From: Polytrichum commune
Lineage: Eukaryota > Streptophyta > Polytrichopsida > Polytrichales > Polytrichaceae
Direction: 5' to 3'
Assembly (NCBI GenBank): GCA_950295325.1
Contig: OX485805.1
Span: 45,842,758-45,906,757 of the forward strand
Length of the DNA: 64,000 nt
Made by a program: the position numbers and the translations under genes. The notes under the pieces are model-generated. The model saw only the letters and a program-made list of their open reading frames with translations. It was not told where the DNA came from and ran no database searches. Positions 1-64,000 of the stretch are shown in pieces (positions within the stretch are counted from its first letter, which is position 1; the number at the start of each line of letters is the position of its first letter).

Positions 1-237
1 CTTCGCCCGGCGGGTGGATACAATTTTGTTAGCATAGATTCCATTAACTTCAACAGATATTTTTTGCGACAATGTATATTATTCACCAAATGTGTATCAC
101 CAATTACATTAATACCAATTTTTCAACTGGATGGTTCGGATTATTTTTGGCCTTATAATTTGTGTTGAGTTTATCCATGCTTGTCAATTGGTTTTCTTGA
201 GTAGTACCATTTACCTAGATAGAATGTTCCATCACAG

Positions 238-1005
238 GGTCCGTCGGAGATATGTCGCAACCCCGCGGGAAAACCAAGCGCGCCCATGATGAAACCGTTC
301 ATAATATTTGACCTCAATGGGGTGCTTTGTCAATCCAAACATATCTCGAATAGTGCGTCCAAGGGGCCCTTCCGTAGTCCACAAGACATGGATTACGGCG
401 GACATTTCGATACTCTCATAAATAAGAAGGTTGTACGTGCCCGCCCCGGTTTGAGGAGCTTCCTTCGTGAGGTCCTTGGCTTCGCCCATGTCATCATCTG
501 GAGCTCTATGCTCATGGACAACACGAAGGCCATCGTCGGTTTCCTTTTCCGAGAACTCGCAATGCCATGCTTGCTTCTCGGTCAAGAACACTGCGATGAC
601 CTCTATGACCGTAGTGGCAATATTGTACCCAAGGTCGGAGGAGGTCGTGGGCCTCAATTCTTAAAGGTCCTGAGGAAGAACCTCTGGGTGGGCGTCCCTA
701 TGTTGGAGGGGGTTCCCCACGGTTGTTGGCCCACCCCGGATAACACACTCCTCATTGACGACAGCCCGGCAAAGAGTATTCTCAATCCCCCGGGCAATTG
801 CATATTCCCGGATCCTTGGGAAAGCGATAGAAATGACAACTTTCTAGAGAGTGAACTAGGACCCTACATTAGGAGGCTTGCCTATCACCCCGGAAGTGTC
901 CCGGATTTTGTGCTCTCCAACCCAATTGGCAATAGGCCTCTAGGCCCACAAGATGAGGAATTTAGGAGATTGTACGGCTACGCTAGACTCAATAAATTAA
1001 TATGA
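238..1005 (+). CDS. FCP1/NIF-like HAD phosphatase-domain protein (putative transposon cargo)
   Basis: The frame encodes 239 residues from the tandem ATG at 286. It contains the FCP1/SCP homology fold: an N-terminal motif I (IIFDLNGVLC, about residues 6-15), the RPGLRSFL and IIWSSM segments of the middle, and a C-terminal LLIDDSPAKS. FCP1-type enzymes remove phosphate from proteins such as the RNA polymerase II CTD, using DxDxT/V. Here the second Asp of motif I is Asn (DLN). That change also occurs in plant NIF-like relatives and should reduce or abolish classical catalysis. The frame is open back to a possible splice acceptor (CACAG, ends 237), so 286 may be the start or this may be an internal exon. 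It ends in TGA at 1003-1005. No intact host neighbour is close. The gene lies inside the putative element at 1-2645, so it may be captured cargo. Confidence 0.7.
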   Translation, partial: GPSEICRNPAGKPSAPMMKPFIIFDLNGVLCQSKHISNSASKGPFRSPQDMDYGGHFDTLINKKVVRARPGLRSFLREVLGFAHVIIWSSMLMDNTKAIVGFLFRELAMPCLLLGQEHCDDLYDRSGNIVPKVGGGRGPQFLKVLRKNLWVGVPMLEGVPHGCWPTPDNTLLIDDSPAKSILNPPGNCIFPDPWESDRNDNFLESELGPYIRRLAYHPGSVPDFVLSNPIGNRPLGPQDEEFRRLYGYARLNKLI

Positions 1006-1097
1006 AAACTTTGATGATTTTGGGTTTGTACTTGGACTCTCCATGTAAATGTCTAACATTTCTCCCCTTATCTTTGTAATGTATTTTTGTGTCTTAG

Positions 1098-1532
1098 TTG
1101 CCTCACCAAGCACCCAAAAATGTCGTCAATGGCATGTCTGCATCTCAGGCAGACACCGGCTCCCCTTCCCTTGGTATGAGCGACGTTGCAATGCCTTCAC
1201 TATTCCAATATTCGGCCGCCGATGCTGCCTCTGCTGTTGATTACTCCAAAGACTCTGGGTTTGAAGACGGAGTCGTGGATAGCCCTCCTGCAAAGGTTGC
1301 AAAACTCAATTACTCTCCAAGTCCATCTCCATCTCCCCTCCGCAGTGAGAAGCACGTCCGTAACCCACGGTCGACCAGACGCCTTTGCATGGATGAACCC
1401 CAAATTGATGTCCCGGCGTTTGCGAACATCCCTCTCGGGCTTGTATCTACACCCGTCGATGTCCCAAAAGCTCTAACCAGCGCCCCAAAGGCGAAGGTGC
1501 CCAACTATTGGCATTCTCAAGTTTTTCCTTGA
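1098..1532 (+). CDS. Unrecognised Ser/Pro-rich open frame, probable exon
   Basis: I do not recognise this product. The frame opens exactly after a good acceptor (TTTTTGTGTCTTAG, ends 1097) and runs 144 codons to TGA. The protein is hydrophilic and low-complexity, with an acidic stretch, a PPAKVAKLNYSPSPSPSP segment and basic patches, as in disordered nuclear proteins. The biased composition over more than 430 bp suggests real coding. It follows the phosphatase-like frame by 92 bp, but a stop at 1003 separates them. It could be a downstream exon of an alternatively spliced transcript, a separate gene, or a decayed exon. Confidence 0.4.
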   Translation: MPHQAPKNVVNGMSASQADTGSPSLGMSDVAMPSLFQYSAADAASAVDYSKDSGFEDGVVDSPPAKVAKLNYSPSPSPSPLRSEKHVRNPRSTRRLCMDEPQIDVPAFANIPLGLVSTPVDVPKALTSAPKAKVPNYWHSQVFP

Positions 1533-1631
1533 TGATTTCCGTGTATTAGTGCATTTCAACTTCTTGGGTTTTTCGGACTTCCATCCGTAACTTGTAACCA
1601 CTTATACTAACCCACTTCATTATATATATTT

Positions 1632-1994
1632 ATGGTCATTGTTCAGACCCCAATGTACACGAATGTGGGCCGGGCATCATCGACTTCGTCATTGGATAGG
1701 CGAACACTGAAGACAGCTTCTTGCGAGTCTGATCGTTGTTTGGCCCTACGGAAGAGTGCAAGACGTGCGGTTTCCCAAACGCATTCGTATTCCACTTATT
1801 CGGAAGGGGGTCGGCAAATATGGGCAAATGGCGCATATTCGGGGTCAACAAATAAACAAGGTTACAACCGCGGACCCGAGATCTTTAGAGCCATGGAGGC
1901 CATGAAAGCAAAGGAACGTGAAACGGCCGTAAATGCTAATAATAGTATTGCAAAAGCAAAAGTAGTGAGTCGTAATCATGATCCGAACGTATAG
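1632..1994 (+). CDS. Unrecognised basic open frame, probable last exon
   Basis: The frame encodes 120 residues with no family I recognise. A possible acceptor (TCATTGTTCAG) ends at 1646, and the frame closes with TAG. The protein is rich in Ser, Arg and Lys and has a helical, charged C-terminal part (around FRAMEAMKAKERET). It follows 1098-1532 by 100 bp on the same strand. The three frames at 238-1994 have intron-like AT-rich spacers, so they could be exons of one cargo gene, but the in-frame stops at 1003 and 1530 argue against a simple single transcript. Confidence 0.35.
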   Translation: MVIVQTPMYTNVGRASSTSSLDRRTLKTASCESDRCLALRKSARRAVSQTHSYSTYSEGGRQIWANGAYSGSTNKQGYNRGPEIFRAMEAMKAKERETAVNANNSIAKAKVVSRNHDPNV

Positions 1995-2696
1995 GCTATA
2001 TTAACATACATGTAGTTGTGGAATTATGTTTCTAGGACTTTCGCCTAATATTGGATATTCCACTTGCATTTTGTACTTCAACCCCTATTCAATAAATATG
2101 ATATTGATTTTCCATATGCAAATGTTTTCATATATCCCATTTTCTTATTGTTAATGTGTAGTTCCATGCATTTGAGTCTCTTATTTGTTTCCAAAATTGT
2201 GAACATAGCATATTTTTAGTGTTTTCATTCCTATAAATGTGAAAGCCACGTCCTTAAATAGTCTCAAAATTAACAAAAAGTCTCCAAATAACGAATATAG
2301 TGTTAATAGATGATACTCATCTTGTAGAAGACAACGAAAACATACCCGTTAAAAAAAAATGTTTAAATCAACCAATATTACTGGAAAGTGAGAGCATGGT
2401 AATAGGCAAAAAATAGGAATTTTTCAATCTTTAAACCCCTTGGGTCCACGGTTATAGGTCTCAAAAATTGGCCAAAAATAATAATATTCTTCGAATATTT
2501 CTGAAATATATTCCAAATTGCTAATTTTTACGAGCTAAATTTAGCAAAATGTCTATATTTGGATTCTGGTCTCCATTTTCTGCTCTCCGCTCTCCAATTA
2601 TCCGCTCTCCGCTCTCCGCCCATTGCTCGCATACAAGTCTCGTCCATACATGATGCATATGCCTTGCAAGGTTAAGGCTAGACATAATATATATAG

Positions 2697-2945
2697 ATGG
2701 GTGCATCCCATGACCAAACATGCCCGCTCTTACCAAACCCTAACCTTAGAGTTCAAATAATAGAATTCACCTTCACACATGATAGATTCACGGATCAAGC
2801 TATCAAAACTAAGCGAGACAAATATAAGCCACTCATAACTGCAATTAAAGAACAAGGATGGAAAGTCAATCCACTTATATCATTACGACCGGAGTTAGGG
2901 GCTCCATCCACACACAAAAGCATCAAAACACTAAAAACCTAAAAT
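2697..2945 (+). pseudogene. Retroelement-like C-terminal fragment, frameshifted
   Basis: The frame contains KYKPLITAIKEQGWKVNPLI and then loses register. The +1 frame resumes with an ITTGVRGSIH-like stretch. This pattern (KY..LI.AI...GW.V.PLI.ITAGVRG.IH) is one I associate with the C-terminal part of plant or protist retroelement polyproteins. That assignment is from memory and unverified. A run of about 14 C followed by A starts near 2947. It is a decayed fragment just outside the right end of the element at 1-2645. Confidence 0.35.
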
Positions 2946-4275
2946 CCCCCCCCCCCCCAAAAAAAAATATTATTACAAAAACCAAGGAAAAATGTCCACT
3001 ACATTGCCATCAAATATCTCACATGCCTTATCCTTAAGAAAAGATGTCGACAACATGCAAGAACCGATAAAACCACCTGCATAAGGGCCCTATGGAAGTA
3101 GTTGACCCAAAATGAGCCCACCTACCAAAAGGATAGGCAATAAGCCCTACTACTATAACAAGCCCCCCCCCCCCCCCTTGTTGAAAGTAGGGCCAATAGT
3201 CTCAAATTGATGTCCATGGATAACCCTAGACGTTTATTTTACTTATTGTTATGATTAAGGCATTTGTGTGTTATTCAGTTCATTTTATGTCCTCCGCTTC
3301 TATTGATTAGATTGACACAACGAGACTTATGTTGCATTAGCAAATCTATGGTGACCCAACATCAAAAATTGGACCTCCCTTCGCCTAGTTATTGTTATTA
3401 GGAATAGTGCATGTTTGTTGATTCCTTAACAAAATACATAGATCCTCCCAATTGTGTTCACTATTGAGTGTGGGGAAGTTATTAATATTTGAAGGAGTCC
3501 ACGGTTCAATGTTTTTCAAACACATGTCTTTATAGCGACATTTGTTCTTTGATCCTCACTGAACCATACACCAATCAAATACAGGGAGTCCAATATGGGA
3601 GAAAAACCGTATAACACCCGCATACCTTAGTACTATAGTAGAGGCACCTATTCCCGATCAGGACCCCATCGGCAACCTATAGGGTGCCACAATTTCAATC
3701 ATGCGGGAACTTGTAGGGAGCCTTAATTTCGATCCAGCTGGAACCAACAGTGCCATGACACATGTCCCTAGTTTGAGCTCTAAACCGAGGAGGAAGGAGC
3801 ATTTAAAATGAGTGGTTATGGCGGACACTAGACACCGGTATTATGTTCAAGACAAATTTTGGCTTCAAAAAATTCATAATAATTTCACTTTAAGGAATAA
3901 AATCACCAAAAAAAATTGCAATCCTCATGACTCCTATCTTTCTACACGGAGAAATTTGCACCACCTTATACTTCTCTAGATTCGGCACATAATCTCTTAA
4001 ATGATCGGTCATGGGTGCCTCAACTCTATTCATCTTCAAATAACATAGTTGCCCACTATGTGATTGAAAAGTTATGGTTGTCAAAGTTGGGTCTCCAACA
4101 TAATCGGACACTTCAACCTTACATTATTAGATGTGTAATAGAGCCATACCAACCGGGCTGGGCTGAGCTTCCTAAGAATAAAAACAATAAAAACTCAATA
4201 AGGCAAAGAAAAACCAATGCGGACACAGGCCAAGCATTAAATGCTCCACACAAAGAGTGGGCCAGATATGTACCT
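2946..4275. other. Intergenic, repeat-derived, no gene seen
   Basis: This stretch holds poly-C runs (about 2947-2960 and 3164-3178) and a dispersed repeat (listed separately). Open frames here are short and unlike any family I know. Confidence 0.5.
3260..3600 (+). repeat. Dispersed repeat family C, copy 1
   Basis: It is similar over about 340 bp to 15055-15385. Shared landmarks in the same order are TTGCATTAGCAAATCTA, GGACCTCCCT/AGACCTCCCT, CATAGRTCCTCCCAATTGTG, CTATTGAGT and ATACCAATCAAAT. A shorter piece recurs near 18340-18480. No terminal repeats are evident, so the element class is unknown. Confidence 0.6.
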
Positions 4276-4276
4276 C

Positions 4277-4502
4277 ACTACACTAAAATATCATATATAG
4301 TGTCAGTTACTATTTGGAATCACAGAATGCTATAACTTTTTGCTGTATATTTCAGTCTTTTGTCAACAAAGGTCAAATTAATTGTTTGGACATTATAGAA
4401 CATTAACATTTTTACTTGACTAATTTTACATTCCTAGTAGAAAGATATAGCTTTGTGTAACTTCAAAGAGTGAGTGGATCTAAATACAATACTTAGTGTA
4501 GT
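4277..4502. mobile_element. MITE family B, copy 1 (ACTACACT ends)
   Basis: This 226-bp element has imperfect terminal inverted repeats of about 60 bp, beginning ACTACACTAAAATATCAT and ending AATACTTAGTGTAGT. The inner parts of the arms match too (ATGCTATAAC near 4335 and the inverse near 4445). It has no coding capacity. Related copies are at 45885-46110 and, partly, 26765-26880. The autonomous partner and target duplication could not be determined. Confidence 0.65.
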
Positions 4503-6382
4503 ACGTACCGATGGTGACCTCAATAACATAGATGTGCCTAATTTGGTTACTTCTCTTATTCGGAAACCTATATTTGAGTGGTGTGTGATTAGGTGTGACT
4601 CCAAGAACGAATACCAAAAAGACACATGCTTAAAAGAGATTGGACCACGTGCTCAAATATGTTAACCGTTCTAGGTTCAATAATCAACATAAATAGGAAG
4701 GCCTATATGTATGACAATTTAATGAGCACTATGAAATAATGAATGGGATATTCATACAAGCCTTGAGATTTATGTGGAAAGTGGCTACGGCCTTGATTTG
4801 GATTAAATTGGTGACCATCTTGTGTTGATAGTGTGTTTCATATCCTAGAAGAGGTGGGCTTGTCAGGAATAGCAACCATTTAAGACCCGTCTAGCTTAGG
4901 ACCCATGATCCCAAGTTCAATGTATTGTAATGGCAACCCATTTGGTACACGACTAGGGTTTAAGTGAACAAAGGACTTGGCCAAAGTTAATATTGCATTA
5001 GAGAACATGTTTTGCACAATTGAGACACGCACATTGCAAAAAAAAACTATTTGGTGGAAGTAACAAGAAGAATCTATTGAGAACCCCACTAGTACATACA
5101 TTAAGAAGCATCATGATCAAATAATCCCTCTAGATGTGTATTTATTCACAAATAACAATGTGCATGCAACTAATTTAAATGTGTTATAAACAAGAAATGT
5201 AGTCCACATCTAGAATTAACTATTGTTCATTTCTATCTTAGGTTAGATGTTGCCAATAGAAGTGCGCATACATAATTTCATTATGTCTAGAATTCATGCA
5301 TAAGTCTAGATTCGCTTAAAACATAGTTACACCACCAATTCTTTCATTTGTAAAAATTGATTGAATAGCAAATCCCCATTTACGACAATTGTTCCTCAAT
5401 CACTTGAGGTGCTGAATCCATCATTTCATTGATAATCATCTGCTTAGATTCTTGGAAGATGACACCATTTGACTCGAGGATTTCATTGATTCTACCATTC
5501 GTGTGAGACTTAGAAAAAATTTACAGAGTTTGAAGCAAATGTCGCCATCTGGATTGAGTCGAAGGTGATCCGCTTCAGCGTAAGCGAAATCCGGATAAGC
5601 TAAAACTCGGTGACTTGATCAGAAACGGACTGATCAGGATATAAAGCTCAAAAAGTTAATTTAGTACCTTACATCGGAGTCTGAAGAGATGAGTTTTCGT
5701 CAGGATGGATTCAGACTCCAGAGTCACAGACTTGCAGATCGCAGCCTGCAATTGATGATGAGTGGCACGAATGATGAGCAAGTGAAGTACTTAATCACTA
5801 CGGCAGGAGGGCCAGTGTCAAATTAGATGAGCTGGGGAATCAAGGAGCTGAGATAATCGATTCATCAATGTCTGTCTGCCTGCCTGCCTGCCTTCCTGCT
5901 GCACTTTCTGACATTCTCCCATGCTCATGCAGCAGCAAGTGTTCGTTGAATTACTCTGGTGCTCCACCGCAACGGTCCTTTCCTTGCTATAATAACTCGC
6001 CTTATTTACCGACGACTTTCGCATCTCCTCCGGCATTCATATCCTTCATTCCCTTTTAGCTTGTCAATGTGCTTTTTCCAATCTTCATTTTCATCCTTCT
6101 CGTCACATGTTATGTAGTTTCGTTTGGGTTTCGTTTCATTTCATCTCCTGTGGACTTTGTCGGCCCCACCTGCACACACTTCCTTAAGTTTAAGACCAAG
6201 TGGTACTTTGGGAGTACTTTGGTTCCGCAAGATTAAGTTAGTGACATGTGCGGTGAGTTTTATTTCGAAGGTTTTCAAGCGAGGAATGTGTGAGCTGGCT
6301 TGATAGAAGCACTTAAGGAGGTGGAAGAAATTAAAGCGAAAGTGTGTTGTTGACGTTCTGTTTGTGCCTGGAGTCTTCGGCT
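4503..6382. other. Intergenic and 5' region of the GH17 gene
   Basis: No gene is recognised up to the ATG at 6383. From about 5800 the composition becomes less AT-rich. A CTGC microsatellite (5871-5900) and pyrimidine-rich tracts fit a promoter or 5' UTR region. No TATA box can be assigned confidently. Confidence 0.4.
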
Positions 6383-9300
6383 ATGGCGGCGGCAGTGGTG
6401 GTACGCTGGGGAGGGGCCTTCGCGGCGCTGCTTCATGCGCTGTGCGTGTTCATCCTCGTCTCCACTACAGGTACTGAAAACTTCGCGAAATAATAATGTA
6501 GCAGCAGTTCTTTCTACTCCTGTTGCTAATACTTACTCGCAGGAGCATTTGGTGTGGAATGTAAGTCCCAGAGTTAGCTCACGGTGAGCACAATATGAGG
6601 AGAACGCTTCGGCCTGGAGATTAATCTGCAGCTGATAAGCTGTATAGGTTGTCTCGATGAGCTACTGCATGTCGAGGGTGGCTGTGGTGTACTCACTCAA
6701 GGGGTTCCAGTCCTCGACCGCAGCTGTTGCGCTTTCTCTAGAAATACTCTTTAAGTGATTCCAGAATCTCCCAAGTCCTCACAGCATTACCTCAATTTAG
6801 GCATTCGAAGTGTATGGAAGAAAGTCGGTCGTTACACCGATTGCGTGGAGCAAAGTGCAGACTAGTAGAAGACACAACACTTCCTACTCGCAGGAGCATT
6901 TGGTGTGAAACATTGCAAGCCCAATGTGAGTTTAAGGTGAGCTCAAGGTGGGCAGAAGACCCCGGGCTGTAGATTCTGCGCGCCTGAGGAGCTTGCTAGG
7001 TTGTATTGATGAGTTACTACCGGTTCCTTGAATGTGTTTGTTATCAGAGTTGCAACCTTGGGGATAGGTCGGATCAGTGTGTGTTAGTGTCGCTGCTGCA
7101 ACCACTCAGCCTGCATGCTTCATATTGTTGAGGGTGGCTATGGTGTACTCTCTCTAGGGGTGCCAGTCCTCGAGCGCACCCACTGAGCTTTCACCAGGAC
7201 GCTTTAGGCTATTCCATTATCTCAGAAGTCCTAACAGCATCGTCTCAATCAAGCTACGGAACTTTTCGAGTACACTATAGCCACCCTCGACATGCAGTGT
7301 TCAAGAGTAGTTGCAAGACTAACACTGATCGATCGACCTAGCCCCAAGGTTGCAATTCCAATAACAAATACGCGACTCTTGGAAGTACTCATCAATACAA
7401 CCTACCAAGCTCCTCAGGCGCAGAATCTGCAAGTTGTGCTCACGTTGAGCCCACACTGGGGAAAACATTTCCCACCTGTCGATCAGTGTCAGTCTCGCTG
7501 CGACCACTATCGGCCCTCTTGAATGCTGCTACATGTCTAGGGTGGCTATGGTGTATGCACTCATGTCAAAGGGTTGATCCTCCGCAGCTACCGAGCTTTC
7601 TCCAGGACTCTTTAGCTGATTCCGGAATCTCAGAAGTCCTGATAGCAACATGTCAATCAACCTATTCAGAATTTGAAAGAAACTTTCTGGAAGAAAGTCG
7701 TTACATTCATCATCGTCGAGCAAAGTGCAGACAAGTGGCAGCTGAGACAAGTAGGTTCGTGAAACTAACTTGCTTCGATTGAACTCTTCAATCATATAGG
7801 ACTAACGAACTCGATCATCACCAGTGTCGGAAGCTCAATTGCGGAGAATACGATCGAGTGTGAGGTTTTGTAGATTTCCATGAACTCAGTGCGATACGTA
7901 GCATTACAGCGAAACCCTGGCAGACAGGTTTTCTCTCTCTATCTCTCGTCCTCTAACACATGAACACTCTTCTGTGATAGCAATGAGACCAGTTAATCCT
8001 AAACAGAGAAGAACAGAGCCAATGAACTTGCTCCTGAGATGTGGCGCAGGAAAACAAACAATTCGTCCTGGCCATGTCTTGCTTTTTCTGTCCCTGAACA
8101 AACTCGAAGAGATTGTGACAATTAGTGGAGGCAACACATTCGCAAGTGAAAGCGGCAAGTATTAGGGACTCATTCTTTCTTCGACCCTAAACGTTGTAAC
8201 CAAAACGCTTGAATCTTGTCCAGCGAACTTGACGATCTGCTTCGTCCCCCTCCGAGATCATATATGGAGCTTCTGGTCTTGAGAGAATTTATACATTGCT
8301 TGTAGTCAGGGTAATTGTATCTGATCGTTTCATTGAATGCACATTATTCTGTTGGGAGTGGAATGAGTACTTGAAGGCAATGCATTCGACGTTTTCTGTT
8401 TGCCAGGAGCTTCAGTGGGTGTAAACTACGGGATTCTTGGAGACAACCTACCAACGCCTACACAGGCAATCGCATTAATGCAGAAGCAAGGCATCACACA
8501 GGCACGTATCTACGACACAAACCCTTCGGTGCTCACAGCATTCCAGGGGTCCAACATACAGATCATAGTTGGAGTCTTGAACGAGGAGATTCTTGCCATC
8601 GGTGAGGATAATGCAACTGCTTACAAATGGGTGAAGGACCGCATTGTGCCATTTGCGTCGACATGCAACATCACATGCATCGCAGTAGGAAGCGAAGTTC
8701 TCACTGCCGAACCTACCCTTGGAGCATTGCTTGTCCCTGCCATGGAGTTTCTACACGCAGCACTTGTCTCATTCGGTTTGGACAGCATGATCAAAGTGTC
8801 AACACCCCAATCAACCGATCTTCTCACCAGCACATTCCCCCCTTCAACTGGCACCTTCAACAGCAATTTCTCCATGGCCATTGTGCAACCCATGCTGGAC
8901 TTCCTCTCCCAGACTGGATCTTTCTACATGCTCAATGTGTACCCCCACAGGGCGTTCCAGCAAAACCCTCAGATCATCACCCTGGACTACGCACTCTTCC
9001 GCCCTAACCCTGGAGTCATCGATTCTACCAACGGATTTGTCTACACCAACGCTTTCGATGCGTTGCTTGACGCAACCTACACTGCCATGGCGGGGCTCAA
9101 CCACACAGATTTGACCATTTTGGTGAGCGAAACTGGGTGGCCATCCCAGGGAGAAACTACGGAGAATGGTGTGTCACCCTCAAATGCCCAAACCTATAAC
9201 AGCAATGTGGTGAAGCATGTGCTCAATAAGACGGGGAGTCCTGGAAGGCCTGGGGTGGTGATCAGTACCTATGTCTTTGAGCTTTTCAATGAAGACAAAA

Positions 9301-10928
9301 AGGATGGCCCTGCATCTGCTAGAAATTTCGGTCTCTTCAATGCAGATATGTCTCCCGTGTATGCTATCGACCTCTCTGGAAGCGGAATTCTCCTAGACAA
9401 CTCCCCTCCCGTGGCCTCTGCAAACCGGACGTGGTGTGTTGCGAAGCAGGTCAGTGATCTATCCTTGTCTTCAATTTACGAAGACATGTAATCTCAACTG
9501 TTTTGTATCTGTGACTAAGGTTTTGTTTTTGCAGCCACAGCAAATGTTGCGATGGATTGTACGCAATTTCGAGCAATACTTCAGACCTTATACCACTAAA
9601 CCCGTAGTCATCACTAAAGTGGCACTAATTACACTAAATGGGGTATAGTGGTGTGAGAAACATCGCCTCAAAAAAGTTAGTTAACTATAGTGGTGTGAGA
9701 AGAGTTACCTCAAAATAGTTAGTTAACTATAGTTAACTATAGTGGGTGGACTATATGGTAATAGTGCCCTAATAATGCAGATATCCCTAAAGCCTAAAAC
9801 CCTTATTGGGGACAGTAATAAAGGCAAGTGACGCTTATATGAACTAGAATTGATAAAAAGGTGATACTCTATATACATATTATCGGTCGAACATGGTAAT
9901 GTCCGGAAATGGACTTTCATTGTGCAATGGTTCAATTGGGTTGTTTGTTGTGGATTCGTCTGGGTTCGAGTCCCTCGATGGCATTGGTATTTTTTTCCTG
10001 CAGCCTACTGATGAGAGTCAGCATCGTAGTTAACTATAGTGGTGCGGTAACAGGTCGGCCTTGTGGACCTATTTAACTATAGTGGTTGCAAAAGCGGGCC
10101 AGGTTGTGCAACAGTTAACTATGGTGATGAGCAATCAGATCGGCCTCGCGGTCTAGTTAACTATAGTGATGCCCTAAACCAAGTACAAGAAAAGTAGTTA
10201 AAATAGTTAACTAGCGTAGTGGTATAAGGTCTGCAATACTTGTCTATCACGACACCATAAGGACTGAAACAGCAAACACGTGAGGCTTCTTCTGACGATC
10301 TTCTTCCTTCACCATGATTGCGCCAATTCGGGGGAGAAAATTAATATGGTTTGATACCTTGTTGATAGCAGGGGGTGAGTGAGGACAATTTGCAAGCAGC
10401 GCTGGACTACGCATGCGGTTTGGGAAGAGCAGATTGTGTGCCCATTCAATCAGGGCAGGCCTGCTTCCAGCCTAACACTCGGTCATCCCACGCTTCATAT
10501 GCCATGAACAGCTACTACCAGAATCATGCAAATTCTCCCGATTCTTGTGACTTTCTGGGCACCGGTGTACTGACCACCACGGATCCAAGTAACTCAACAT
10601 TCCTCACAACCCAGAGCACACTATCTCTATTGTCAATCTTGTCGGTGTTGAATGCAATGTATAATGGATCCTCAATATTCAGATACTTTACTGTTGAATA
10701 TGTTATTTTCACGAAGAAGAGCAAGAAGTATCGTTTACTCGTATGTCCTGCTGAATTGCACTTCAAGGTTTCTGTCAGATGCCAACACTGTTCTTCTCAA
10801 AATTTCACACCGTAGTAACTGAAATATTGTCAACATGTGCAGGTTATGGAACATGTGTTTATACATCAAGGTACTTTTCTTTCCTTTCTACAACAGCCGA
10901 TTTATGTCTTATTTATGGTTTCATGTAA
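6383..10928 (+). CDS. GH17 glucan endo-1,3-beta-glucosidase with C-terminal X8/CBM43 domain
   Basis: The product should cleave beta-1,3-glucan (callose) at the cell wall, membrane or plasmodesmata. Exons read: 6383-6470, 8407-9449, 10372-10588 and 10843-10928, giving about 477 residues. Exon 1 encodes a signal peptide with a hydrophobic core. Exon 2 starts at the mature ASVGVNYGILGDNLPTP and carries the GH17 barrel, with AVGSEVL (proton-donor Glu; the usual GNE is GSE here), SETGWPS (nucleophile Glu) and FELFNED. The X8 domain begins at TWCVAKQ and continues as GVSEDNLQAALDYACG. Its last part is split, A|GT, so that DPS joins YGTCVYTS across the third intron, and this restores the final X8 cysteine. 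Reading through 10871 adds a short hydrophobic tail to TAA at 10926. A further exon with a GPI signal after the GTACTT at 10871 is also possible. All phases agree. Confidence 0.9.
6520..7770. repeat. Tandem duplication and inverted repeat inside GH17 intron 1
   Basis: Units starting TACTCGCAGGAGCATTTGGTGTG at about 6534 and 6890 repeat with a period near 360 bp. Their second half (GGGTGGCTATGGTGTACTC, then CCAGTCCTCGA, then TCAGAAGTCCT) recurs again at 7530-7700. The segment 7265-7440 is an inverted copy of about 6965-7145: it reads CCTACCAAGCTCCTCAGGCGC against GCGCCTGAGGAGCTTGCTAGG. The intron could therefore form a hairpin of roughly 170 bp with a loop of about 120 bp. Confidence 0.65.
9677..10225 (+). 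repeat. Degenerate minisatellite of GTTAACTATAGTGGTG in GH17 intron 2
   Basis: At least seven copies of AGTTAACTATAGTGGTG or close variants occur at about 9677, 9719, 10028, 10072, 10112, 10154 and 10204. In the second half they are spaced 40-50 bp apart, with GGCCTTGTGG/GGCCTCGCGG between them. The first half has a partly overlapping double copy at 9721-9743. It lies wholly in the intron before the X8 exon. Confidence 0.7.
9920..10008 (+). mobile_element. Possible tRNA-derived SINE head
   Basis: ATGGTTCAATTGGG (9927-9940) resembles a tRNA D-arm/box A. GGGTTCGAGTCCC (9962-9974) matches the box B consensus. A T-run follows near 9990. The A-to-B spacing of about 35 nt is shorter than in a real tRNA (about 44), and no acceptor stem closes, so it is not a functional tRNA gene. 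Confidence 0.35.
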
Positions 10929-13577
10929 ACTAAGAATTGTCCACTGCTTCTTTTGAAGGTTCTTAACCTTATTCATAGTAGTGTTTCAGACATGTCTCCC
11001 AAATCTAACCCCTGGCCCATCATGTAATGTGTACAGCACACCATTGGCAGCGCAAACAGCCTCATCCATAGGCTCCCCATTCCGGCAGTGTTCTATCACT
11101 GGCATCCTGCTCTTGGCATCATCTCTAGTGTTCTTTCTTACCTTGAGATAGCCAGCATGACTGCTGATATGTGCAACCTCCACATGCTCCAGTTTGAAAG
11201 CTTTTCACTTCATACTGAGAAAGTCCAGTGATGATGAGGTTGCAGAGCTTGTAACAACAACGCTGTGTAACAGTAGAACCTACACAGAAACAGGATATGA
11301 GTTTGAGGGTTTAGGGCTTAAGGTTCTCAACGTAGTTGTAGATCATCTAGCCCCAGGGCAGCTTGAATTGATAGTACTGGATATTAGTTAGAAGCACAAC
11401 AATTTTGCTCCGATACTGGGTTTGATGCAGGCATATCAAACCCAGGTTTGATGAATGCAGTTGGAGAACTGCATTAGGAATGCATGTGACTTGGAAGGAC
11501 GGCACATTGGTCATCTGAGGCACTCTTTTTGCATTTGTCCGCAATATGCAAGTAATATTTCTGTAGAAATATTCATATTTAAGACCTGGTCTTTTGCATC
11601 TAGAAGCCTCATCTCAATGAATCATGCACATGATTCTGTCATGTGTAACGACAATGGACAAACAGTATGGATGCTGCTGGAAATAGAAAATATGAAAGCA
11701 TATATTGGATATTCTTGGTATTCAAATATCAGTACACCTAAGTCCGTCTTGATCACTGAATTGTTGACCAAAATCACATGACTTGTAACTTGTCAGTTTT
11801 TATTAAAATGCAACATTTCTGATGGCTAGCTGCCAATACCTTTCACTTGCAGTGATGATAGGCATTCCACAAGTTATCGAAGAGTTGTGTATTGAGAATC
11901 GGCCAGCTGCAATCTGCATGAACTACACGAATTTTGAAAGTAGTAAGATCAGAGATATGCGGGCCATATGTGGTCCTATGGACACTTGGGAGGGCCTATG
12001 TGATCACTAAAACGGAAAGAGAATCTTCAATTTTGACCCGTTAAACCCTAAACCTAAATTGCAGCTCACCTCCAATTCCGAAACTTGAAATGGTAATCTT
12101 TGTGATTTGCAGTTGTTAACTGGATGAGGCAATTCCAATCCTATCCAACAGCAAAAATTGCTCGTGGAGTTGGAAGTAGATGACAAAATGCTTCATATTA
12201 TTAAGACTGGCAATAAGCGGTTTCCACGTCCTCCACTGGATATCGCAGGTCACTTGGAACAGTTTACTGCTGTAGACTGTATTGTCCACTTGTTTGAATG
12301 CAAGTGGCCGTAGTGGCAAAGTATGCAATTCTCAAACCTCATAAGAGCAGCGCGTTGGGGTCGTAGTGATCCTCATTTTCAAAGGCTCATGTGAAAGAAA
12401 GCACGTAAATGTGCTGAAGTAAGTTGGGACTTGATTTGTCTTTGAAGAAAGCTGGGAGAAAGTCGGTGAAGGATGTGATGACACCAATCATCTGCAGAGC
12501 AAGCAAAGATGACTTATGAAACTTTGTGAGGAAGACTGAAGGAGCACGACACTCATTACGATGATTTTTCACTTTGACAATGTATCGATCGCCTCATGGC
12601 ATTCAGTGAGACACATGAATGTCCCTGCTAAGAATGCCATCAGTTGCAGAAACACATTTTAGGTTAAGTTCGTGTGAAATGCATCATGAGGACTGAAAGC
12701 ATGGAACGGGCAAGGAACAACAAATAAACACTAAGTCGAAAGCAGAGAGCCCGCAGAGTCGACCCTAAGACAATGTCGTGATTCATATCTGCGAGGTATT
12801 CATCTGTACATGAGAAATTTCTTTGCATGAGTGGCTTAACTAAAATCCTTGCATTTAAGGCAAAAGCATCCTGTGCATCCTGGTGCATGAGCAGAGACAC
12901 AACATGATGGGACGGATTTTATAGCCTTCTTTTGCGGACACTTCTTTCAGGCGCGCCTTTACAGTTGCTTCTTGCTAAGACATGGCTCTCTTGCTGCACT
13001 GTCACATGCATCGTAGCACCCGGTAACACTTCGTTGTGCCACATGACCTTGTTAACCCAAATTTGCTAACCTCGCAAACCATCTCGACTCAATGGCATAA
13101 TTTCGCCACGAGAGCATTCTTCTTGCGAGGAAATTTTGAAAAACATTAAGCTCGCCCTGAGAAAAAGGATTTTCAGATGAGGTGTTAAGTTAATGGAATC
13201 GCCAAAAAGAATTCCCGCATTCACCTCAATACTATTGAATACAAACCTGTCAGTTGCATTTTGAACTGCAGTCATCTCCGTAATATCGCTAGCATGCAAA
13301 AGTCTTGTGTTTCTTCTGTCTACTAGTGTTCCTGGTCTCTGTTAGATTATCAACGATGTCAGATCCTCGCACTGAGGGATGGGTATTGAGATTTTAATAT
13401 ATTCTTTTGGCTACCCGTGGCTTATGGTGTTTTGATTACTTGCGATGATTTTGCACTGAGGAGTGTTTACTGGTGCTCAGGAGGCATCAGAGGATTTGGA
13501 GCATTCGTTTGCTTTCAAGGTGATGTAAGAAACGAATATTTAGCGACAGTGACAAAATACTATTAGCAGCATCAAAC
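10929..13577. other. Intergenic between GH17 and CGI-58 genes
   Basis: No gene is recognised. Several unremarkable frames of 60-80 codons occur on both strands, including minus-strand ones at 12387-12572, 12664-12900 and 13066-13299. None shows a domain I know. The part at 12020-12190 (CCAATTCCGAAACTTGAAATG ... GTGGAGTTGGAA) is a dispersed repeat related to 42690-42870 in the same orientation. Confidence 0.4.
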
Positions 13578-16500
13578 ATGAAGATGACGGCGACTGAGGC
13601 AGCTACTGCGGCAGCAGCGGATGCGAAGAAACCCTCATGGATGTCGACATGGCAGCAATACCTGCGCTGGAGTCCAACATCGAAGCAGGAAGCACTCACC
13701 TCCGAGCAACGCCTCTTCAGTCTTCTCAAGTACGGCCCTGTCTCATTGTATTGCACTTTTGTTTGGATTCATGTCAAAATTTTGTACAACTGTAATTCAT
13801 CAATCGACTGTGCCTTTCATCATGGACCGGACGCGATGATTTTGCAATAAGCATAAAATGCTAACCCTAATGTAACCAACAGCCATGTGTTACATTCGAT
13901 GCTAGAGAGCATATTTTCCATTACCTTTCCTCTCAGCAACACAATTTATAATTTCTTACTGATTCATATCCACTTTGTTCACTTGTGACTCCATAGGTAT
14001 CGATTGCGTCTTTCATCATAAAACGGACTTGATGACATAAAATGACATAAAATCCTGACCTTAGTGTGTAACCAGTAGTTATGTACAACTACGCTGCTAG
14101 CCAGCAATATTATCTCCAATCTCCTCTCCTCTCAGCAACACAATTTGTATTTTCTTATGAAATCATATCCACTTTGTTCAACTGTGACTCAATAGGTATT
14201 GATGGTTTCTATCGTCACGGACCGGACATGATAATTTAGCAATGAAATAAGATCATAATCCTACAGTAACCAGTAGCAATGTACAGCGTTCGAAGCCAGA
14301 AAGCGATGTTATCTCTAATCTCCTCTCCTCTCAGCCACCGAGATAAAATTTGTTACGGATGCAAGAATGTGAGCACCGACGAAGTTTTTTCTGAAAGGTT
14401 GTTTGCACTTGTGTCATTCCCCCTGGGAAGAACACCCTACGTGCAGGAGCAGGTTAACATTGGAGCAGGGCCTCCTGGATCAAAACACTCCTGGTTTCGA
14501 TCCGTAAGCAATGAGCCACGCTTCATCAACACAATCACGTTCGAGAAAGAGAATGCACCGACGCTGGTCATGGTTCATGGCTATGGCACTGCGCAGGGAT
14601 TTTTCTTCCGTAATTATGATAGTCTCGCCCAGCAGTTTCGAGTGCTTGCCATTGACCAGCTCGGGTGAGTGTGAGCTTGCACATCATTCCTCTTCCCGCT
14701 TTGGTAAATGTCGTAGACCTAATTTTCCACACAATCCCTATTGATGTTAAACCGGGTTTGCATCCTTCCCGCATCCTTCCCCTGAAACTTCAAGCAACTT
14801 CGAAGGATCATTGGGAAACTTATCTTTCATTCTTTGTGTTTTAACTCTAGAGAATTACAATGTAGAGTGAGGCTTGGAGAACTTCACTGACACTATGCAG
14901 GCATATCTCAGATGCGGAGCGTCCAGTCGACCAGACTTCACCTGCAGGAGCACCGAAGGTAAGCCATCACTCATGTAGGTAGCTGATAAAGAACCAGCAG
15001 CATTCTCTGGTATTGCAACATAATATTCGTGAGTAATAGGATATATAAGGTGTGTGGGTGTTATGTGGTTCCTTTTTCATCTCCTCCAACTTCTACCAAT
15101 TAGATTTACAAAACAAAAATCGCGTTGCATTAGCAAATCTACGATGGAATATCTACAAAAATCAGATTGAAAATCAGACCTCCCTGATTTAGTTAGGTTA
15201 TGGGAAGTGCAAGTTTGTTGATTTCTTAGCTGGATACATAGGTCCTCCCAATTGTGTTCGCTATTGAGTCTAGAGCAGTTATGAATATTTGAAGTAGTCC
15301 AATCTCTTTTAAGCATGTGTTGTTATGATGTTTGCTCTTTGATTTTCACGGACCCACATACCAATCAAATCTAGGGGTCCGATTAAGAAAAGTGTTCACT
15401 TACGACTCATCTTCCTTACTCTCTCGGCGCAAATGCATAACTTCCAGGTAATCTGAATAGACTAAGAATAATTCCATTTGGAGGCGCACCTTTCAATTGA
15501 ATCTTGGTGGATGTGAATCTGAAAGCTTTATGTCCCAAGACATCCAACAATGAGGTGTGACTAATCAAGTAATGAGAGCTTGACTGCTCAGCATTCGTGC
15601 ATGAATACTCATTCTTGAAGCTACACTGATATGTGCAATTAGGTTGACCCATGCGATATTATTACCCTCTCACAAGTCGATATTGATTATCACGGCAACA
15701 AAATACATGTAATGTATTCTCACCATGGTTGCTATACGGATGAACAAACAAAGTTATAAGTTGTTGTGATCTAGTTTTACCTGAAGGTAATCTGCATGGG
15801 TAAAGAGTCACCCTATTCGCAAGGTCAACCTAATTGCAATAAGTGCAGAATGCCTGTAGAATAGAAAGGAAGTATCAAAAGAAAGTGCCTACCAAACTGG
15901 ACAAATGCTTCTTGCTATCATGAGCTATTTGAGCTTTAAAACTTAAAAGTTGGTTCACACGGGTCCCAAGCCCTGCATCCCAAGTATGACATGGATGCCT
16001 ATATGGCAACACTCTTCGTAGGTGAGGCATAGGACTTGTGTGTTAAGAGGTGGATCGAGCAAAAAGGTAGACCCAACTCGCAACGCAAGTCCCAATAATG
16101 TTCTTGCATAAGATAATGAAGATCTGACTTTAGTGGATTTATACTTTGATGATCTCTTGAGGCTCAAAAGTTGGGACTTTGTCTCCATGTTGGGACTTGT
16201 TGACATGAGTAGGACTTGGGACTTGGGGCCCATGTGAACCGACCCCAAGACAACATGGTTGTCTCGTCACATATAAGCAAACATCCTCACTGTGATTATG
16301 GTATAGAGGGCCTCTCAATTTGAAGCTTTGGCCATGAAACATGAGAGCATATCCTTGGCCAAAGCCTCCAAAGAGAGGCCCCTCCGTACCATAACAAGGG
16401 AACATGGTTTTGTCACAAGAGGCTTTATCCTAAAATGACATTTAAAAGTAATTATTTTTTGTTATTACTAGCTCTTTTTATATCAAAATGAAAATTTCAC

Positions 16501-19441
16501 CGAGTTTCCATTGAGCTTCACCAAACCTCATCCATAAAGTTTTGACATGCATTACCCAGGCCATGTTATCACTCAAAGGCAGTCTCCACAATGCCTCTAT
16601 CTCATGATATGGGACACAGCCAGTAAACATGCAATTGAGGTATGTTGGTAATCAAAGGAGGGACAAACATGCCATCATGCATGGAAAAAGCCTCAAAAAC
16701 CAATGGTAACCAGAAATTTGGGGGATTGTTGGGCATGCTCTCGGAGTTTTTTGAGAAGTTCTAAGATCATACACAATGACTTGAAACCTGTAAGTTACTT
16801 CGAATAGAGAGGTGAGGTTCCTGAACAATATATTGCTTCCACAGAGACGACATTGTGGTTCGTTGATTCGCTGGAGGAATGGCGAAAAGCAAAAAAGCTG
16901 GACCGGTTTGTATTGTTAGGGCATTCTCTTGGAGGTTATGTGGCAGCTCGTTATGCTTTAAAGGTTTGATGGTCAAACCCTCTTCTTCTACGGTTTCTAG
17001 GATTTTTCCAAAAAAATGTTCTGGAGCAAACGGCCATTTCCATTGATAAAAAGCATGATACACCTCACACAACTTCCCAGGGAGTTGTGGAGAGGTGGAG
17101 ATTGTCGAGACCAAGTAAATTTAACGCGAGGGTTGGTGACAAATGACAACATGAGCATCCCCATTGCATACCAAAGTGCTCAAAGGAACAATCCAGCCCC
17201 AATAGGGAAGAGCTGGCACTCGCAAATTGTGTCCTTCCATGCAATGCAACCAAACTCGAGGAGATGGTTTGCTGCGTGCGAAGCTCCAGTTGTTGTTAAA
17301 CACAATGTCATTTCCAGAAACTCAAAGATCCAGTCCACGTGCAAACACTTAAGCTGGAAATATCCAAAAGTTGCCTTAACCCAAAAGCGACCTCTAAATT
17401 TTAATCAGAGAACACCCTTAAAACCTAGATATTGATTCCAAATGTGTACACAATCAAAACATCAAAAATCTATCAAAGCCTACATGCAAACACCTCTCAA
17501 CAAATGCCAAATAATAGTCTCTAGATTTCACTATAGGACTTGCAGTTCCTTACCAATGGTTCTCTTTCACTAAACAGGTTTTTTAAGCTATGAATATGGA
17601 TTGAAAATCTACTATTGTAGTGGATCATATAACTATCATGAGGAAGATAACCAGTGATAAGGAACCGCAATTCCCATAGTGTTTTGACCCTTGTTGTGCA
17701 AGTCAAGGATATGTGACACACACCTCTTCTTGAACAGCATCCAGAGCATGTTCAGCACCTTATCCTTGTGGGCGCAGCCGGATTTTCCGAAGAGTCGGAC
17801 CGAATCATACAGTTCAGATCGACCTGGCGGGGTGCCATTGCAAATCTCATGTGGGATGCCAACCTCACACCACAAAAGATTGTAAGGTGATGTCAATACC
17901 CCTCTTACAGCTTCATGAATGATTTGTCAAAACCCCATGACACAATCTGGAGTAAGGAGTGAGGTGTTGATGATATGCTGCTATGCAGGGGAATAGGGCC
18001 ATGGGGTCCCAGTCTCGTTCGCAAGTATGCTGGAGTGAGATTCGGTACCTACACTACCGGCAACATGTTGAATGAACAGGAATCCAAGCTTTTCTCCGGT
18101 TCGTCAATTCTTTCTGAGCTCCCATGATTGTTATATGTTGGAATTTGTCCATAAGTATGCAACCCTATTGTGAACACATCCAATTCACAGACAATTTCAA
18201 CCATTACATCAATTCCGGAACTGACTCATCTTGTTAGCAGTGCCCATCACACATATTGCCTTTCCAATTTTTTAAATCAGAGTTCAGATGAGAACGTCAT
18301 AGGAGGTCCAAGGGAAGATTCTCTTTCTCTTTAAGTGATCACATAGGTCCTCCTAATTGTCGTCACATTGGACCTACCATGGTGTCTATATTCTAAGCAT
18401 GTAGTCCAATCTCATTGTAACAATTGTCATTTGGCTACGTAAGGCTCACAGACCTTACCATCTCATAAATTTTAGTGTCTCATGTGGGAGTTCCTTTCCA
18501 GATTACATGTTCCACACACTGGCAGGACGAGCAAGTGGAGAACTATGCCTGAAGTACATTTTCTCACTTGGCGCTTTCGCACGGTCGCCACTTATCACCA
18601 GGTGCATAAAACCTTTCAGCACTTTTTCTAGTTTCATCCCCAGATCTGAATCTTGTATCCACAAATAAGGGATTTACACTTCAGATTTGATCACAGCAAG
18701 AAAGCTTTTAACATTTTCTGGTAGTGGGAGTGGATTGACAGTGCACCAGACTGGAAGGTGCCAACATCTTTCATATATGGAGTGGATGATTGGATGGACT
18801 GGGGAGGAGCTCAAGAGGCTCGCAAGAACATGCCTGTGCAGACTGAGCTTTTCCGAGTTCCTCAGGTTGATTAATCTTGAGCTCCATCTGCACTAGCAAA
18901 GTTCATACATTTCACTCCAGTTTGAAATAAATGGGTCAAGTGGTCAATCAACATGAGCATAGCACTTTGTTACATTCGTTATCATCAACAAAAGGAAAGT
19001 TGACCCTTCATAGAGCAGGTTCTTTTTAAGGTACGTGTCCTTTTGCAATTCAGGTTGGTACAGCTGCCACCTAATTGGAAAGTCAATTATGCATGTATTC
19101 TGTATTGAAGAGCATAGCAAAATAATCAATCATGCGATTAGTGCTAAACACCTACTATGATCCTCAAACAATATCCTCTCATTTTTCCCCTTGCTCTACG
19201 AAGACTGCCTACTTGACCTCTTGAAGCTGTTGTCCCTTTACTACTTCATGTAGATGTACTAAAATGTTCTTTGAGTCTGCTTGGCTCGACCTTGCAGGGA
19301 GGACACTTCGTATTTTTGGACAATGCCCCAGGATTCCATGCTGCTGTAGTGTATGCATGCCGTCACTTCCTGCCTGGGCATAAAATGAAGAATCTACCCA
19401 AAGGCCTCATACAAGTACCTCATCCAACTCACAGGTATTAA
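13578..19441 (+). CDS. CGI-58/ABHD5-type alpha/beta hydrolase (probable lysophosphatidate acyltransferase/lipase)
   Basis: Plant CGI-58 acts in neutral lipid turnover, with lysophosphatidic acid acyltransferase, lipase and phospholipase activities reported. Nine exons read in phase: 13578-13729, 14431-14664, 14912-14958, 16845-16963, 17738-17886, 17989-18098, 18502-18601, 18742-18865 and 19298-19441, giving 392 residues, close to the Arabidopsis homologue. Landmarks are [15 protein letters not shown], the oxyanion-hole MVHGYG, the nucleophile elbow [15 protein letters not shown] (Ser kept, unlike animal CGI-58), [41 protein letters not shown] and the C-terminal GGHFVFLDN (the acyltransferase HX4D). 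One oddity: where plants normally have LGWGGSSRPD this gene reads [11 protein letters not shown] second ATG lies two codons after the first. The gene converges with argininosuccinate synthase. Confidence 0.92.
13795..14345. repeat. Three tandem copies (about 205 bp) in CGI-58 intron 1
   Basis: Each unit carries ATGGACCGGACGCGATGAT-like, GTAACCARYAGC, CTCCTCTCCTCTCAGC and CATATCCACTTTGTTCA landmarks, at about 13795, 13995 and 14195. The copies are clearly diverged. Each contains a CTCTCAGC that could act as a decoy splice acceptor. Confidence 0.6.
15055..15385 (+). repeat. Dispersed repeat family C, copy 2
   Basis: This is the counterpart of 3260-3600, in the same orientation, within CGI-58 intron 3. 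No terminal repeats are evident. Confidence 0.6.
15952..16246. mobile_element. MITE-like element with GGTTCACAYGGG ends
   Basis: The left end GGTTCACACGGGTCCCAAGC is mirrored by a right end ending GGGGCCCATGTGAACC, giving inverted termini of about 22 bp around roughly 290 bp. It has no coding capacity and lies within CGI-58 intron 3. The target duplication is unclear. Confidence 0.5.
16298..16392. repeat. Hairpin-forming inverted repeat in CGI-58 intron 3
   Basis: The left arm begins TATGGTATAGAGGGCCTCTC and the right arm ends GAGGCCCCTCCGTACCATA. The arms are about 38 bp with few mismatches, around a loop of about 20 nt. It could be a tiny MITE or an intronic small-RNA foldback. Confidence 0.5.
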
Positions 19442-20615
19442 TAAGCCCGAGGGGAGGACCAGATAACTACTCACAAAAGGTATTTTGCAGGATGGTCAGA
19501 AAATAATCAGCTACAAAGTCAGTAGACCGAACAAACTACATCAAGGAAGGAGGGCAGTGTCCATCCATGTCCTGTATGCTTCATATAGGTCAATTGTAGA
19601 AAATTTTAAATTTGCCTTCAGCTGGGGGAAGAGGATCAAAAGAGTCACCTCTCCTCAGTAAATGGGTCTCTGCTCAGCGCCAGTAATAGAAGCCCCAAGA
19701 CTACAACAAAGATTGGTTCGTGATTACATACAAATATCTTGTGTCAGCATATTCAAGGTCTGCACAAGAATACAGATGGTTGCAAAGTTATGATTTGAAA
19801 CATGATTAGTTTCATATGCCAATAGATGGAATCTTGTGAGAACATGCTAACACTATCAGTATGTAGCACCACCTGTACATAAGTAGGCCACTTGCATCCT
19901 AACAGGGATTGAAAACTGACATTTGCAGCTACTTTCAAGACCACTTTCCATGTTTCCCTTGATATGTAGGATCTTGTCTCAAGAATGAGATCTTACTTTA
20001 GACTAAACCACTTCACTGACCTTTGGCGACTGCACAATCTGGTCAATTTTCATACCTGTAAATTGTGCACGTGTTCACAACAATTAATGTGCAAGGTGCA
20101 ACCAACAATTCTCTGTTCCAGTGACCTGCGCTATAATTCTGTCTCCAACTAGAGTGGCATTGAATCAACTGACAAACAAGCTAAATAATTGCCTGCAATA
20201 CATTATATCATCCTATCTGATTGAATGGTTTAACCTTTTTTATGCTTCCTTCAGTGACTACTAGGTCTACAAGCATCTGTTTGCACAATCTACGAAACCT
20301 CGCAAAGTATCCAAAGTACACAAAGGAAGTCGTTTCCTTCAAATAGAGGTGCAACCTTTTTATTCCTTAAGGTGCCACAATCCTCGCAGCATATGGGAAC
20401 CTAAAGCCTTAAGCAACAAATTGGAGTAGGGTATAACAAAACTTTGAGACTATAATCTGGTGACTTTTGTAATTACAGTATTGCAGGGTCATTATCTCAT
20501 GATATACGTGATACTCCCAGTGGTTTACAATGGTTTTAGGCCCTACAATCCTTTTGCTTGCAGCGAAAAAAGTACCTGACAAGTCTTGCTCTTTCTCTTT
20601 CTCTTCTTGCATCTA
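19442..20615. other. Convergent intergenic region
   Basis: This holds the 3' flanks of the CGI-58 gene (+) and argininosuccinate synthase (-). No further gene is seen. AT-rich stretches suit polyadenylation regions but no site is assigned. Confidence 0.45.
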
Positions 20616-23600
20616 TCATAAACCCTGTTCTTGCATAGCACGAACACGAGTTGGCAATCCATAAAGACGAATAAAGCCTGCCGCATCCGCCTGGTTGTAA
20701 ATCCCACTCCCTTCCTCAAATGACGAGATGTCTTGCCTGTAAAGGCTGTTTGGACTCGTTCGGCTTGCTACATTCACGGAACCCTTGTAAAGCTTCAATG
20801 TAACTTCCCCTGTGGTTGTCTCCGTGATTTGCTCCATAAAACGGTCCATCGATTCACGAAGAGGGTCAAACCACCTTCCCGCGTATACGAGCTCCGCGTA
20901 TTTAAGCGCTAGCATGTCCTTCATTTGCATGCTCTCCCGGTCAAGGGTTAGGGCTTCAAGCTCCCGGCACGCCTGAGCTAAAATAGTTCCTCCAGGCGTT
21001 TCATAGACTCCCCTTGATTTCATGCCCACGAGACGATTCTCCACCATATCGATGCGGCCCACACCATGTCGGCCACCGACTTCATTTAATTCTTCTAAAA
21101 GAGTGGCAGGTGAAAGTGATTTGCCATTGTAACCAACCGGTAAGCCCTTTTCTATTTGAATTGTAACGTATCTGGCAGACAAGGGGCAGTCAACCAACAA
21201 ATCAGTTACTATGACTTCACTTGCACATCGAAAGACCTCAAAAGCACTATCACCAAGGGCCATGACCATGAATTTGTGAGGGCCCTTGAAACTCATCCAA
21301 AGGGCATAGCATAGAAAATTGAAAATGGATATTGTGTGGTCATAGGCTGTCAAATGTAGTGTAAAGACATATGCCACCAGTCAACTGAATGCTATTTCAT
21401 TACCATCCCATTCATGTGGACCCTTCTACACAATAAGTTATAGTGAATCAAGGGTTATATGATTCTGCAGTGTTGTGGTCTCCCCAGTTTTGTGTTACAC
21501 CCACCTCTTTGAGGTGGGCTTGACGCAAATTTTGGTAGACCATGAAATATCCATCACATCCCATGTAAGACATTCGTCCATTCACACTTCCTTGGTCCCT
21601 TAAGACCTCAAGCTCTAGTGTAAAGTGAAGTGGGACGGTCTCTATTTTCCACCAATGAGATTTTATATTTCAGTGATCACGGGCCTCAAGCATGGACTGA
21701 CCCTTAGATAGGTTACCAAGAGACCTTCAAATTAGCCCAACTGGTCAGTGACCCTCCTCATTTCAGGAAAAACAATGCAAAGACGGCAGCATTCAATCTC
21801 TAGTGTAGTAGGTTCCTAAAATTTTAAATTAAATCACATAAGGCACAATGTTACTTCAGTGGAAGATTTGATCACTTACTCAGGAGTGTCTGGGGCATCC
21901 TCAGGGTCGACAGTCATTACAAACATGTCCTTCTCTGGCTCATTTGCTGGATCTTCCAAAATATCACCCTGCAGCAAGCCATGGCATAAAATTAGTTCTC
22001 CATTTCACAAATTCCACATAGATATATTCAAATATTTCAACATGAAGCACATGAAGTATTAATCCAGATACTTACCCACAGCCTAAAAACTGATTCTTGG
22101 TGTATATAATAACCAGATTGCATAAACACACTTGAAAAAAGTGCAAACCCTTGGTGAGAAACCCAAATGTACACCTGCAACAAATTCCTAATTGATCAGA
22201 GGGACATGCAGTATGACAATTACCTCGTGACTAATATGCCATAAGTTACGATCGCGACTATAGATGGACTTCTTTGTAGCTGTGATTGGAATATTGTGCT
22301 TTCTAGCATATTCAATCGCATCCTCTCGTCCTTTAATGTCCCACTCCCGCCATGGAGCCACAACGGCCAACTTAGGGTCCAGTGCAAAAAATGTGAGCTC
22401 AAAGCGAACCTGTAATTTTAGACCACACCAGGAGTCAGATTACTTCTGAATTTAAGTGCAAAGGTGAGGAGGAGGAAGATGGATGCCACCAATTGCATAT
22501 ACTATATGTGCTTGTCAGTATCGTACATAATTAATTTTATCCATGAATGCTTCAATGACTAAGTGACACATGTCATGTTCTAATTGGTTCAAAGCAAAGG
22601 GTATTTGAAACTGTCCGTTACATATGGTAGATATATATTGAGGTGGTTAGGTACTGTAGAGGGTATTTCATATTCACTGGTGCCTGAATTAGTTTCCATA
22701 TGGGATTCAAGTGGGTCTCAACCAATATTAAGATGACACAAGGCAAGATTTGAGGGGGAACACCAATACTCTTCATCGGAATAGAGGGCCCTCTTTGGTA
22801 TTATGGCCTCGGAAATACGGGGATACCTACACTTAAGTGACAAAATTGGCAAGACAACAAGCTTTTTAAACAGGTAAATCACAATATTGGTTGTGCACGC
22901 TTTCTACAAAGTGAAGGCGAATGAGGTTGATAAGACACAACACCTGATCGTTACCCTTGCCAGTGCAACCGTGTGACACCGCATCTGCACCACATGCCTT
23001 TGCAACATCCACCATAGCCTGCTCGAGATCAAAATGAACAATTAAAAAATCACCAACTTCGCAAAAGATAAGTATTTCAATGACAAGAAAACTGAAGGAA
23101 TATTAAAGAGCAAGAAGAGACTTCCTCAATTTTTATGAACAAACGAAACTTTAGGTAGTTCTTTACCTTTGCGATGATTGGTCGAGCCATTGACGTGCCG
23201 AGCAGATATTTGCGCTCGTAAATGGCACCCGCTCTCAAGCAAGGATAAATGTAGTCCCTCACAAATTCCTCCCTAAGGTCAGCAATGAAGAGCTCGCTTG
23301 CACCACTTGCTTTTGCCTTCGCCTCCAACCCATCAGTTTCGCCAACACCCTGCACTTACCAGAGTAACCCTCCACATGAGTAAAACATGACCCCATGATT
23401 AATGGAGATTCGTTTTTTTGTCAGAAATCCATAATTTGGACACAAAGATTCCAAGCATAACTGCATGCATCTATGCTCTTTTGCTTCAGAATCAATGTGT
23501 TTTACAAAACAACGAGCTCTCGTGTGCAAAAAGGACATACTTGGCCAACATCAGCAGTGAAGCAGACAACCTCACAGCCATAATTTTCCCTGCAGCCCAA

Positions 23601-25558
23601 CAACAACACACAAATTGCACAATTAGGACATATTGGTACAAATTCAATTTGCTCCCCAACATCCAATTTTCATGACCTGTCATAAGCAGACAGTATGAGA
23701 TGATATTGCAGAATTCCAGTACTAAAAGACCGAGGAAAAATTAAATAAAAACTCTCACCTAAGCCACGGAACAATGACAGAGGTATCTAGACCACCACTG
23801 TATGCTAACACCACCTTGTTCAGCTTCCCCCGAAGCCCTGCCTTCTTGACTTCTGCCACTTCTTTCATTTCTTCACTTGCAACAATTGCTCTCACTCCTG
23901 CCAACCAAAAACCAGAAAATTAATCAAATCTCTAAAACCAATCCACAATTTCATACACTTTTCTTCATGTCCAACACACATGGAAACCTCACTTTTCTTG
24001 CAACCTGCTCTCAAGAATCTCGGACGTTCTTCTCGGAAGCAAAAGCATGTACCGGAAGGAAGTGTCTATATTTGAGACACTGAGGAAAAGAATCCCAGAA
24101 GCTAAGAAAGACAGTTCCAAGCCAGGGTGACTGTTTGCACACCAGTTGGAATTTCACAGAAGGAAAAGTGATAGAATTCGAGAAATTTTCACAAACAAAG
24201 CAAGAGCTGCGAGCTCCACAGAACTACTTTCACACCACACATTCTGATACAGTGACCACTAACTTGAAGCGCTTTTTCCCCTTGTGTGTGTCCACACGTG
24301 GAAACCCACTCCCTTGCAACCTGCTGAAGATTTTGGGACGATTTCCTCGGAAGGCAAACCATGTCCGGATAAAAACCCATGCTCAGAAAGACACAGTTGC
24401 AGGGCAGGCTGACGGTTTGCACACCCGTCGGAATTTCGCGCAAGGAAAAGTGCAGAAAGTTTCAGGGATTTCCTCAACCAGAACAAGCTGATCCGAAAAA
24501 TTGTGAGCTCCAGAAAAAAAGCTTCCAGAACGCACATTCCTGACACCGGGACCACTATTTGAAGCAGTTATTTTTTTTCCATCATGTTTATCCACACATG
24601 GAAACTCACTTTCTTGCAACCTGCTCAAGAATCTGGGACGATCTTCTCGGAAGGCAAAGCATGTCCCGGAAAGAAATGTGTCTCAAACTCAGTAAGACAG
24701 AGTTACAGGGCGACGGTTGCACACCCGTTGGAATTTCACAAAAGGAAAAGTGCCAAAGGTTTCCGGGATTTCCTCAAACAAAACAAGAGTTGCGAGCTCC
24801 GCAGAACTGCTTCCATGACGCACATTCTGACACTGTGACCACTGATTTGAAGAACAATTTTCCCATCATATACACACGGAAACTCGGTTTCTTGCAACGT
24901 GCTCTCAAGAATCCGGGACGATCTTCTCAGAAGGCAAAGCATATCCCAAAAAGAAATGTGTCTGAAAATTGCGAAACCCAGAAAGATCCAGAAGCTAAGA
25001 AAGCGCCCTGTTGCACCCCGGTTGGATTTCACAGAAGGGAAGGGGAAAAAGTGCCAAAGGTTTCAGAGATTTCCTCAACCAAGCAAAACTGGGAGTTCTC
25101 AGCTGATTTCCACAAACCTGCCTCCGAAACACTGCAACTGTTCCTATAACGACGCACTTTTTCCTGACATTTCAACATCCCGTACCTTTGCCTCGGGCAA
25201 ATTTCTGCTGCGCCTTGCCAGTGCACCGCGACTGGCCCAACGAGTCTCCCCACACGCGGCTCGATGACGCGCCCCACATCGCCTGCCTCCCAAAACCCAC
25301 AAACGTAAATGAAATCCCAACAAAACCCACGCCAACCCAACACCCAGAACGGAAGCCCCACCAAAAAAAAACATCAAGATCATCATCCAGAACCCGAACC
25401 AGAAAAAACCCCATAAACCCAGAACCCAGAGCAGTTGCAATAAAAGAGAATGGGGAGCAACTGACAGTAGTGCAGCGGGAGTCAGGAGCTGCTACGGTTG
25501 AACCTCGCAGCACCGCAGCGTTGGAGGCCACCATGCAGGGTGCCAATGTTGCCGCCAT
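20616..25558 (-). CDS. Argininosuccinate synthase, probably plastid-targeted
   Basis: The enzyme joins citrulline and aspartate with ATP to form argininosuccinate, the penultimate step of arginine synthesis, usually in plastids. Minus-strand exons: 25558-25186, 23897-23759, 23589-23541, 23349-23167, 23018-22944, 22409-22224, 21968-21880 and 21171-20616, all in phase. Landmarks are the ATP-binding [76 protein letters not shown] and [20 protein letters not shown]. The mature part (exons 2-8) is 424 residues. Exon 1, read from [12 protein letters not shown], gives 124 residues, longer than usual. Its middle (about 25290-25430) is Phe/Gly/Val-rich and looks like an unrecognised intron ending at GGGAGGCAG, so the leader boundary is uncertain. 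The N-terminal sequence fits a transit peptide. Confidence 0.93.
21255..21711 (+). mobile_element. Tourist-like MITE family A, degenerate copy in the ASS last intron
   Basis: This is a decayed relative of 28045-28553 and 39997-40494, in the same orientation on the plus strand. It shares GACCATGAATTTGTGAGGGCC, TAGTGTAAAGACATATG, TGCTATTTCA, GTTTTGTGTTA and the closing GATCACGGGCCTC. Its outer termini are worn. It ends about 85 bp from the penultimate exon start side and fills most of the 708-bp intron. Confidence 0.6.
23965..25110. repeat. Four degenerate tandem copies (about 280-320 bp) in ASS intron 1
   Basis: Units repeat CTTGCAACCTGCT, then AGAATCTGGGACGATCTTCTC, then GGAAGGCAAAGCATGTCC, then GGAATTTCACAGAAGG. 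Starts are near 23988, 24309, 24606 and 24883. They account for the overlapping open frames in this stretch, which are not genes. Copies differ by substitutions and small indels. Confidence 0.7.
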
Positions 25559-26700
25559 AGCTTCCGGTACCTTCCTCAGCAGAAGCGCGAGAAGCAAGCA
25601 AAGGATGAACGAGAACAACAAGAACAAGCACACGAGAGAAAGCAGTGGGAAAGAAAGAGAGACAGAAAGACAGAAGAAGAACGAAGACCGAGGGGAAGCG
25701 AAGGCAAATGGCGAGGGAGGCGGCAGCCTTCAACCCCCTTCCTGGCTTTCCCTAACTAGCTAGCTGCCTGCCTACCTGCCTGCCTGTCTGCCGCACAGAT
25801 TGTGCGAGAGTGAGAACAGAGAAAGAGAGGAGAATGAGACAACAATGAACTGAAGTAGGTCCCCCTTAACGAGGGTTTAGGATTTAGGGTTGAACTGGAG
25901 TCTCTAGTTGCCATGTATTGAGTGTATTCGGCGGCTCCCGGCACCCAGTGTTCAATATTGAAGTCTTCAACACCTGTCAAATGCCATTTTGGCCGTCAAA
26001 GAAGTTTTGTTTTTTGGGGCAACTTCACAAAAATGTGCTCTGCAAAGTTTCCACCAATCACAGTGAAGGCCTCTCCAAAAATTGCTTGTCTCACTAAATA
26101 CACTGGTTGCGATTTGCAAATAGAAACATCGTTGGACTTCAATCTTGACACTCTAGCACACACTTCCAAATTCCAAGAACTCCTGCAACTTCGGCTTGAC
26201 TAGCACAACTGTATGTGAACATGGATTTTCCAAACATGATTGGGTGAAGAGTGGTTGCAGAAGTCGATTGAAACTTGAAACATTGGATGCATTCATGCAA
26301 GTGTCATTATGCGGTCTTCCGACGGAACATATGGATTGGGCTCGAATTTTTGGCACTTGGAAATCGACCAAAAACCGGAGGGCTTTGCCTTTGGAGTTGA
26401 ATGATGATTAAGTGCATTATGTAGGGAATCTAAATAATGTTAGTGCATCATTTTATCGCATGTACTTCTTCAATATAGTGAGACATCATATTATTCTCGT
26501 GTTCAATACAAACGGCCAATATCAAGTTTTTTTGGGTGAAGTGTTGCAAAAAAAAGTTTGAAAGTTTGAGTGAAGTGTGATTATTTTGAAGCCTTTCACA
26601 TTGGAATGCATGTGCACACTTCAAACTTGAACATTGCCTACACCTGCTTGACTGTAGCTCTAGCAGGCAACGTTGGGGTCGCACACTTTCCTTAGATGAT
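25559..26700. other. Upstream region of the ASS gene
   Basis: From 25559 to about 25860 the sequence is purine-rich on the plus strand, with a CTGC/CTAC microsatellite (25766-25792), consistent with 5' UTR and promoter for the minus-strand gene. Beyond it nothing is recognised. Confidence 0.4.
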
Positions 26701-26764
26701 TGGACACGGCTCGTCATCCCCGTATATAAAGTTAGTCTTCGCAAGTCCCAATTTTTGCTAACGA

Positions 26765-26880
26765 AAGTTTAATAGGTTGTTTGCACATTATAGACCATCA
26801 ATGACTTTGCTTGGCAAACGATTACATTCTCATCAAAAAGTTATAGCATTGCGTAACTCCGAATAATAACACACACTAAT
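26765..26880. mobile_element. MITE family B, partial copy
   Basis: TTGTTTGCACATTATAGACC, TTAT and GTTATAGCATTGCGTAACTCC match the central and right parts of 4277-4502 and 45885-46110. The terminal ACTACACT motifs are lost. Confidence 0.4.
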
Positions 26881-27799
26881 TGGGATAACCAGTGTAAGTT
26901 AGTATGAACATGGATGTCCAACTGCTAAGGAATCTAGGTGGGGGGGTGTTATACAATTACTTTTCTCAATCATACACGTGTATTCGATTGGTGTGTGGTT
27001 CGGCGAGGATCAAATAGCACACACCCTAAACAAACATGTTTTCACAATTGATAGCTCATCTAGTAGCAAAAGGGTTATCATAACTCTTCATTATTTTTCA
27101 TCCATTGAGATGTGAAATCGTTCATAATATGTAGGTTATGTCCACGAGTTGATCGGTTATCTCTAAATATAGAACATTGCTAAGCCTAAGCCCCCTCATC
27201 CTTTTTATATAGAGGGGGGAAGGGGGGTAGGCGTAGGCTTAGGCCCATGTCTCGATGGTCCCATGGTTAACACGACTCAACCCTACATCCGACACGATTC
27301 CCGACCTATAGGTCGCTTGATTCCTAGTACCACCGTGCACATGCATGTGTGCGCCACCCCATGCGGGCCACCCCACAACAACTAACTACATTAATTTATC
27401 ATACAACACAAGCCTAAGCCCAAAGATAACCAATGGTGCAAGCCCGGCATTTTCCACATGTCCGTTCAATGTGTTCAATGAACAAAGTTCAAGCCTAGTA
27501 CTATTGTGTTCATTTGCTAAAGAACTAAGCATCCGAAGAGGTTGAAGTACAATATATCTTCAATTTTCATTAACGACTCCACACTTAGTAATGAATACAA
27601 TTACAAGAACCTATGTATTTCAATCAAAAATTTCACAAACATGTATTTCCAATAGCATAATTGAACATGTGGAAGTATGGGTTTTTGTTGATGTTTCACC
27701 GCAAATTTGCTAGTATAATTCACACGTTTTGTTATATAAATCTAATAAGTAGAAGTTGGAGAACATGAGAAAACAAACTAAACAACACACACACCTTAG

Positions 27800-28025
27800 T
27801 TACATATGAGCCAGTTGAGTTTGAGAGATAATTGGTTCAAGTTCGAGACATTGGGCAAATGGTCAATCCTTTTAGAGGAACACATAGAATACATGTTTAA
27901 TTTTTTATTTTAAGTATAATATTATCATAAATATCAATATGTAACCAGTTAGACTTGGAAACCTCTGCTCGATCTTGATTGATTTTGCCCAAAAATTTCT
28001 CCATACACATCAATGGAGTTCCTTG
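27800..28025. repeat. Remnant arm of the foldback-like element seen at 40510-41210
   Basis: The order GAGCCAGTTGAGTTTGAGAG, GGTTCAAGTTCGAGAC, TTTTAGAGGAA, GTAACCAGTTAGACTTGG and CCCAAAAATTTCTCC parallels the left arm of the element at 40510-41210. As there, a family A MITE lies next to it. Confidence 0.5.
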
Positions 28026-28044
28026 AGTCCGTGGCTACACATAA

Positions 28045-28553
28045 GGGCCACTTCGCACACGAGCCAAGAGCCGTGACCATGAAGTCGTGAGAGCCCGAAA
28101 GAAAGTGTCCAAAGGCCATCCCAACACACCTCCAAAATCATGTAGTGTGGTCACGGACCCTCGAGTGTAGTGTGAAGCCATATGTGACTGACCCCTCAAC
28201 CAAATGTTATTTCAATGAATTTCTATTCATGCAAGTCCTCACACATGTTAAAATAGAATAAACCAACGGTTATGAGCATTCGGAGTGCCATGGTCTCCGA
28301 GTTTTGTGTTAGACCTACCTCCAAAAGATGGTTTTGGAAAAGAATCCAAGTGACCATGAAACACGATCCATTCGAAGCCATGTAGGAGGAATCCATGTAA
28401 ACTTCACATCCATCTTGCATTCACATATATACTCCGTTGGTCCCTCAAGCGTAGTGTGAAGTAGCGAACGTGGACCGGCTCCGCCTTTTCCACCAATGAG
28501 AGTGCTTGAAGTGTAATGGTCACGGGCTCTCAGTCTCGTGTGTGAAGTGGCCC
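28045..28553 (+). mobile_element. PIF/Harbinger-type (Tourist-like) MITE family A, copy 1
   Basis: This 509-bp element has termini GGGCCACTTCGCACACGAGC and its inverse (CTCGTGTGTGAAGTGGCCC), flanked by TAA on both sides (28042-28044 and 28554-28556). A 3-bp TAA/TTA duplication with GGGCC-like ends is the hallmark of Tourist/Harbinger MITEs. It has no transposase. Confidence 0.8.
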
Positions 28554-28559
28554 TAAGAT

Positions 28560-30120
28560 ACGAATGCAGAGGAGAGCAACCGGGCTGCCGGCAATGGATA
28601 ATATGAATATCCCTAATAACAAGTGGCCTTGGATTACCACCAAGTATATCCACTTTACATTGCGGAAATCGGGGGGAGGTGGATCAAAGAACTCGATCGA
28701 TAGATCCATTCGACTGGGCAGCGGTGCGTTCGAGGAGGTTTTTCGTATTTTCTGTCTGAGAATATCACAATGAAACTACACATATATTCTCTCTTTGAAA
28801 TCGCACGCCAATACATATTACTTCTGTGACGTCGTTTGCTTTGTGTTGTTTGTTAATTAGTACTAGATACCTTTGTTGTTTCTGTGCCAAAAATAGTAGT
28901 TAAGATACGTGATGTTGAGGAAGTCAGCACGAAGAACAATAGCTCAATCGACGTCAGATGATCAAGTGTGATTGAGTGGTGGTGGTGGTGGTGTGATCGA
29001 GGAGGGTTTTCTTTTCTTTTCTTTTCCCATATTGGTATTTGTCTGAGATTATAGCTTTGAGTTCCTTCTTGATCGATGTACACTCTAAACTCTGTAGTAT
29101 CACACCTGCGGTAACCAAAGTGCACGTGATATTATAGAGTTTTGTAGTGGTAACATGGATGCGTGATGCTGTAGAATTAGTGTAGCATGTGACATTATGG
29201 AATAACACAAAGGAGATGTGAGGACGATTTGAATTTGTTCTCCCGTCACCTACAATAGTGTGGTCCACTCCACTTGGCTTTCCCGGGCGATGGGCTCGAC
29301 GCATGCACCAACATTCAACAAGTGGCATAAGAAGAAGAAGAATAAGAAGGTGACACTCCACATGTTGACACATTGCGCAATGGGAGGGTGTGGGTTGACT
29401 TCTTCGTTGGTTTGCATTTATGACAAAATTCGTGATATAAGGGAGAGAAATGTGACAATAAGGAGTGAGATGTGAACTACGAACATCCGTTCCCTAGGGT
29501 TTTGGGATATTAGAGAGTGTGTGACATTATGGAGGTTGATATTACGGAGTTTAGGGTGTATTACGTAATGTTGACTTTGTGCTAGTTTTTGTGTGCAAAA
29601 ACCCAGTTGAGTGGTGTTCACTTTTAAGTATACCGAGTCAAGAAATGTTACCACCCCAACGGATTTCGTGAGGATGATTAGGTGTGTAAACCTCATGCCC
29701 CGATCACACCAAAATTTCCGTCCGCTTCTAGCAGTGAAATTGCCGGGGATTATGTTGAGAAATAGATGTTGGCCCACCACTGTTCACACTATTACAGCTC
29801 GAGATGCCGACGGATGGTGTCAGAACGGGCCGGTGTGATCAACCCCTCAAGTGACCTAGACATCCATTGATGGACTCCCAATCTCAAACAGTTGGGTCTT
29901 GCTAAAGGTTAGCGTGCCCATTCAGGGCACTCTATTTTATACTTACTAGTGTCATAATGCACTTTTCCACGCGGGATTCAATAGCGTCTCGACTATTGTA
30001 AGAGGATAGACACGTGACAAAACTTGAGGGAGAACTCGACGCTTATGTATGTGTCACTATGGTCGTTTTAACCAATTTTGTGATCAATTTAATAACCCCC
30101 ATGGGAGGAAAAAAATGATC
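28560..30120. other. Intergenic, no gene seen
   Basis: Short frames on both strands have no recognisable domain. A (GGT)n run (28978-28993) and a (CTTTT)n-like run (29010-29025) occur. Confidence 0.4.
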
Positions 30121-30124
30121 ATGA

Positions 30125-30295
30125 CATGTAACCGGCATAACATTGTTTAGATCCATACCAATGTTTCGTGGGACTGACATTATTCCACTAAATTCTACCC
30201 ACATTCAAGTATTATTCCTCACATTCAGTTTGGATGTGGGGAATATTTTATGGAATATTGTCAGTCCCACATAACATTGTTATAAACCTAAATAT
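30125..30295. mobile_element. Small foldback MITE
   Basis: Inverted arms: CGTGGGACTGACATTATTCC near 30168 pairs with GGAATATTGTCAGTCCCACA near 30255. Outer CATAACATTGTT and AACATTGTTATA segments also correspond. Total length is about 165 bp, with an internal CCCACATTC/GGATGTGGG. Confidence 0.5.
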
Positions 30296-30667
30296 TGTTA
30301 TAGGTCGAGCTTAGGAACACTAGGAGTTTGACGAGTTATGCCCAAAAATCTCCTAGGACACTAGAACACTACAACTTACCACCAACTATATCCACTTCAA
30401 AGCCGCCTCCAAGTTGCCAAAACACGTGCGAATGAATCTTGATTGGCGTGCTTTCAATCGTCTGTCTGAGAATGAATATAATTGCTCCAAAATATTCTCA
30501 ATCTCAGATATTGAATGTCAAATAACGTGGCACTGTGGTTTCTCTCGACTCGTGCTTTCATGTAAAGTTAGTTCACAGCCTTATTTGTGAGGCCAAGGAG
30601 CCCTGATGTTATTAGTTAAAGGCAAAAATTATTGGGAGCCTTTGACAGCTCATAAGTGTCTTTTCTT

Positions 30668-30753
30668 AGCACATGCATCCTTGGATTCATGCAACGTTTT
30701 AGAGACCACTTGAGGTCTCTAAAACGTTGCATGAATCCAAGGATGCATGTGCT
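30668..30753. repeat. Perfect 40-bp inverted repeat with 6-bp spacer
   Basis: The arm 30668-30707 (starting AGCACATGCATCCTTGGATT) is matched without a mismatch by 30714-30753. The spacer is ACTTGA. It would form an 86-nt hairpin on either strand. No mismatch suggests it is recent or maintained. Confidence 0.85.
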
Positions 30754-31599
30754 AGTTAACATTAGCGAGATTGTTTTGTTGGGATGCATCAAACGTTAAC
30801 CATCTCAACCATCAACGTGGGCAAGTTTTTTAACGTGACCTTTTAACTTGGTTGTCGTGAATGTTCACTTTGTTGGCTATCAACTGTGGGAAGAGACCTA
30901 AGGGTGGTAGTGGAAATGGACCAAAAATGGCAACCAATCAGAGCCAACCACATACCCGCTCTTCAAGTGGAGTTCGGTTGCAAATGATTGTTGTTGTAAA
31001 GTGGTCTTTAAGATGAGCCAAAGTTTGGTCTTGGTTGGATAACAAACCAAAGTTGGTCATGTGTGCAAGATAATACTAGGGCAAAGCACTCTTGCAACTA
31101 GGTGCTTGTTGTGAACACTTCCAAAGCATGTACAATTTTTTATTTTTTATTTGTTTACTATAGTTTCTAGATGAGTGGATAAAGAAAGTGATAAGTTTTT
31201 ATAATATGATTTTGACCCAAGGTAATTTGCACGCGTAACGAGGAAACCTATTCGCGAAGGCAACTTTATTTCACATATTAGTGTAGATTGCACAACTTGT
31301 TGTAACATATAGAAATATCTAAGGGGTCTTTACTTTCTATATAAACTAAACACTCCCCTACACTACGAGCATATGAGACCTAGGTCACTTGTCTTGCGTC
31401 AGTGAATTTTCTTGCGAGTCTATCATAATGGTAGGTTTAAAAGAAATCCAATGACGCAAGCAAATTTCAACTACACGAGACGAGTTGCCTATGACTCATA
31501 TACTTGTAGTGCTAAAATTCACTTGGAAGGTCATGGTTACCTTAAAACACGTGGGTGCTTTAAGGATAACGCAAAGTTGTCTAAACCCCTAACATCTAC

Positions 31600-32010
31600 A
31601 TTGTTTATGGTATTTAGTGTCACATACATAATAGTGTCATTAACCCTATTTTGAGACATGTGCTAGGTTATATTGATGATCAACAAATTCATCACTAGTG
31701 TCACCTCATGTCACTTGGCGGGACTCAAGTAATATCTTGACATGAGTATGTTCAGTAGCATTATGAGGTGTATGCCTTTGTTACACAATGGTCTACAAAG
31801 TGGACTAAGAGTGTGCACAAATGACACTTGCCATTAATATGTACAACAATATCTTCCTCTTACAGACTAAAATGTAAACATGTGACACGTGCCATTAGCA
31901 TGCTCAATGATGTTTTTCTCTTGCACACTAAAACACAAAACTATCATCTCAAGCATCCCAATGTGCTATGCTGAAGATCGTAGTATAAAAAGTTTCACTT
32001 TAAAAAAAAT
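31600..32010 (+). repeat. Dispersed repeat family E, copy 1
   Basis: It aligns over about 400 bp with 36757-37175. Shared landmarks are ATGGTATTTAGTGTCACAT, TGCTAGGTTA, GTGTCACCTCATG, TATGAGGTGTATGCC and CATCCCAATGTGCTATGCT. It has no coding capacity, and termini are not defined. Confidence 0.65.
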
Positions 32011-32521
32011 CACTTATGTTGACGAATCGTATCATATTGACAATTAACATATGCGACACTTTGAGACAACAAGGCATCTAGTTTAGGCCCTTTGCGAATA
32101 ATGTACATGACCCTAAAATGCCATGAACGGTGTAGTGGGAAAAAAATGTTGGATGAAATGACAATTTTTGGATGAAAATGTGACCATCTATTTGTCCCTT
32201 GAAGTGCATAGTGGATGCGTGATATAAGTTAAGCATGAGTAAATAAATTAGGTTAAGTCACACAATCTCTGTAGAGGGCTAGCTTTTGTAGCGTGCTAGT
32301 AGTAAGGCATTGTGGGATTCGATCCCTTGGATAATATTCTCGTCCTAAAAGGTCATTGACACAGTCACATGGCCATTTCCGAGTCAATCAACTTGTGGCC
32401 TTTGTGTATACAAACTCTATTTAATGGTTTGGGTGGAGTCCCACACGTGAGTCATTTTTGAGATTTGTCCTTTGGTTTTATGTTGGTTTAATAATTTTAC
32501 ACCTTGTAGTTTGGTGACAAA

Positions 32522-32830
32522 CATAAAGTAGAGAGAGAGAGAATTATTCTATTGGTAACATGTTGGGGACCCACTTTGATATGGTAAGGACGCTATATTC
32601 ATGTGGTTCATTTGGCATAAGGTTGTTGTAGTCAATTGATGGAGAGCCTGCATTGTGCCAACCTCGATTTCCAAGCATAAAGTAGAGAGAGAGAGAATTA
32701 TTCTATTGGTAACATGTTGGGGACCCACTCTGATATGGTAAGGACGCTATATTCATGTGGTTCATTTGGCATAAGGTTGTTGTAGTCAATTGATGGAGAG
32801 CCTGCATTGCGCCAACCTCGATTTCCAAGC
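32522..32830 (+). repeat. Two-copy tandem duplication, 154-bp unit
   Basis: The unit beginning CATAAAGTAGAGAGAGAGAG at 32522 is repeated head-to-tail at 32676, with only about two or three differences (for example TTGTGCC/TTGCGCC). The near-identity indicates a recent duplication. Confidence 0.9.
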
Positions 32831-34707
32831 ATTTTTTTTCTTCCCAAACACAAAAGAATCAATCAAAACCCAACTTTGGGATTGCGTTCAGGTGTGGGGA
32901 GCCTAGTGGTGGGCCACCTTCATCATGCATGAACTTTGTGGGGTTAGGACTAGCAATTACGAAAGCATCAGATGGAAATGAACACTCGTTGAAGAGAGGA
33001 TTCCTAAAATATCCATAAAAAATATTAAGATTTGGCACCTTCTACGTGGGATTACTCTGTGGACTATACGGGATTAAACACAACGACAAGGTGTCTAACC
33101 ACGAGCAATGATATGAGTCCAAGGTTTAATATCTAATTTGGGACAATCTCATTAATGTACGCCAAGGCAACTTGGGAGCAGGTGGTCAAGTTAGTTAAAA
33201 TTAGCATCTTCTTTGTCAAAGCTCTTCTTCAAGGTTTTGACCAAACATGGGCCACCAAAAATGTGCTTTTTACTTGGAACTGAAAACGATAACACACTTA
33301 AGTAGTTAGGCTTTTGAAAGTCACTTGGTGGCTTGGGAGTTGCCCATGGTTGGTGGTTCTTGGTGGGTTGTCTTTGGTGAGATTCAGGCTCTCATGTTAC
33401 TTTTTATATGGCGGTGTTTTGTGTTTGTATGTTGAGGTTTGGGGGTTTGTTACAATACACTTATGCTTCATCGAGGAAGCTATAGGAGGGGGCAAATCGA
33501 AAGGTTCGGTGTAATTTGGTTGGCAAATGGAATGACCGAGGATGACTTATGATTTTGGTTGTTTAAAAGGAGGGTTGCAATATTTATGGAATCATGGGGA
33601 ATGTGGAGCTTTGTTGATTAGTGTTTAGGTTTGTTGAGGACGAACAACTTAAAGTTTTTAATGGTTGCATGTCTCAACCAAAGGGCTTGACTTTGTCTTT
33701 CACACCTCGAGCATCTTTGAGAGCTTCCAAGTTTGCGTACAAATGTCTATTTAAGTGTGCAACATCGATCTAAGAGCTTTTTTTTATCAAATTTTCTACA
33801 CCTCAAGCATCATTTGGAGCTTTCAAGCTCATGTTTTGAGTGTCATGTGTGTGTGTGCATGTCTCAAACAACGAGCCAACCTTTGAGAATTAAGTGGTGA
33901 TGTTATTGCCCTCAATGCTTTTGTAAACTTGTTATAGGTTCAAATTATAGTAATAATGTGTATCTTAGTTATGTACACACACAATAAAGAACATAATGGC
34001 TTGGGGTTCATGGCATCTATGTAGACGTGATAATTGTGGATGAAGGGGTTGTAGCAAAAGCAAGCTCCCTACATGCTAAGGGCCAATTAATTCCAACTCA
34101 ATCCTACTAGACTGACTTGAGGTCCTTGATGCCATTCTCAAAGTCAAATAACCTAACCCCAAACATTATTTACTATAAAAACAATTTGTTATGTATTCAA
34201 TTGTCTTTTGAACGGGTTTATGTAGACATCACACATCGTTGGCGGAAACATAGCAGACATATCCCACCTTGGTACATAGTTAAAGGTTAAACACAACTTG
34301 ACAAAACTCATTGAAATCTAAAAGAGAGTTTGAGATTGAGACTGATGTTGAGAGATAGAACCAACCGTGAGTTGACGTGACTGAGAGACACTTCACCCTT
34401 GATCAAAGCCGCAAACATGCAATCAAAAAACATACTTGTCATTGATTCAACGAGACCATGTTTCAAGAATCCGTTATGAAGACTTCACATTCCTATATGA
34501 ATATCGAATGATTACTCCCACCATGTGAAAATTCAGACATATTATGAACATTGTGATCACGGAATTTGCCCATTCACAAATCTTGCGATCTCATATTTGC
34601 AACAAACGTGCTTCATGGGGACGAGAATTCAAGCCGAGTCACTTGAAGAATCTCACAAGAATTGTGTTTCTTTGACCATGACGAGCACGAGATCCAGGTG
34701 TGACTTA

Positions 34708-35249
34708 AGGGCCACTTTACACCTAGAGGCCGGGGCAATTCCCCTTGAGGCCAGTTGCATGAAATTTCAGCCCCGTTTGGGTTGGAGGCCGGCCTCAACT
34801 ACACAATATAATAAGATTATAATGGGGGCCAATTTTCCCATATGTAAAGGCCTTAGGGCCAAGAAGTTAGGCCGATTCAATAAATCTATCATAATCCAAC
34901 GGATCTAGCATAATCTAGCATAGAGCCGTTCATGTTTTCACATAATCCAATGGATATGGTTCGCTAAAAAAACCATATTTAAAAAAAAATAATGTATTGA
35001 GATGTGGCATTGGCCCCAAGGCCAAGAATTGGCCTGTCATTTTGGGTGCATCCAATTCAATGAGCTTGGGCCGTGCCATACCATACATTTTTTTATTTTT
35101 AAATTCATACCACCAAATCAGCCCCGCCTTTAGGTGTAAAGATGTTGGGGCTGATTTCAACCTTTTGGCCAATCACGAATGAGAATCTCAAACCTCTTAC
35201 ACAACGAATTGACCCAGCCTCTAGATATAAAGCGGCCCTTAGTAGGACT
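34708..35249. mobile_element. Harbinger-like non-autonomous element
   Basis: The left end AGGGCCACTTTACACCTAGA is mirrored at the right by CTCTAGATATAAAGCGGCCCT. The interior contains more inverted pieces (GGCCGGGGC and TTGGGGCTGATTTCA-like pairs). Flanks are TTA on the left and TAG on the right, so the duplication is ambiguous. No transposase is seen. Confidence 0.5.
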
Positions 35250-35486
35250 TCTAAAATAGTATTAAAAAATCGCCACATCATCAGCCTCAACTTCCACGTC
35301 ACAAGCATCCTTATCCTAAAGGAAAAAACAGCATAATAATTCTATTCATCCGCTTGGCCTCGTTGTGTGGTCCAATCGAACTGTGCGACTAATCTTAGCT
35401 CGTGACATAGGCGGTGAGCAGTTAGTTAGTGCCCGGGAAGTTTTGGGGGTTATATAGTGGGTCAAGATCCTAGTGATTCTAAATCC

Positions 35487-35861
35487 AACCGGTTTACACT
35501 GCAGTGGAGAAGGCCTCCGGTCGGTCAAGAATGCTTGGCCAAGACATGGTTATATGAGGCAAGTGGTGGATGTGCCGGAGAAGAATTAAAGGCAATAAAA
35601 TATTTCTATTGAGTTGGGCTTCTCCGGAGGATGAGTTTCTTGTCCGGCCTCTTGAGGCCGGAGAAGCCCAACTCCAAAAAGTGCCGCCATGTAGGCAGCC
35701 ATGTCATTTTATCATCCATGAGAAAAGTTCACCACCATTGTTTTCTTCACCTAGTGTAAACACCCACCGGTCAAGAGTTGCATTTTCGACCAATCACAAT
35801 TGAGAAACGCCCTTTTTTTCATGACCGGTGGACTTCTCCACCGTAGTGTAAACCGGCCCTT
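35487..35861. mobile_element. Harbinger-like non-autonomous element with CCGGTTTACACT ends
   Basis: ACCGGTTTACACTGCAGTGG near 35488 is mirrored by CCACCGTAGTGTAAACCGG near 35839-35857, followed by CCCTTAA. The middle has a second inverted repeat around CTTCTCCGGAGG ... GGCCGGAGAAGCCC. Confidence 0.5.
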
Positions 35862-36574
35862 AATACGACACCCTTGATATCACGACACATCTTTGCAAGA
35901 CCAAACTTTTTGGTCCAAAGCTCCCTCTTTTATACGACTACGACACTCGATAATGTGACATTTAGAATGTCCATTTTGTCATGTCAAAGAGGTAGTTAAT
36001 GTCAAAATTATTTTCATCTATGTTATGTACATCTAACATACATCTATTTTCACTTGGGAATTGCTTGGGAACTTCACTTGCCATTGGGATTTTAACAAGA
36101 ATTAGGGTTACTAGTGCAGAATGGACATGGTTAGCGTTAGAGTGGCATCCTGCCTAGTATGTTGCTAAACGCCATGCATCGTTGTTGTCTAGTTTCTTGT
36201 TAGAGAACTCTTTATATTTTGGTGTTAATGAAATTATTACTTTTCAAAAGTTAGTAGAAAATTTAGGTAAGACGACAATTGCTAACTTGGGTAGGCAACA
36301 CTAGGGATCTTTGGACTCCTATTTCAAGAGTTCTTGAGAATATTTGTATTTGTTTGGAGTTATAGGTTATTATTTCATACCATCTACATTGCTTAAACTT
36401 GTGTTTTCTCTATCTATCTATCTATCTATAAACTCATATTTTTTATGTTTTCATATTCCCTCAATAATACGACAACTTTATGCCATTCGTCATACTAATA
36501 AGAGGACGACACCTCGACAATACAACTTTTTTGTGTTTCCCAAACGTGTCATACTAAAAAGGGAAAACAATATT

Positions 36575-36690
36575 CATTTGAAGTATATTCCTCTAAAATG
36601 ATTGGTAATTCTCTTGAAGTCTTGAACTTCAACCGGTTAATATGTAACTAACCGCTGGTTCTCCCTAGACACTAGTCCATCAAATTACAA
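36575..36690. repeat. Remnant of a foldback right-arm unit
   Basis: GTATATTCCTCTAAAATGAT, then CTTGAACTTCAACCGGTTA, then ACCGCTGGTTCTCCC match the tandem unit of 40840-41205. Confidence 0.5.
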
Positions 36691-36756
36691 ACATGATAAA
36701 AACAACACGACTTTCACGTGCCGGCGAAGTTGGCGAAAACACTATAGTACACCATG

Positions 36757-37175
36757 TATGGTATTTAGTGTCACATGCGTAACAATGTCACTTGTCTTAT
36801 TTTGAGGCATATGCTAGGTTACATTGCTGACCAATAACTTCATTATGAGTGTCACCTCATGACACTTGGTGTTCAAGTGCAATTTATTGAGGTTTTGGCA
36901 TGGGTGTGTTCACTAATGTTATGAGGTGTATGCCTACATTACACAATGATGTACAAGTTCACTAAAGTCTACATGAATGACACTTGGTGTTAATAAGTTC
37001 AAGAATTAATTAATCTTGCATTCATCTTGGATACAATTATGTAAACATATGACAGTTGTCATTAGTATGCTCAAAGGTATCTATCCCTTTGCATAATAAA
37101 TTGGAAAACTATCATCTCAAGTATCCCAATGTGCTATGCTAAATGTCATAATGCAAATAAATCTTCACTAAGCAA
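36757..37175 (+). repeat. Dispersed repeat family E, copy 2
   Basis: This is the counterpart of 31600-32010, in the same orientation, about 5.15 kb downstream. Confidence 0.65.
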
Positions 37176-37572
37176 AATTAATTTATATATATTTTGGAGT
37201 AATTGATTTAAATTTGAGATTCTTTCTTTTTCAACACCTTGACAATATATAAAACTCAACCAATCCAATATGTAACATTCAAAATGGGTAAATGAAATGA
37301 ATATGATTTTAGAGTCGAGGATGCCAAAAAGCTAATGGGATTGGTGAGGCTAAACACGAGGACGGTCATATTCCAACTTGTATTTTCAACAACAAAGCAA
37401 ATCTACTATCCCATGTTCCACATGACAGTGTTGACCATCAAGACGTTGGAAGATAGGTACTCGTGAAAGCTTTGCCGATGTTGACAAAAACCCTATTTTG
37501 CTTCGTTGGAATGGCCAACACATGGGAAATGTGATGCAAGGCGATAATATTCTACCAACAAGGGTTTCCTTA

Positions 37573-38782
37573 GGGGCGGTTTACACCATAGACCATGAAC
37601 TCATCCCACAGAAGATGCCTTATTCCGATGTACGAGTTCATGGTCTACATTTCATGGTCCGAGTTCTTAAATTTTTGATTTACAAAGCCGTTGGGCCCCT
37701 CACTAGGTGTAAACCGAATGTGGACCAAGAGGAATGACCATGCGGCAAGAAGTGGACGTGCTGATTTTTTTAATATAAGCCCAAAAAGGGCAATTTTGGG
37801 AAAAAAACGAAGTTTGACCATTTTGTTGACTTCAATTTGCCTTCACTTGCCTACACATGCCTTCACTTATCTTGTCACTTAGTTTTTTCTTCTTTTCGCC
37901 TTAAAGTTTGATCATTCTCTTGTCATCTCTTGGGCTTCAACTGTCTTCACTTCTTGTTAAATGTGTTGAAGATGTGGTTTGCAAATCTTCTCACAACAAT
38001 TTTTACAAAAAAATGAGCGATTCAATTTGTACATGTTCAATGTAATTTACATGTGACATGTACCTTGTGTTGTCACTACACTAAATAGGATATTTAGTGT
38101 TTGATTATATCTAATGTTGTTACCACCCAACCTTGCTCAACACTAAATTTCAATTCTTTGATTTCCCATTGCGCTTCTTTTAACCACTCTGATCTATAGT
38201 CACTAAACGAACGACTACGTATTTTTCTCTTTTTGTTTTGAAAATGTATTTTTTAAACATTCTGGGGCGTGTAATATACTGTTGGAAAGGTATTTTCAAG
38301 ACCTTTCCAATGGTATATTACACGCCCCCGAATTCCAAACATTTCAGCTGGTAGACCAAAAAAATAAATATGCACTTGAATTCTTGAGTTCTAGATGTCC
38401 CACGTTGTTTGATGAAACACGTGTAAGCCGGTTTAAGGGGTAGGGCAAGGTAGTGCCAGTATGTCTCATGGGCTATAATATAATTAAGGCACATAAAAGG
38501 TAGATTCATTAAAACATTCTTGAAATGGCATTTCTCTAACATGGGCCCTTGCCTTTTCCTACCAGACCACCTCTCTGGCCTCTCTCACCGCAAAACCCGT
38601 TGGACCATGTCAATGAATTTAGTAGGCCTTAAAAATTATATTTTGGGGACCTCAACCTCCATGGTCCCTATGCCATTTTTTCCTTAGTGTAAACCGAAGT
38701 TGTCCCGGGACAAATTCAAGAGCCAATCAGCTGCCTTGCAGAGCCCTGGTCCAACTTCATGGTCCATAGTGTAAACTGCCCC
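37573..38782. mobile_element. Harbinger-like element, 1.2 kb, TTA target duplication
   Basis: The left terminus GGGGCGGTTTACACCATAGA is mirrored by a right terminus ending CATAGTGTAAACTGCCCC. TTA flanks both sides (37570-37572 and 38783-38785). The interior contains a second GTGTAAACCGAA pair (about 37713 and 38689) that suggests nesting, plus a hairpin at 38264-38328. No transposase is readable. Confidence 0.7.
38264..38328. repeat. Near-perfect 28-bp inverted repeat
   Basis: GGGGCGTGTAATATACTGTT and onward (38264-38291) pairs with 38301-38328 with two mismatches, around a 9-nt loop. Confidence 0.75.
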
Positions 38783-39040
38783 TTACACTAGTATCCATTG
38801 ACCATGAACGCTACTTTCTAAAATCTCTCATTGGTTGAGAATTGAGTAGTGGTCCCACCTCATTTTACACAAAGGTTGCCAAACATAAAACCGACCATGG
38901 GTGAGCATGTCAAAGAATAGGATAAGAAAGTGATGTGGAATCCTACATGTCCAAAATTGAATATTATTTGATGATCATCTAGATTTGCAGCTAGAGAACC
39001 CAAATTAGTTCCCACATAAAAAAAACAATTATGTTAGAAC

Positions 39041-39077
39041 ACACACACACACACACACACGTGTGTGTGTGTGTGTA
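39041..39077. repeat. (AC)n(GT)n self-complementary microsatellite
   Basis: An AC run switches to a GT run at about 39061, making a perfect dyad. Confidence 0.85.
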
Positions 39078-39996
39078 TGCAAACTTCACTATAATTTTAA
39101 GTAACTATTTGTATTTAGTACTTTAAGGTTTTTTTCATTTGCATCAAAAACACTACATCCCAGTCTAAGTTCGCTTACATTTTTTGGTCTCACGATCATG
39201 ATATTCTCGATGGTTTCAAATGTATGCTACGATACATAGAGTAGACACGCCCATTTCCGATACCCCCCTCCCCCCCGTGAAACTCAATACATAGAGTCCC
39301 GCAAAGTTGTGAAGTCCCACACATGTAGATGTCATTTTCTAACTTATAAAAAAGTCATGAAGAATCACACATGTAGCCGTCACATTCGACGTGGATGGAA
39401 CAAATAAGTCAAAAGATACAAATTCAGGCATCTTGGAAAAGCCCTAAAAAGACACTTGTAGCACTCAGGTTTTTGTCTCCTATGCTTGAATACGAGTTAG
39501 AAGTCCCTTTAAAAATTTACAATAACTTTGAACCTTGAAAAAAAGTATGATCATTTTCTTCCCTTAAACATTGTGATTCCAATTTGTGGACATGTGAAAA
39601 ATCACCCAAACATCACACCTACACCTACACCTACACCTACACTACATACACTTATGAGAAAACCACGTAAATCAAACGGGAATAGGTCCACCTACTCTAC
39701 TTGGCATTGCCTAGTGGCATAAGTGGGGCCTTATTATTAGTATTGCCTCGTCACACATGTGGCATGATGTGGCATGGTGACATGGCGGTCCTCTTTCGCT
39801 TAAGCTAGATCAATGAATGGGAGCCCGGATTCCTGTACGCCAGGCCTGAAAAGGCACTTCCCGTCGGCAGCCAACTTGCATACTTTGGATAAACGTTAAC
39901 CACCCAAGTGTTGGCACCTCATTCATGCATTCATTCATTCATTCATTGCCTGGGCAACCACCAAGCCCCGCTTTTGGATAGTGTATCTCCAACTAA

Positions 39997-40494
39997 GGGC
40001 CACTTCACACATGAGCCAAGAGCCGTGACCATGAAATTGTGAGAGCCCAAAAGAACGTGTCCAAAGGTTGTCCCAACACATCTTCAAAATCATGTAGTGT
40101 GGTCACGAACTCTCAAGTGTAGTGTGAAGACATATGTGAGTAGGCCCTCAACCAAATGCTATTCAATGAATTTTTATGCATGTGAGTCCTCACACATGAT
40201 AAAATAGAATAAACCAACGGTTGTGAGCGTTCGGAGTGCCATGGTCTCCCGCTTTTGTGTTAGGCCTACCTTCAAGAGGTGGTTTCTGAAAATAGTTTAA
40301 GTGACCATGAAACATGATCCATTCAATGCTATGTAGGAATCCATGTAGACTTTACATCCATCTTGCATTCACATACTTCATGGGTCCCTCAAGCGTAGTG
40401 TGAAGCAAACTTGCACCGGCTGCGCCTTTTCCACCAATGAGAGTGCTTGAAGTGTAGTGGTCGTGGGCTCTCAATCTCGTGTGTGAAGTGGCCC
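39997..40494 (+). mobile_element. PIF/Harbinger-type (Tourist-like) MITE family A, copy 2
   Basis: This 498-bp copy closely matches 28045-28553. TAA flanks at 39994-39996 and 40495-40497, with termini GGGCCACTTCACACATGAGC and its inverse. Confidence 0.8.
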
Positions 40495-40509
40495 TAAGGG
40501 CCCAGTGTC

Positions 40510-41210
40510 CGGGGACTATAATCGGGGAGAACCGGCAGTTAGTTACAGATGAACCGGTTGAGTTTGAAAAATAACCGGTTGAATCTCAAGACTGCAGGAA
40601 ATTACCCATCATTTTAGAGGAATTTATGGGATATACCAAATTTAGTAAAGGAAAACCGGAGGATGTCAACATGTAACCGGTTGGACTTGCAAACACTAGG
40701 ATCTCAACCGATTATGTCCGTCCAAAAATTTCCCTGATCACTGTCCGGGGAGGTTTTTGGGCATAAGATAACCAGTCAAGATCCTAGTGATGTTTCCAAG
40801 TCCAACGGTTACATGTTGTGGTCTCTTCGGTTTTCTTCATGAAAAGAGGTATATTCCATAGATTCCTCTAAAATGATGAGTGATTTTTCTAAGGTCTTGA
40901 ACTTCAACCGGTTATATCTCAAACTCAACTGATTCATATTGTGATTTCTTGGGGTTTCTTCATGAAAAGGAGGTATATTCTATAGATTCCTCTCAAATGA
41001 TGAGTGATTTTTCTAAAGTCTTGAACTTCAACCGGTCATTTCTCAAACTCAACCAATTCGTATTGTATTTTCTTGGGTTTTCTTTATTGATATGAGGTAT
41101 GTTCTATAGATTCCTCCAAAATGATGAGTAATTTCTCTAAAGTCTTGGACTTTGAGAGGTCGTTTCTCAAACTCAACCGGTTCATTTGTAACCGGTGGTC
41201 GGGTCTCCAT
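40510..41210. mobile_element. Foldback-like element with internally repeated arms
   Basis: Outer ends match inversely: AACCGGCAGTTAGTTACAGA at 40530 against ATTTGTAACCGGTGG at 41190. The centre lies near 40745, around GATCACTGTCCGG. The right arm holds three tandem units of about 128 bp (GAGGTATATTCYATAGATTC ... CTTGAACTTCAACCGG) at about 40847, 40971 and 41093. The left arm has one unit. Unequal internal repeat number in inverted arms is typical of foldback transposons. Confidence 0.65.
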
Positions 41211-41225
41211 GTTTGTTCATTGTAA

Positions 41226-41565
41226 GGAGCCACTTCACACACGAGACTGAATGCCCGTGACCGTTGCATTCAAATATCTCTCATTGGTTGAAAAGGCCGA
41301 GACTATCTAGGTTTGCTTCAAACTAGAAGGCGAAGGCGTAAGGGTTCAAAGGAATTGTCATGGATGAACAATCTACACGGGCTTCTGTATTGGCATATTA
41401 TGGATAATGTTTCATGGCATGCCAAGTTTTGCACCTAGCCCACCTTCAAGAGATATGTTTGGCGCAAATTTTGGCAAACCATGTCAATGATACATGCTTT
41501 GGATGAGAATTAAGGGCCCTCACAATTACATGGTCATGGCCTTCGGCTCATATGTAGAGCGGTCC
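41226..41565 (-). mobile_element. MITE family A, copy 3 (inverted, shortened)
   Basis: It is flanked by TAA (41223-41225 and 41566-41568). The right end is the inverse of the left end of copies 1 and 2 (CATGGTCATGGCC ... GGCTCATATGTAGAGCGGTCC). At 340 bp, it lacks part of the middle. Confidence 0.7.
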
Positions 41566-41577
41566 TAAGTAATAAGG

Positions 41578-42125
41578 GCGGGTTTACACTAGGGTCAAGG
41601 ACCAAAGTAACTTTGTGATTGAGCAATCCTAGTGGTTGAGAGTTAAAGTTTGGACCCAAGGACTCAGTTTATACTAGGGTTTGGGTTCAAGGTATGGATA
41701 AAGCAAGTGGTGTTAATCTGCATCATTTTTTACGCAATCACTAAGCTCCAGGCCTATATATCATTGAGTAATAATGGGAGGTGTGCACTGGGCTTCAAGA
41801 CCCAAGAAACTCCAAAATTGAGCAATCCTACTAGTTGAGAGTAATATTTTTCTTGAACCCAAGGAGTGCATACTAGGGGTATGGGTTTGAAGGTATGAAT
41901 AAAAGAAAGTGGCATCATTTTCTGCGTAGTCACTGAGCATTGGGCCTAGTCAATAATGGCAAGTTTACACTAGGGTCCAAGACCTAAGAAACTCCAAAAT
42001 TGAGCAATTCTATTTATTGAGAGCATTTTTTTTGGACCCAAAGAGTTTTATACTAGGGTTTGGGTTAAGGTATGAAAAAGAAGAAGCAAGTGGCGCTAAT
42101 GTGGCATCACTTTCCAGCCTAATCT
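41578..42125 (+). repeat. Three tandem units of about 180 bp
   Basis: Units repeat GTTTACACTAGGGTC, then AACTCCAAAATTGAGCAAT, then CTAGTTGAGAGT, then GGACCCAAGGA, then TACTAGGGTTTGGGTT, then AAGGTATG. Starts are near 41585, 41775 and 41957. Confidence 0.65.
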
Positions 42126-42239
42126 CAACACTCCTCACTCAAGAAAATAGACTTTCTAACTTGAGAAACCAATCTTCAAGCTTGGGTCCGAAAGTCAAGT
42201 CCATTAAGGGGTGTTTCGAACCTCAAGTTTCCTAGACCC

Positions 42240-45200
42240 ATATCATAATGTTACTCCACCCTAACATGAGCGAACATATCATATATTATGACCTTTGATG
42301 GATTCTAATGTAAAGGTACATATTCAACTCTAACATGCACATATCCAAAATAAATCCATTATAGGTAATTTGTGACTTTCATTTGAAATTAGAATAAGCT
42401 TTTAATCTTGACTTCAAACAATTGTCATGTTCGTGACTTGGATTTGCTAGTATGTGTTTATGTGATTTTTATTTTGTTGTCAACCTCTACATTTGATAAA
42501 ATCCAGATAGGTCATCTCTTCCCTAATCATACTCCTCTATTGAGTGGCATATGATAAGCCGTGCACTTAAGAACAAACAACAAAATGAAACATGTTAAAA
42601 TGCATTGAGATGGGGTTGAGATTGTGCTACGCGCTTAAAACACAAACAACATTAGAGGTGCAATAGTTAACACAAATTGTGAGGTTCTATGTAATCGATT
42701 AATGAGAAAGAAAATCCTCACTTTGACCTCTTATAATATTAGCATCTAGGTCCCAATTCCGAAACGTGAAATGATAGTTTTGTGATTCTTAATTAGTATA
42801 TGAGATGAGATATTTCTCAATTCGTCCTAACAACCAAAGTTGACCATGGAGTTGGAAACGGTTGCAATCTATCGGCCACATACCTTAAACTTTGAGTTAG
42901 TGTGGCATTAGGATTGATGTGCCATGTTAAATGACGCATAGATGAAAGTAGCCTTCACACCTTGTCAATTAACAATATGTTTCCCTATACCACCTTCTCT
43001 AGTTGCCACCCAACAATTGCAAGATCATTCACGTGGTTCGAATAGTGTGGGCCACATGGAGTCATATGTATAGTGTAGGAGAAAATATGATCCCAAACAA
43101 TCCAGTTCCATAAAACTATTGTGTTAATTGTTACATTGAATCTAGACCTCTCATAGACTGGTCGTGCCAATTTTCAAGCGTGCACATGTATACGGTATTG
43201 CACTGCAACATGTAGTTCATCGAAATTTGTTCAAGTCCCCCTCAAGTCGGGCCCAAATCACTTAATGTGCCCTACCCTACTGCTCTCCTATCGAAACTTG
43301 ATTCATTAGCATTACTGTAGCTCTCTAATAGCTTGGGCACCTTTATGCCTAGTAATTAATCAAAGTGTGAAAGTAAGTTATAGGCAACCCAAGAAACGAT
43401 ATTATAAAATTGGGCACATTAAAAAAGTAATCTAAAATGAGTTAGACATTCATTCCCATTTTTATGGTAGTGTGTCAACATGACTTGTGTAGCAAATTCA
43501 CGGTTGTATTGTTTTTAGACCATGAGTGAGATTGATGATGCGTGAAGACACTATCAAAGTTATTTGATGCTACCTTGTTGGATTCCAGTGGATGTCACTT
43601 GCATTATTGTGATTTTAGGCACTCTTTGAATGTGTGTGTGTGTATGTGTGTTTTTCTTTCGACACTCAACGGAATTAAATTTCCATAATTTTAGGCACCA
43701 TTAGAATTCGTGATTTCTCCCAAGCTACTAGAGAGCTATGGTAGTGACCTCTCCCGTGCCAAAAAGATTTAGTGAAAGGAAGAAGATTAATAAACTCAAA
43801 TGGAAGGGATCCACATCACAACAAATGTGAATCTATCCTTGGCCACATGGCTCAAGTGTAAAGTTATGATTGTGCAAGAATAGTGGAGGGAAGAAACCTT
43901 CTTTGAATATTGATCTTTTATAGGTGTGCACGCAATTGCCTTTCATTTCTCAATAATATGTGTTGAGGTGACTAACCAAAAATTGGGGGTCATTTCCTAC
44001 TTTTTTTGGGCAACTATCCACACGTTGTTTTAAATCACATGCATGAAGTGATTCCTCCATGTGGTTGATCACATGCTTCACCCAACAATGAACCTTTGAT
44101 TGGTCAAATTTACGTAGAAATGAGTGGAATGCTTGTGTGATCCACTAGATGGGAACAACCCAATAGTTGAGCACTTCCACAATATTCTTACCTAAATTGT
44201 GCAAGCCACAATGAGCTAGCTACCTTGCAATTGGAGTAAGTAAAATTTCCCATGTTTCAAGCTACATAACTGCAAATAATTTATTAGAATACAAATATTA
44301 TCCAAAAGTTAAGTTGAACGGTTGATGTCAACATAAGGACATATTCACAAAACATCAAAAACATCAAAATAAATAATAAACCTATCTAAGAGAATTTAGC
44401 ATCATTGTTCTTAATGCAAAGTTTGGATTGGAGTGGCAACCATTAATGGGAGTGAACATCGTCCCACAACAAAAACATGACCACTTCTTGATTTAACTTT
44501 TTCTTTTCCAATTATTTTCATCATTTTCATCATCTCCAAATTGCACATGTTGGGTGTCTATGGGTAGATATCTACATTGGCTTGATGTTCATAGTTTTTT
44601 TAATTAATTATTTAGGATGAACGAGGCGGTGCAGTTAATATAGGGGAAAAATCATCCATCATCCATAAAATATAGCTTGGGAAGTCAGGGGTAAAATGAA
44701 TTAAATACCAACATATAATTGTTCCTTTCTCCACTTCTAACGTAGGAGCACTTAAAACCAACATTATGTACCATTGCCATGCACTTTGAAGTTCTTAAAT
44801 GGGTAAATATCACGGGTAGATCACTCTAAGGTATTTTTGTGCACCATGTGCGGCTGGGGTTTTTTTTGTTTTGGGGCTATTTACCTTCAAGGGCTGAATT
44901 AAAGCCTCCCTATAATTACTTAAATTTCAAAAATGGCCCATTTGCCTGCACCCTTCCATTACTTATATTGTCCAAGTCACTGCAATTTTTTGTACTCTAT
45001 ATTCCCTCTAAGTAATTTTGGACAGACGGAAATCCCAATTATCATCCATCCCCGTGAGTCCTAAACCCATTTACATACCATACTAAACATACCTTCTAGG
45101 ATCCTTATCTTCAGCCCCTATATTCATTTTACAAAAAATAATGGCCTACGTTTTATGTCCATCTAACTTACTTATAATGGGATTGTCTACATTTAATGGC

Positions 45201-45880
45201 CCCTTCATTATTTGGAATTCTTTATAATTTTTATTTCAAATGATTTTAATCCTCTCTATATTATGCCGCACGTCGTTTTTAAAATGCACTAAGTGATCTA
45301 CCCGTGGTAAATATATGTGGTGCATATTGTTGGTTTTAAATTCAATGTTTGTTTTGGGTATATGTACCTTATTGCCCCATTTCAAATACCCCCCCCCCCC
45401 ATCTCACATATGGGATTCCGACAATAAGATTGAAGGTTGTAGCCTTGGGGCTGGACTCTTCATCAGAAACCTAAGTGATGTGTGTGGGTCGCTATGAAAT
45501 TAAACGCTTTGTATACAAGAAGTTTATAGAGAAAACCAATGCATACGTACTAAGATCATCCTAGAAAATGAACTCATGTATTAATTCTAAGCTTTTCAAT
45601 GTAATGTAATAAATGCCTCCACTGCAAATACAAAATATAAATCTCAAATAATTTGAGCATTTAGTACATATAAAATTTACTTTCACTTCTAACCATAAAG
45701 TCATTGAACAATTTCATCCATAGCATGTAACTCAACGATAGCATCAAGCCAACATAGACAAGCGCACAATAACTTAACCACAATTCAAAGAGAGAAAACG
45801 CAAGGGAGCCCATGACCTCTTCATGAGCCTCTAATTTTTAAAAAACCTAAAACCCAAATGCAAACCCCAACAAGAATGGA
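42240..45880. other. Intergenic, no gene seen
   Basis: AT-rich sequence without recognisable coding. 42690-42870 is a dispersed repeat related to 12020-12190. A (TG)n tract at 43629-43652 and a C-run near 45390 occur. Confidence 0.45.
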
Positions 45881-45884
45881 CAAG

Positions 45885-46110
45885 GCACACTAGATATTGT
45901 ATTTAATGTCACTTATTATTTAGAATTACACAATGCTATAACTATTTATTGTATATCTGTTTTTTTTGCCAACAAAGCTCAAATTGGTTGTTTGAACAAT
46001 ATAGAATAGTAACATATTTACTTGGTTAAAAACTACATTTCTAGTACAAAATATATAGCATTGTGTAACTCCAAATAGTAAGTGACACTAAATATCATAT
46101 TTTGTGTAGT
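45885..46110. mobile_element. MITE family B, copy 2
   Basis: It has the same length and layout as 4277-4502. CACACTAGATATTGTATTTA on the left is mirrored by AAATATCATATTTTGTGTAG on the right, with the internal ATGCTATAAC/ATAGCATTGTG pair. Confidence 0.65.
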
Positions 46111-46675
46111 CATCGAGGACTAGATTTACCATATGACAACAATGGATGAAAATGTGAATTGGATGGAACTAACACATCTCTCTAAACCCTAGGGCCCCCT
46201 TTTGTACATCTATCTTTATGTCAACATTCTTAATAGCCTTCTTAAATCTACACACCAAAGAGAAATAATATGTCTCCCTTATGTATACTATGTATGCTAA
46301 TGCCTCAGATTTTACCCCTTGTTTACACTCATGTTAGTTCATACACTGTATGAAGAGTCCAACCCTGAGGGGTTGTAATAATACTTATGGTAGCATATGA
46401 CCAAGGATTCATGCCACTTAAACAAGTTAAAGGTGAAATTGTAAGACCCTCTTATAGCTCAGAGAATTATTTTCTTACCATATTTGACCCTAGAACTAGC
46501 ATCAAAGGCCCCGAATTGGTCATGGGAGATTGAGTTGGGACGACTCAATTATAAACCAATAAGGGGTATGTTTTTACAAGAGTCCTTTACTTGAGTGGCT
46601 ATGTCAAGTGATTTTTGCTTACGAAGAAGCTAAAACATACAACCCCATCGTACACACTTCAAACTTGATGGTGGG

Positions 46676-48420
46676 TTTTTTTTTTTTTTTTTGGATAGAG
46701 CATTGTAGTTTTGTTTAAATGTAGCTATGATTATTATTTTGGTTTGGTTGGGGTTTTGGATTTGGTCGATGGATGTTACATTGTATTGGTATAGTTTGTT
46801 GAGGTATTTATGTGTGTTGTTTTTATGGTCATGTTGGCTATGTAGAGTATTTTATTTAACCATTGTGATTCAAGTAGGGTTTGTTTGATGGGGAATGATT
46901 TTCCTTGGGATTCGACATGTATTTCATATTCTCTTTCTAGTAGAAAGAGGGTTCTAGTTGTTGGGGATCTTGAGGAGGCTGATATTTGAGTGTGGCGAGG
47001 TTTAGGAACCCTCCGTATTTGATTACTATGTATCTAGTGAGTCCTTGGTAGATTTTGCCTAGTTGGCCTTGGTCATCAAGGGCTTGAATAAGTTATTTGC
47101 CAATGCATCGTATGTAATCTAGGAGTGTTAAAGTAGTGTTCATGTTGAAGTCTTCGGTGTCAAGGTGTGTGAGAATGTTGGCTGTGCTTTTTAGGATTTA
47201 CAAATATCCTTGGCGAGTTTACTCATATTTGTCAATTTTTCTAGTGTTTGGTTTTGAGAAAAGGACTCCATAATATGCATAGGCTATGTTGGGTTTGATG
47301 ACCTTGTTGAGTATTTTAGTTTTTCATCTAATTGATGCATGTGATGTTAGGAGTAGTGTGCTTTGGGCTTTTGCTTTGTTCATTGTCATATTTGTTTGGA
47401 TTTGCCACTTGAGAGATGGGACTAGTTGGATACCTAGGTAAGTACACGGTTCGTTTTGTGTGAGGATTGGGAATTGTTTGCCTATATATGTACATATATC
47501 TTACATATATGTATGTGAATATTTGGGCTTGTATGAAGGCTTTGAAGATTGTTGGCTTGAGGTTTCCTTTGTTGGGGCTTCCTGTGATGGCGCATTTTGC
47601 GAGGTTCAGGTCCATGTGCGCCCATACTATCGGTGAGGATGGCTAAATTGTTTGCATAGGTTGTAATTGTGCATGCACAAAGGAAACCTCAAGCCAACAA
47701 TATGTTTGTGGGTTTGTGTATTGTCCATCTATGTGACTTGTGGTGCTATAGTCTTTACCTCCTTGTCTAGTGAAGTTTATTGTGTTGGTTATGAATATGA
47801 TACCTATGTTAGTTGTGAAAGTATGCTAGACAATGTCTTTTGGTGTGGGTGCTTGGGCGATGCCATTGGGGTTTCTTCCCATGAACAAGATGTCTTTATT
47901 AAAGTCTCCATTGAAGAATGTTGTATGTATGTGTTTGTGTGGGTGGTATGATTTCTATGGTTGATTTATTTGGATCTTTATTGCTTGTATTAGGTGTAGG
48001 TCCTCTTGATGGGAGGACATGTATATGGAATTGAGTATGATTGGTTTAATTGGTCTGTTGAGGATTTCTATGATTTAAATATATGGGGATAGTTCAATTG
48101 GGGGTAGTCATTTTTTGATGTTTTCTCTGGAATACATGGATGTGTGAATCATGGGAACACTCCCCTTCTTGTGGGTGTGATTGGGGCGAAAGGCCTTCTC
48201 ATACACGTGCGTATGTCAATAGTGTTGTTATTTATTATTTACTAGTTTGGAAATTTGTTATCTATGTATTTGCCAGATTTGTTCTTTTGGAGTTTTGTCT
48301 CTTGGATATGTATGATTTGGTGGTGGAATTGTGCATCTTTGTGTCATTATTGAATCGAATTATTAAATTCAGTTGGAGCTTAGTGAGTGGCTTAGAGGTG
48401 GTCCACATTAATCTTAAATT
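46676..48420 (-). pseudogene. Decayed APE-type LINE (non-LTR retrotransposon) with poly(A) tail
   Basis: On the minus strand the broken frames give, in order, an endonuclease-like part (GVFPMIHTSMYS-like near 48150, FNGDFNKDILFMGRNPNG near 47880, TTSHIDGQYTNPQTY near 47710), then the RT thumb/C-terminal part (MDLNLAKCAITGSPNKGN near 47600, EPCTYLGIQLVPSLKWQ near 47420, IKPNIAYAYYGVLFSKP near 47270, QALDDQGQLGKIYQGLTRYI near 47060). GDFN and SHIDG fit an APE endonuclease. The segment that should hold the RT palm is missing between 47690 and 47640. The 3' end is an A-run (T17 on plus, 46676-46692). Many stops and shifts make it inactive. Confidence 0.8.
47549..47702. repeat. 23-bp exact inverted repeat at the LINE deletion junction
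   Basis: ATTGTTGGCTTGAGGTTTCC at about 47551 reappears inverted at about 47679-47701. It flanks about 105 bp at the point where the LINE has lost its RT core. Confidence 0.75.
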
Positions 48421-48429
48421 TTAGATTCT

Positions 48430-50772
48430 ATGAATCAATGTGGTCCATTGTATTTGAAAATAAAAATGTAAGAATACTAGTGAGTCTCCAATTTTTGTGT
48501 GATTAAAAGTAGGTGCCATGTAAGTTCATGTTGCTACCCAACCTTGACAATGTTTTTCTTGTTTGAGATTCCAACAATCAAAATGTGAAGGTACAATAGT
48601 GGCAACATTCATAAATGTGCAAGAAATTTTCCAAGGATTGTTTTTGTCACCGGGCCCATCTTTTGCAACACTCCTATGTTGATGTAAGTTATTGATGGTT
48701 TGGCGGATCTCTAGGCAGCCATCGCCAGTTCTTGAGAACCAAATTTCTCGCATCTCAAATCACAAGCTACAGCCTGGTGTGCGTTGACTCCCACTTGTGA
48801 CAACAACATTATATTTTAATCACATTCCACCAAATATCACATATACTCCAATCCAATAAATACATAATATTACACCGTTATCAATGCAAGAAACCAAAAC
48901 TTCAAACCCCAAGACATAATTGTCCCCGCCTGGCTACAACAATGTGCATGCACTTGATTAGCTTGTCTTAGACCATATATTCTATGTGTAACTATGGTCC
49001 ACATCGACAACCAACCCCTTCTCATCCTAGCTACGTAGAACACCATACAATTTATTTGGAATTACCTATTGTGAAGATAGATTTTCCAACACTACCATTC
49101 AAGAGACACACAACAAATATAACCCACTAACACAAGTACTCCGACATGCAGGATGGAACATTAACCCTCTCACAACTATCACTGCCATAGTGAGGGGAGC
49201 CATACACAAACACTCGATATGCACATTGAAACACCCCAAGATACCACCGAATAAAGTTTTTGATTTTTTGATTTTATAAAATTTAAAGTCTTGAAACAAA
49301 TACACCAAATATCCATAATTTACTTCACAAACTCAACACTGAACAAATGGAGATTAGACATCAAACAAACTTCAATTGACCCACCATGAAAGAGACCCCC
49401 CCCCCCCCCTTGGTGCATATGTCACAAAAGGAGCCCACCCTCCAAACCCTTGAAGTTTGGTAAAACGTGATCAAGATAAGGAATAACATGCTCCCATTCA
49501 TGTCGGTGCAAGAAACACACCGATGTTTATTAGATATTATTTAATTGTTAATCATATTGAAATTGCACAACACCCACTAGTCTTAGTGCACCGGTTTTGT
49601 GCAAGTATCATTTTTTCCCCATATATACCAAAGGGTAAGGGTTTACAAAACAATCCGATTACAAGCATTTGGTTGAATCGATGAACATGGTTTTATGGAT
49701 GAAATTATTAACGAGAGAAGAATGGATGACCAATTGCATGAACAACGAGTCATCCATCAATTTGAGCCAGTTATAAGTCAAAATTGATCCGCCCATGGAC
49801 ATAGATGAAACATTGCAACGAGTTATGGTATTCCTTTTGCGCTTGGATGAGCGATCAATTATTTAAAAATTTAAGAGAAATTTGAAACAAGGCTAGCTGA
49901 CCATGGTAATAAAAACATTCATAAAACATCCAAGGGTATGTATAAGGTGATACTATGGAATTTTGCAATGCAATATGCAAACATTAAGTAGGCCAATACT
50001 TGTATTGAAGGATGTGATACCATCCAGGTTAGGTATTTACTTATATTTACTACATGTACCCCCTTTTTTCCTTGAGCATCTCAACATTCACATATTGTTG
50101 GAGAACCTTGATGAGCATATGTTTTTCTACCTTCATCCATGCTTATGTGAATACCATTTGTGTTTGATTCAAAATTTGCAAATGAGGGATGCACTTCCGA
50201 TAAAGCAGGCTCGGTTCGTGATTTATTTTAGACACCTAGAATTAAGGGTATAATGAATATAAAACATATATGTTACATGATTTTTAAAAGAACAAAAATT
50301 GAGTGGAGGCATAACATGACCTATATGCACAAGTAAATTGTCCACTATGTAGCACACTCTTAGCACATTACAATTATGGAAACAAGTGACTTGAGGCTCT
50401 GACTTGAGGCTCTAACGTAGGCTAGAGGTCCATGGATTGCACCAATTGTACACTATAGCGATCTATACATGAGACATTATATATAAATACAAAATGCCAT
50501 AAATTAATTAATTTGTAAGAAGCATTTCATCCCACACAAAAAGTTGAGGATGATCTAGATGGGTAACACAAATGAATGGCTATATATGTCAACCCCAACC
50601 CTTAAAAAACACATGGTCACAATATAATTCTATATACACAATTTATACAAACAGGTTCACCAAGTAAAGTAATGATATGTTTTGTATTTATGGGTTTGAA
50701 ACCAAGCTATAATTGGATACATTGTTGGAAAATTTCTAAGTCATCAGGTGTGATACACTACCTCCTAGCCAA
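48430..50772. other. Intergenic, no gene seen
   Basis: AT-rich with a C-run near 49398. An open frame at 49963-50253 has no recognisable domain. The left end of the Tc1-like element should lie in the last few hundred bases, but I could not place its terminal repeat. Confidence 0.4.
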
Positions 50773-50936
50773 TTGGCCCGACTTCCAACAAAATCTCAGA
50801 AAGATACCGTGATCAAATTGTCGCATGAGCCAAACATGTGTAGCGCATGTAAGGAAGGGCAAATTGAGAAACAAAGAGGAGGGTATCCGAAGCTTTTTAC
50901 AAATTCAGAGAAGACTCAGTGTGCTACTCTCGTTAT
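50773..50936 (+). pseudogene. Tc1-like transposase, N-terminal part (interrupted)
   Basis: The frame contains KDTVIKLSHEPNMCSACKE and QRGGYPKLFTNSEKTQCATL, resembling the paired helix-turn-helix DNA-binding region of Tc1/mariner transposases (compare GGRPKKLT...). It stops being transposase-like exactly at the target duplication 50927-50936. The remaining transposase resumes at 61065. The frame was therefore interrupted by the 10.1-kb insertion. Confidence 0.6.
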
Positions 50937-51120
50937 GGGAAAAACTATTTTGCGAGCGGTGAGCGGTAAGTTTTGTAGAATATTGAAATTTTGTGTGGTG
51001 AAACATGCCCTATGACCGCGGTGTAAAGCTAAATATTGAAATATTTATTGACAAAAATAACCTATAACCGTGGTTGAGGAACCTATAACCATGGTTGAGG
51101 AACCTATACTATATTTGCTT
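50937..51120. repeat. Left terminal inverted repeat and subterminal repeats
   Basis: After the terminal CTATTTTGCGAGCGGTGAGC there are three subterminal boxes: CCTATGACCGCGG (51010), CCTATAACCGTGG (51061) and CCTATAACCATGG (51082). The last two are in a 21-bp tandem repeat with GTTGAGGAA. Such boxes are plausible transposase-binding sites. Confidence 0.65.
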
Positions 51121-51140
51121 GCACATTCTCTTATAAGGTT

Positions 51141-51620
51141 TGTAGGTTGGGAATGGGTCTCGGATGGTTATAGGTTGTCATTTGAGGTGGACTAAGTCCC
51201 ACTTGGAGAAGGCCTGGGATCCGAGGCCTCGTGGCTGTGGTATCATTTCAGATTGGGTATAAGGTTTAATTTGTAGGTTGGGAATGGGTCTCGGATGGTT
51301 ACAACTTGTCATTTGAGGTGGACTAAGTCCCACTTGGAGAAGGCCTGGGATCCGAGGCCTCGTGGCTGCGGTATCATTTCAGATTGGGTATAAGGTTTGT
51401 AGGTTGGGAATGGGTCTCGGATGGTTACAGGTTGTTATTTGAGGTGGATGAAGTCCCACTGGGAGAAGGCCTCGGACCCGAGGCCTCATGGCTTGAGCCC
51501 CTACATTCTGATTGTGTTTAAAGGGTGTGGTTTCTGGGTGGGTCTCGTCATTTCAAGTGGATGGGCTACTTTGCAGGAGGCCTCGGATCCGAGGTTTGTT
51601 GGCCTTGGGGTTTGCTGTCT
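51141..51620 (+). repeat. Tandem repeat of about 130 bp
   Basis: Three close copies begin TGTAGGTTGGGAATGGGTCT at 51141, 51272 and 51399. A worn fourth follows from about 51530. The units share GAAGGCCTGGGATCCGAGGC. Confidence 0.85.
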
Positions 51621-52315
51621 GATTTGAGGTGAAGTTTATGGTTTCAGGTTGAATGTAGGCATGCCATGTTTGGGTTTCATGTTTAGCTACATTCAACCTG
51701 ACTCCATAAATTTGAAATCGAATCATTGGTTTCAATTTGGGTCTCGACATGCCCAATGGCTTAGATTTCATGTTCGGTCTCGGCATGGCCACTTTGGACA
51801 AGGCCTAGGGGTTTTATGTTTAGAATTTAGTGTCGTTGGTGTACACTTTAGTGAACTTGTAGACCATTGTGTAATATAGGTGTGCACCTCATATCATTGT
51901 TGAACATACTCATGCAGAGATATTAGTAAAGACACTTGAATGCCACGTTTCATGAGGTGACAGTAATGGTTTAGGGTCATTTATTCAAACCAGCATTCGC
52001 CTAAAATCGCAAGCAATCATTGAAAAAGTGTATGAAAACCATAATAGAAGAATAGTGGAAACCCTTAAAGAAACATGAGAATGGTATGAACTAATACGCC
52101 GATTATGGAAGTAAGTGATGAACAATAAAATTATTCGTTAACTCAAACGTTAACAAGAAACCAAGTGGTGTTCGAAAATATTTTAAACAATATCCCATAA
52201 ACTCCGAAAGTAATACACATACAATGAATTCCATGCGGAATGAGTGCATAAAATGAAAAACCAACGGAAGAAAAAACGGTATATTAGATAGTACACAGAC
52301 ATACACATGAAGCTA

Positions 52316-53771
52316 TTACATCAAATCCGAATCACTATGATCACCTGATGATGAAGACATTCTAGAATCACTAATATTTGAATCAGAGGAGGCATGACCA
52401 TTAGATTCTAAAGCTTCTATATCCAAAACTCTAAAACTCTTCCCGGACGATATTTAGATGTAAAAGTCTGATAAAAACCTCCAGCTAGTTGATTAGCAAT
52501 ATCATTTGCATATGTAAGAAGTTGCCAAGACTTTGGAGGGCTGGGATTGAATTTAGGGTCACAAAAAAAGGCCGGTGAATAGGATAGCTCAATTTATCGC
52601 ATCTGCAAATGCCAATGGTACCATGTTCATAACTCAACTTTAGAAGAAATGACAGCAAAAAACATAACACTAGTAAGAGAATTTTTATGGACCATACTCA
52701 CTTAGTAAAGCGAGATCTTTTCACAATCCTCTCAACGGGGATATCTTCACCCTCATGATCCTCTAAACTAGTGACACGGTCTTCAATAGTGACTGCAGAG
52801 GCTGCTCTAGAGATAAATCAATGGAGCAAGTAAGGCCTCAAAAATATCAACATCAGCCTCTAATGCCGCAATGTGACGGTGCACATTGCGGCATGCATGA
52901 ATGGAAGATCCTACAAATAAAGAAGTTGGAAAAACTTAGTGCAAAAACCACAATAAATTTTCAGAGCAAAAAAATATTAACCATTAACCAACTGAAATGG
53001 AAGATTACAAAGACATACCGGTCGATGCCGTGCAATCTAGAATAATATCCCATGGGGAGCTACATGCTTCAATTAGCATTTGCATTAGAAACACGGACTT
53101 TTCACGAGGCCCTCGCCATGGTGTGGATCCATTAGTTAGCTAGTCCTCACGAGAGACCAAGTTCTGGAGAATATCATCCCGTGCAACATCCACCCCATAA
53201 GGATCCAATTCACGGACATGGCGAAATGAAAACTTCGATGCAGGTGACCCCGGCACGCTCCTGACCGCCAATGAAATAACGAACCTCATGGTCTACAATG
53301 TACCCGACATAAAAATCAATATTACTTTACAAAGTAAACAACACAACTAACTTAAGGATGAAATTGAAACTGAATGCGGTGATGAGAAAGAAGGTTGAAG
53401 CTTTATCTTACAGTTGATGCTCGATTTATTGGGGATGTAAGATGAAGGCGGTTCATTTCCCACCACTCTTTCCGAATTGCAAAACCATACGATTTGCAAT
53501 ATCCAAGAATATTGGACTTCGTACTCATGCGAAAAGGGTGAAACACAATAATTGCCCCATCGTCGTGCAAATGTTCGTTGGCAAAGTCAATTAGTGGTTG
53601 TAACGACTCTTTCGATTCTTGATTCCAAGCGGGAATGGATGATGGTGGGTTTGATATGCCAGGAACAGGAAGACTTTCCGGTATATCTGCAAGAATCAAG
53701 TCCAAACAGGGATGGTCCTCCGGAGAACCCTTGTAGTGCCGGGTTTTGTCTTTTGAGTGATGCACAATCAA
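52316..53771 (-). pseudogene. Beta-class amino-methyltransferase-like (DNA N4/N6-methylase type) gene, decayed
   Basis: Minus-strand exons: 53771-53412, 53292-53019, 52910-52702 and 52602-52316, with consensus splice sites. The order is catalytic motif IV-like DLILADIP, then EHLHDDGAIIVFHPF, then PWRGPREKSVFLMQMLIEAC (motif X-like), then IILDCTASTGSSIHACRNVH (motif I) and RHIAALEADVDIFEALL. This IV-X-I order defines beta-class N4-cytosine/N6-adenine DNA methyltransferases. It ends in an acidic Ser/Asp tail. Damage: TAG after VSRED (about 53112), a frameshift after LLAPLI (about 52815) and others in the last exon. The usual DPPY/SPPY is DIPES, so activity is doubtful even if repaired. It lies in the left third of the 10.1-kb element. 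The start is uncertain because a stop precedes 53771. Confidence 0.7.
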
Positions 53772-54049
53772 AGGAGATTGTCACAATTTGTACATGACAA
53801 ATGACTTCAATAAAACTAGGTTAAGGGTGAATAGAACAAGCATTCAACTAGTTCCATTCAACGAGGAGTTTAAATCATTTTGAAGTTTACCTACCTCTAC
53901 AACAACCACAAGACATGAATCTCCCTAATGATGTGTGACTTCATAAAAAATTTGTAAGCAGTGACTGTCGGACAATAACAAATTTGAGGACCCTTATCAA
54001 CAGGATTAAAAGAATCCTCGCTTTATACATTGCCTAGTACTAGAAACAC

Positions 54050-57000
54050 ACTCAAATGAAAAAAAAAACCCCAACCCCACCCACTAATCTACCACTAGTT
54101 CCCCCTCAAAATCATACTTACAAAACATTCAACCCATATACATGAACATCCTCACCCCATCCCATATGGTCTCTCGGTACCGAGAAACCCTCAAATGAGA
54201 AAAAAAAAACCCCAACCCACCCACTAATGTACCACCAATTCCCCTTTAAAATGATACTTAGCAAAAATCAACTCATATACATGAGCATCCTCACCCCCTC
54301 TCCTATGGTGTCTCGGTATCGAGACACCCTCAAATGAGAAAAAAAAAACCCCAACCCACCCACTAATGCACCACCAATTCCTCTTCCAAATGAGACTTAG
54401 CAAAAATCAAGCCATTATACATGAGCATCCTCACCCCCTCTCCTATGGTGTCTCGGTACCGAGACACCCTCAAATGAGAAAAAAAAAACCCCAACCCACC
54501 CACTAATCTACCACCAATTCCCCCTCAAAATGAGACTTAGCAAAAATCAACCCATATACATGAGCATCCTCACCCCCTCTCAAATGGTGTCTCGGTACCG
54601 AGACACCCTCAAATGAGAAAAAAAAACCCCAACCCACCCACTAATGTACCATCAATTCCCCCTCAAAATGAGACTTAGCAAAAACCATCCCATATACATG
54701 AGCATCCTCACCCCCTCTCCTATGGTGTCTCGGTACCGAGACACCCTCAAATGAGAAAAAAAAAACCCCAACCCACCCACTAATGTACCATCAATTCCCC
54801 TTCAAAATGAGACTTAGCAAAAATCAACCCATCTACATGAGCATCCTCACCCCCTCTCCTATGGTGTCTCGGTACCGAGACACCCTCAAATGAGAAAAAA
54901 AAAAACCCCAACCCACCCACTAATGTACCATCAATTCCCTTTCAAAATGAGACTTAGCAAAAATCAACCCATCTACATGAGCATCCTCACCCCCTCTCCT
55001 ATGGTGTCTCGGTACTGAGACACCCTCAAATGAGAAAAAAAAAAACCCAAACCCACCCACTAATGTACCATCAATTCCCTTTCAAAATGAGACTTAGCAA
55101 AAATCAACCCATCTACATGAGCATCCTCACCCCCTCTCCTATGGTGTCTAGGTACCGAGACACCCTCAAATGAGGACAAAAAAAACCCAAACCCACCCAC
55201 TAATGTACCATCAAATCCCTTTCAAAATGAGACTTAGCAAAAATCAACCCATCTACATGAGCATCCTCACCCCCTCTCCTATGGTGTCTAGGTACCGAGA
55301 CACCCTCAAATGAGGACAAAAAAAACCCAAACCCACCCACTAATGTACCATCAAATCCCTTTCAAAATGAGACTTAGCAAAAATCAACCCATCTACATGA
55401 GCATCCTCACCCCTTCTCCTATGGTGTCTCGGTACCGAGACACCCTCAAATGAGAAAAAAAAAACCCCAACCCACCCACTAATGTACCATCAATTCCCCT
55501 TCAAAATGAGACTTAGCAAAAATCAACCCATCTACATGAGCATCCTCACCCCCTCTCCTATGGTGTCTCGGTACCGAGACACCCTCAAATGAGAAAAAAA
55601 AACCCCAACCCACCCACTAATGTACCATCAATTCCCCCTCAAAATGAGACTTAGCAAAAACCAACCCATATACATGAGCATCCTCACCCCCTCTCAAATG
55701 GTGTCTCGGTACCGAGACACCCTCAAATGAGAAAAAAAAAAAACCCTAATATCTTCAGACCTTCATAACTTCCACTTAAAATGTCCAAATCTAACAAAAT
55801 ACCACTCTATTGTTATGTAAATTCAACGTAGATGGCAATGCACACCTCACTTGCCCCATTCAAGCAAGTATTAAAAAAGTTATGCCCCTGCAAACCTTAG
55901 AAGTCTTGGGAGCCACTCCCGGGCCACTGCTAAGGTTTGAAGAGGCATAAGTTTCTGAGTTCTTGCTTGAATGTGACAATTATGGTGTGCATTGCCATCT
56001 CCGTTGAATTTAGATAACAATAGAGTGGTGTTTTGTTAGATTTGGACATTTTAAGTGGAAGTTATGAAGGTCTGAAGATATTAGGGGTTTTTTTTTTTCT
56101 CATTTGAGGGTGTCTCGGTACCGAGACACCATTTGAGAGGGGTTGAGGATGCTCATGTATATGGGTTGATTTTTGCTAAGTCTCATTTTGAGGGGGAATT
56201 GATGGTACATTAGTGGGTGGGTTGGGGGTTTTTTTTCCTCATTTGAGGGTGTCTCGGTACCGAGACACCATAGGAGAGGGGGTGAGGATGCTCATGTAGA
56301 TGGGTTGATTTTTGCTAAGTCTCATTTTGAAAGGGAATTGATGGTACATTAGTGGGTGGGTTGGGGTTTTTTTTTTCTCATTTGAGGGTGTCTCGGTACC
56401 GAGACACCATTTGAGAGGGGGTGAGGATGCTCATGTATATGGGTTGATTTTTGCTAAGTCTCATTTTGAGGGGGAATTGATGGTACATTAGTGGGTGGGT
56501 TTGGGTTTTTTTTTCTCATTTGAGGGTGTCTCGGTACCGAGACACCATAGGAGAAGGGGTGAGGATGCTCATGTAGATGGGTTGATTTTTGCTAAGTCTC
56601 ATTTTGAAAGGGATTTGATGGTACATTAGTGGGTGGGTTTGGGTTTTTTTTTTCCCTCATTTGAGGGTGTCTCGGTACCTAGACACCATAGGAGAGGGGG
56701 TGAGGATGCTCATGTAGATGGGTTGATTTTTGCTAAGTCTCATTTTGAAAGGGAATTGATGGTACATTAGTGGGTGGGTTGGGGTTTTTTTTTTTCTCAT
56801 TTGAGGGTGTCTCGGTACCTAGACACCATAGGAGAGGGGGTGAGGATGCTCATGTAGATGGGTTGATTTTTGCTAAGTCTCATTTTGAAAGGGAATTGAT
56901 GGTACATTAGTGGGTGGGTTTGGGTTTTTTTTTTTCTCATTTGAGGGTGTCTCGGTACCTAGACACCATAGGAGAGGGGGTGAGGATGCTCATGTAGATG

Positions 57001-57580
57001 GGTTGATTTTTGCTAAGTCTCATTTTGAAAGGGAATTGATGGTACATTAGTGGGTGGGTTTGGGTTTTTTTTTTCTCATTTGAGGGTGTCTCGGTAGCGA
57101 GACACCATAGGAGAGGGGGTGAGGATGCTCATGTATATGGGTTGATTTTTGCTAAGTCTCATTTTGAAAGGGAATTGATGGTACATTAGTGGGTGGGTTG
57201 GGGTTTTTTTTTTCTCATTTGAGGGTGTCTCGGTACCGAGACACCATAGGAGAAGGGGTGAGGATGCTCATGTAGATGGGTTGATTTTTGCTAAGTCTCA
57301 TTTTGAAAGGGATTTGATGGTACATTAGTGGGTGGGTTTGGGTTTTTTTTTTCTCATTTGAGGGGGTATCGGCACCGATACACCATTTGAGAGGGGGTGA
57401 GGATGCTCATGTATATGGGTTGATTTGTGCTAAGTATCATTTTGAAGGGGAATTGATGGTACATTAGTGGGTGGGTTTGGGTTTTTTTTTTTTTTTCATT
57501 TGAGGGGGTATCGGCACCGATACACCATTTGAGAGGGGGTGAGGATGCTCATGTATATGTGTTGATTTGCCAATACACCC
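54050..57580. repeat. Giant palindrome of about 140-bp tandem units, centre near 55915
   Basis: The left arm (54050-55740) has about 12 head-to-tail units of 138-141 bp. The right arm (56080-57580) has about 11 units in inverse orientation. Each unit holds an A-run, CCCCAACCCACCCACTAAT, TCAAAATGAGACTTAGCAAA, CATGAGCATCCTCACC and a 22-bp dyad with core TCTCGGTACCGAGA. The central 340 bp (55741-56080) is itself an inverted repeat around CACTCCCGGGCCACTGC. Long inverted arms built of tandem subrepeats are the structure of foldback transposons. Confidence 0.9.
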
Positions 57581-58310
57581 TCAAATCAGAAAAAAAAAAA
57601 ACCCCAACCCACCCACTAATCTACCACCAATTCCCCCTCAAAATGAGACTTAGCAAAAATCAACCCATATACACGAGCATCCTCACCCCCTGAAATGAAA
57701 AAAAACAAACCCCCTAATATCTTTGGACCTTCATAACTTCCACTTGCGTTGTCCAAATCTAACAAACAACCGCTCTATTGTTATTTACATTCAACGTAGA
57801 TGGCAATGCACACCTGAGTTGTTCCATTCAAGCAAGTACTCAGAAAGTTATGCCTCTTCAAACCTTAGCAGTGGCCGGGGAGTGGCTCCCAAGACTGCTA
57901 AGGTTTGAAGGGGCATAACTTTCTCAGTACTTGCTTGAATGGGGCAAGTGAGGTGTGCATTGACATCTAAGTCTCATTTTGAGGGGGGATTGGTGGTAGA
58001 TTAGTGGGTGGGTTGGGGGTTTTTTTTTCTCATTTGAGGGTGTATCGGCACCGATACATCATAGGAGAGGGGGTGAGGATGCTCATGTATATGGGTTGAT
58101 TTTTGCTAAGTCTCATTTTGAGGGGGAACAGGTGGTAGATTAGTGGGTGGGTTGGGTTTATTTTTTCTCATTTGAGGGTGTTTCGGCACCGAAACACTAT
58201 AGGAGAGGGGGTGAGGATGCTCATGTATATGGGTTGATTTTTGCTAAGTCTGATTTTGAGGGGGAATAGGTGGTAGATTAGTGGGTGGGTTGGGTTTTTT
58301 TGCAAGTGGA
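57580..58310. repeat. Second, smaller palindrome of the same family, centre near 57883
   Basis: One plus-oriented unit (57580-57710) is followed by a central inverted repeat (TATGCCTCTTCAAACCTTAG against CTAAGGTTTGAAGGGGCATA), then inverse units with dyads at about 58046 (TATCGGCACCGATA) and 58178 (TTTCGGCACCGAAA). It abuts the larger palindrome. Confidence 0.8.
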
Positions 58311-58439
58311 AGTTATGAAGGTCCGAAGATATTAGGGGCTAAGTTGTGTCATGTAATGACGCTCTCGGCCCCGAGAAGGGGTAGGGGGTTGGGTTCAATC
58401 TTTGTTTCGGGGACCCTCTCGGCTCCAAGAGGGTAAGGT

Positions 58440-59690
58440 ATGTGTTGAACGGGACCTGATTAGTATTGACGTCCTCCACCCTGTTGGTTCCAAGACCTCC
58501 CCCCACATTCCAAATTTCACACTCAATTTCAACCAAATATTTTCAGCCTCTAATCAAAATCACTAAATACCTTACCTTCTCTCAAGCACAACCTAAACAT
58601 CCTCCACTTGGAGCCATTCCCGGGTCAATGATGTCTAGGGCTTGGTCCTGCGCGAGCGCCCCACTGAAATTGGCATATCTCCTACCTCACACCTCCACTG
58701 TCGCGACCCTTGCTAGCTTTTCTTCACTTAGCTCAATCACTTTCCAACCCTAGCAAGTGTCCCGAGCGCTAACCTGCACATCCCACGCACATGCATGGTT
58801 AGCTTTCAAAACCGCGGACCTTCAATCTCATATTTGGTCACCAAACCCTCCTACACATGCATTCGGGACTCTTCCCCTTAGTAGGTAACCCATGGCTAAG
58901 GTGGACTTCCATCCATGGAAGTCCACTCCTTAGTTGGTCATAGTGTTGGTAGGACAACACTACAACCACCCGGAGCACATTGCCAAGTATGCTCCGGGGG
59001 GGTCGGTCGGCAAAGCCGCCTCACCCATATAAGCCTCTAGGACTTTTGGCGGGGCCCCTCCCCCACCGTCAACATCCCTTTTGTCTCTCTACCAAGAGTT
59101 GGGGCCAAGTAGACATTTTCCCTTAGCCGCTGGGTCTAGAAGCCTCCCTGCAGCTTCAGACCTTCATAACTTCCACGTGCAGTCTTTGAATCTAACAACC
59201 AACCACTCTATCGTCATCTACGTTTCACGTTGATGCCGATGGACACCTCACTTGCCCCATTCGGACAAGTACCAAGGAAGTTATGCCTGTTTAAACCTTT
59301 GCAGTCCCGGGAGCCACTCCCAGGCCACTGCTGTTCCAGGGCGCTGTCCCGGGACATCATCCCACTCAAAGTGCTATATCTCCTAGCTCACACCTCAGAT
59401 TGAGGTGTTCTTGAGCGTTCTAGAATTGGGACGCCATAAGCTACTCATAGCTTATGGCTTTACCCTCATGACTCCTAGTCTTCATGGGTGGGAGGTGTTC
59501 TAAACGCCCGGGGCCCTCACCCACATTAGGATCACTTGGTCCCTCTCACCAATGGCGTCACAAGTCCCGGGTGTCACTCCGGGGTCCCCTCTGTGCCCAT
59601 AGTGTTGCGGGCACTGCTTATGGAGAGGTGCGCGACATCCACCCCCTACCGCCTCTTGGAACCGAGAACCCCATAATGTGACATAACAAA
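58440..59690 (+). repeat. Dispersed 1.1-kb repeat, copy 1 (inside the element)
   Basis: It is directly repeated at 62930-63970. Shared landmarks: CTTGCTAGC, ACCGCGGACCTT/ACCGCGAACCTT, CACCCATATARGCCTCTA, TCTCTCTACCAAGAGTTGGG, GGAYCCCTCACYCACA-like, CACAAGTCCCGGGTGTCACT and GGAGAGGTGCGC. It includes the same CTTCATAACTTCCACKTG spacer sequence as the palindrome centres. Confidence 0.75.
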
Positions 59691-59859
59691 ACATTCATCA
59701 AAGCAACTCCCCCTAACCTGAAATCCTTTCAACCTACCATTCAATCTATAGTGTGACTTATTTTCATCCATATTCAAAGAACTCAATTTCACATGCCATT
59801 TTTGCAAAAATCTAAACGTGTATCTGCCCTTATTGCATATTATCTGTGACCCAAACAAA

Positions 59860-60604
59860 CTGTGCAAATTGAGTATTCTTTTGTCTCCTCGTCTGATCCG
59901 CTCTTATTGGGATTGTTGCGATGCTCACTCTCGGTCATTGATGGTTCGCGTGATCCTTTGTGCTCCTGTTCTTCCTCTATTGGTTGTAGTTCCATGTTCC
60001 TATCTGATGACCTGTGTCAACCTCTCCACACGCATTGGATGCAATCCTTGGAGAAACATACCAAAAACAGGAAACAAGAAACATGAAACTCGAGTTGGTA
60101 AGTCTATACGTGCCTCTATATTTCATGTATAGTTCATTTTTTATAGTTCAACTACATTGATTCCGCCATTATCCGGATGAGTTTCCCACCCGACATTCAA
60201 GGAAATTGATTAGGCGCAACAAGAAGGCCCCGTCAACAAAACACGCCAATAATTGTGCCTCAACCCTATCACTGAAAGCCAAAGTGCGCAAATTGTGCAT
60301 GCTTCCAGCCCCTGCCTTAGGATGCATCGTCTCATTGGATTCCGGCACGCCCCCAAAGGTTCAGCAATACTACTTGACGATTTCGTAGCTGCCAGCATGC
60401 ACTTGTCCTAACTTCAAGGAGATGGCGACTAAAGCAATTGGAAAACGGGGTCAATGGGCCAACTGTAAGCATTTGTATTATTTGTTTACTATAGTGTGTG
60501 ATTTGGACTCGGATTCAGACACGTTCATTCATGCAGCTAGATTTAGCTTCAACGAAGTGAAGCGAGTTTTGGAGGGTGGTTTGTTGAAGTACCTTGATTC
60601 TTAG
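59860..60604 (+). pseudogene. SWIM zinc-finger protein gene with in-frame stop
   Basis: The last exon (to TAG at 60602) encodes PACTCPNFKEMATKAIGKRG and QWANCKHLYYLF, a CxC...CxH SWIM zinc finger, followed by FIHAARFSFNEVKRVLEGGL. SWIM fingers bind nucleic acid or protein and are frequent in transposases and chromatin proteins. Upstream in the same frame the sequence KVQQYYLTIS meets a TAG at 60386-60388, just before the finger. An upstream exon-like frame ends at a good donor (TTG|GTAAGTC, 60097). It is either a pseudogene or one point mutation from intact. It lies about 450 bp inside the right end of the 10.1-kb element, the same position as the phosphatase-like cargo in the element at 1-2645. 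Confidence 0.6.
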
Positions 60605-60900
60605 AGTTTTCTGTTTCTTTAAAGAAACATATGTATGCAAGATATGTTATAATGATGATGTAGTGAGACTAAAAGGGCCACTACAAGACATTTGACGCAC
60701 CACATGTATTTCTCTTTCCCAAAGTTGCGTGACCCTTTTAGAGTACCACTAATTCTCATTATACTAAAACAATATGTGTTTGACTTGAGACAAACCCATA
60801 TTTATTACTGATATTACTTCCAAATGTTCAATTAAACACCCTAAACCATATTTTTCACTGATACAATAACATTTTTTCCTGTATCAAAGCCCTTAATTGT

Positions 60901-61054
60901 CCACGGTCATAGGTCCCACTGTTCACTAAGTTTAGAAAAAAAAATCCTAAAAATAATTTTAGTCCAAAAATACCATAAACTTACTGCTTAAAATAACATT
61001 TTAATCAAAATATCTCGGAAGTTACCGCTCACCGCTCACAAAATAGCTTCGTCC
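60901..61054. repeat. Right terminal inverted repeat of the 10.1-kb element
   Basis: Contains CCACGGTCATAGG (60901-60913) and ends TTACCGCTCACCGCTCACAA AATAGCTTCGTCC at 61054. It is the inverse of the left end for the outer 33 bp, with few differences. The inner part is diverged. Confidence 0.7.
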
Positions 61055-61064
61055 CTCTCGTTAT

Positions 61065-61813
61065 TGAGGGTCAACTTGGAAAGTGCATCTGCGACATCAA
61101 AGAAGTTCAATCTGATATATGTAAATTGTTATCTAACCGCTTTGAGAGATGTTGGAATGGGTGCACACGTGCAACAAAAGAAACCATTTTTTAATTGTAA
61201 ACATGTTCTCGCATGCCTAAGGTTTGCTCAAAGGTACGATAATTGCATTATTGACAATTGAAATCGCGTGATTTTTAGTGACGAGACAAAGATAAATAAG
61301 TTTGACTTGGATGGTAGGTCATGGTGTTGGATTGGAGATGGTGAACGCATTGGACCTCGACATGTCCATTAGAACGTGAAACATCATGGTGAGTCAATGA
61401 TGATTTGGGGATGCATAATAATTTATCTATACAAATTTATTTTAGAAAAAATCTTGTCGTCTACTACACATAATTATAATCTAGATCCAAGTAGGTTGGT
61501 CTTTCAATAGGATAATGATCCCAAACACACGAGCAAGATTATGCAAGAATACTTAGCATCACAAACATTTCAACTCCTTCAATGGCCTGCACAAAATCTC
61601 TGGATTTGAATCCCATTGAATACTTCTGAGCACTTTTCAAATGGCGCTAGAACAAATTTACGACGCCTCCAAGAGGTCTCCAAGAATTTTAGAAGCTTAT
61701 GTGCTAAATGCATCCCAATTTCAATGAACAAGATTACATGGCGCTTTATGAGAGCATGTCACAAAGAATTGACGTTATGTTTAAGAGTAGGGGTTACTAG
61801 ACCAATTACTTAA
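61065..61813 (+). pseudogene. Tc1-like transposase, catalytic part
   Basis: Broken frames give, in order, SASATSKKFN, LTALRDVGMGA, KKPFFNCKHVLACLRFAQRY, VIFSDETKINKFDLDGRSW (first catalytic Asp), GESMMIWGCI, VFQQDNDPKHTSKIM (second Asp), LLQWPAQ and, after a 1-nt deletion, LDLNPIEYF (Glu), then a terminal GVTR. Spacing between the second Asp and the Glu is about 34-35 residues, as in the Tc1 DD34E group. In-frame stops (61259, 61371, 61627) and shifts make it inactive. It continues from 50773-50936 across the 10.1-kb insertion. Confidence 0.85.
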
Positions 61814-62929
61814 GATTTTATAGGCAACTTGAATAAATCAAAGTATTTATCTATAGTTTCTCATTTGTCTTTGCAACATACTTTCAATCTATTGATCTAA
61901 TGTAAATTTTTGCGTACATGTGCACAAGTTTGTGCAATATCGTATTCAATTTAAAAATTTAAAAATAACCTATGAATTGTTCAAGATTGTCTATTGAAGA
62001 TGAGTCTAATCAAAGTGTATTCAATTTTGTTCATGACGATAGGTCCCTCTAATTATGTTGACTGTTGGGCTTATGGCCCCTCTTCACCTAACCTTAGTAA
62101 ACACTGGGTCTTAAAATAAAATCCACCGTTATATATGATAGTAGGGTATCATGGTCCACCATCAGGTTTGGCAAGGTTGGTAACCTGGGGCCTAATATCT
62201 TGGGCCGTTTTAACAACTTTTGTTAACAACTTTCTTCACTATGTTTGTAAATCTGAAGGCGGGGTTTCGGTTTTTAAGCTTGTCGAAGCAACTTTCTTAA
62301 ATGTGCCTACAAGACTCAGGGGAGAGACATGCGTCTCACGTTTGTCGAAGGCTCGTAATGGTATGCTTAATTGAAGTGGGCATTTATTGTAATGAACTTC
62401 CTCAATCAGGTAATTTCAAAACGCATGATTACTATACGAAGTAAATTCTACTGCTCCAACTAAAATATATTTTGAGAGCAATCCTTATTTTATACTGTGT
62501 TTGGGTTTAGCTTACCTGGACTCCAAAATGCGCATCTCAATATCAATTAGAGCAACCACTTGTTCTAGATTATGTATGCCGAAATTCGCAATAATCTAGA
62601 CTCTAAAACATAGCTCCTTTCCAACGAAACCTTAAACTTGACTAATCACATGTATGCACTAAACCCTTGATTCAAATTATGTTGATTTGCAACCCGTAGA
62701 GGCTGTGCATATGACATTGGAACCTTTACCTCTTCCAAAATGTAGAACTTGCTCTCTTAAGAGCAACAACCTCATTAGGATGTACATATCGAAATAAATT
62801 TGTAGAAATGCGTAACAAGGTTTGCGCTAAACCAACCACTACACTAGAAGAAGTGAATATTGAAATGAACACCTCACAAAACCCAAAACTCACGTAGGAT
62901 GAAAAATCCGTAAATTGTGTTCCTCAAAT
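61814..62929. other. Intergenic, no gene seen
   Basis: The right end of the Tc1-like element should be here but its terminal repeat was not found. An open frame at 62135-62374 has no recognisable domain. Confidence 0.4.
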
Positions 62930-63970
62930 TCCTTAAAAAAAGATTTTCACCGCCACCAGTATTGTTGCAACCTTTGCTAGCGTCCCTTAGATATCTTCGT
63001 TATTTCTCAACTCTAGCAAGGGTTACCAACACTAACCATTTGCATTTCACCATGCAAATGGTTAGCTCTCAATACCGCGAACCTTACAGTTGAAAGGAGG
63101 GGAACCAACCTTCATGCTTTGCTTTCAGGACCCACCACTTAATTGGTAACCAATTTTTAGATGTGGATTTTCATTCATGAAAGTCCAATTCTATGTTGAT
63201 CATCGCGTTGCCATAGCAACACTACAACAACCGGAACCATACTAGGCAACTATACCTTGACAATGGGCCGATGCGCATAAAGGCCGTGTCGTTTGGCCTC
63301 AAGTGGATTTGGCGGCCACACCGCCTCACCCATATAGGCCTCTAAGGATTTTGGCAAGGCCCCTACCCCACTGTTAAGAAACGTTTGGTCTCTCTACCAA
63401 GAGTTGGGACCAAACATACATTTTCTTTACCTAATGGGGTTGGGCTCTGTAGCTTCTGAACATCATAAATTCCTTGTATGATGTTGAATGCTAACAAATG
63501 ACCACTCCATCATCACCTACGTTTCATAAAAATGCCAAGACTCCTCACTTGTTCCATTCAAGTAAATGCCTATTCCAACCATGGCAATTCTGGAAACCAC
63601 TCCCAGGCCACTAATGTTCCAAGGTGTTGTTCCGGGACCACGCCCCACTCAAATTGTCATATATGTTAACTCACATTTTTAACTGAGGTGTTCGTAAACA
63701 TTCTATAATCGCATGCCATAAGCTACTCAAACTTGATGACTTTACCCTCATGCCTCCAAGTTTTCGTGGGTGGAAGGCGTTCCCAACGCCTGGGACCCTC
63801 ACTCACACTAGGATCACTTGGGCCCTCTCACCAACGGTGCCACAAGTCCCGGGTGTCACTCCGGGGTCCCCCTTGTGCCCATGATGTTTCGGGCACTCTT
63901 CATGGAGAGGTGCGCAACATTGGGGCAACGTACACTAGGGCAAGTGGTAGAAAATACTGCCCTACCTACA
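62930..63970 (+). repeat. Dispersed 1.1-kb repeat, copy 2
   Basis: This is the counterpart of 58440-59690, in the same orientation, outside the 10.1-kb element. The open frame at 63733-63999 is part of this repeat. Its translation parallels that of 59484-59681 (shared GPSHQ, HKSRVSLRGP, GEVR), which reflects repeat homology and not necessarily a gene. Confidence 0.75.
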
Positions 63971-64000
63971 TCAGGAGCCTAGATGGCCATTCAAGGTAAG

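Follow-up and report, generated by a model that had tools for sequence, protein, structure and literature searches.

Mutator-like elements (MULEs) typically have terminal inverted repeats of more than 100 bp. Their target duplications are 8 to 10 bp long, and two MULE families have inverted repeats of less than 60 bp, which means that long inverted repeats are typical but not strictly required (PMC5225508). In the VANDAL elements, which are MULEs of Arabidopsis, VANC has its targets in tandem repeats that occupy introns and the region upstream of the gene for the transposase, and the transposase is more conserved than VANC (PMC5735166). DNA transposons that encode modifying enzymes include those with TET/JBP in fungi and with SET in HarbingerS and MuDR (PMC12730594). 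Tc1-like elements are known from moss and other plants, for instance PpTc1 and PpTc2 (PMC4054914).

The window, a stretch of 64,000 nucleotides from Polytrichum commune, contains between positions 50937 and 61054 one transposon that was inserted as a unit into a Tc1-like pseudogene (Table 1). The sequence-only reading had proposed a perfect 10-bp duplication next to inverted termini, and both copies of CTCTCGTTAT were found at their positions. An uninterrupted Tc1-like paralog, which that reading had suggested looking for, is located 88 kb from the insertion at C3:45804588-45805799 and represents the empty site: 1106 of 1224 columns match the joined flanks of the window, the alignment runs through the joint, and the target is present once, with one base different. 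The duplication and the empty site together confirm that a Tc1-like sequence was split and that everything between the duplications was delivered as a single unit. A 1-nt frame shift that had been assumed after the right copy is not needed at the joint, since the frame reads across the joined flanks as RRLSVLLSLLRVNLESASATSKKFN. The interrupted gene contains stops and is a pseudogene; its right flank has 42 matches in the genome, window included, and a weak match to PF01498 (E 0.0056, under the cut-off of this model). PpTc1 and PpTc2 are the same kind of sequence as the insertion target, not as the element.

Table 1. Coordinates of the transposon copy, its parts and its insertion site in the window
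Feature	Position	Strand	Remark
Left flank	50500..50936	+	contiguous with Tc1-like pseudogene in paralog
Left 10-bp target duplication	50927..50936	.	CTCTCGTTAT; abuts inverted end directly
A-end terminal inverted repeat	50937..50969	+	two GAGCGGT heptads
Tandem repeats of ~131 bp near A-end	51132..51493	+	TCGGNNCCGA inside at 51472
Span of 20 palindromes TCGGNNCCGA	51472..58374	.	
Remnant, 3' part of second gene (methyltransferase exons)	51829..53775	-	90% identical to full-size copy p3
Satellite array, 140-bp unit, 12.2 copies	54046..55741	+	consensus contains GGTGTCTCGGTACCGAGACACC
Same satellite, opposite orientation, 139-bp unit, 10.6 copies	56085..57568	-	
Same satellite, third, small array, 2.4 copies	57967..58301	-	
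Nested solo-LTR-like insertion	58699..59637	.	TGTCGCG...CGCGACA; ends read by eye
Remnant, intron between two large transposase exons	60092..60172	+	
Remnant, last transposase exon	60170..60604	+	SWIM-type motif CTCPNFKEMATKAIGKRGQWANCKH
B-end terminal inverted repeat	61022..61054	-	two GAGCGGT heptads
Right 10-bp target duplication	61055..61064	.	CTCTCGTTAT; abuts inverted end directly
Right flank, interrupted Tc1-like transposase pseudogene	61065..61850	+	

The left end starts with GGGAAAAACTATTTTGCGAGCGGTGAGCGGTAA and the right end, when reverse-complemented, with GGACGAAGCTATTTTGTGAGCGGTGAGCGGTAA. These termini match each other as had been claimed but are not long, because clear similarity between the two ends stops at about 33 bp. 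The GAGCGGT heptads at the ends are probably transposase sites. A 25-bp end motif, with two mismatches at most, gave 249 matches (126 + 123) in the 408-Mb genome and none in either orientation of a reversed control. The search for other copies with such ends and duplications, which had also been recommended, was productive: among 27 neighboring end pairs facing each other at a distance of no more than 60 kb, window included, 23 were directly flanked by 10-bp duplications, 22 of them perfect and one with 9 of 10 positions identical, and the best match in 702 mispaired-end controls was 7 of 10.

The window copy has no catalytic transposase exon. The assignment as non-autonomous could be upheld on this ground, and the statement that there is no recognizable transposase is correct for the catalytic exon but not for the last exon, of which a remnant is present as two open pieces parted by a stop. 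The palindrome TCGGNNCCGA occurs also at 51583, just past the 131-bp array, and nowhere in the window outside the span given in Table 1 (shuffle mean, 0.17). The nested solo-LTR-like insertion has 5 bp, TCCAC, on either side, as seen by eye at 58694-58698 and 59638-59642. Copy L012, 98 to 99% identical to the window over the aligned unique parts, has its own perfect duplication, CTCTCAAATG, and so does the end pair at C7:16977359-16991628, CGGTTGTGCC, which encloses a 99% match of window positions 58350-60080. Since copies elsewhere that have their own target duplications also come without the catalytic exon, we infer that copies of the window type were mobilized in trans. The window element is thus a genuine copy of a large DNA transposon, crippled yet mobile until recently, and, as part of the overall explanation that we consider likely, a non-autonomous internal-deletion derivative of a large cut-and-paste family with 10-bp target duplications.

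Five full-size copies of 16 to 18 kb were read, each with a transposase gene and a second gene in divergent orientation. The transposase, about 1,185 amino acids long in one copy, shows in these copies the layout D-D-CxxH-W-E with a putative SWIM-type tail. With the D-D-H-W-E residues picked by eye, the spacing was D-66-D-32-H-76-W-23-E in copy p17 and also in a cousin at 47% identity; copies L038 and L040 agreed where motifs were found, with the E motif of the former and the W motif of the latter being off the pattern. The spacing is close to that of 69-24-94-18 which follows from the residues D214, D283, H307, W401, and E419 of Muta1 (PMC5225508). The tail contains a CxC...CxH motif, and the Pfam SWIM model reached E 0.076 in the cousin, which is under its cut-off. 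A Cys/His-rich stretch noticed by eye in the transposase alignment is a candidate for the WRKY-GCM1-type N-terminal zinc finger of MULEs. All 59 scored transposase matches in the genome displayed 75 to 100% identity, and dN/dS was 0.19 to 0.20. Searches of Pfam, NCBIfam, and PDB with the transposase gave no match of note, and hhalign comparisons, based on shallow alignments, of the transposase core with MULE frames from this genome were not significant.

The second gene consists of multiple exons and has an N4/N6-type methyltransferase domain. The model N6_N4_Mtase (PF01555) was matched with E 5.3e-6 and 27.0 bits versus a cut-off of 26.7, in the last quarter of the profile only; comparison with the DpnA structure yielded E 3e-6; and the NCBIfam models PRK13699 (0.0015) and CcrM (0.0024) were both far under their cut-offs. 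In our reading of the sequence, motif IV appears to precede motif I. The catalytic DPPY motif is replaced by D[ILQ]PE in all eight copies that keep this exon, out of nine examined, and by QFPDG in the cousin, which indicates that the second protein may not methylate. Between p3 and p17, dN/dS was 0.11 to 0.40 in exons f, h, and i, so that these exons are, judged by this ratio, under purifying selection. Exons g, h, and i were joined, and scripted splicing reached exon d in p3 and exon a in p5; p3 has a stop in exon a, and its exon f is split over two frames. A ParB-like N terminus, suggested by a DGNHR motif seen by eye, was abandoned because Pfam, NCBIfam, and PDB gave no ParB match but only weak, unrelated ones. 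Single-exon Pfam and NCBIfam matches to Dynamin_N, NTR2, MRC1, Drt3a, and others were sub-threshold (E 0.005 or worse) and were attributed to chance or composition. The Pfam KDZ model gave no match, nor did it with its controls, and among 55 pattern matches in viral contigs there were no relatives of the element.

Tandem arrays with otherwise unlike units have the palindrome TCGGNNCCGA in common. Its long form, GTCTCGGNNCCGAGAC, is present at 1,383 exact sites in the genome, and a cousin family has a different palindrome with 9,231 exact sites; the control was 0 in both cases. For the palindromes of the family, the likeliest role is that of sites which the second protein binds or modifies.

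Could the 10-bp repeat be a coincidence of rearrangement, with Tc1-like halves that were never contiguous? The 4 of 27 end pairs without a duplication might be taken in this way, but two of them join two B-ends and are thus not both ends of one element, pair 11 has its A-end flank in common with pair 10, and C6:18007732-18014018 holds a partial window-type copy; the contiguous paralog with a single target refutes this reading, to which we give practically no probability. A Pack-MULE with captured host genes would explain a variable interior between conserved ends and is nevertheless very improbable, because much of the interior is made up of remnants of the family's own genes, satellite, and the solo-LTR-like insertion, and no host gene was recognized in the frames scanned. 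More probable, and still unlikely, is a separate DDE superfamily. The short inverted repeats agree with it, as does the distribution of the Pfam MULE model PF10551, which does not match the transposase and has 142 matches in the genome, all of them more than 3 kb away from any of the 59 matches of the transposase. Against it stand the length of 10 bp in every end pair having a duplication, within the MULE range, and the positions of CxxH, W, and E, spaced as in MULEs; the C terminus, if indeed of SWIM type, would fit MULEs as well. Non-autonomous derivatives and ends that carry short tandem repeats are further similarities to MULEs, and the large size of the five full-size copies and the methyltransferase-fold gene with palindromic arrays on board are further differences. 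The Mutator-like character suggested by the sequence-only reading is backed by how long the duplications are and how the transposase of related copies is laid out, but not by the sequence models tested, and the family probably belongs to the MULEs.

A different question is whether the arrays of palindromes are there for the transposase, or for replication and hairpin formation, with the second gene being an unrelated passenger. Near-perfect palindromes as found here could bind any dimer, and of the two genes it is the one for the transposase that is better conserved. The ends, however, bear heptads and not palindromes, and all 11 palindromes of p3 are located in second-gene introns or between the two genes, with none in the transposase gene region. 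In a comparison of five copies, the palindrome type tracked exons a to f of the second gene, which were 84 to 98% identical within and 61 to 64% between groups, while the transposases were 88 to 95% alike; the comparison of palindrome types covered two groups and one cousin. The selection on the measured exons and the presence of the second gene in the cousin copy read also speak against a passenger, which we regard as doubtful.

The explanation preferred here, and likely as a whole, combines a MULE-like family, a trans-mobilized derivative, palindromes as sites of the second protein, and a VANC-like role. In full-size members, a gene for a DDE transposase of MULE-like type, with a presumed SWIM-type tail, would be paired with a divergent gene whose product contains a DNA-methyltransferase domain of the N4/N6 class. 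From the derivative, the catalytic transposase part would have been deleted; this copy would have retained both heptad-bearing ends, been mobilized in trans, and carried along a satellite with the family palindrome in its unit. The second protein would act at the palindromes, either marking the element's own DNA or relieving its silencing, in parallel to VANC in VANDAL MULEs. As with VANDAL, the second gene evolves faster than the transposase, and copy-variable motifs occur as tandem repeats in introns and 5' of the transposase gene; arrays and motif are in non-coding parts, where they may be targets. The second gene differs from VANC by its N4/N6 methyltransferase domain and by the lack of a Pfam match to the VANC domains DUF1985 and DUF287 in the exons scanned, and the motif is a palindrome of 10 to 20 bp. 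With the TET/JBP and SET transposons it shares a transposon-borne gene of a DNA- or chromatin-modification enzyme type, with another enzyme fold and another host. In titles and abstract beginnings from a literature search mostly outside subscription journals, no plant element was encountered that combines a MULE-like character with a gene for an N4/N6 methyltransferase, a weak hint that such an element may be new.

That the second gene serves self-recognition is proposed tentatively, by analogy. More speculatively, two families of large plant transposons might each encode a methyltransferase-fold protein that recognizes its own palindrome, distributed over the element by the satellite arrays; the palindrome would be a self tag through which the element is modified or its silencing lifted, with protein and palindrome diverging together while the transposase remains constant; this would be an anti-silencing system independent of VANC, which non-autonomous copies might exploit by enlarged tag arrays. 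The element is a second, differently built candidate for a system by which plant transposons escape silencing through a sequence-specific factor of their own, and its target code can be read in the form of two palindromes and their exact sites in one genome. The tag-rich non-autonomous copies would be natural test material, and the element suggests how a transposon may make and spread its own satellite.

The 10-bp repeat CTCTCGTTAT and its adjoining inverted ends were found where the sequence-only reading had placed them, and an uninterrupted Tc1-like copy, looked for as the empty site in the 408-Mb assembly (64 contigs), was present at C3:45804588-45805799, about 88 kb from the insertion and inverted. 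The joined flanks agreed with this paralog in 1106 of 1224 columns, with a single target differing by one base. Because the paralog aligns through the joined flanks with the target occurring once, the 10,118 bp were inserted as a unit, as had been claimed. The Tc1-like right flank (61065-61850) had 42 matches including itself (40 candidates scored), indicating several dozen Tc1-like relatives in the host; Tc1-like elements are known from moss and other plants. The window spans C3:45842758-45906757, and its host looks to be a plant, with reading frames at 8367-9491 and 20616-21380 presumably resembling plant genes. A solo-LTR-like repeat (58699-59637, TG...CA, 5-bp TCCAC on both sides) is nested in the transposon, and this part (about 350-1297 of the query) occurred at 95-96% in at least 25 other places.

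Other copies with the same ends, for which a genome search had been proposed, were numerous. The end motif CTATTTTGYGAGCGGTGAGCGGTAA with up to 2 mismatches matched 126 times on the forward and 123 times on the reverse strand, against none on either strand for the reversed control. Of these 249, 119 places were listed, 100 by the mismatch pattern and 69 by a second exact pattern, and they formed 27 neighboring facing pairs within 60 kb. Nineteen pairs picked by eye (eight copies cut whole, ten read at the ends, and the window copy) were tested first and eight were added later; duplications were present in 17 of the 19 and in 23 of the 27. The 10-bp duplication was perfect in 22 pairs, 9/10 in one, and absent in four, and 702 mispaired end controls reached at most 7/10. 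Among the four, pair 15 and C6:35287206-35316619 each join a B-end to a B-end and so do not delimit a single element; C6:18007692-18014058 holds a partial copy of the window type. At C4:31563557-31635780, the A-end of pair 10 and its flank occur again at the A-end of pair 11, pointing to a local duplication. Four pairs 36-57 kb apart (see the table) possibly contain nested insertions or long arrays. The two inverted termini are unlike, GGGAAAA[AGT] at the A-end and mostly GGAC[GA]AAG at the B-end, each followed by CTATTTTG or a near version and then, in the 19 pairs first tested, by two to five GAGCGGT heptads.

Coordinates of tandem repeats, distant end pairs, and gene remnants
Feature	Position	Remark
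Tandem repeat outside element	32518-32832	154-bp unit x2, 98%
Tandem repeat outside element	40812-41189	124-bp unit x3.1
Second-gene end in window copy	51829-53775	90% to p3
Transposase intron remnant in window copy	60092-60172	
Transposase tail in window copy	60170-60604	SWIM-type motif
57-kb pair	C5:27925937-27982859	perfect 10-bp duplication; known from ends alone
52-kb pair	C2:23736408-23788767	perfect 10-bp duplication; known from ends alone
44-kb pair	C1:27945264-27989114	perfect 10-bp duplication; known from ends alone
36-kb pair	C5:32595399-32631407	perfect 10-bp duplication; known from ends alone

Of the eight family copies cut whole, five measured 16.1-17.7 kb (p3, p5, p17, p18, and p13) and three were shorter (p7, 11.7 kb; p6, 8.6 kb; p11, 6.7 kb). 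The five full-size copies contain two divergent genes. With the A-end placed left, the plus strand carries the right gene, the transposase. Its exons of 697 and 488 aa in p17 are free of stops (1,185 aa from the assumed start) and flank an intron GTAAG...TTGCAG. Among 2,455 first-look candidates, the transposase exon had 59 scored matches with 75-100% identity; other copies are interrupted, many of these matches having stops. Both exons have been under selection, with substitutions skewed to third positions and dN/dS values of 0.19 for exon 2 (p3 versus p17, 697 codons) and 0.20 for exon 3 (p5 versus p17, 480 codons).

The Mutator-like reading proposed from the sequence agrees with the 10-bp duplications and with a D-66-D-32-H-76-W-23-E layout, identical in p17 and in a related cousin family; the residue numbers given for Muta1, a MULE, in PMC5225508 yield spacings of 69, 24, 94, and 18. 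Searches of Pfam, NCBIfam, and PDB with the transposase returned nothing of note, and all 142 PF10551 matches were more than 3 kb away from any of the 59 transposase matches. The element is classed as MULE-like and not as a proven MULE, given that a test with the MULE sequence model gave no match.

The second gene, encoded on the minus strand, extends from the element's middle toward the A-end and comprises at least nine exons, outlined by peptides conserved between copies. Exons g-h-i of p3, joined into 277 aa, matched Pfam N6_N4_Mtase with an E value of 5.3e-6, barely above the cut-off, and the adenine methyltransferase DpnA (E value, 3e-6), both in the SAM-binding part; NCBIfam matches were below the cut-off. 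The N-terminal part with a DGNHR motif had no family match in Pfam, NCBIfam, or PDB. Catalysis by the second protein is doubtful because motif IV reads D[ILQ]PE instead of DPPY in all eight copies with that exon (QFPDG in the cousin). The dN/dS values between p3 and p17 were 0.11, 0.16, and 0.40 for exons f, h, and i; in four comparisons with p13 or p18, synonymous sites were saturated. Synonymous divergence between p3 and p17 was 0.75-1.08 in the second gene versus 0.23 in transposase exon 2, so that the halves of the element seem to have different histories and may have recombined.

The large tandem units vary by copy: 295 bp in p3 and p7, 223-225 in p17, 203 in p18, 164-169 in p13, and 139 in p6 and the window copy. 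The best match among the p3, p17, and window units was a 20-21-bp palindrome, GTGTCTCGGNNCCGAGACAC; in the p13 and p18 units, the 10-bp core is embedded in another common stretch of 19-20 bp. The copies are enriched in TCGGNNCCGA, with 11 occurrences in p3, 10 in p5, 16 in p17, 9 in p18, 15 in p13, 4 in p7, 15 in p6, and 20 in the window copy (Markov means, at most 0.17), and with none in the remaining 53.9 kb of the window, in 14 MULE loci (28 kb), or in the cousin. The exception was p11, which lacks both the duplication and TCGGNNCCGA. Many arrays gave no palindrome above shuffles, namely the small ones and, in p18 and p13, also the large ones, which have the core alone. The central dinucleotide is mostly uniform per copy type (GA in p3, p5, and p7, TG in p17, AC in p18, CC in p13, TA or CA in p6 and the window copy). 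Genome-wide, GTCTCGGNNCCGAGAC had 1,383 occurrences, against 0 for the reversed control. The 50 sites listed come from C1 alone and formed six clusters no more than 22.4 kb from a listed end motif, a proximity reached by 1.9% of random positions in the same stretch.

The window copy had been described as lacking a recognizable transposase. Its catalytic exon is indeed absent, but the transposase tail is retained. L012, an 8.6-kb copy on C1, is the same derivative (98-99% where unique parts align) and has a perfect duplication of its own, as does a third window-type copy read at its ends (C7:16977359-16991628); the partial copy at C6:18.01M has none. Scoring 40 of 3,630 candidates, window 58350-60080 had at least nine other near-full matches, including L012, and at least five partial ones, all at 99-100%. 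Near-identical copies without the catalytic exon point to recent mobilization in trans. At least 216 matches of the 139-bp satellite came from 17 candidate regions, of which 15 were scored; since every listed locus also has the 58350-60080 sequence, the satellite is, as far as the search shows, private to this derivative. Satellite matches over about 18 kb at C7:7567976-7586269, with a gap in the listed matches, suggest strong array expansion in one copy.

The cousin (L055-L057, C3:1685400-1705000) constitutes a second, abundant family with the same two-gene plan; its SWIM exon had 150 scored matches among 2,035 candidates. In the one copy read, the same two divergent genes are present; its 62-bp inverted ends (88.7%) include GAGCGGT-like heptads, and its 11.6 kb are flanked by a 10-11-bp duplication. 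Its large transposase exon is 47% identical, with the intron in the same place. Its arrays contain palindromes other than TCGGNNCCGA; one, GTTTGGGTCGNNCGACCCAAAC, has 9,231 exact copies genome-wide, in or outside the family (reversed control, 0).

Identity in second-gene exons a-f, which were not found in p7 or the window copy, was 98% for p3-p5, 84% for p3-p17, and 86% for p18-p13, and 61-64% across these groups. Exons g-i fall into three groups, (p3, p5, p7, window), (p17), and (p18, p13), 66-70% apart, and transposase exon 2 is 88-95% alike wherever measured. Long palindromes occur in p3, p5, p7, p6, p17, and the window copy and short ones in p18 and p13. Since this split coincides with the a-f groups and the transposase is alike everywhere measured, palindrome type appears to track exons a-f and not the transposase, judged from five copies in two groups only.

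The nearest precedent for a second gene with palindromes is VANC, the anti-silencing protein of VANDAL MULEs. According to PMC5735166, VANC targets form variable tandem repeats, some within introns and others upstream of the transposase gene, and the VANDAL transposase is more conserved; the p3 palindromes are in two second-gene introns and between the genes. Transposons with TET/JBP or SET enzymes have also been reported (PMC12730594). A MULE-like transposase would bind the heptads and make a staggered cut, the window type would be mobilized in trans, and the second protein may recognize the palindromes.
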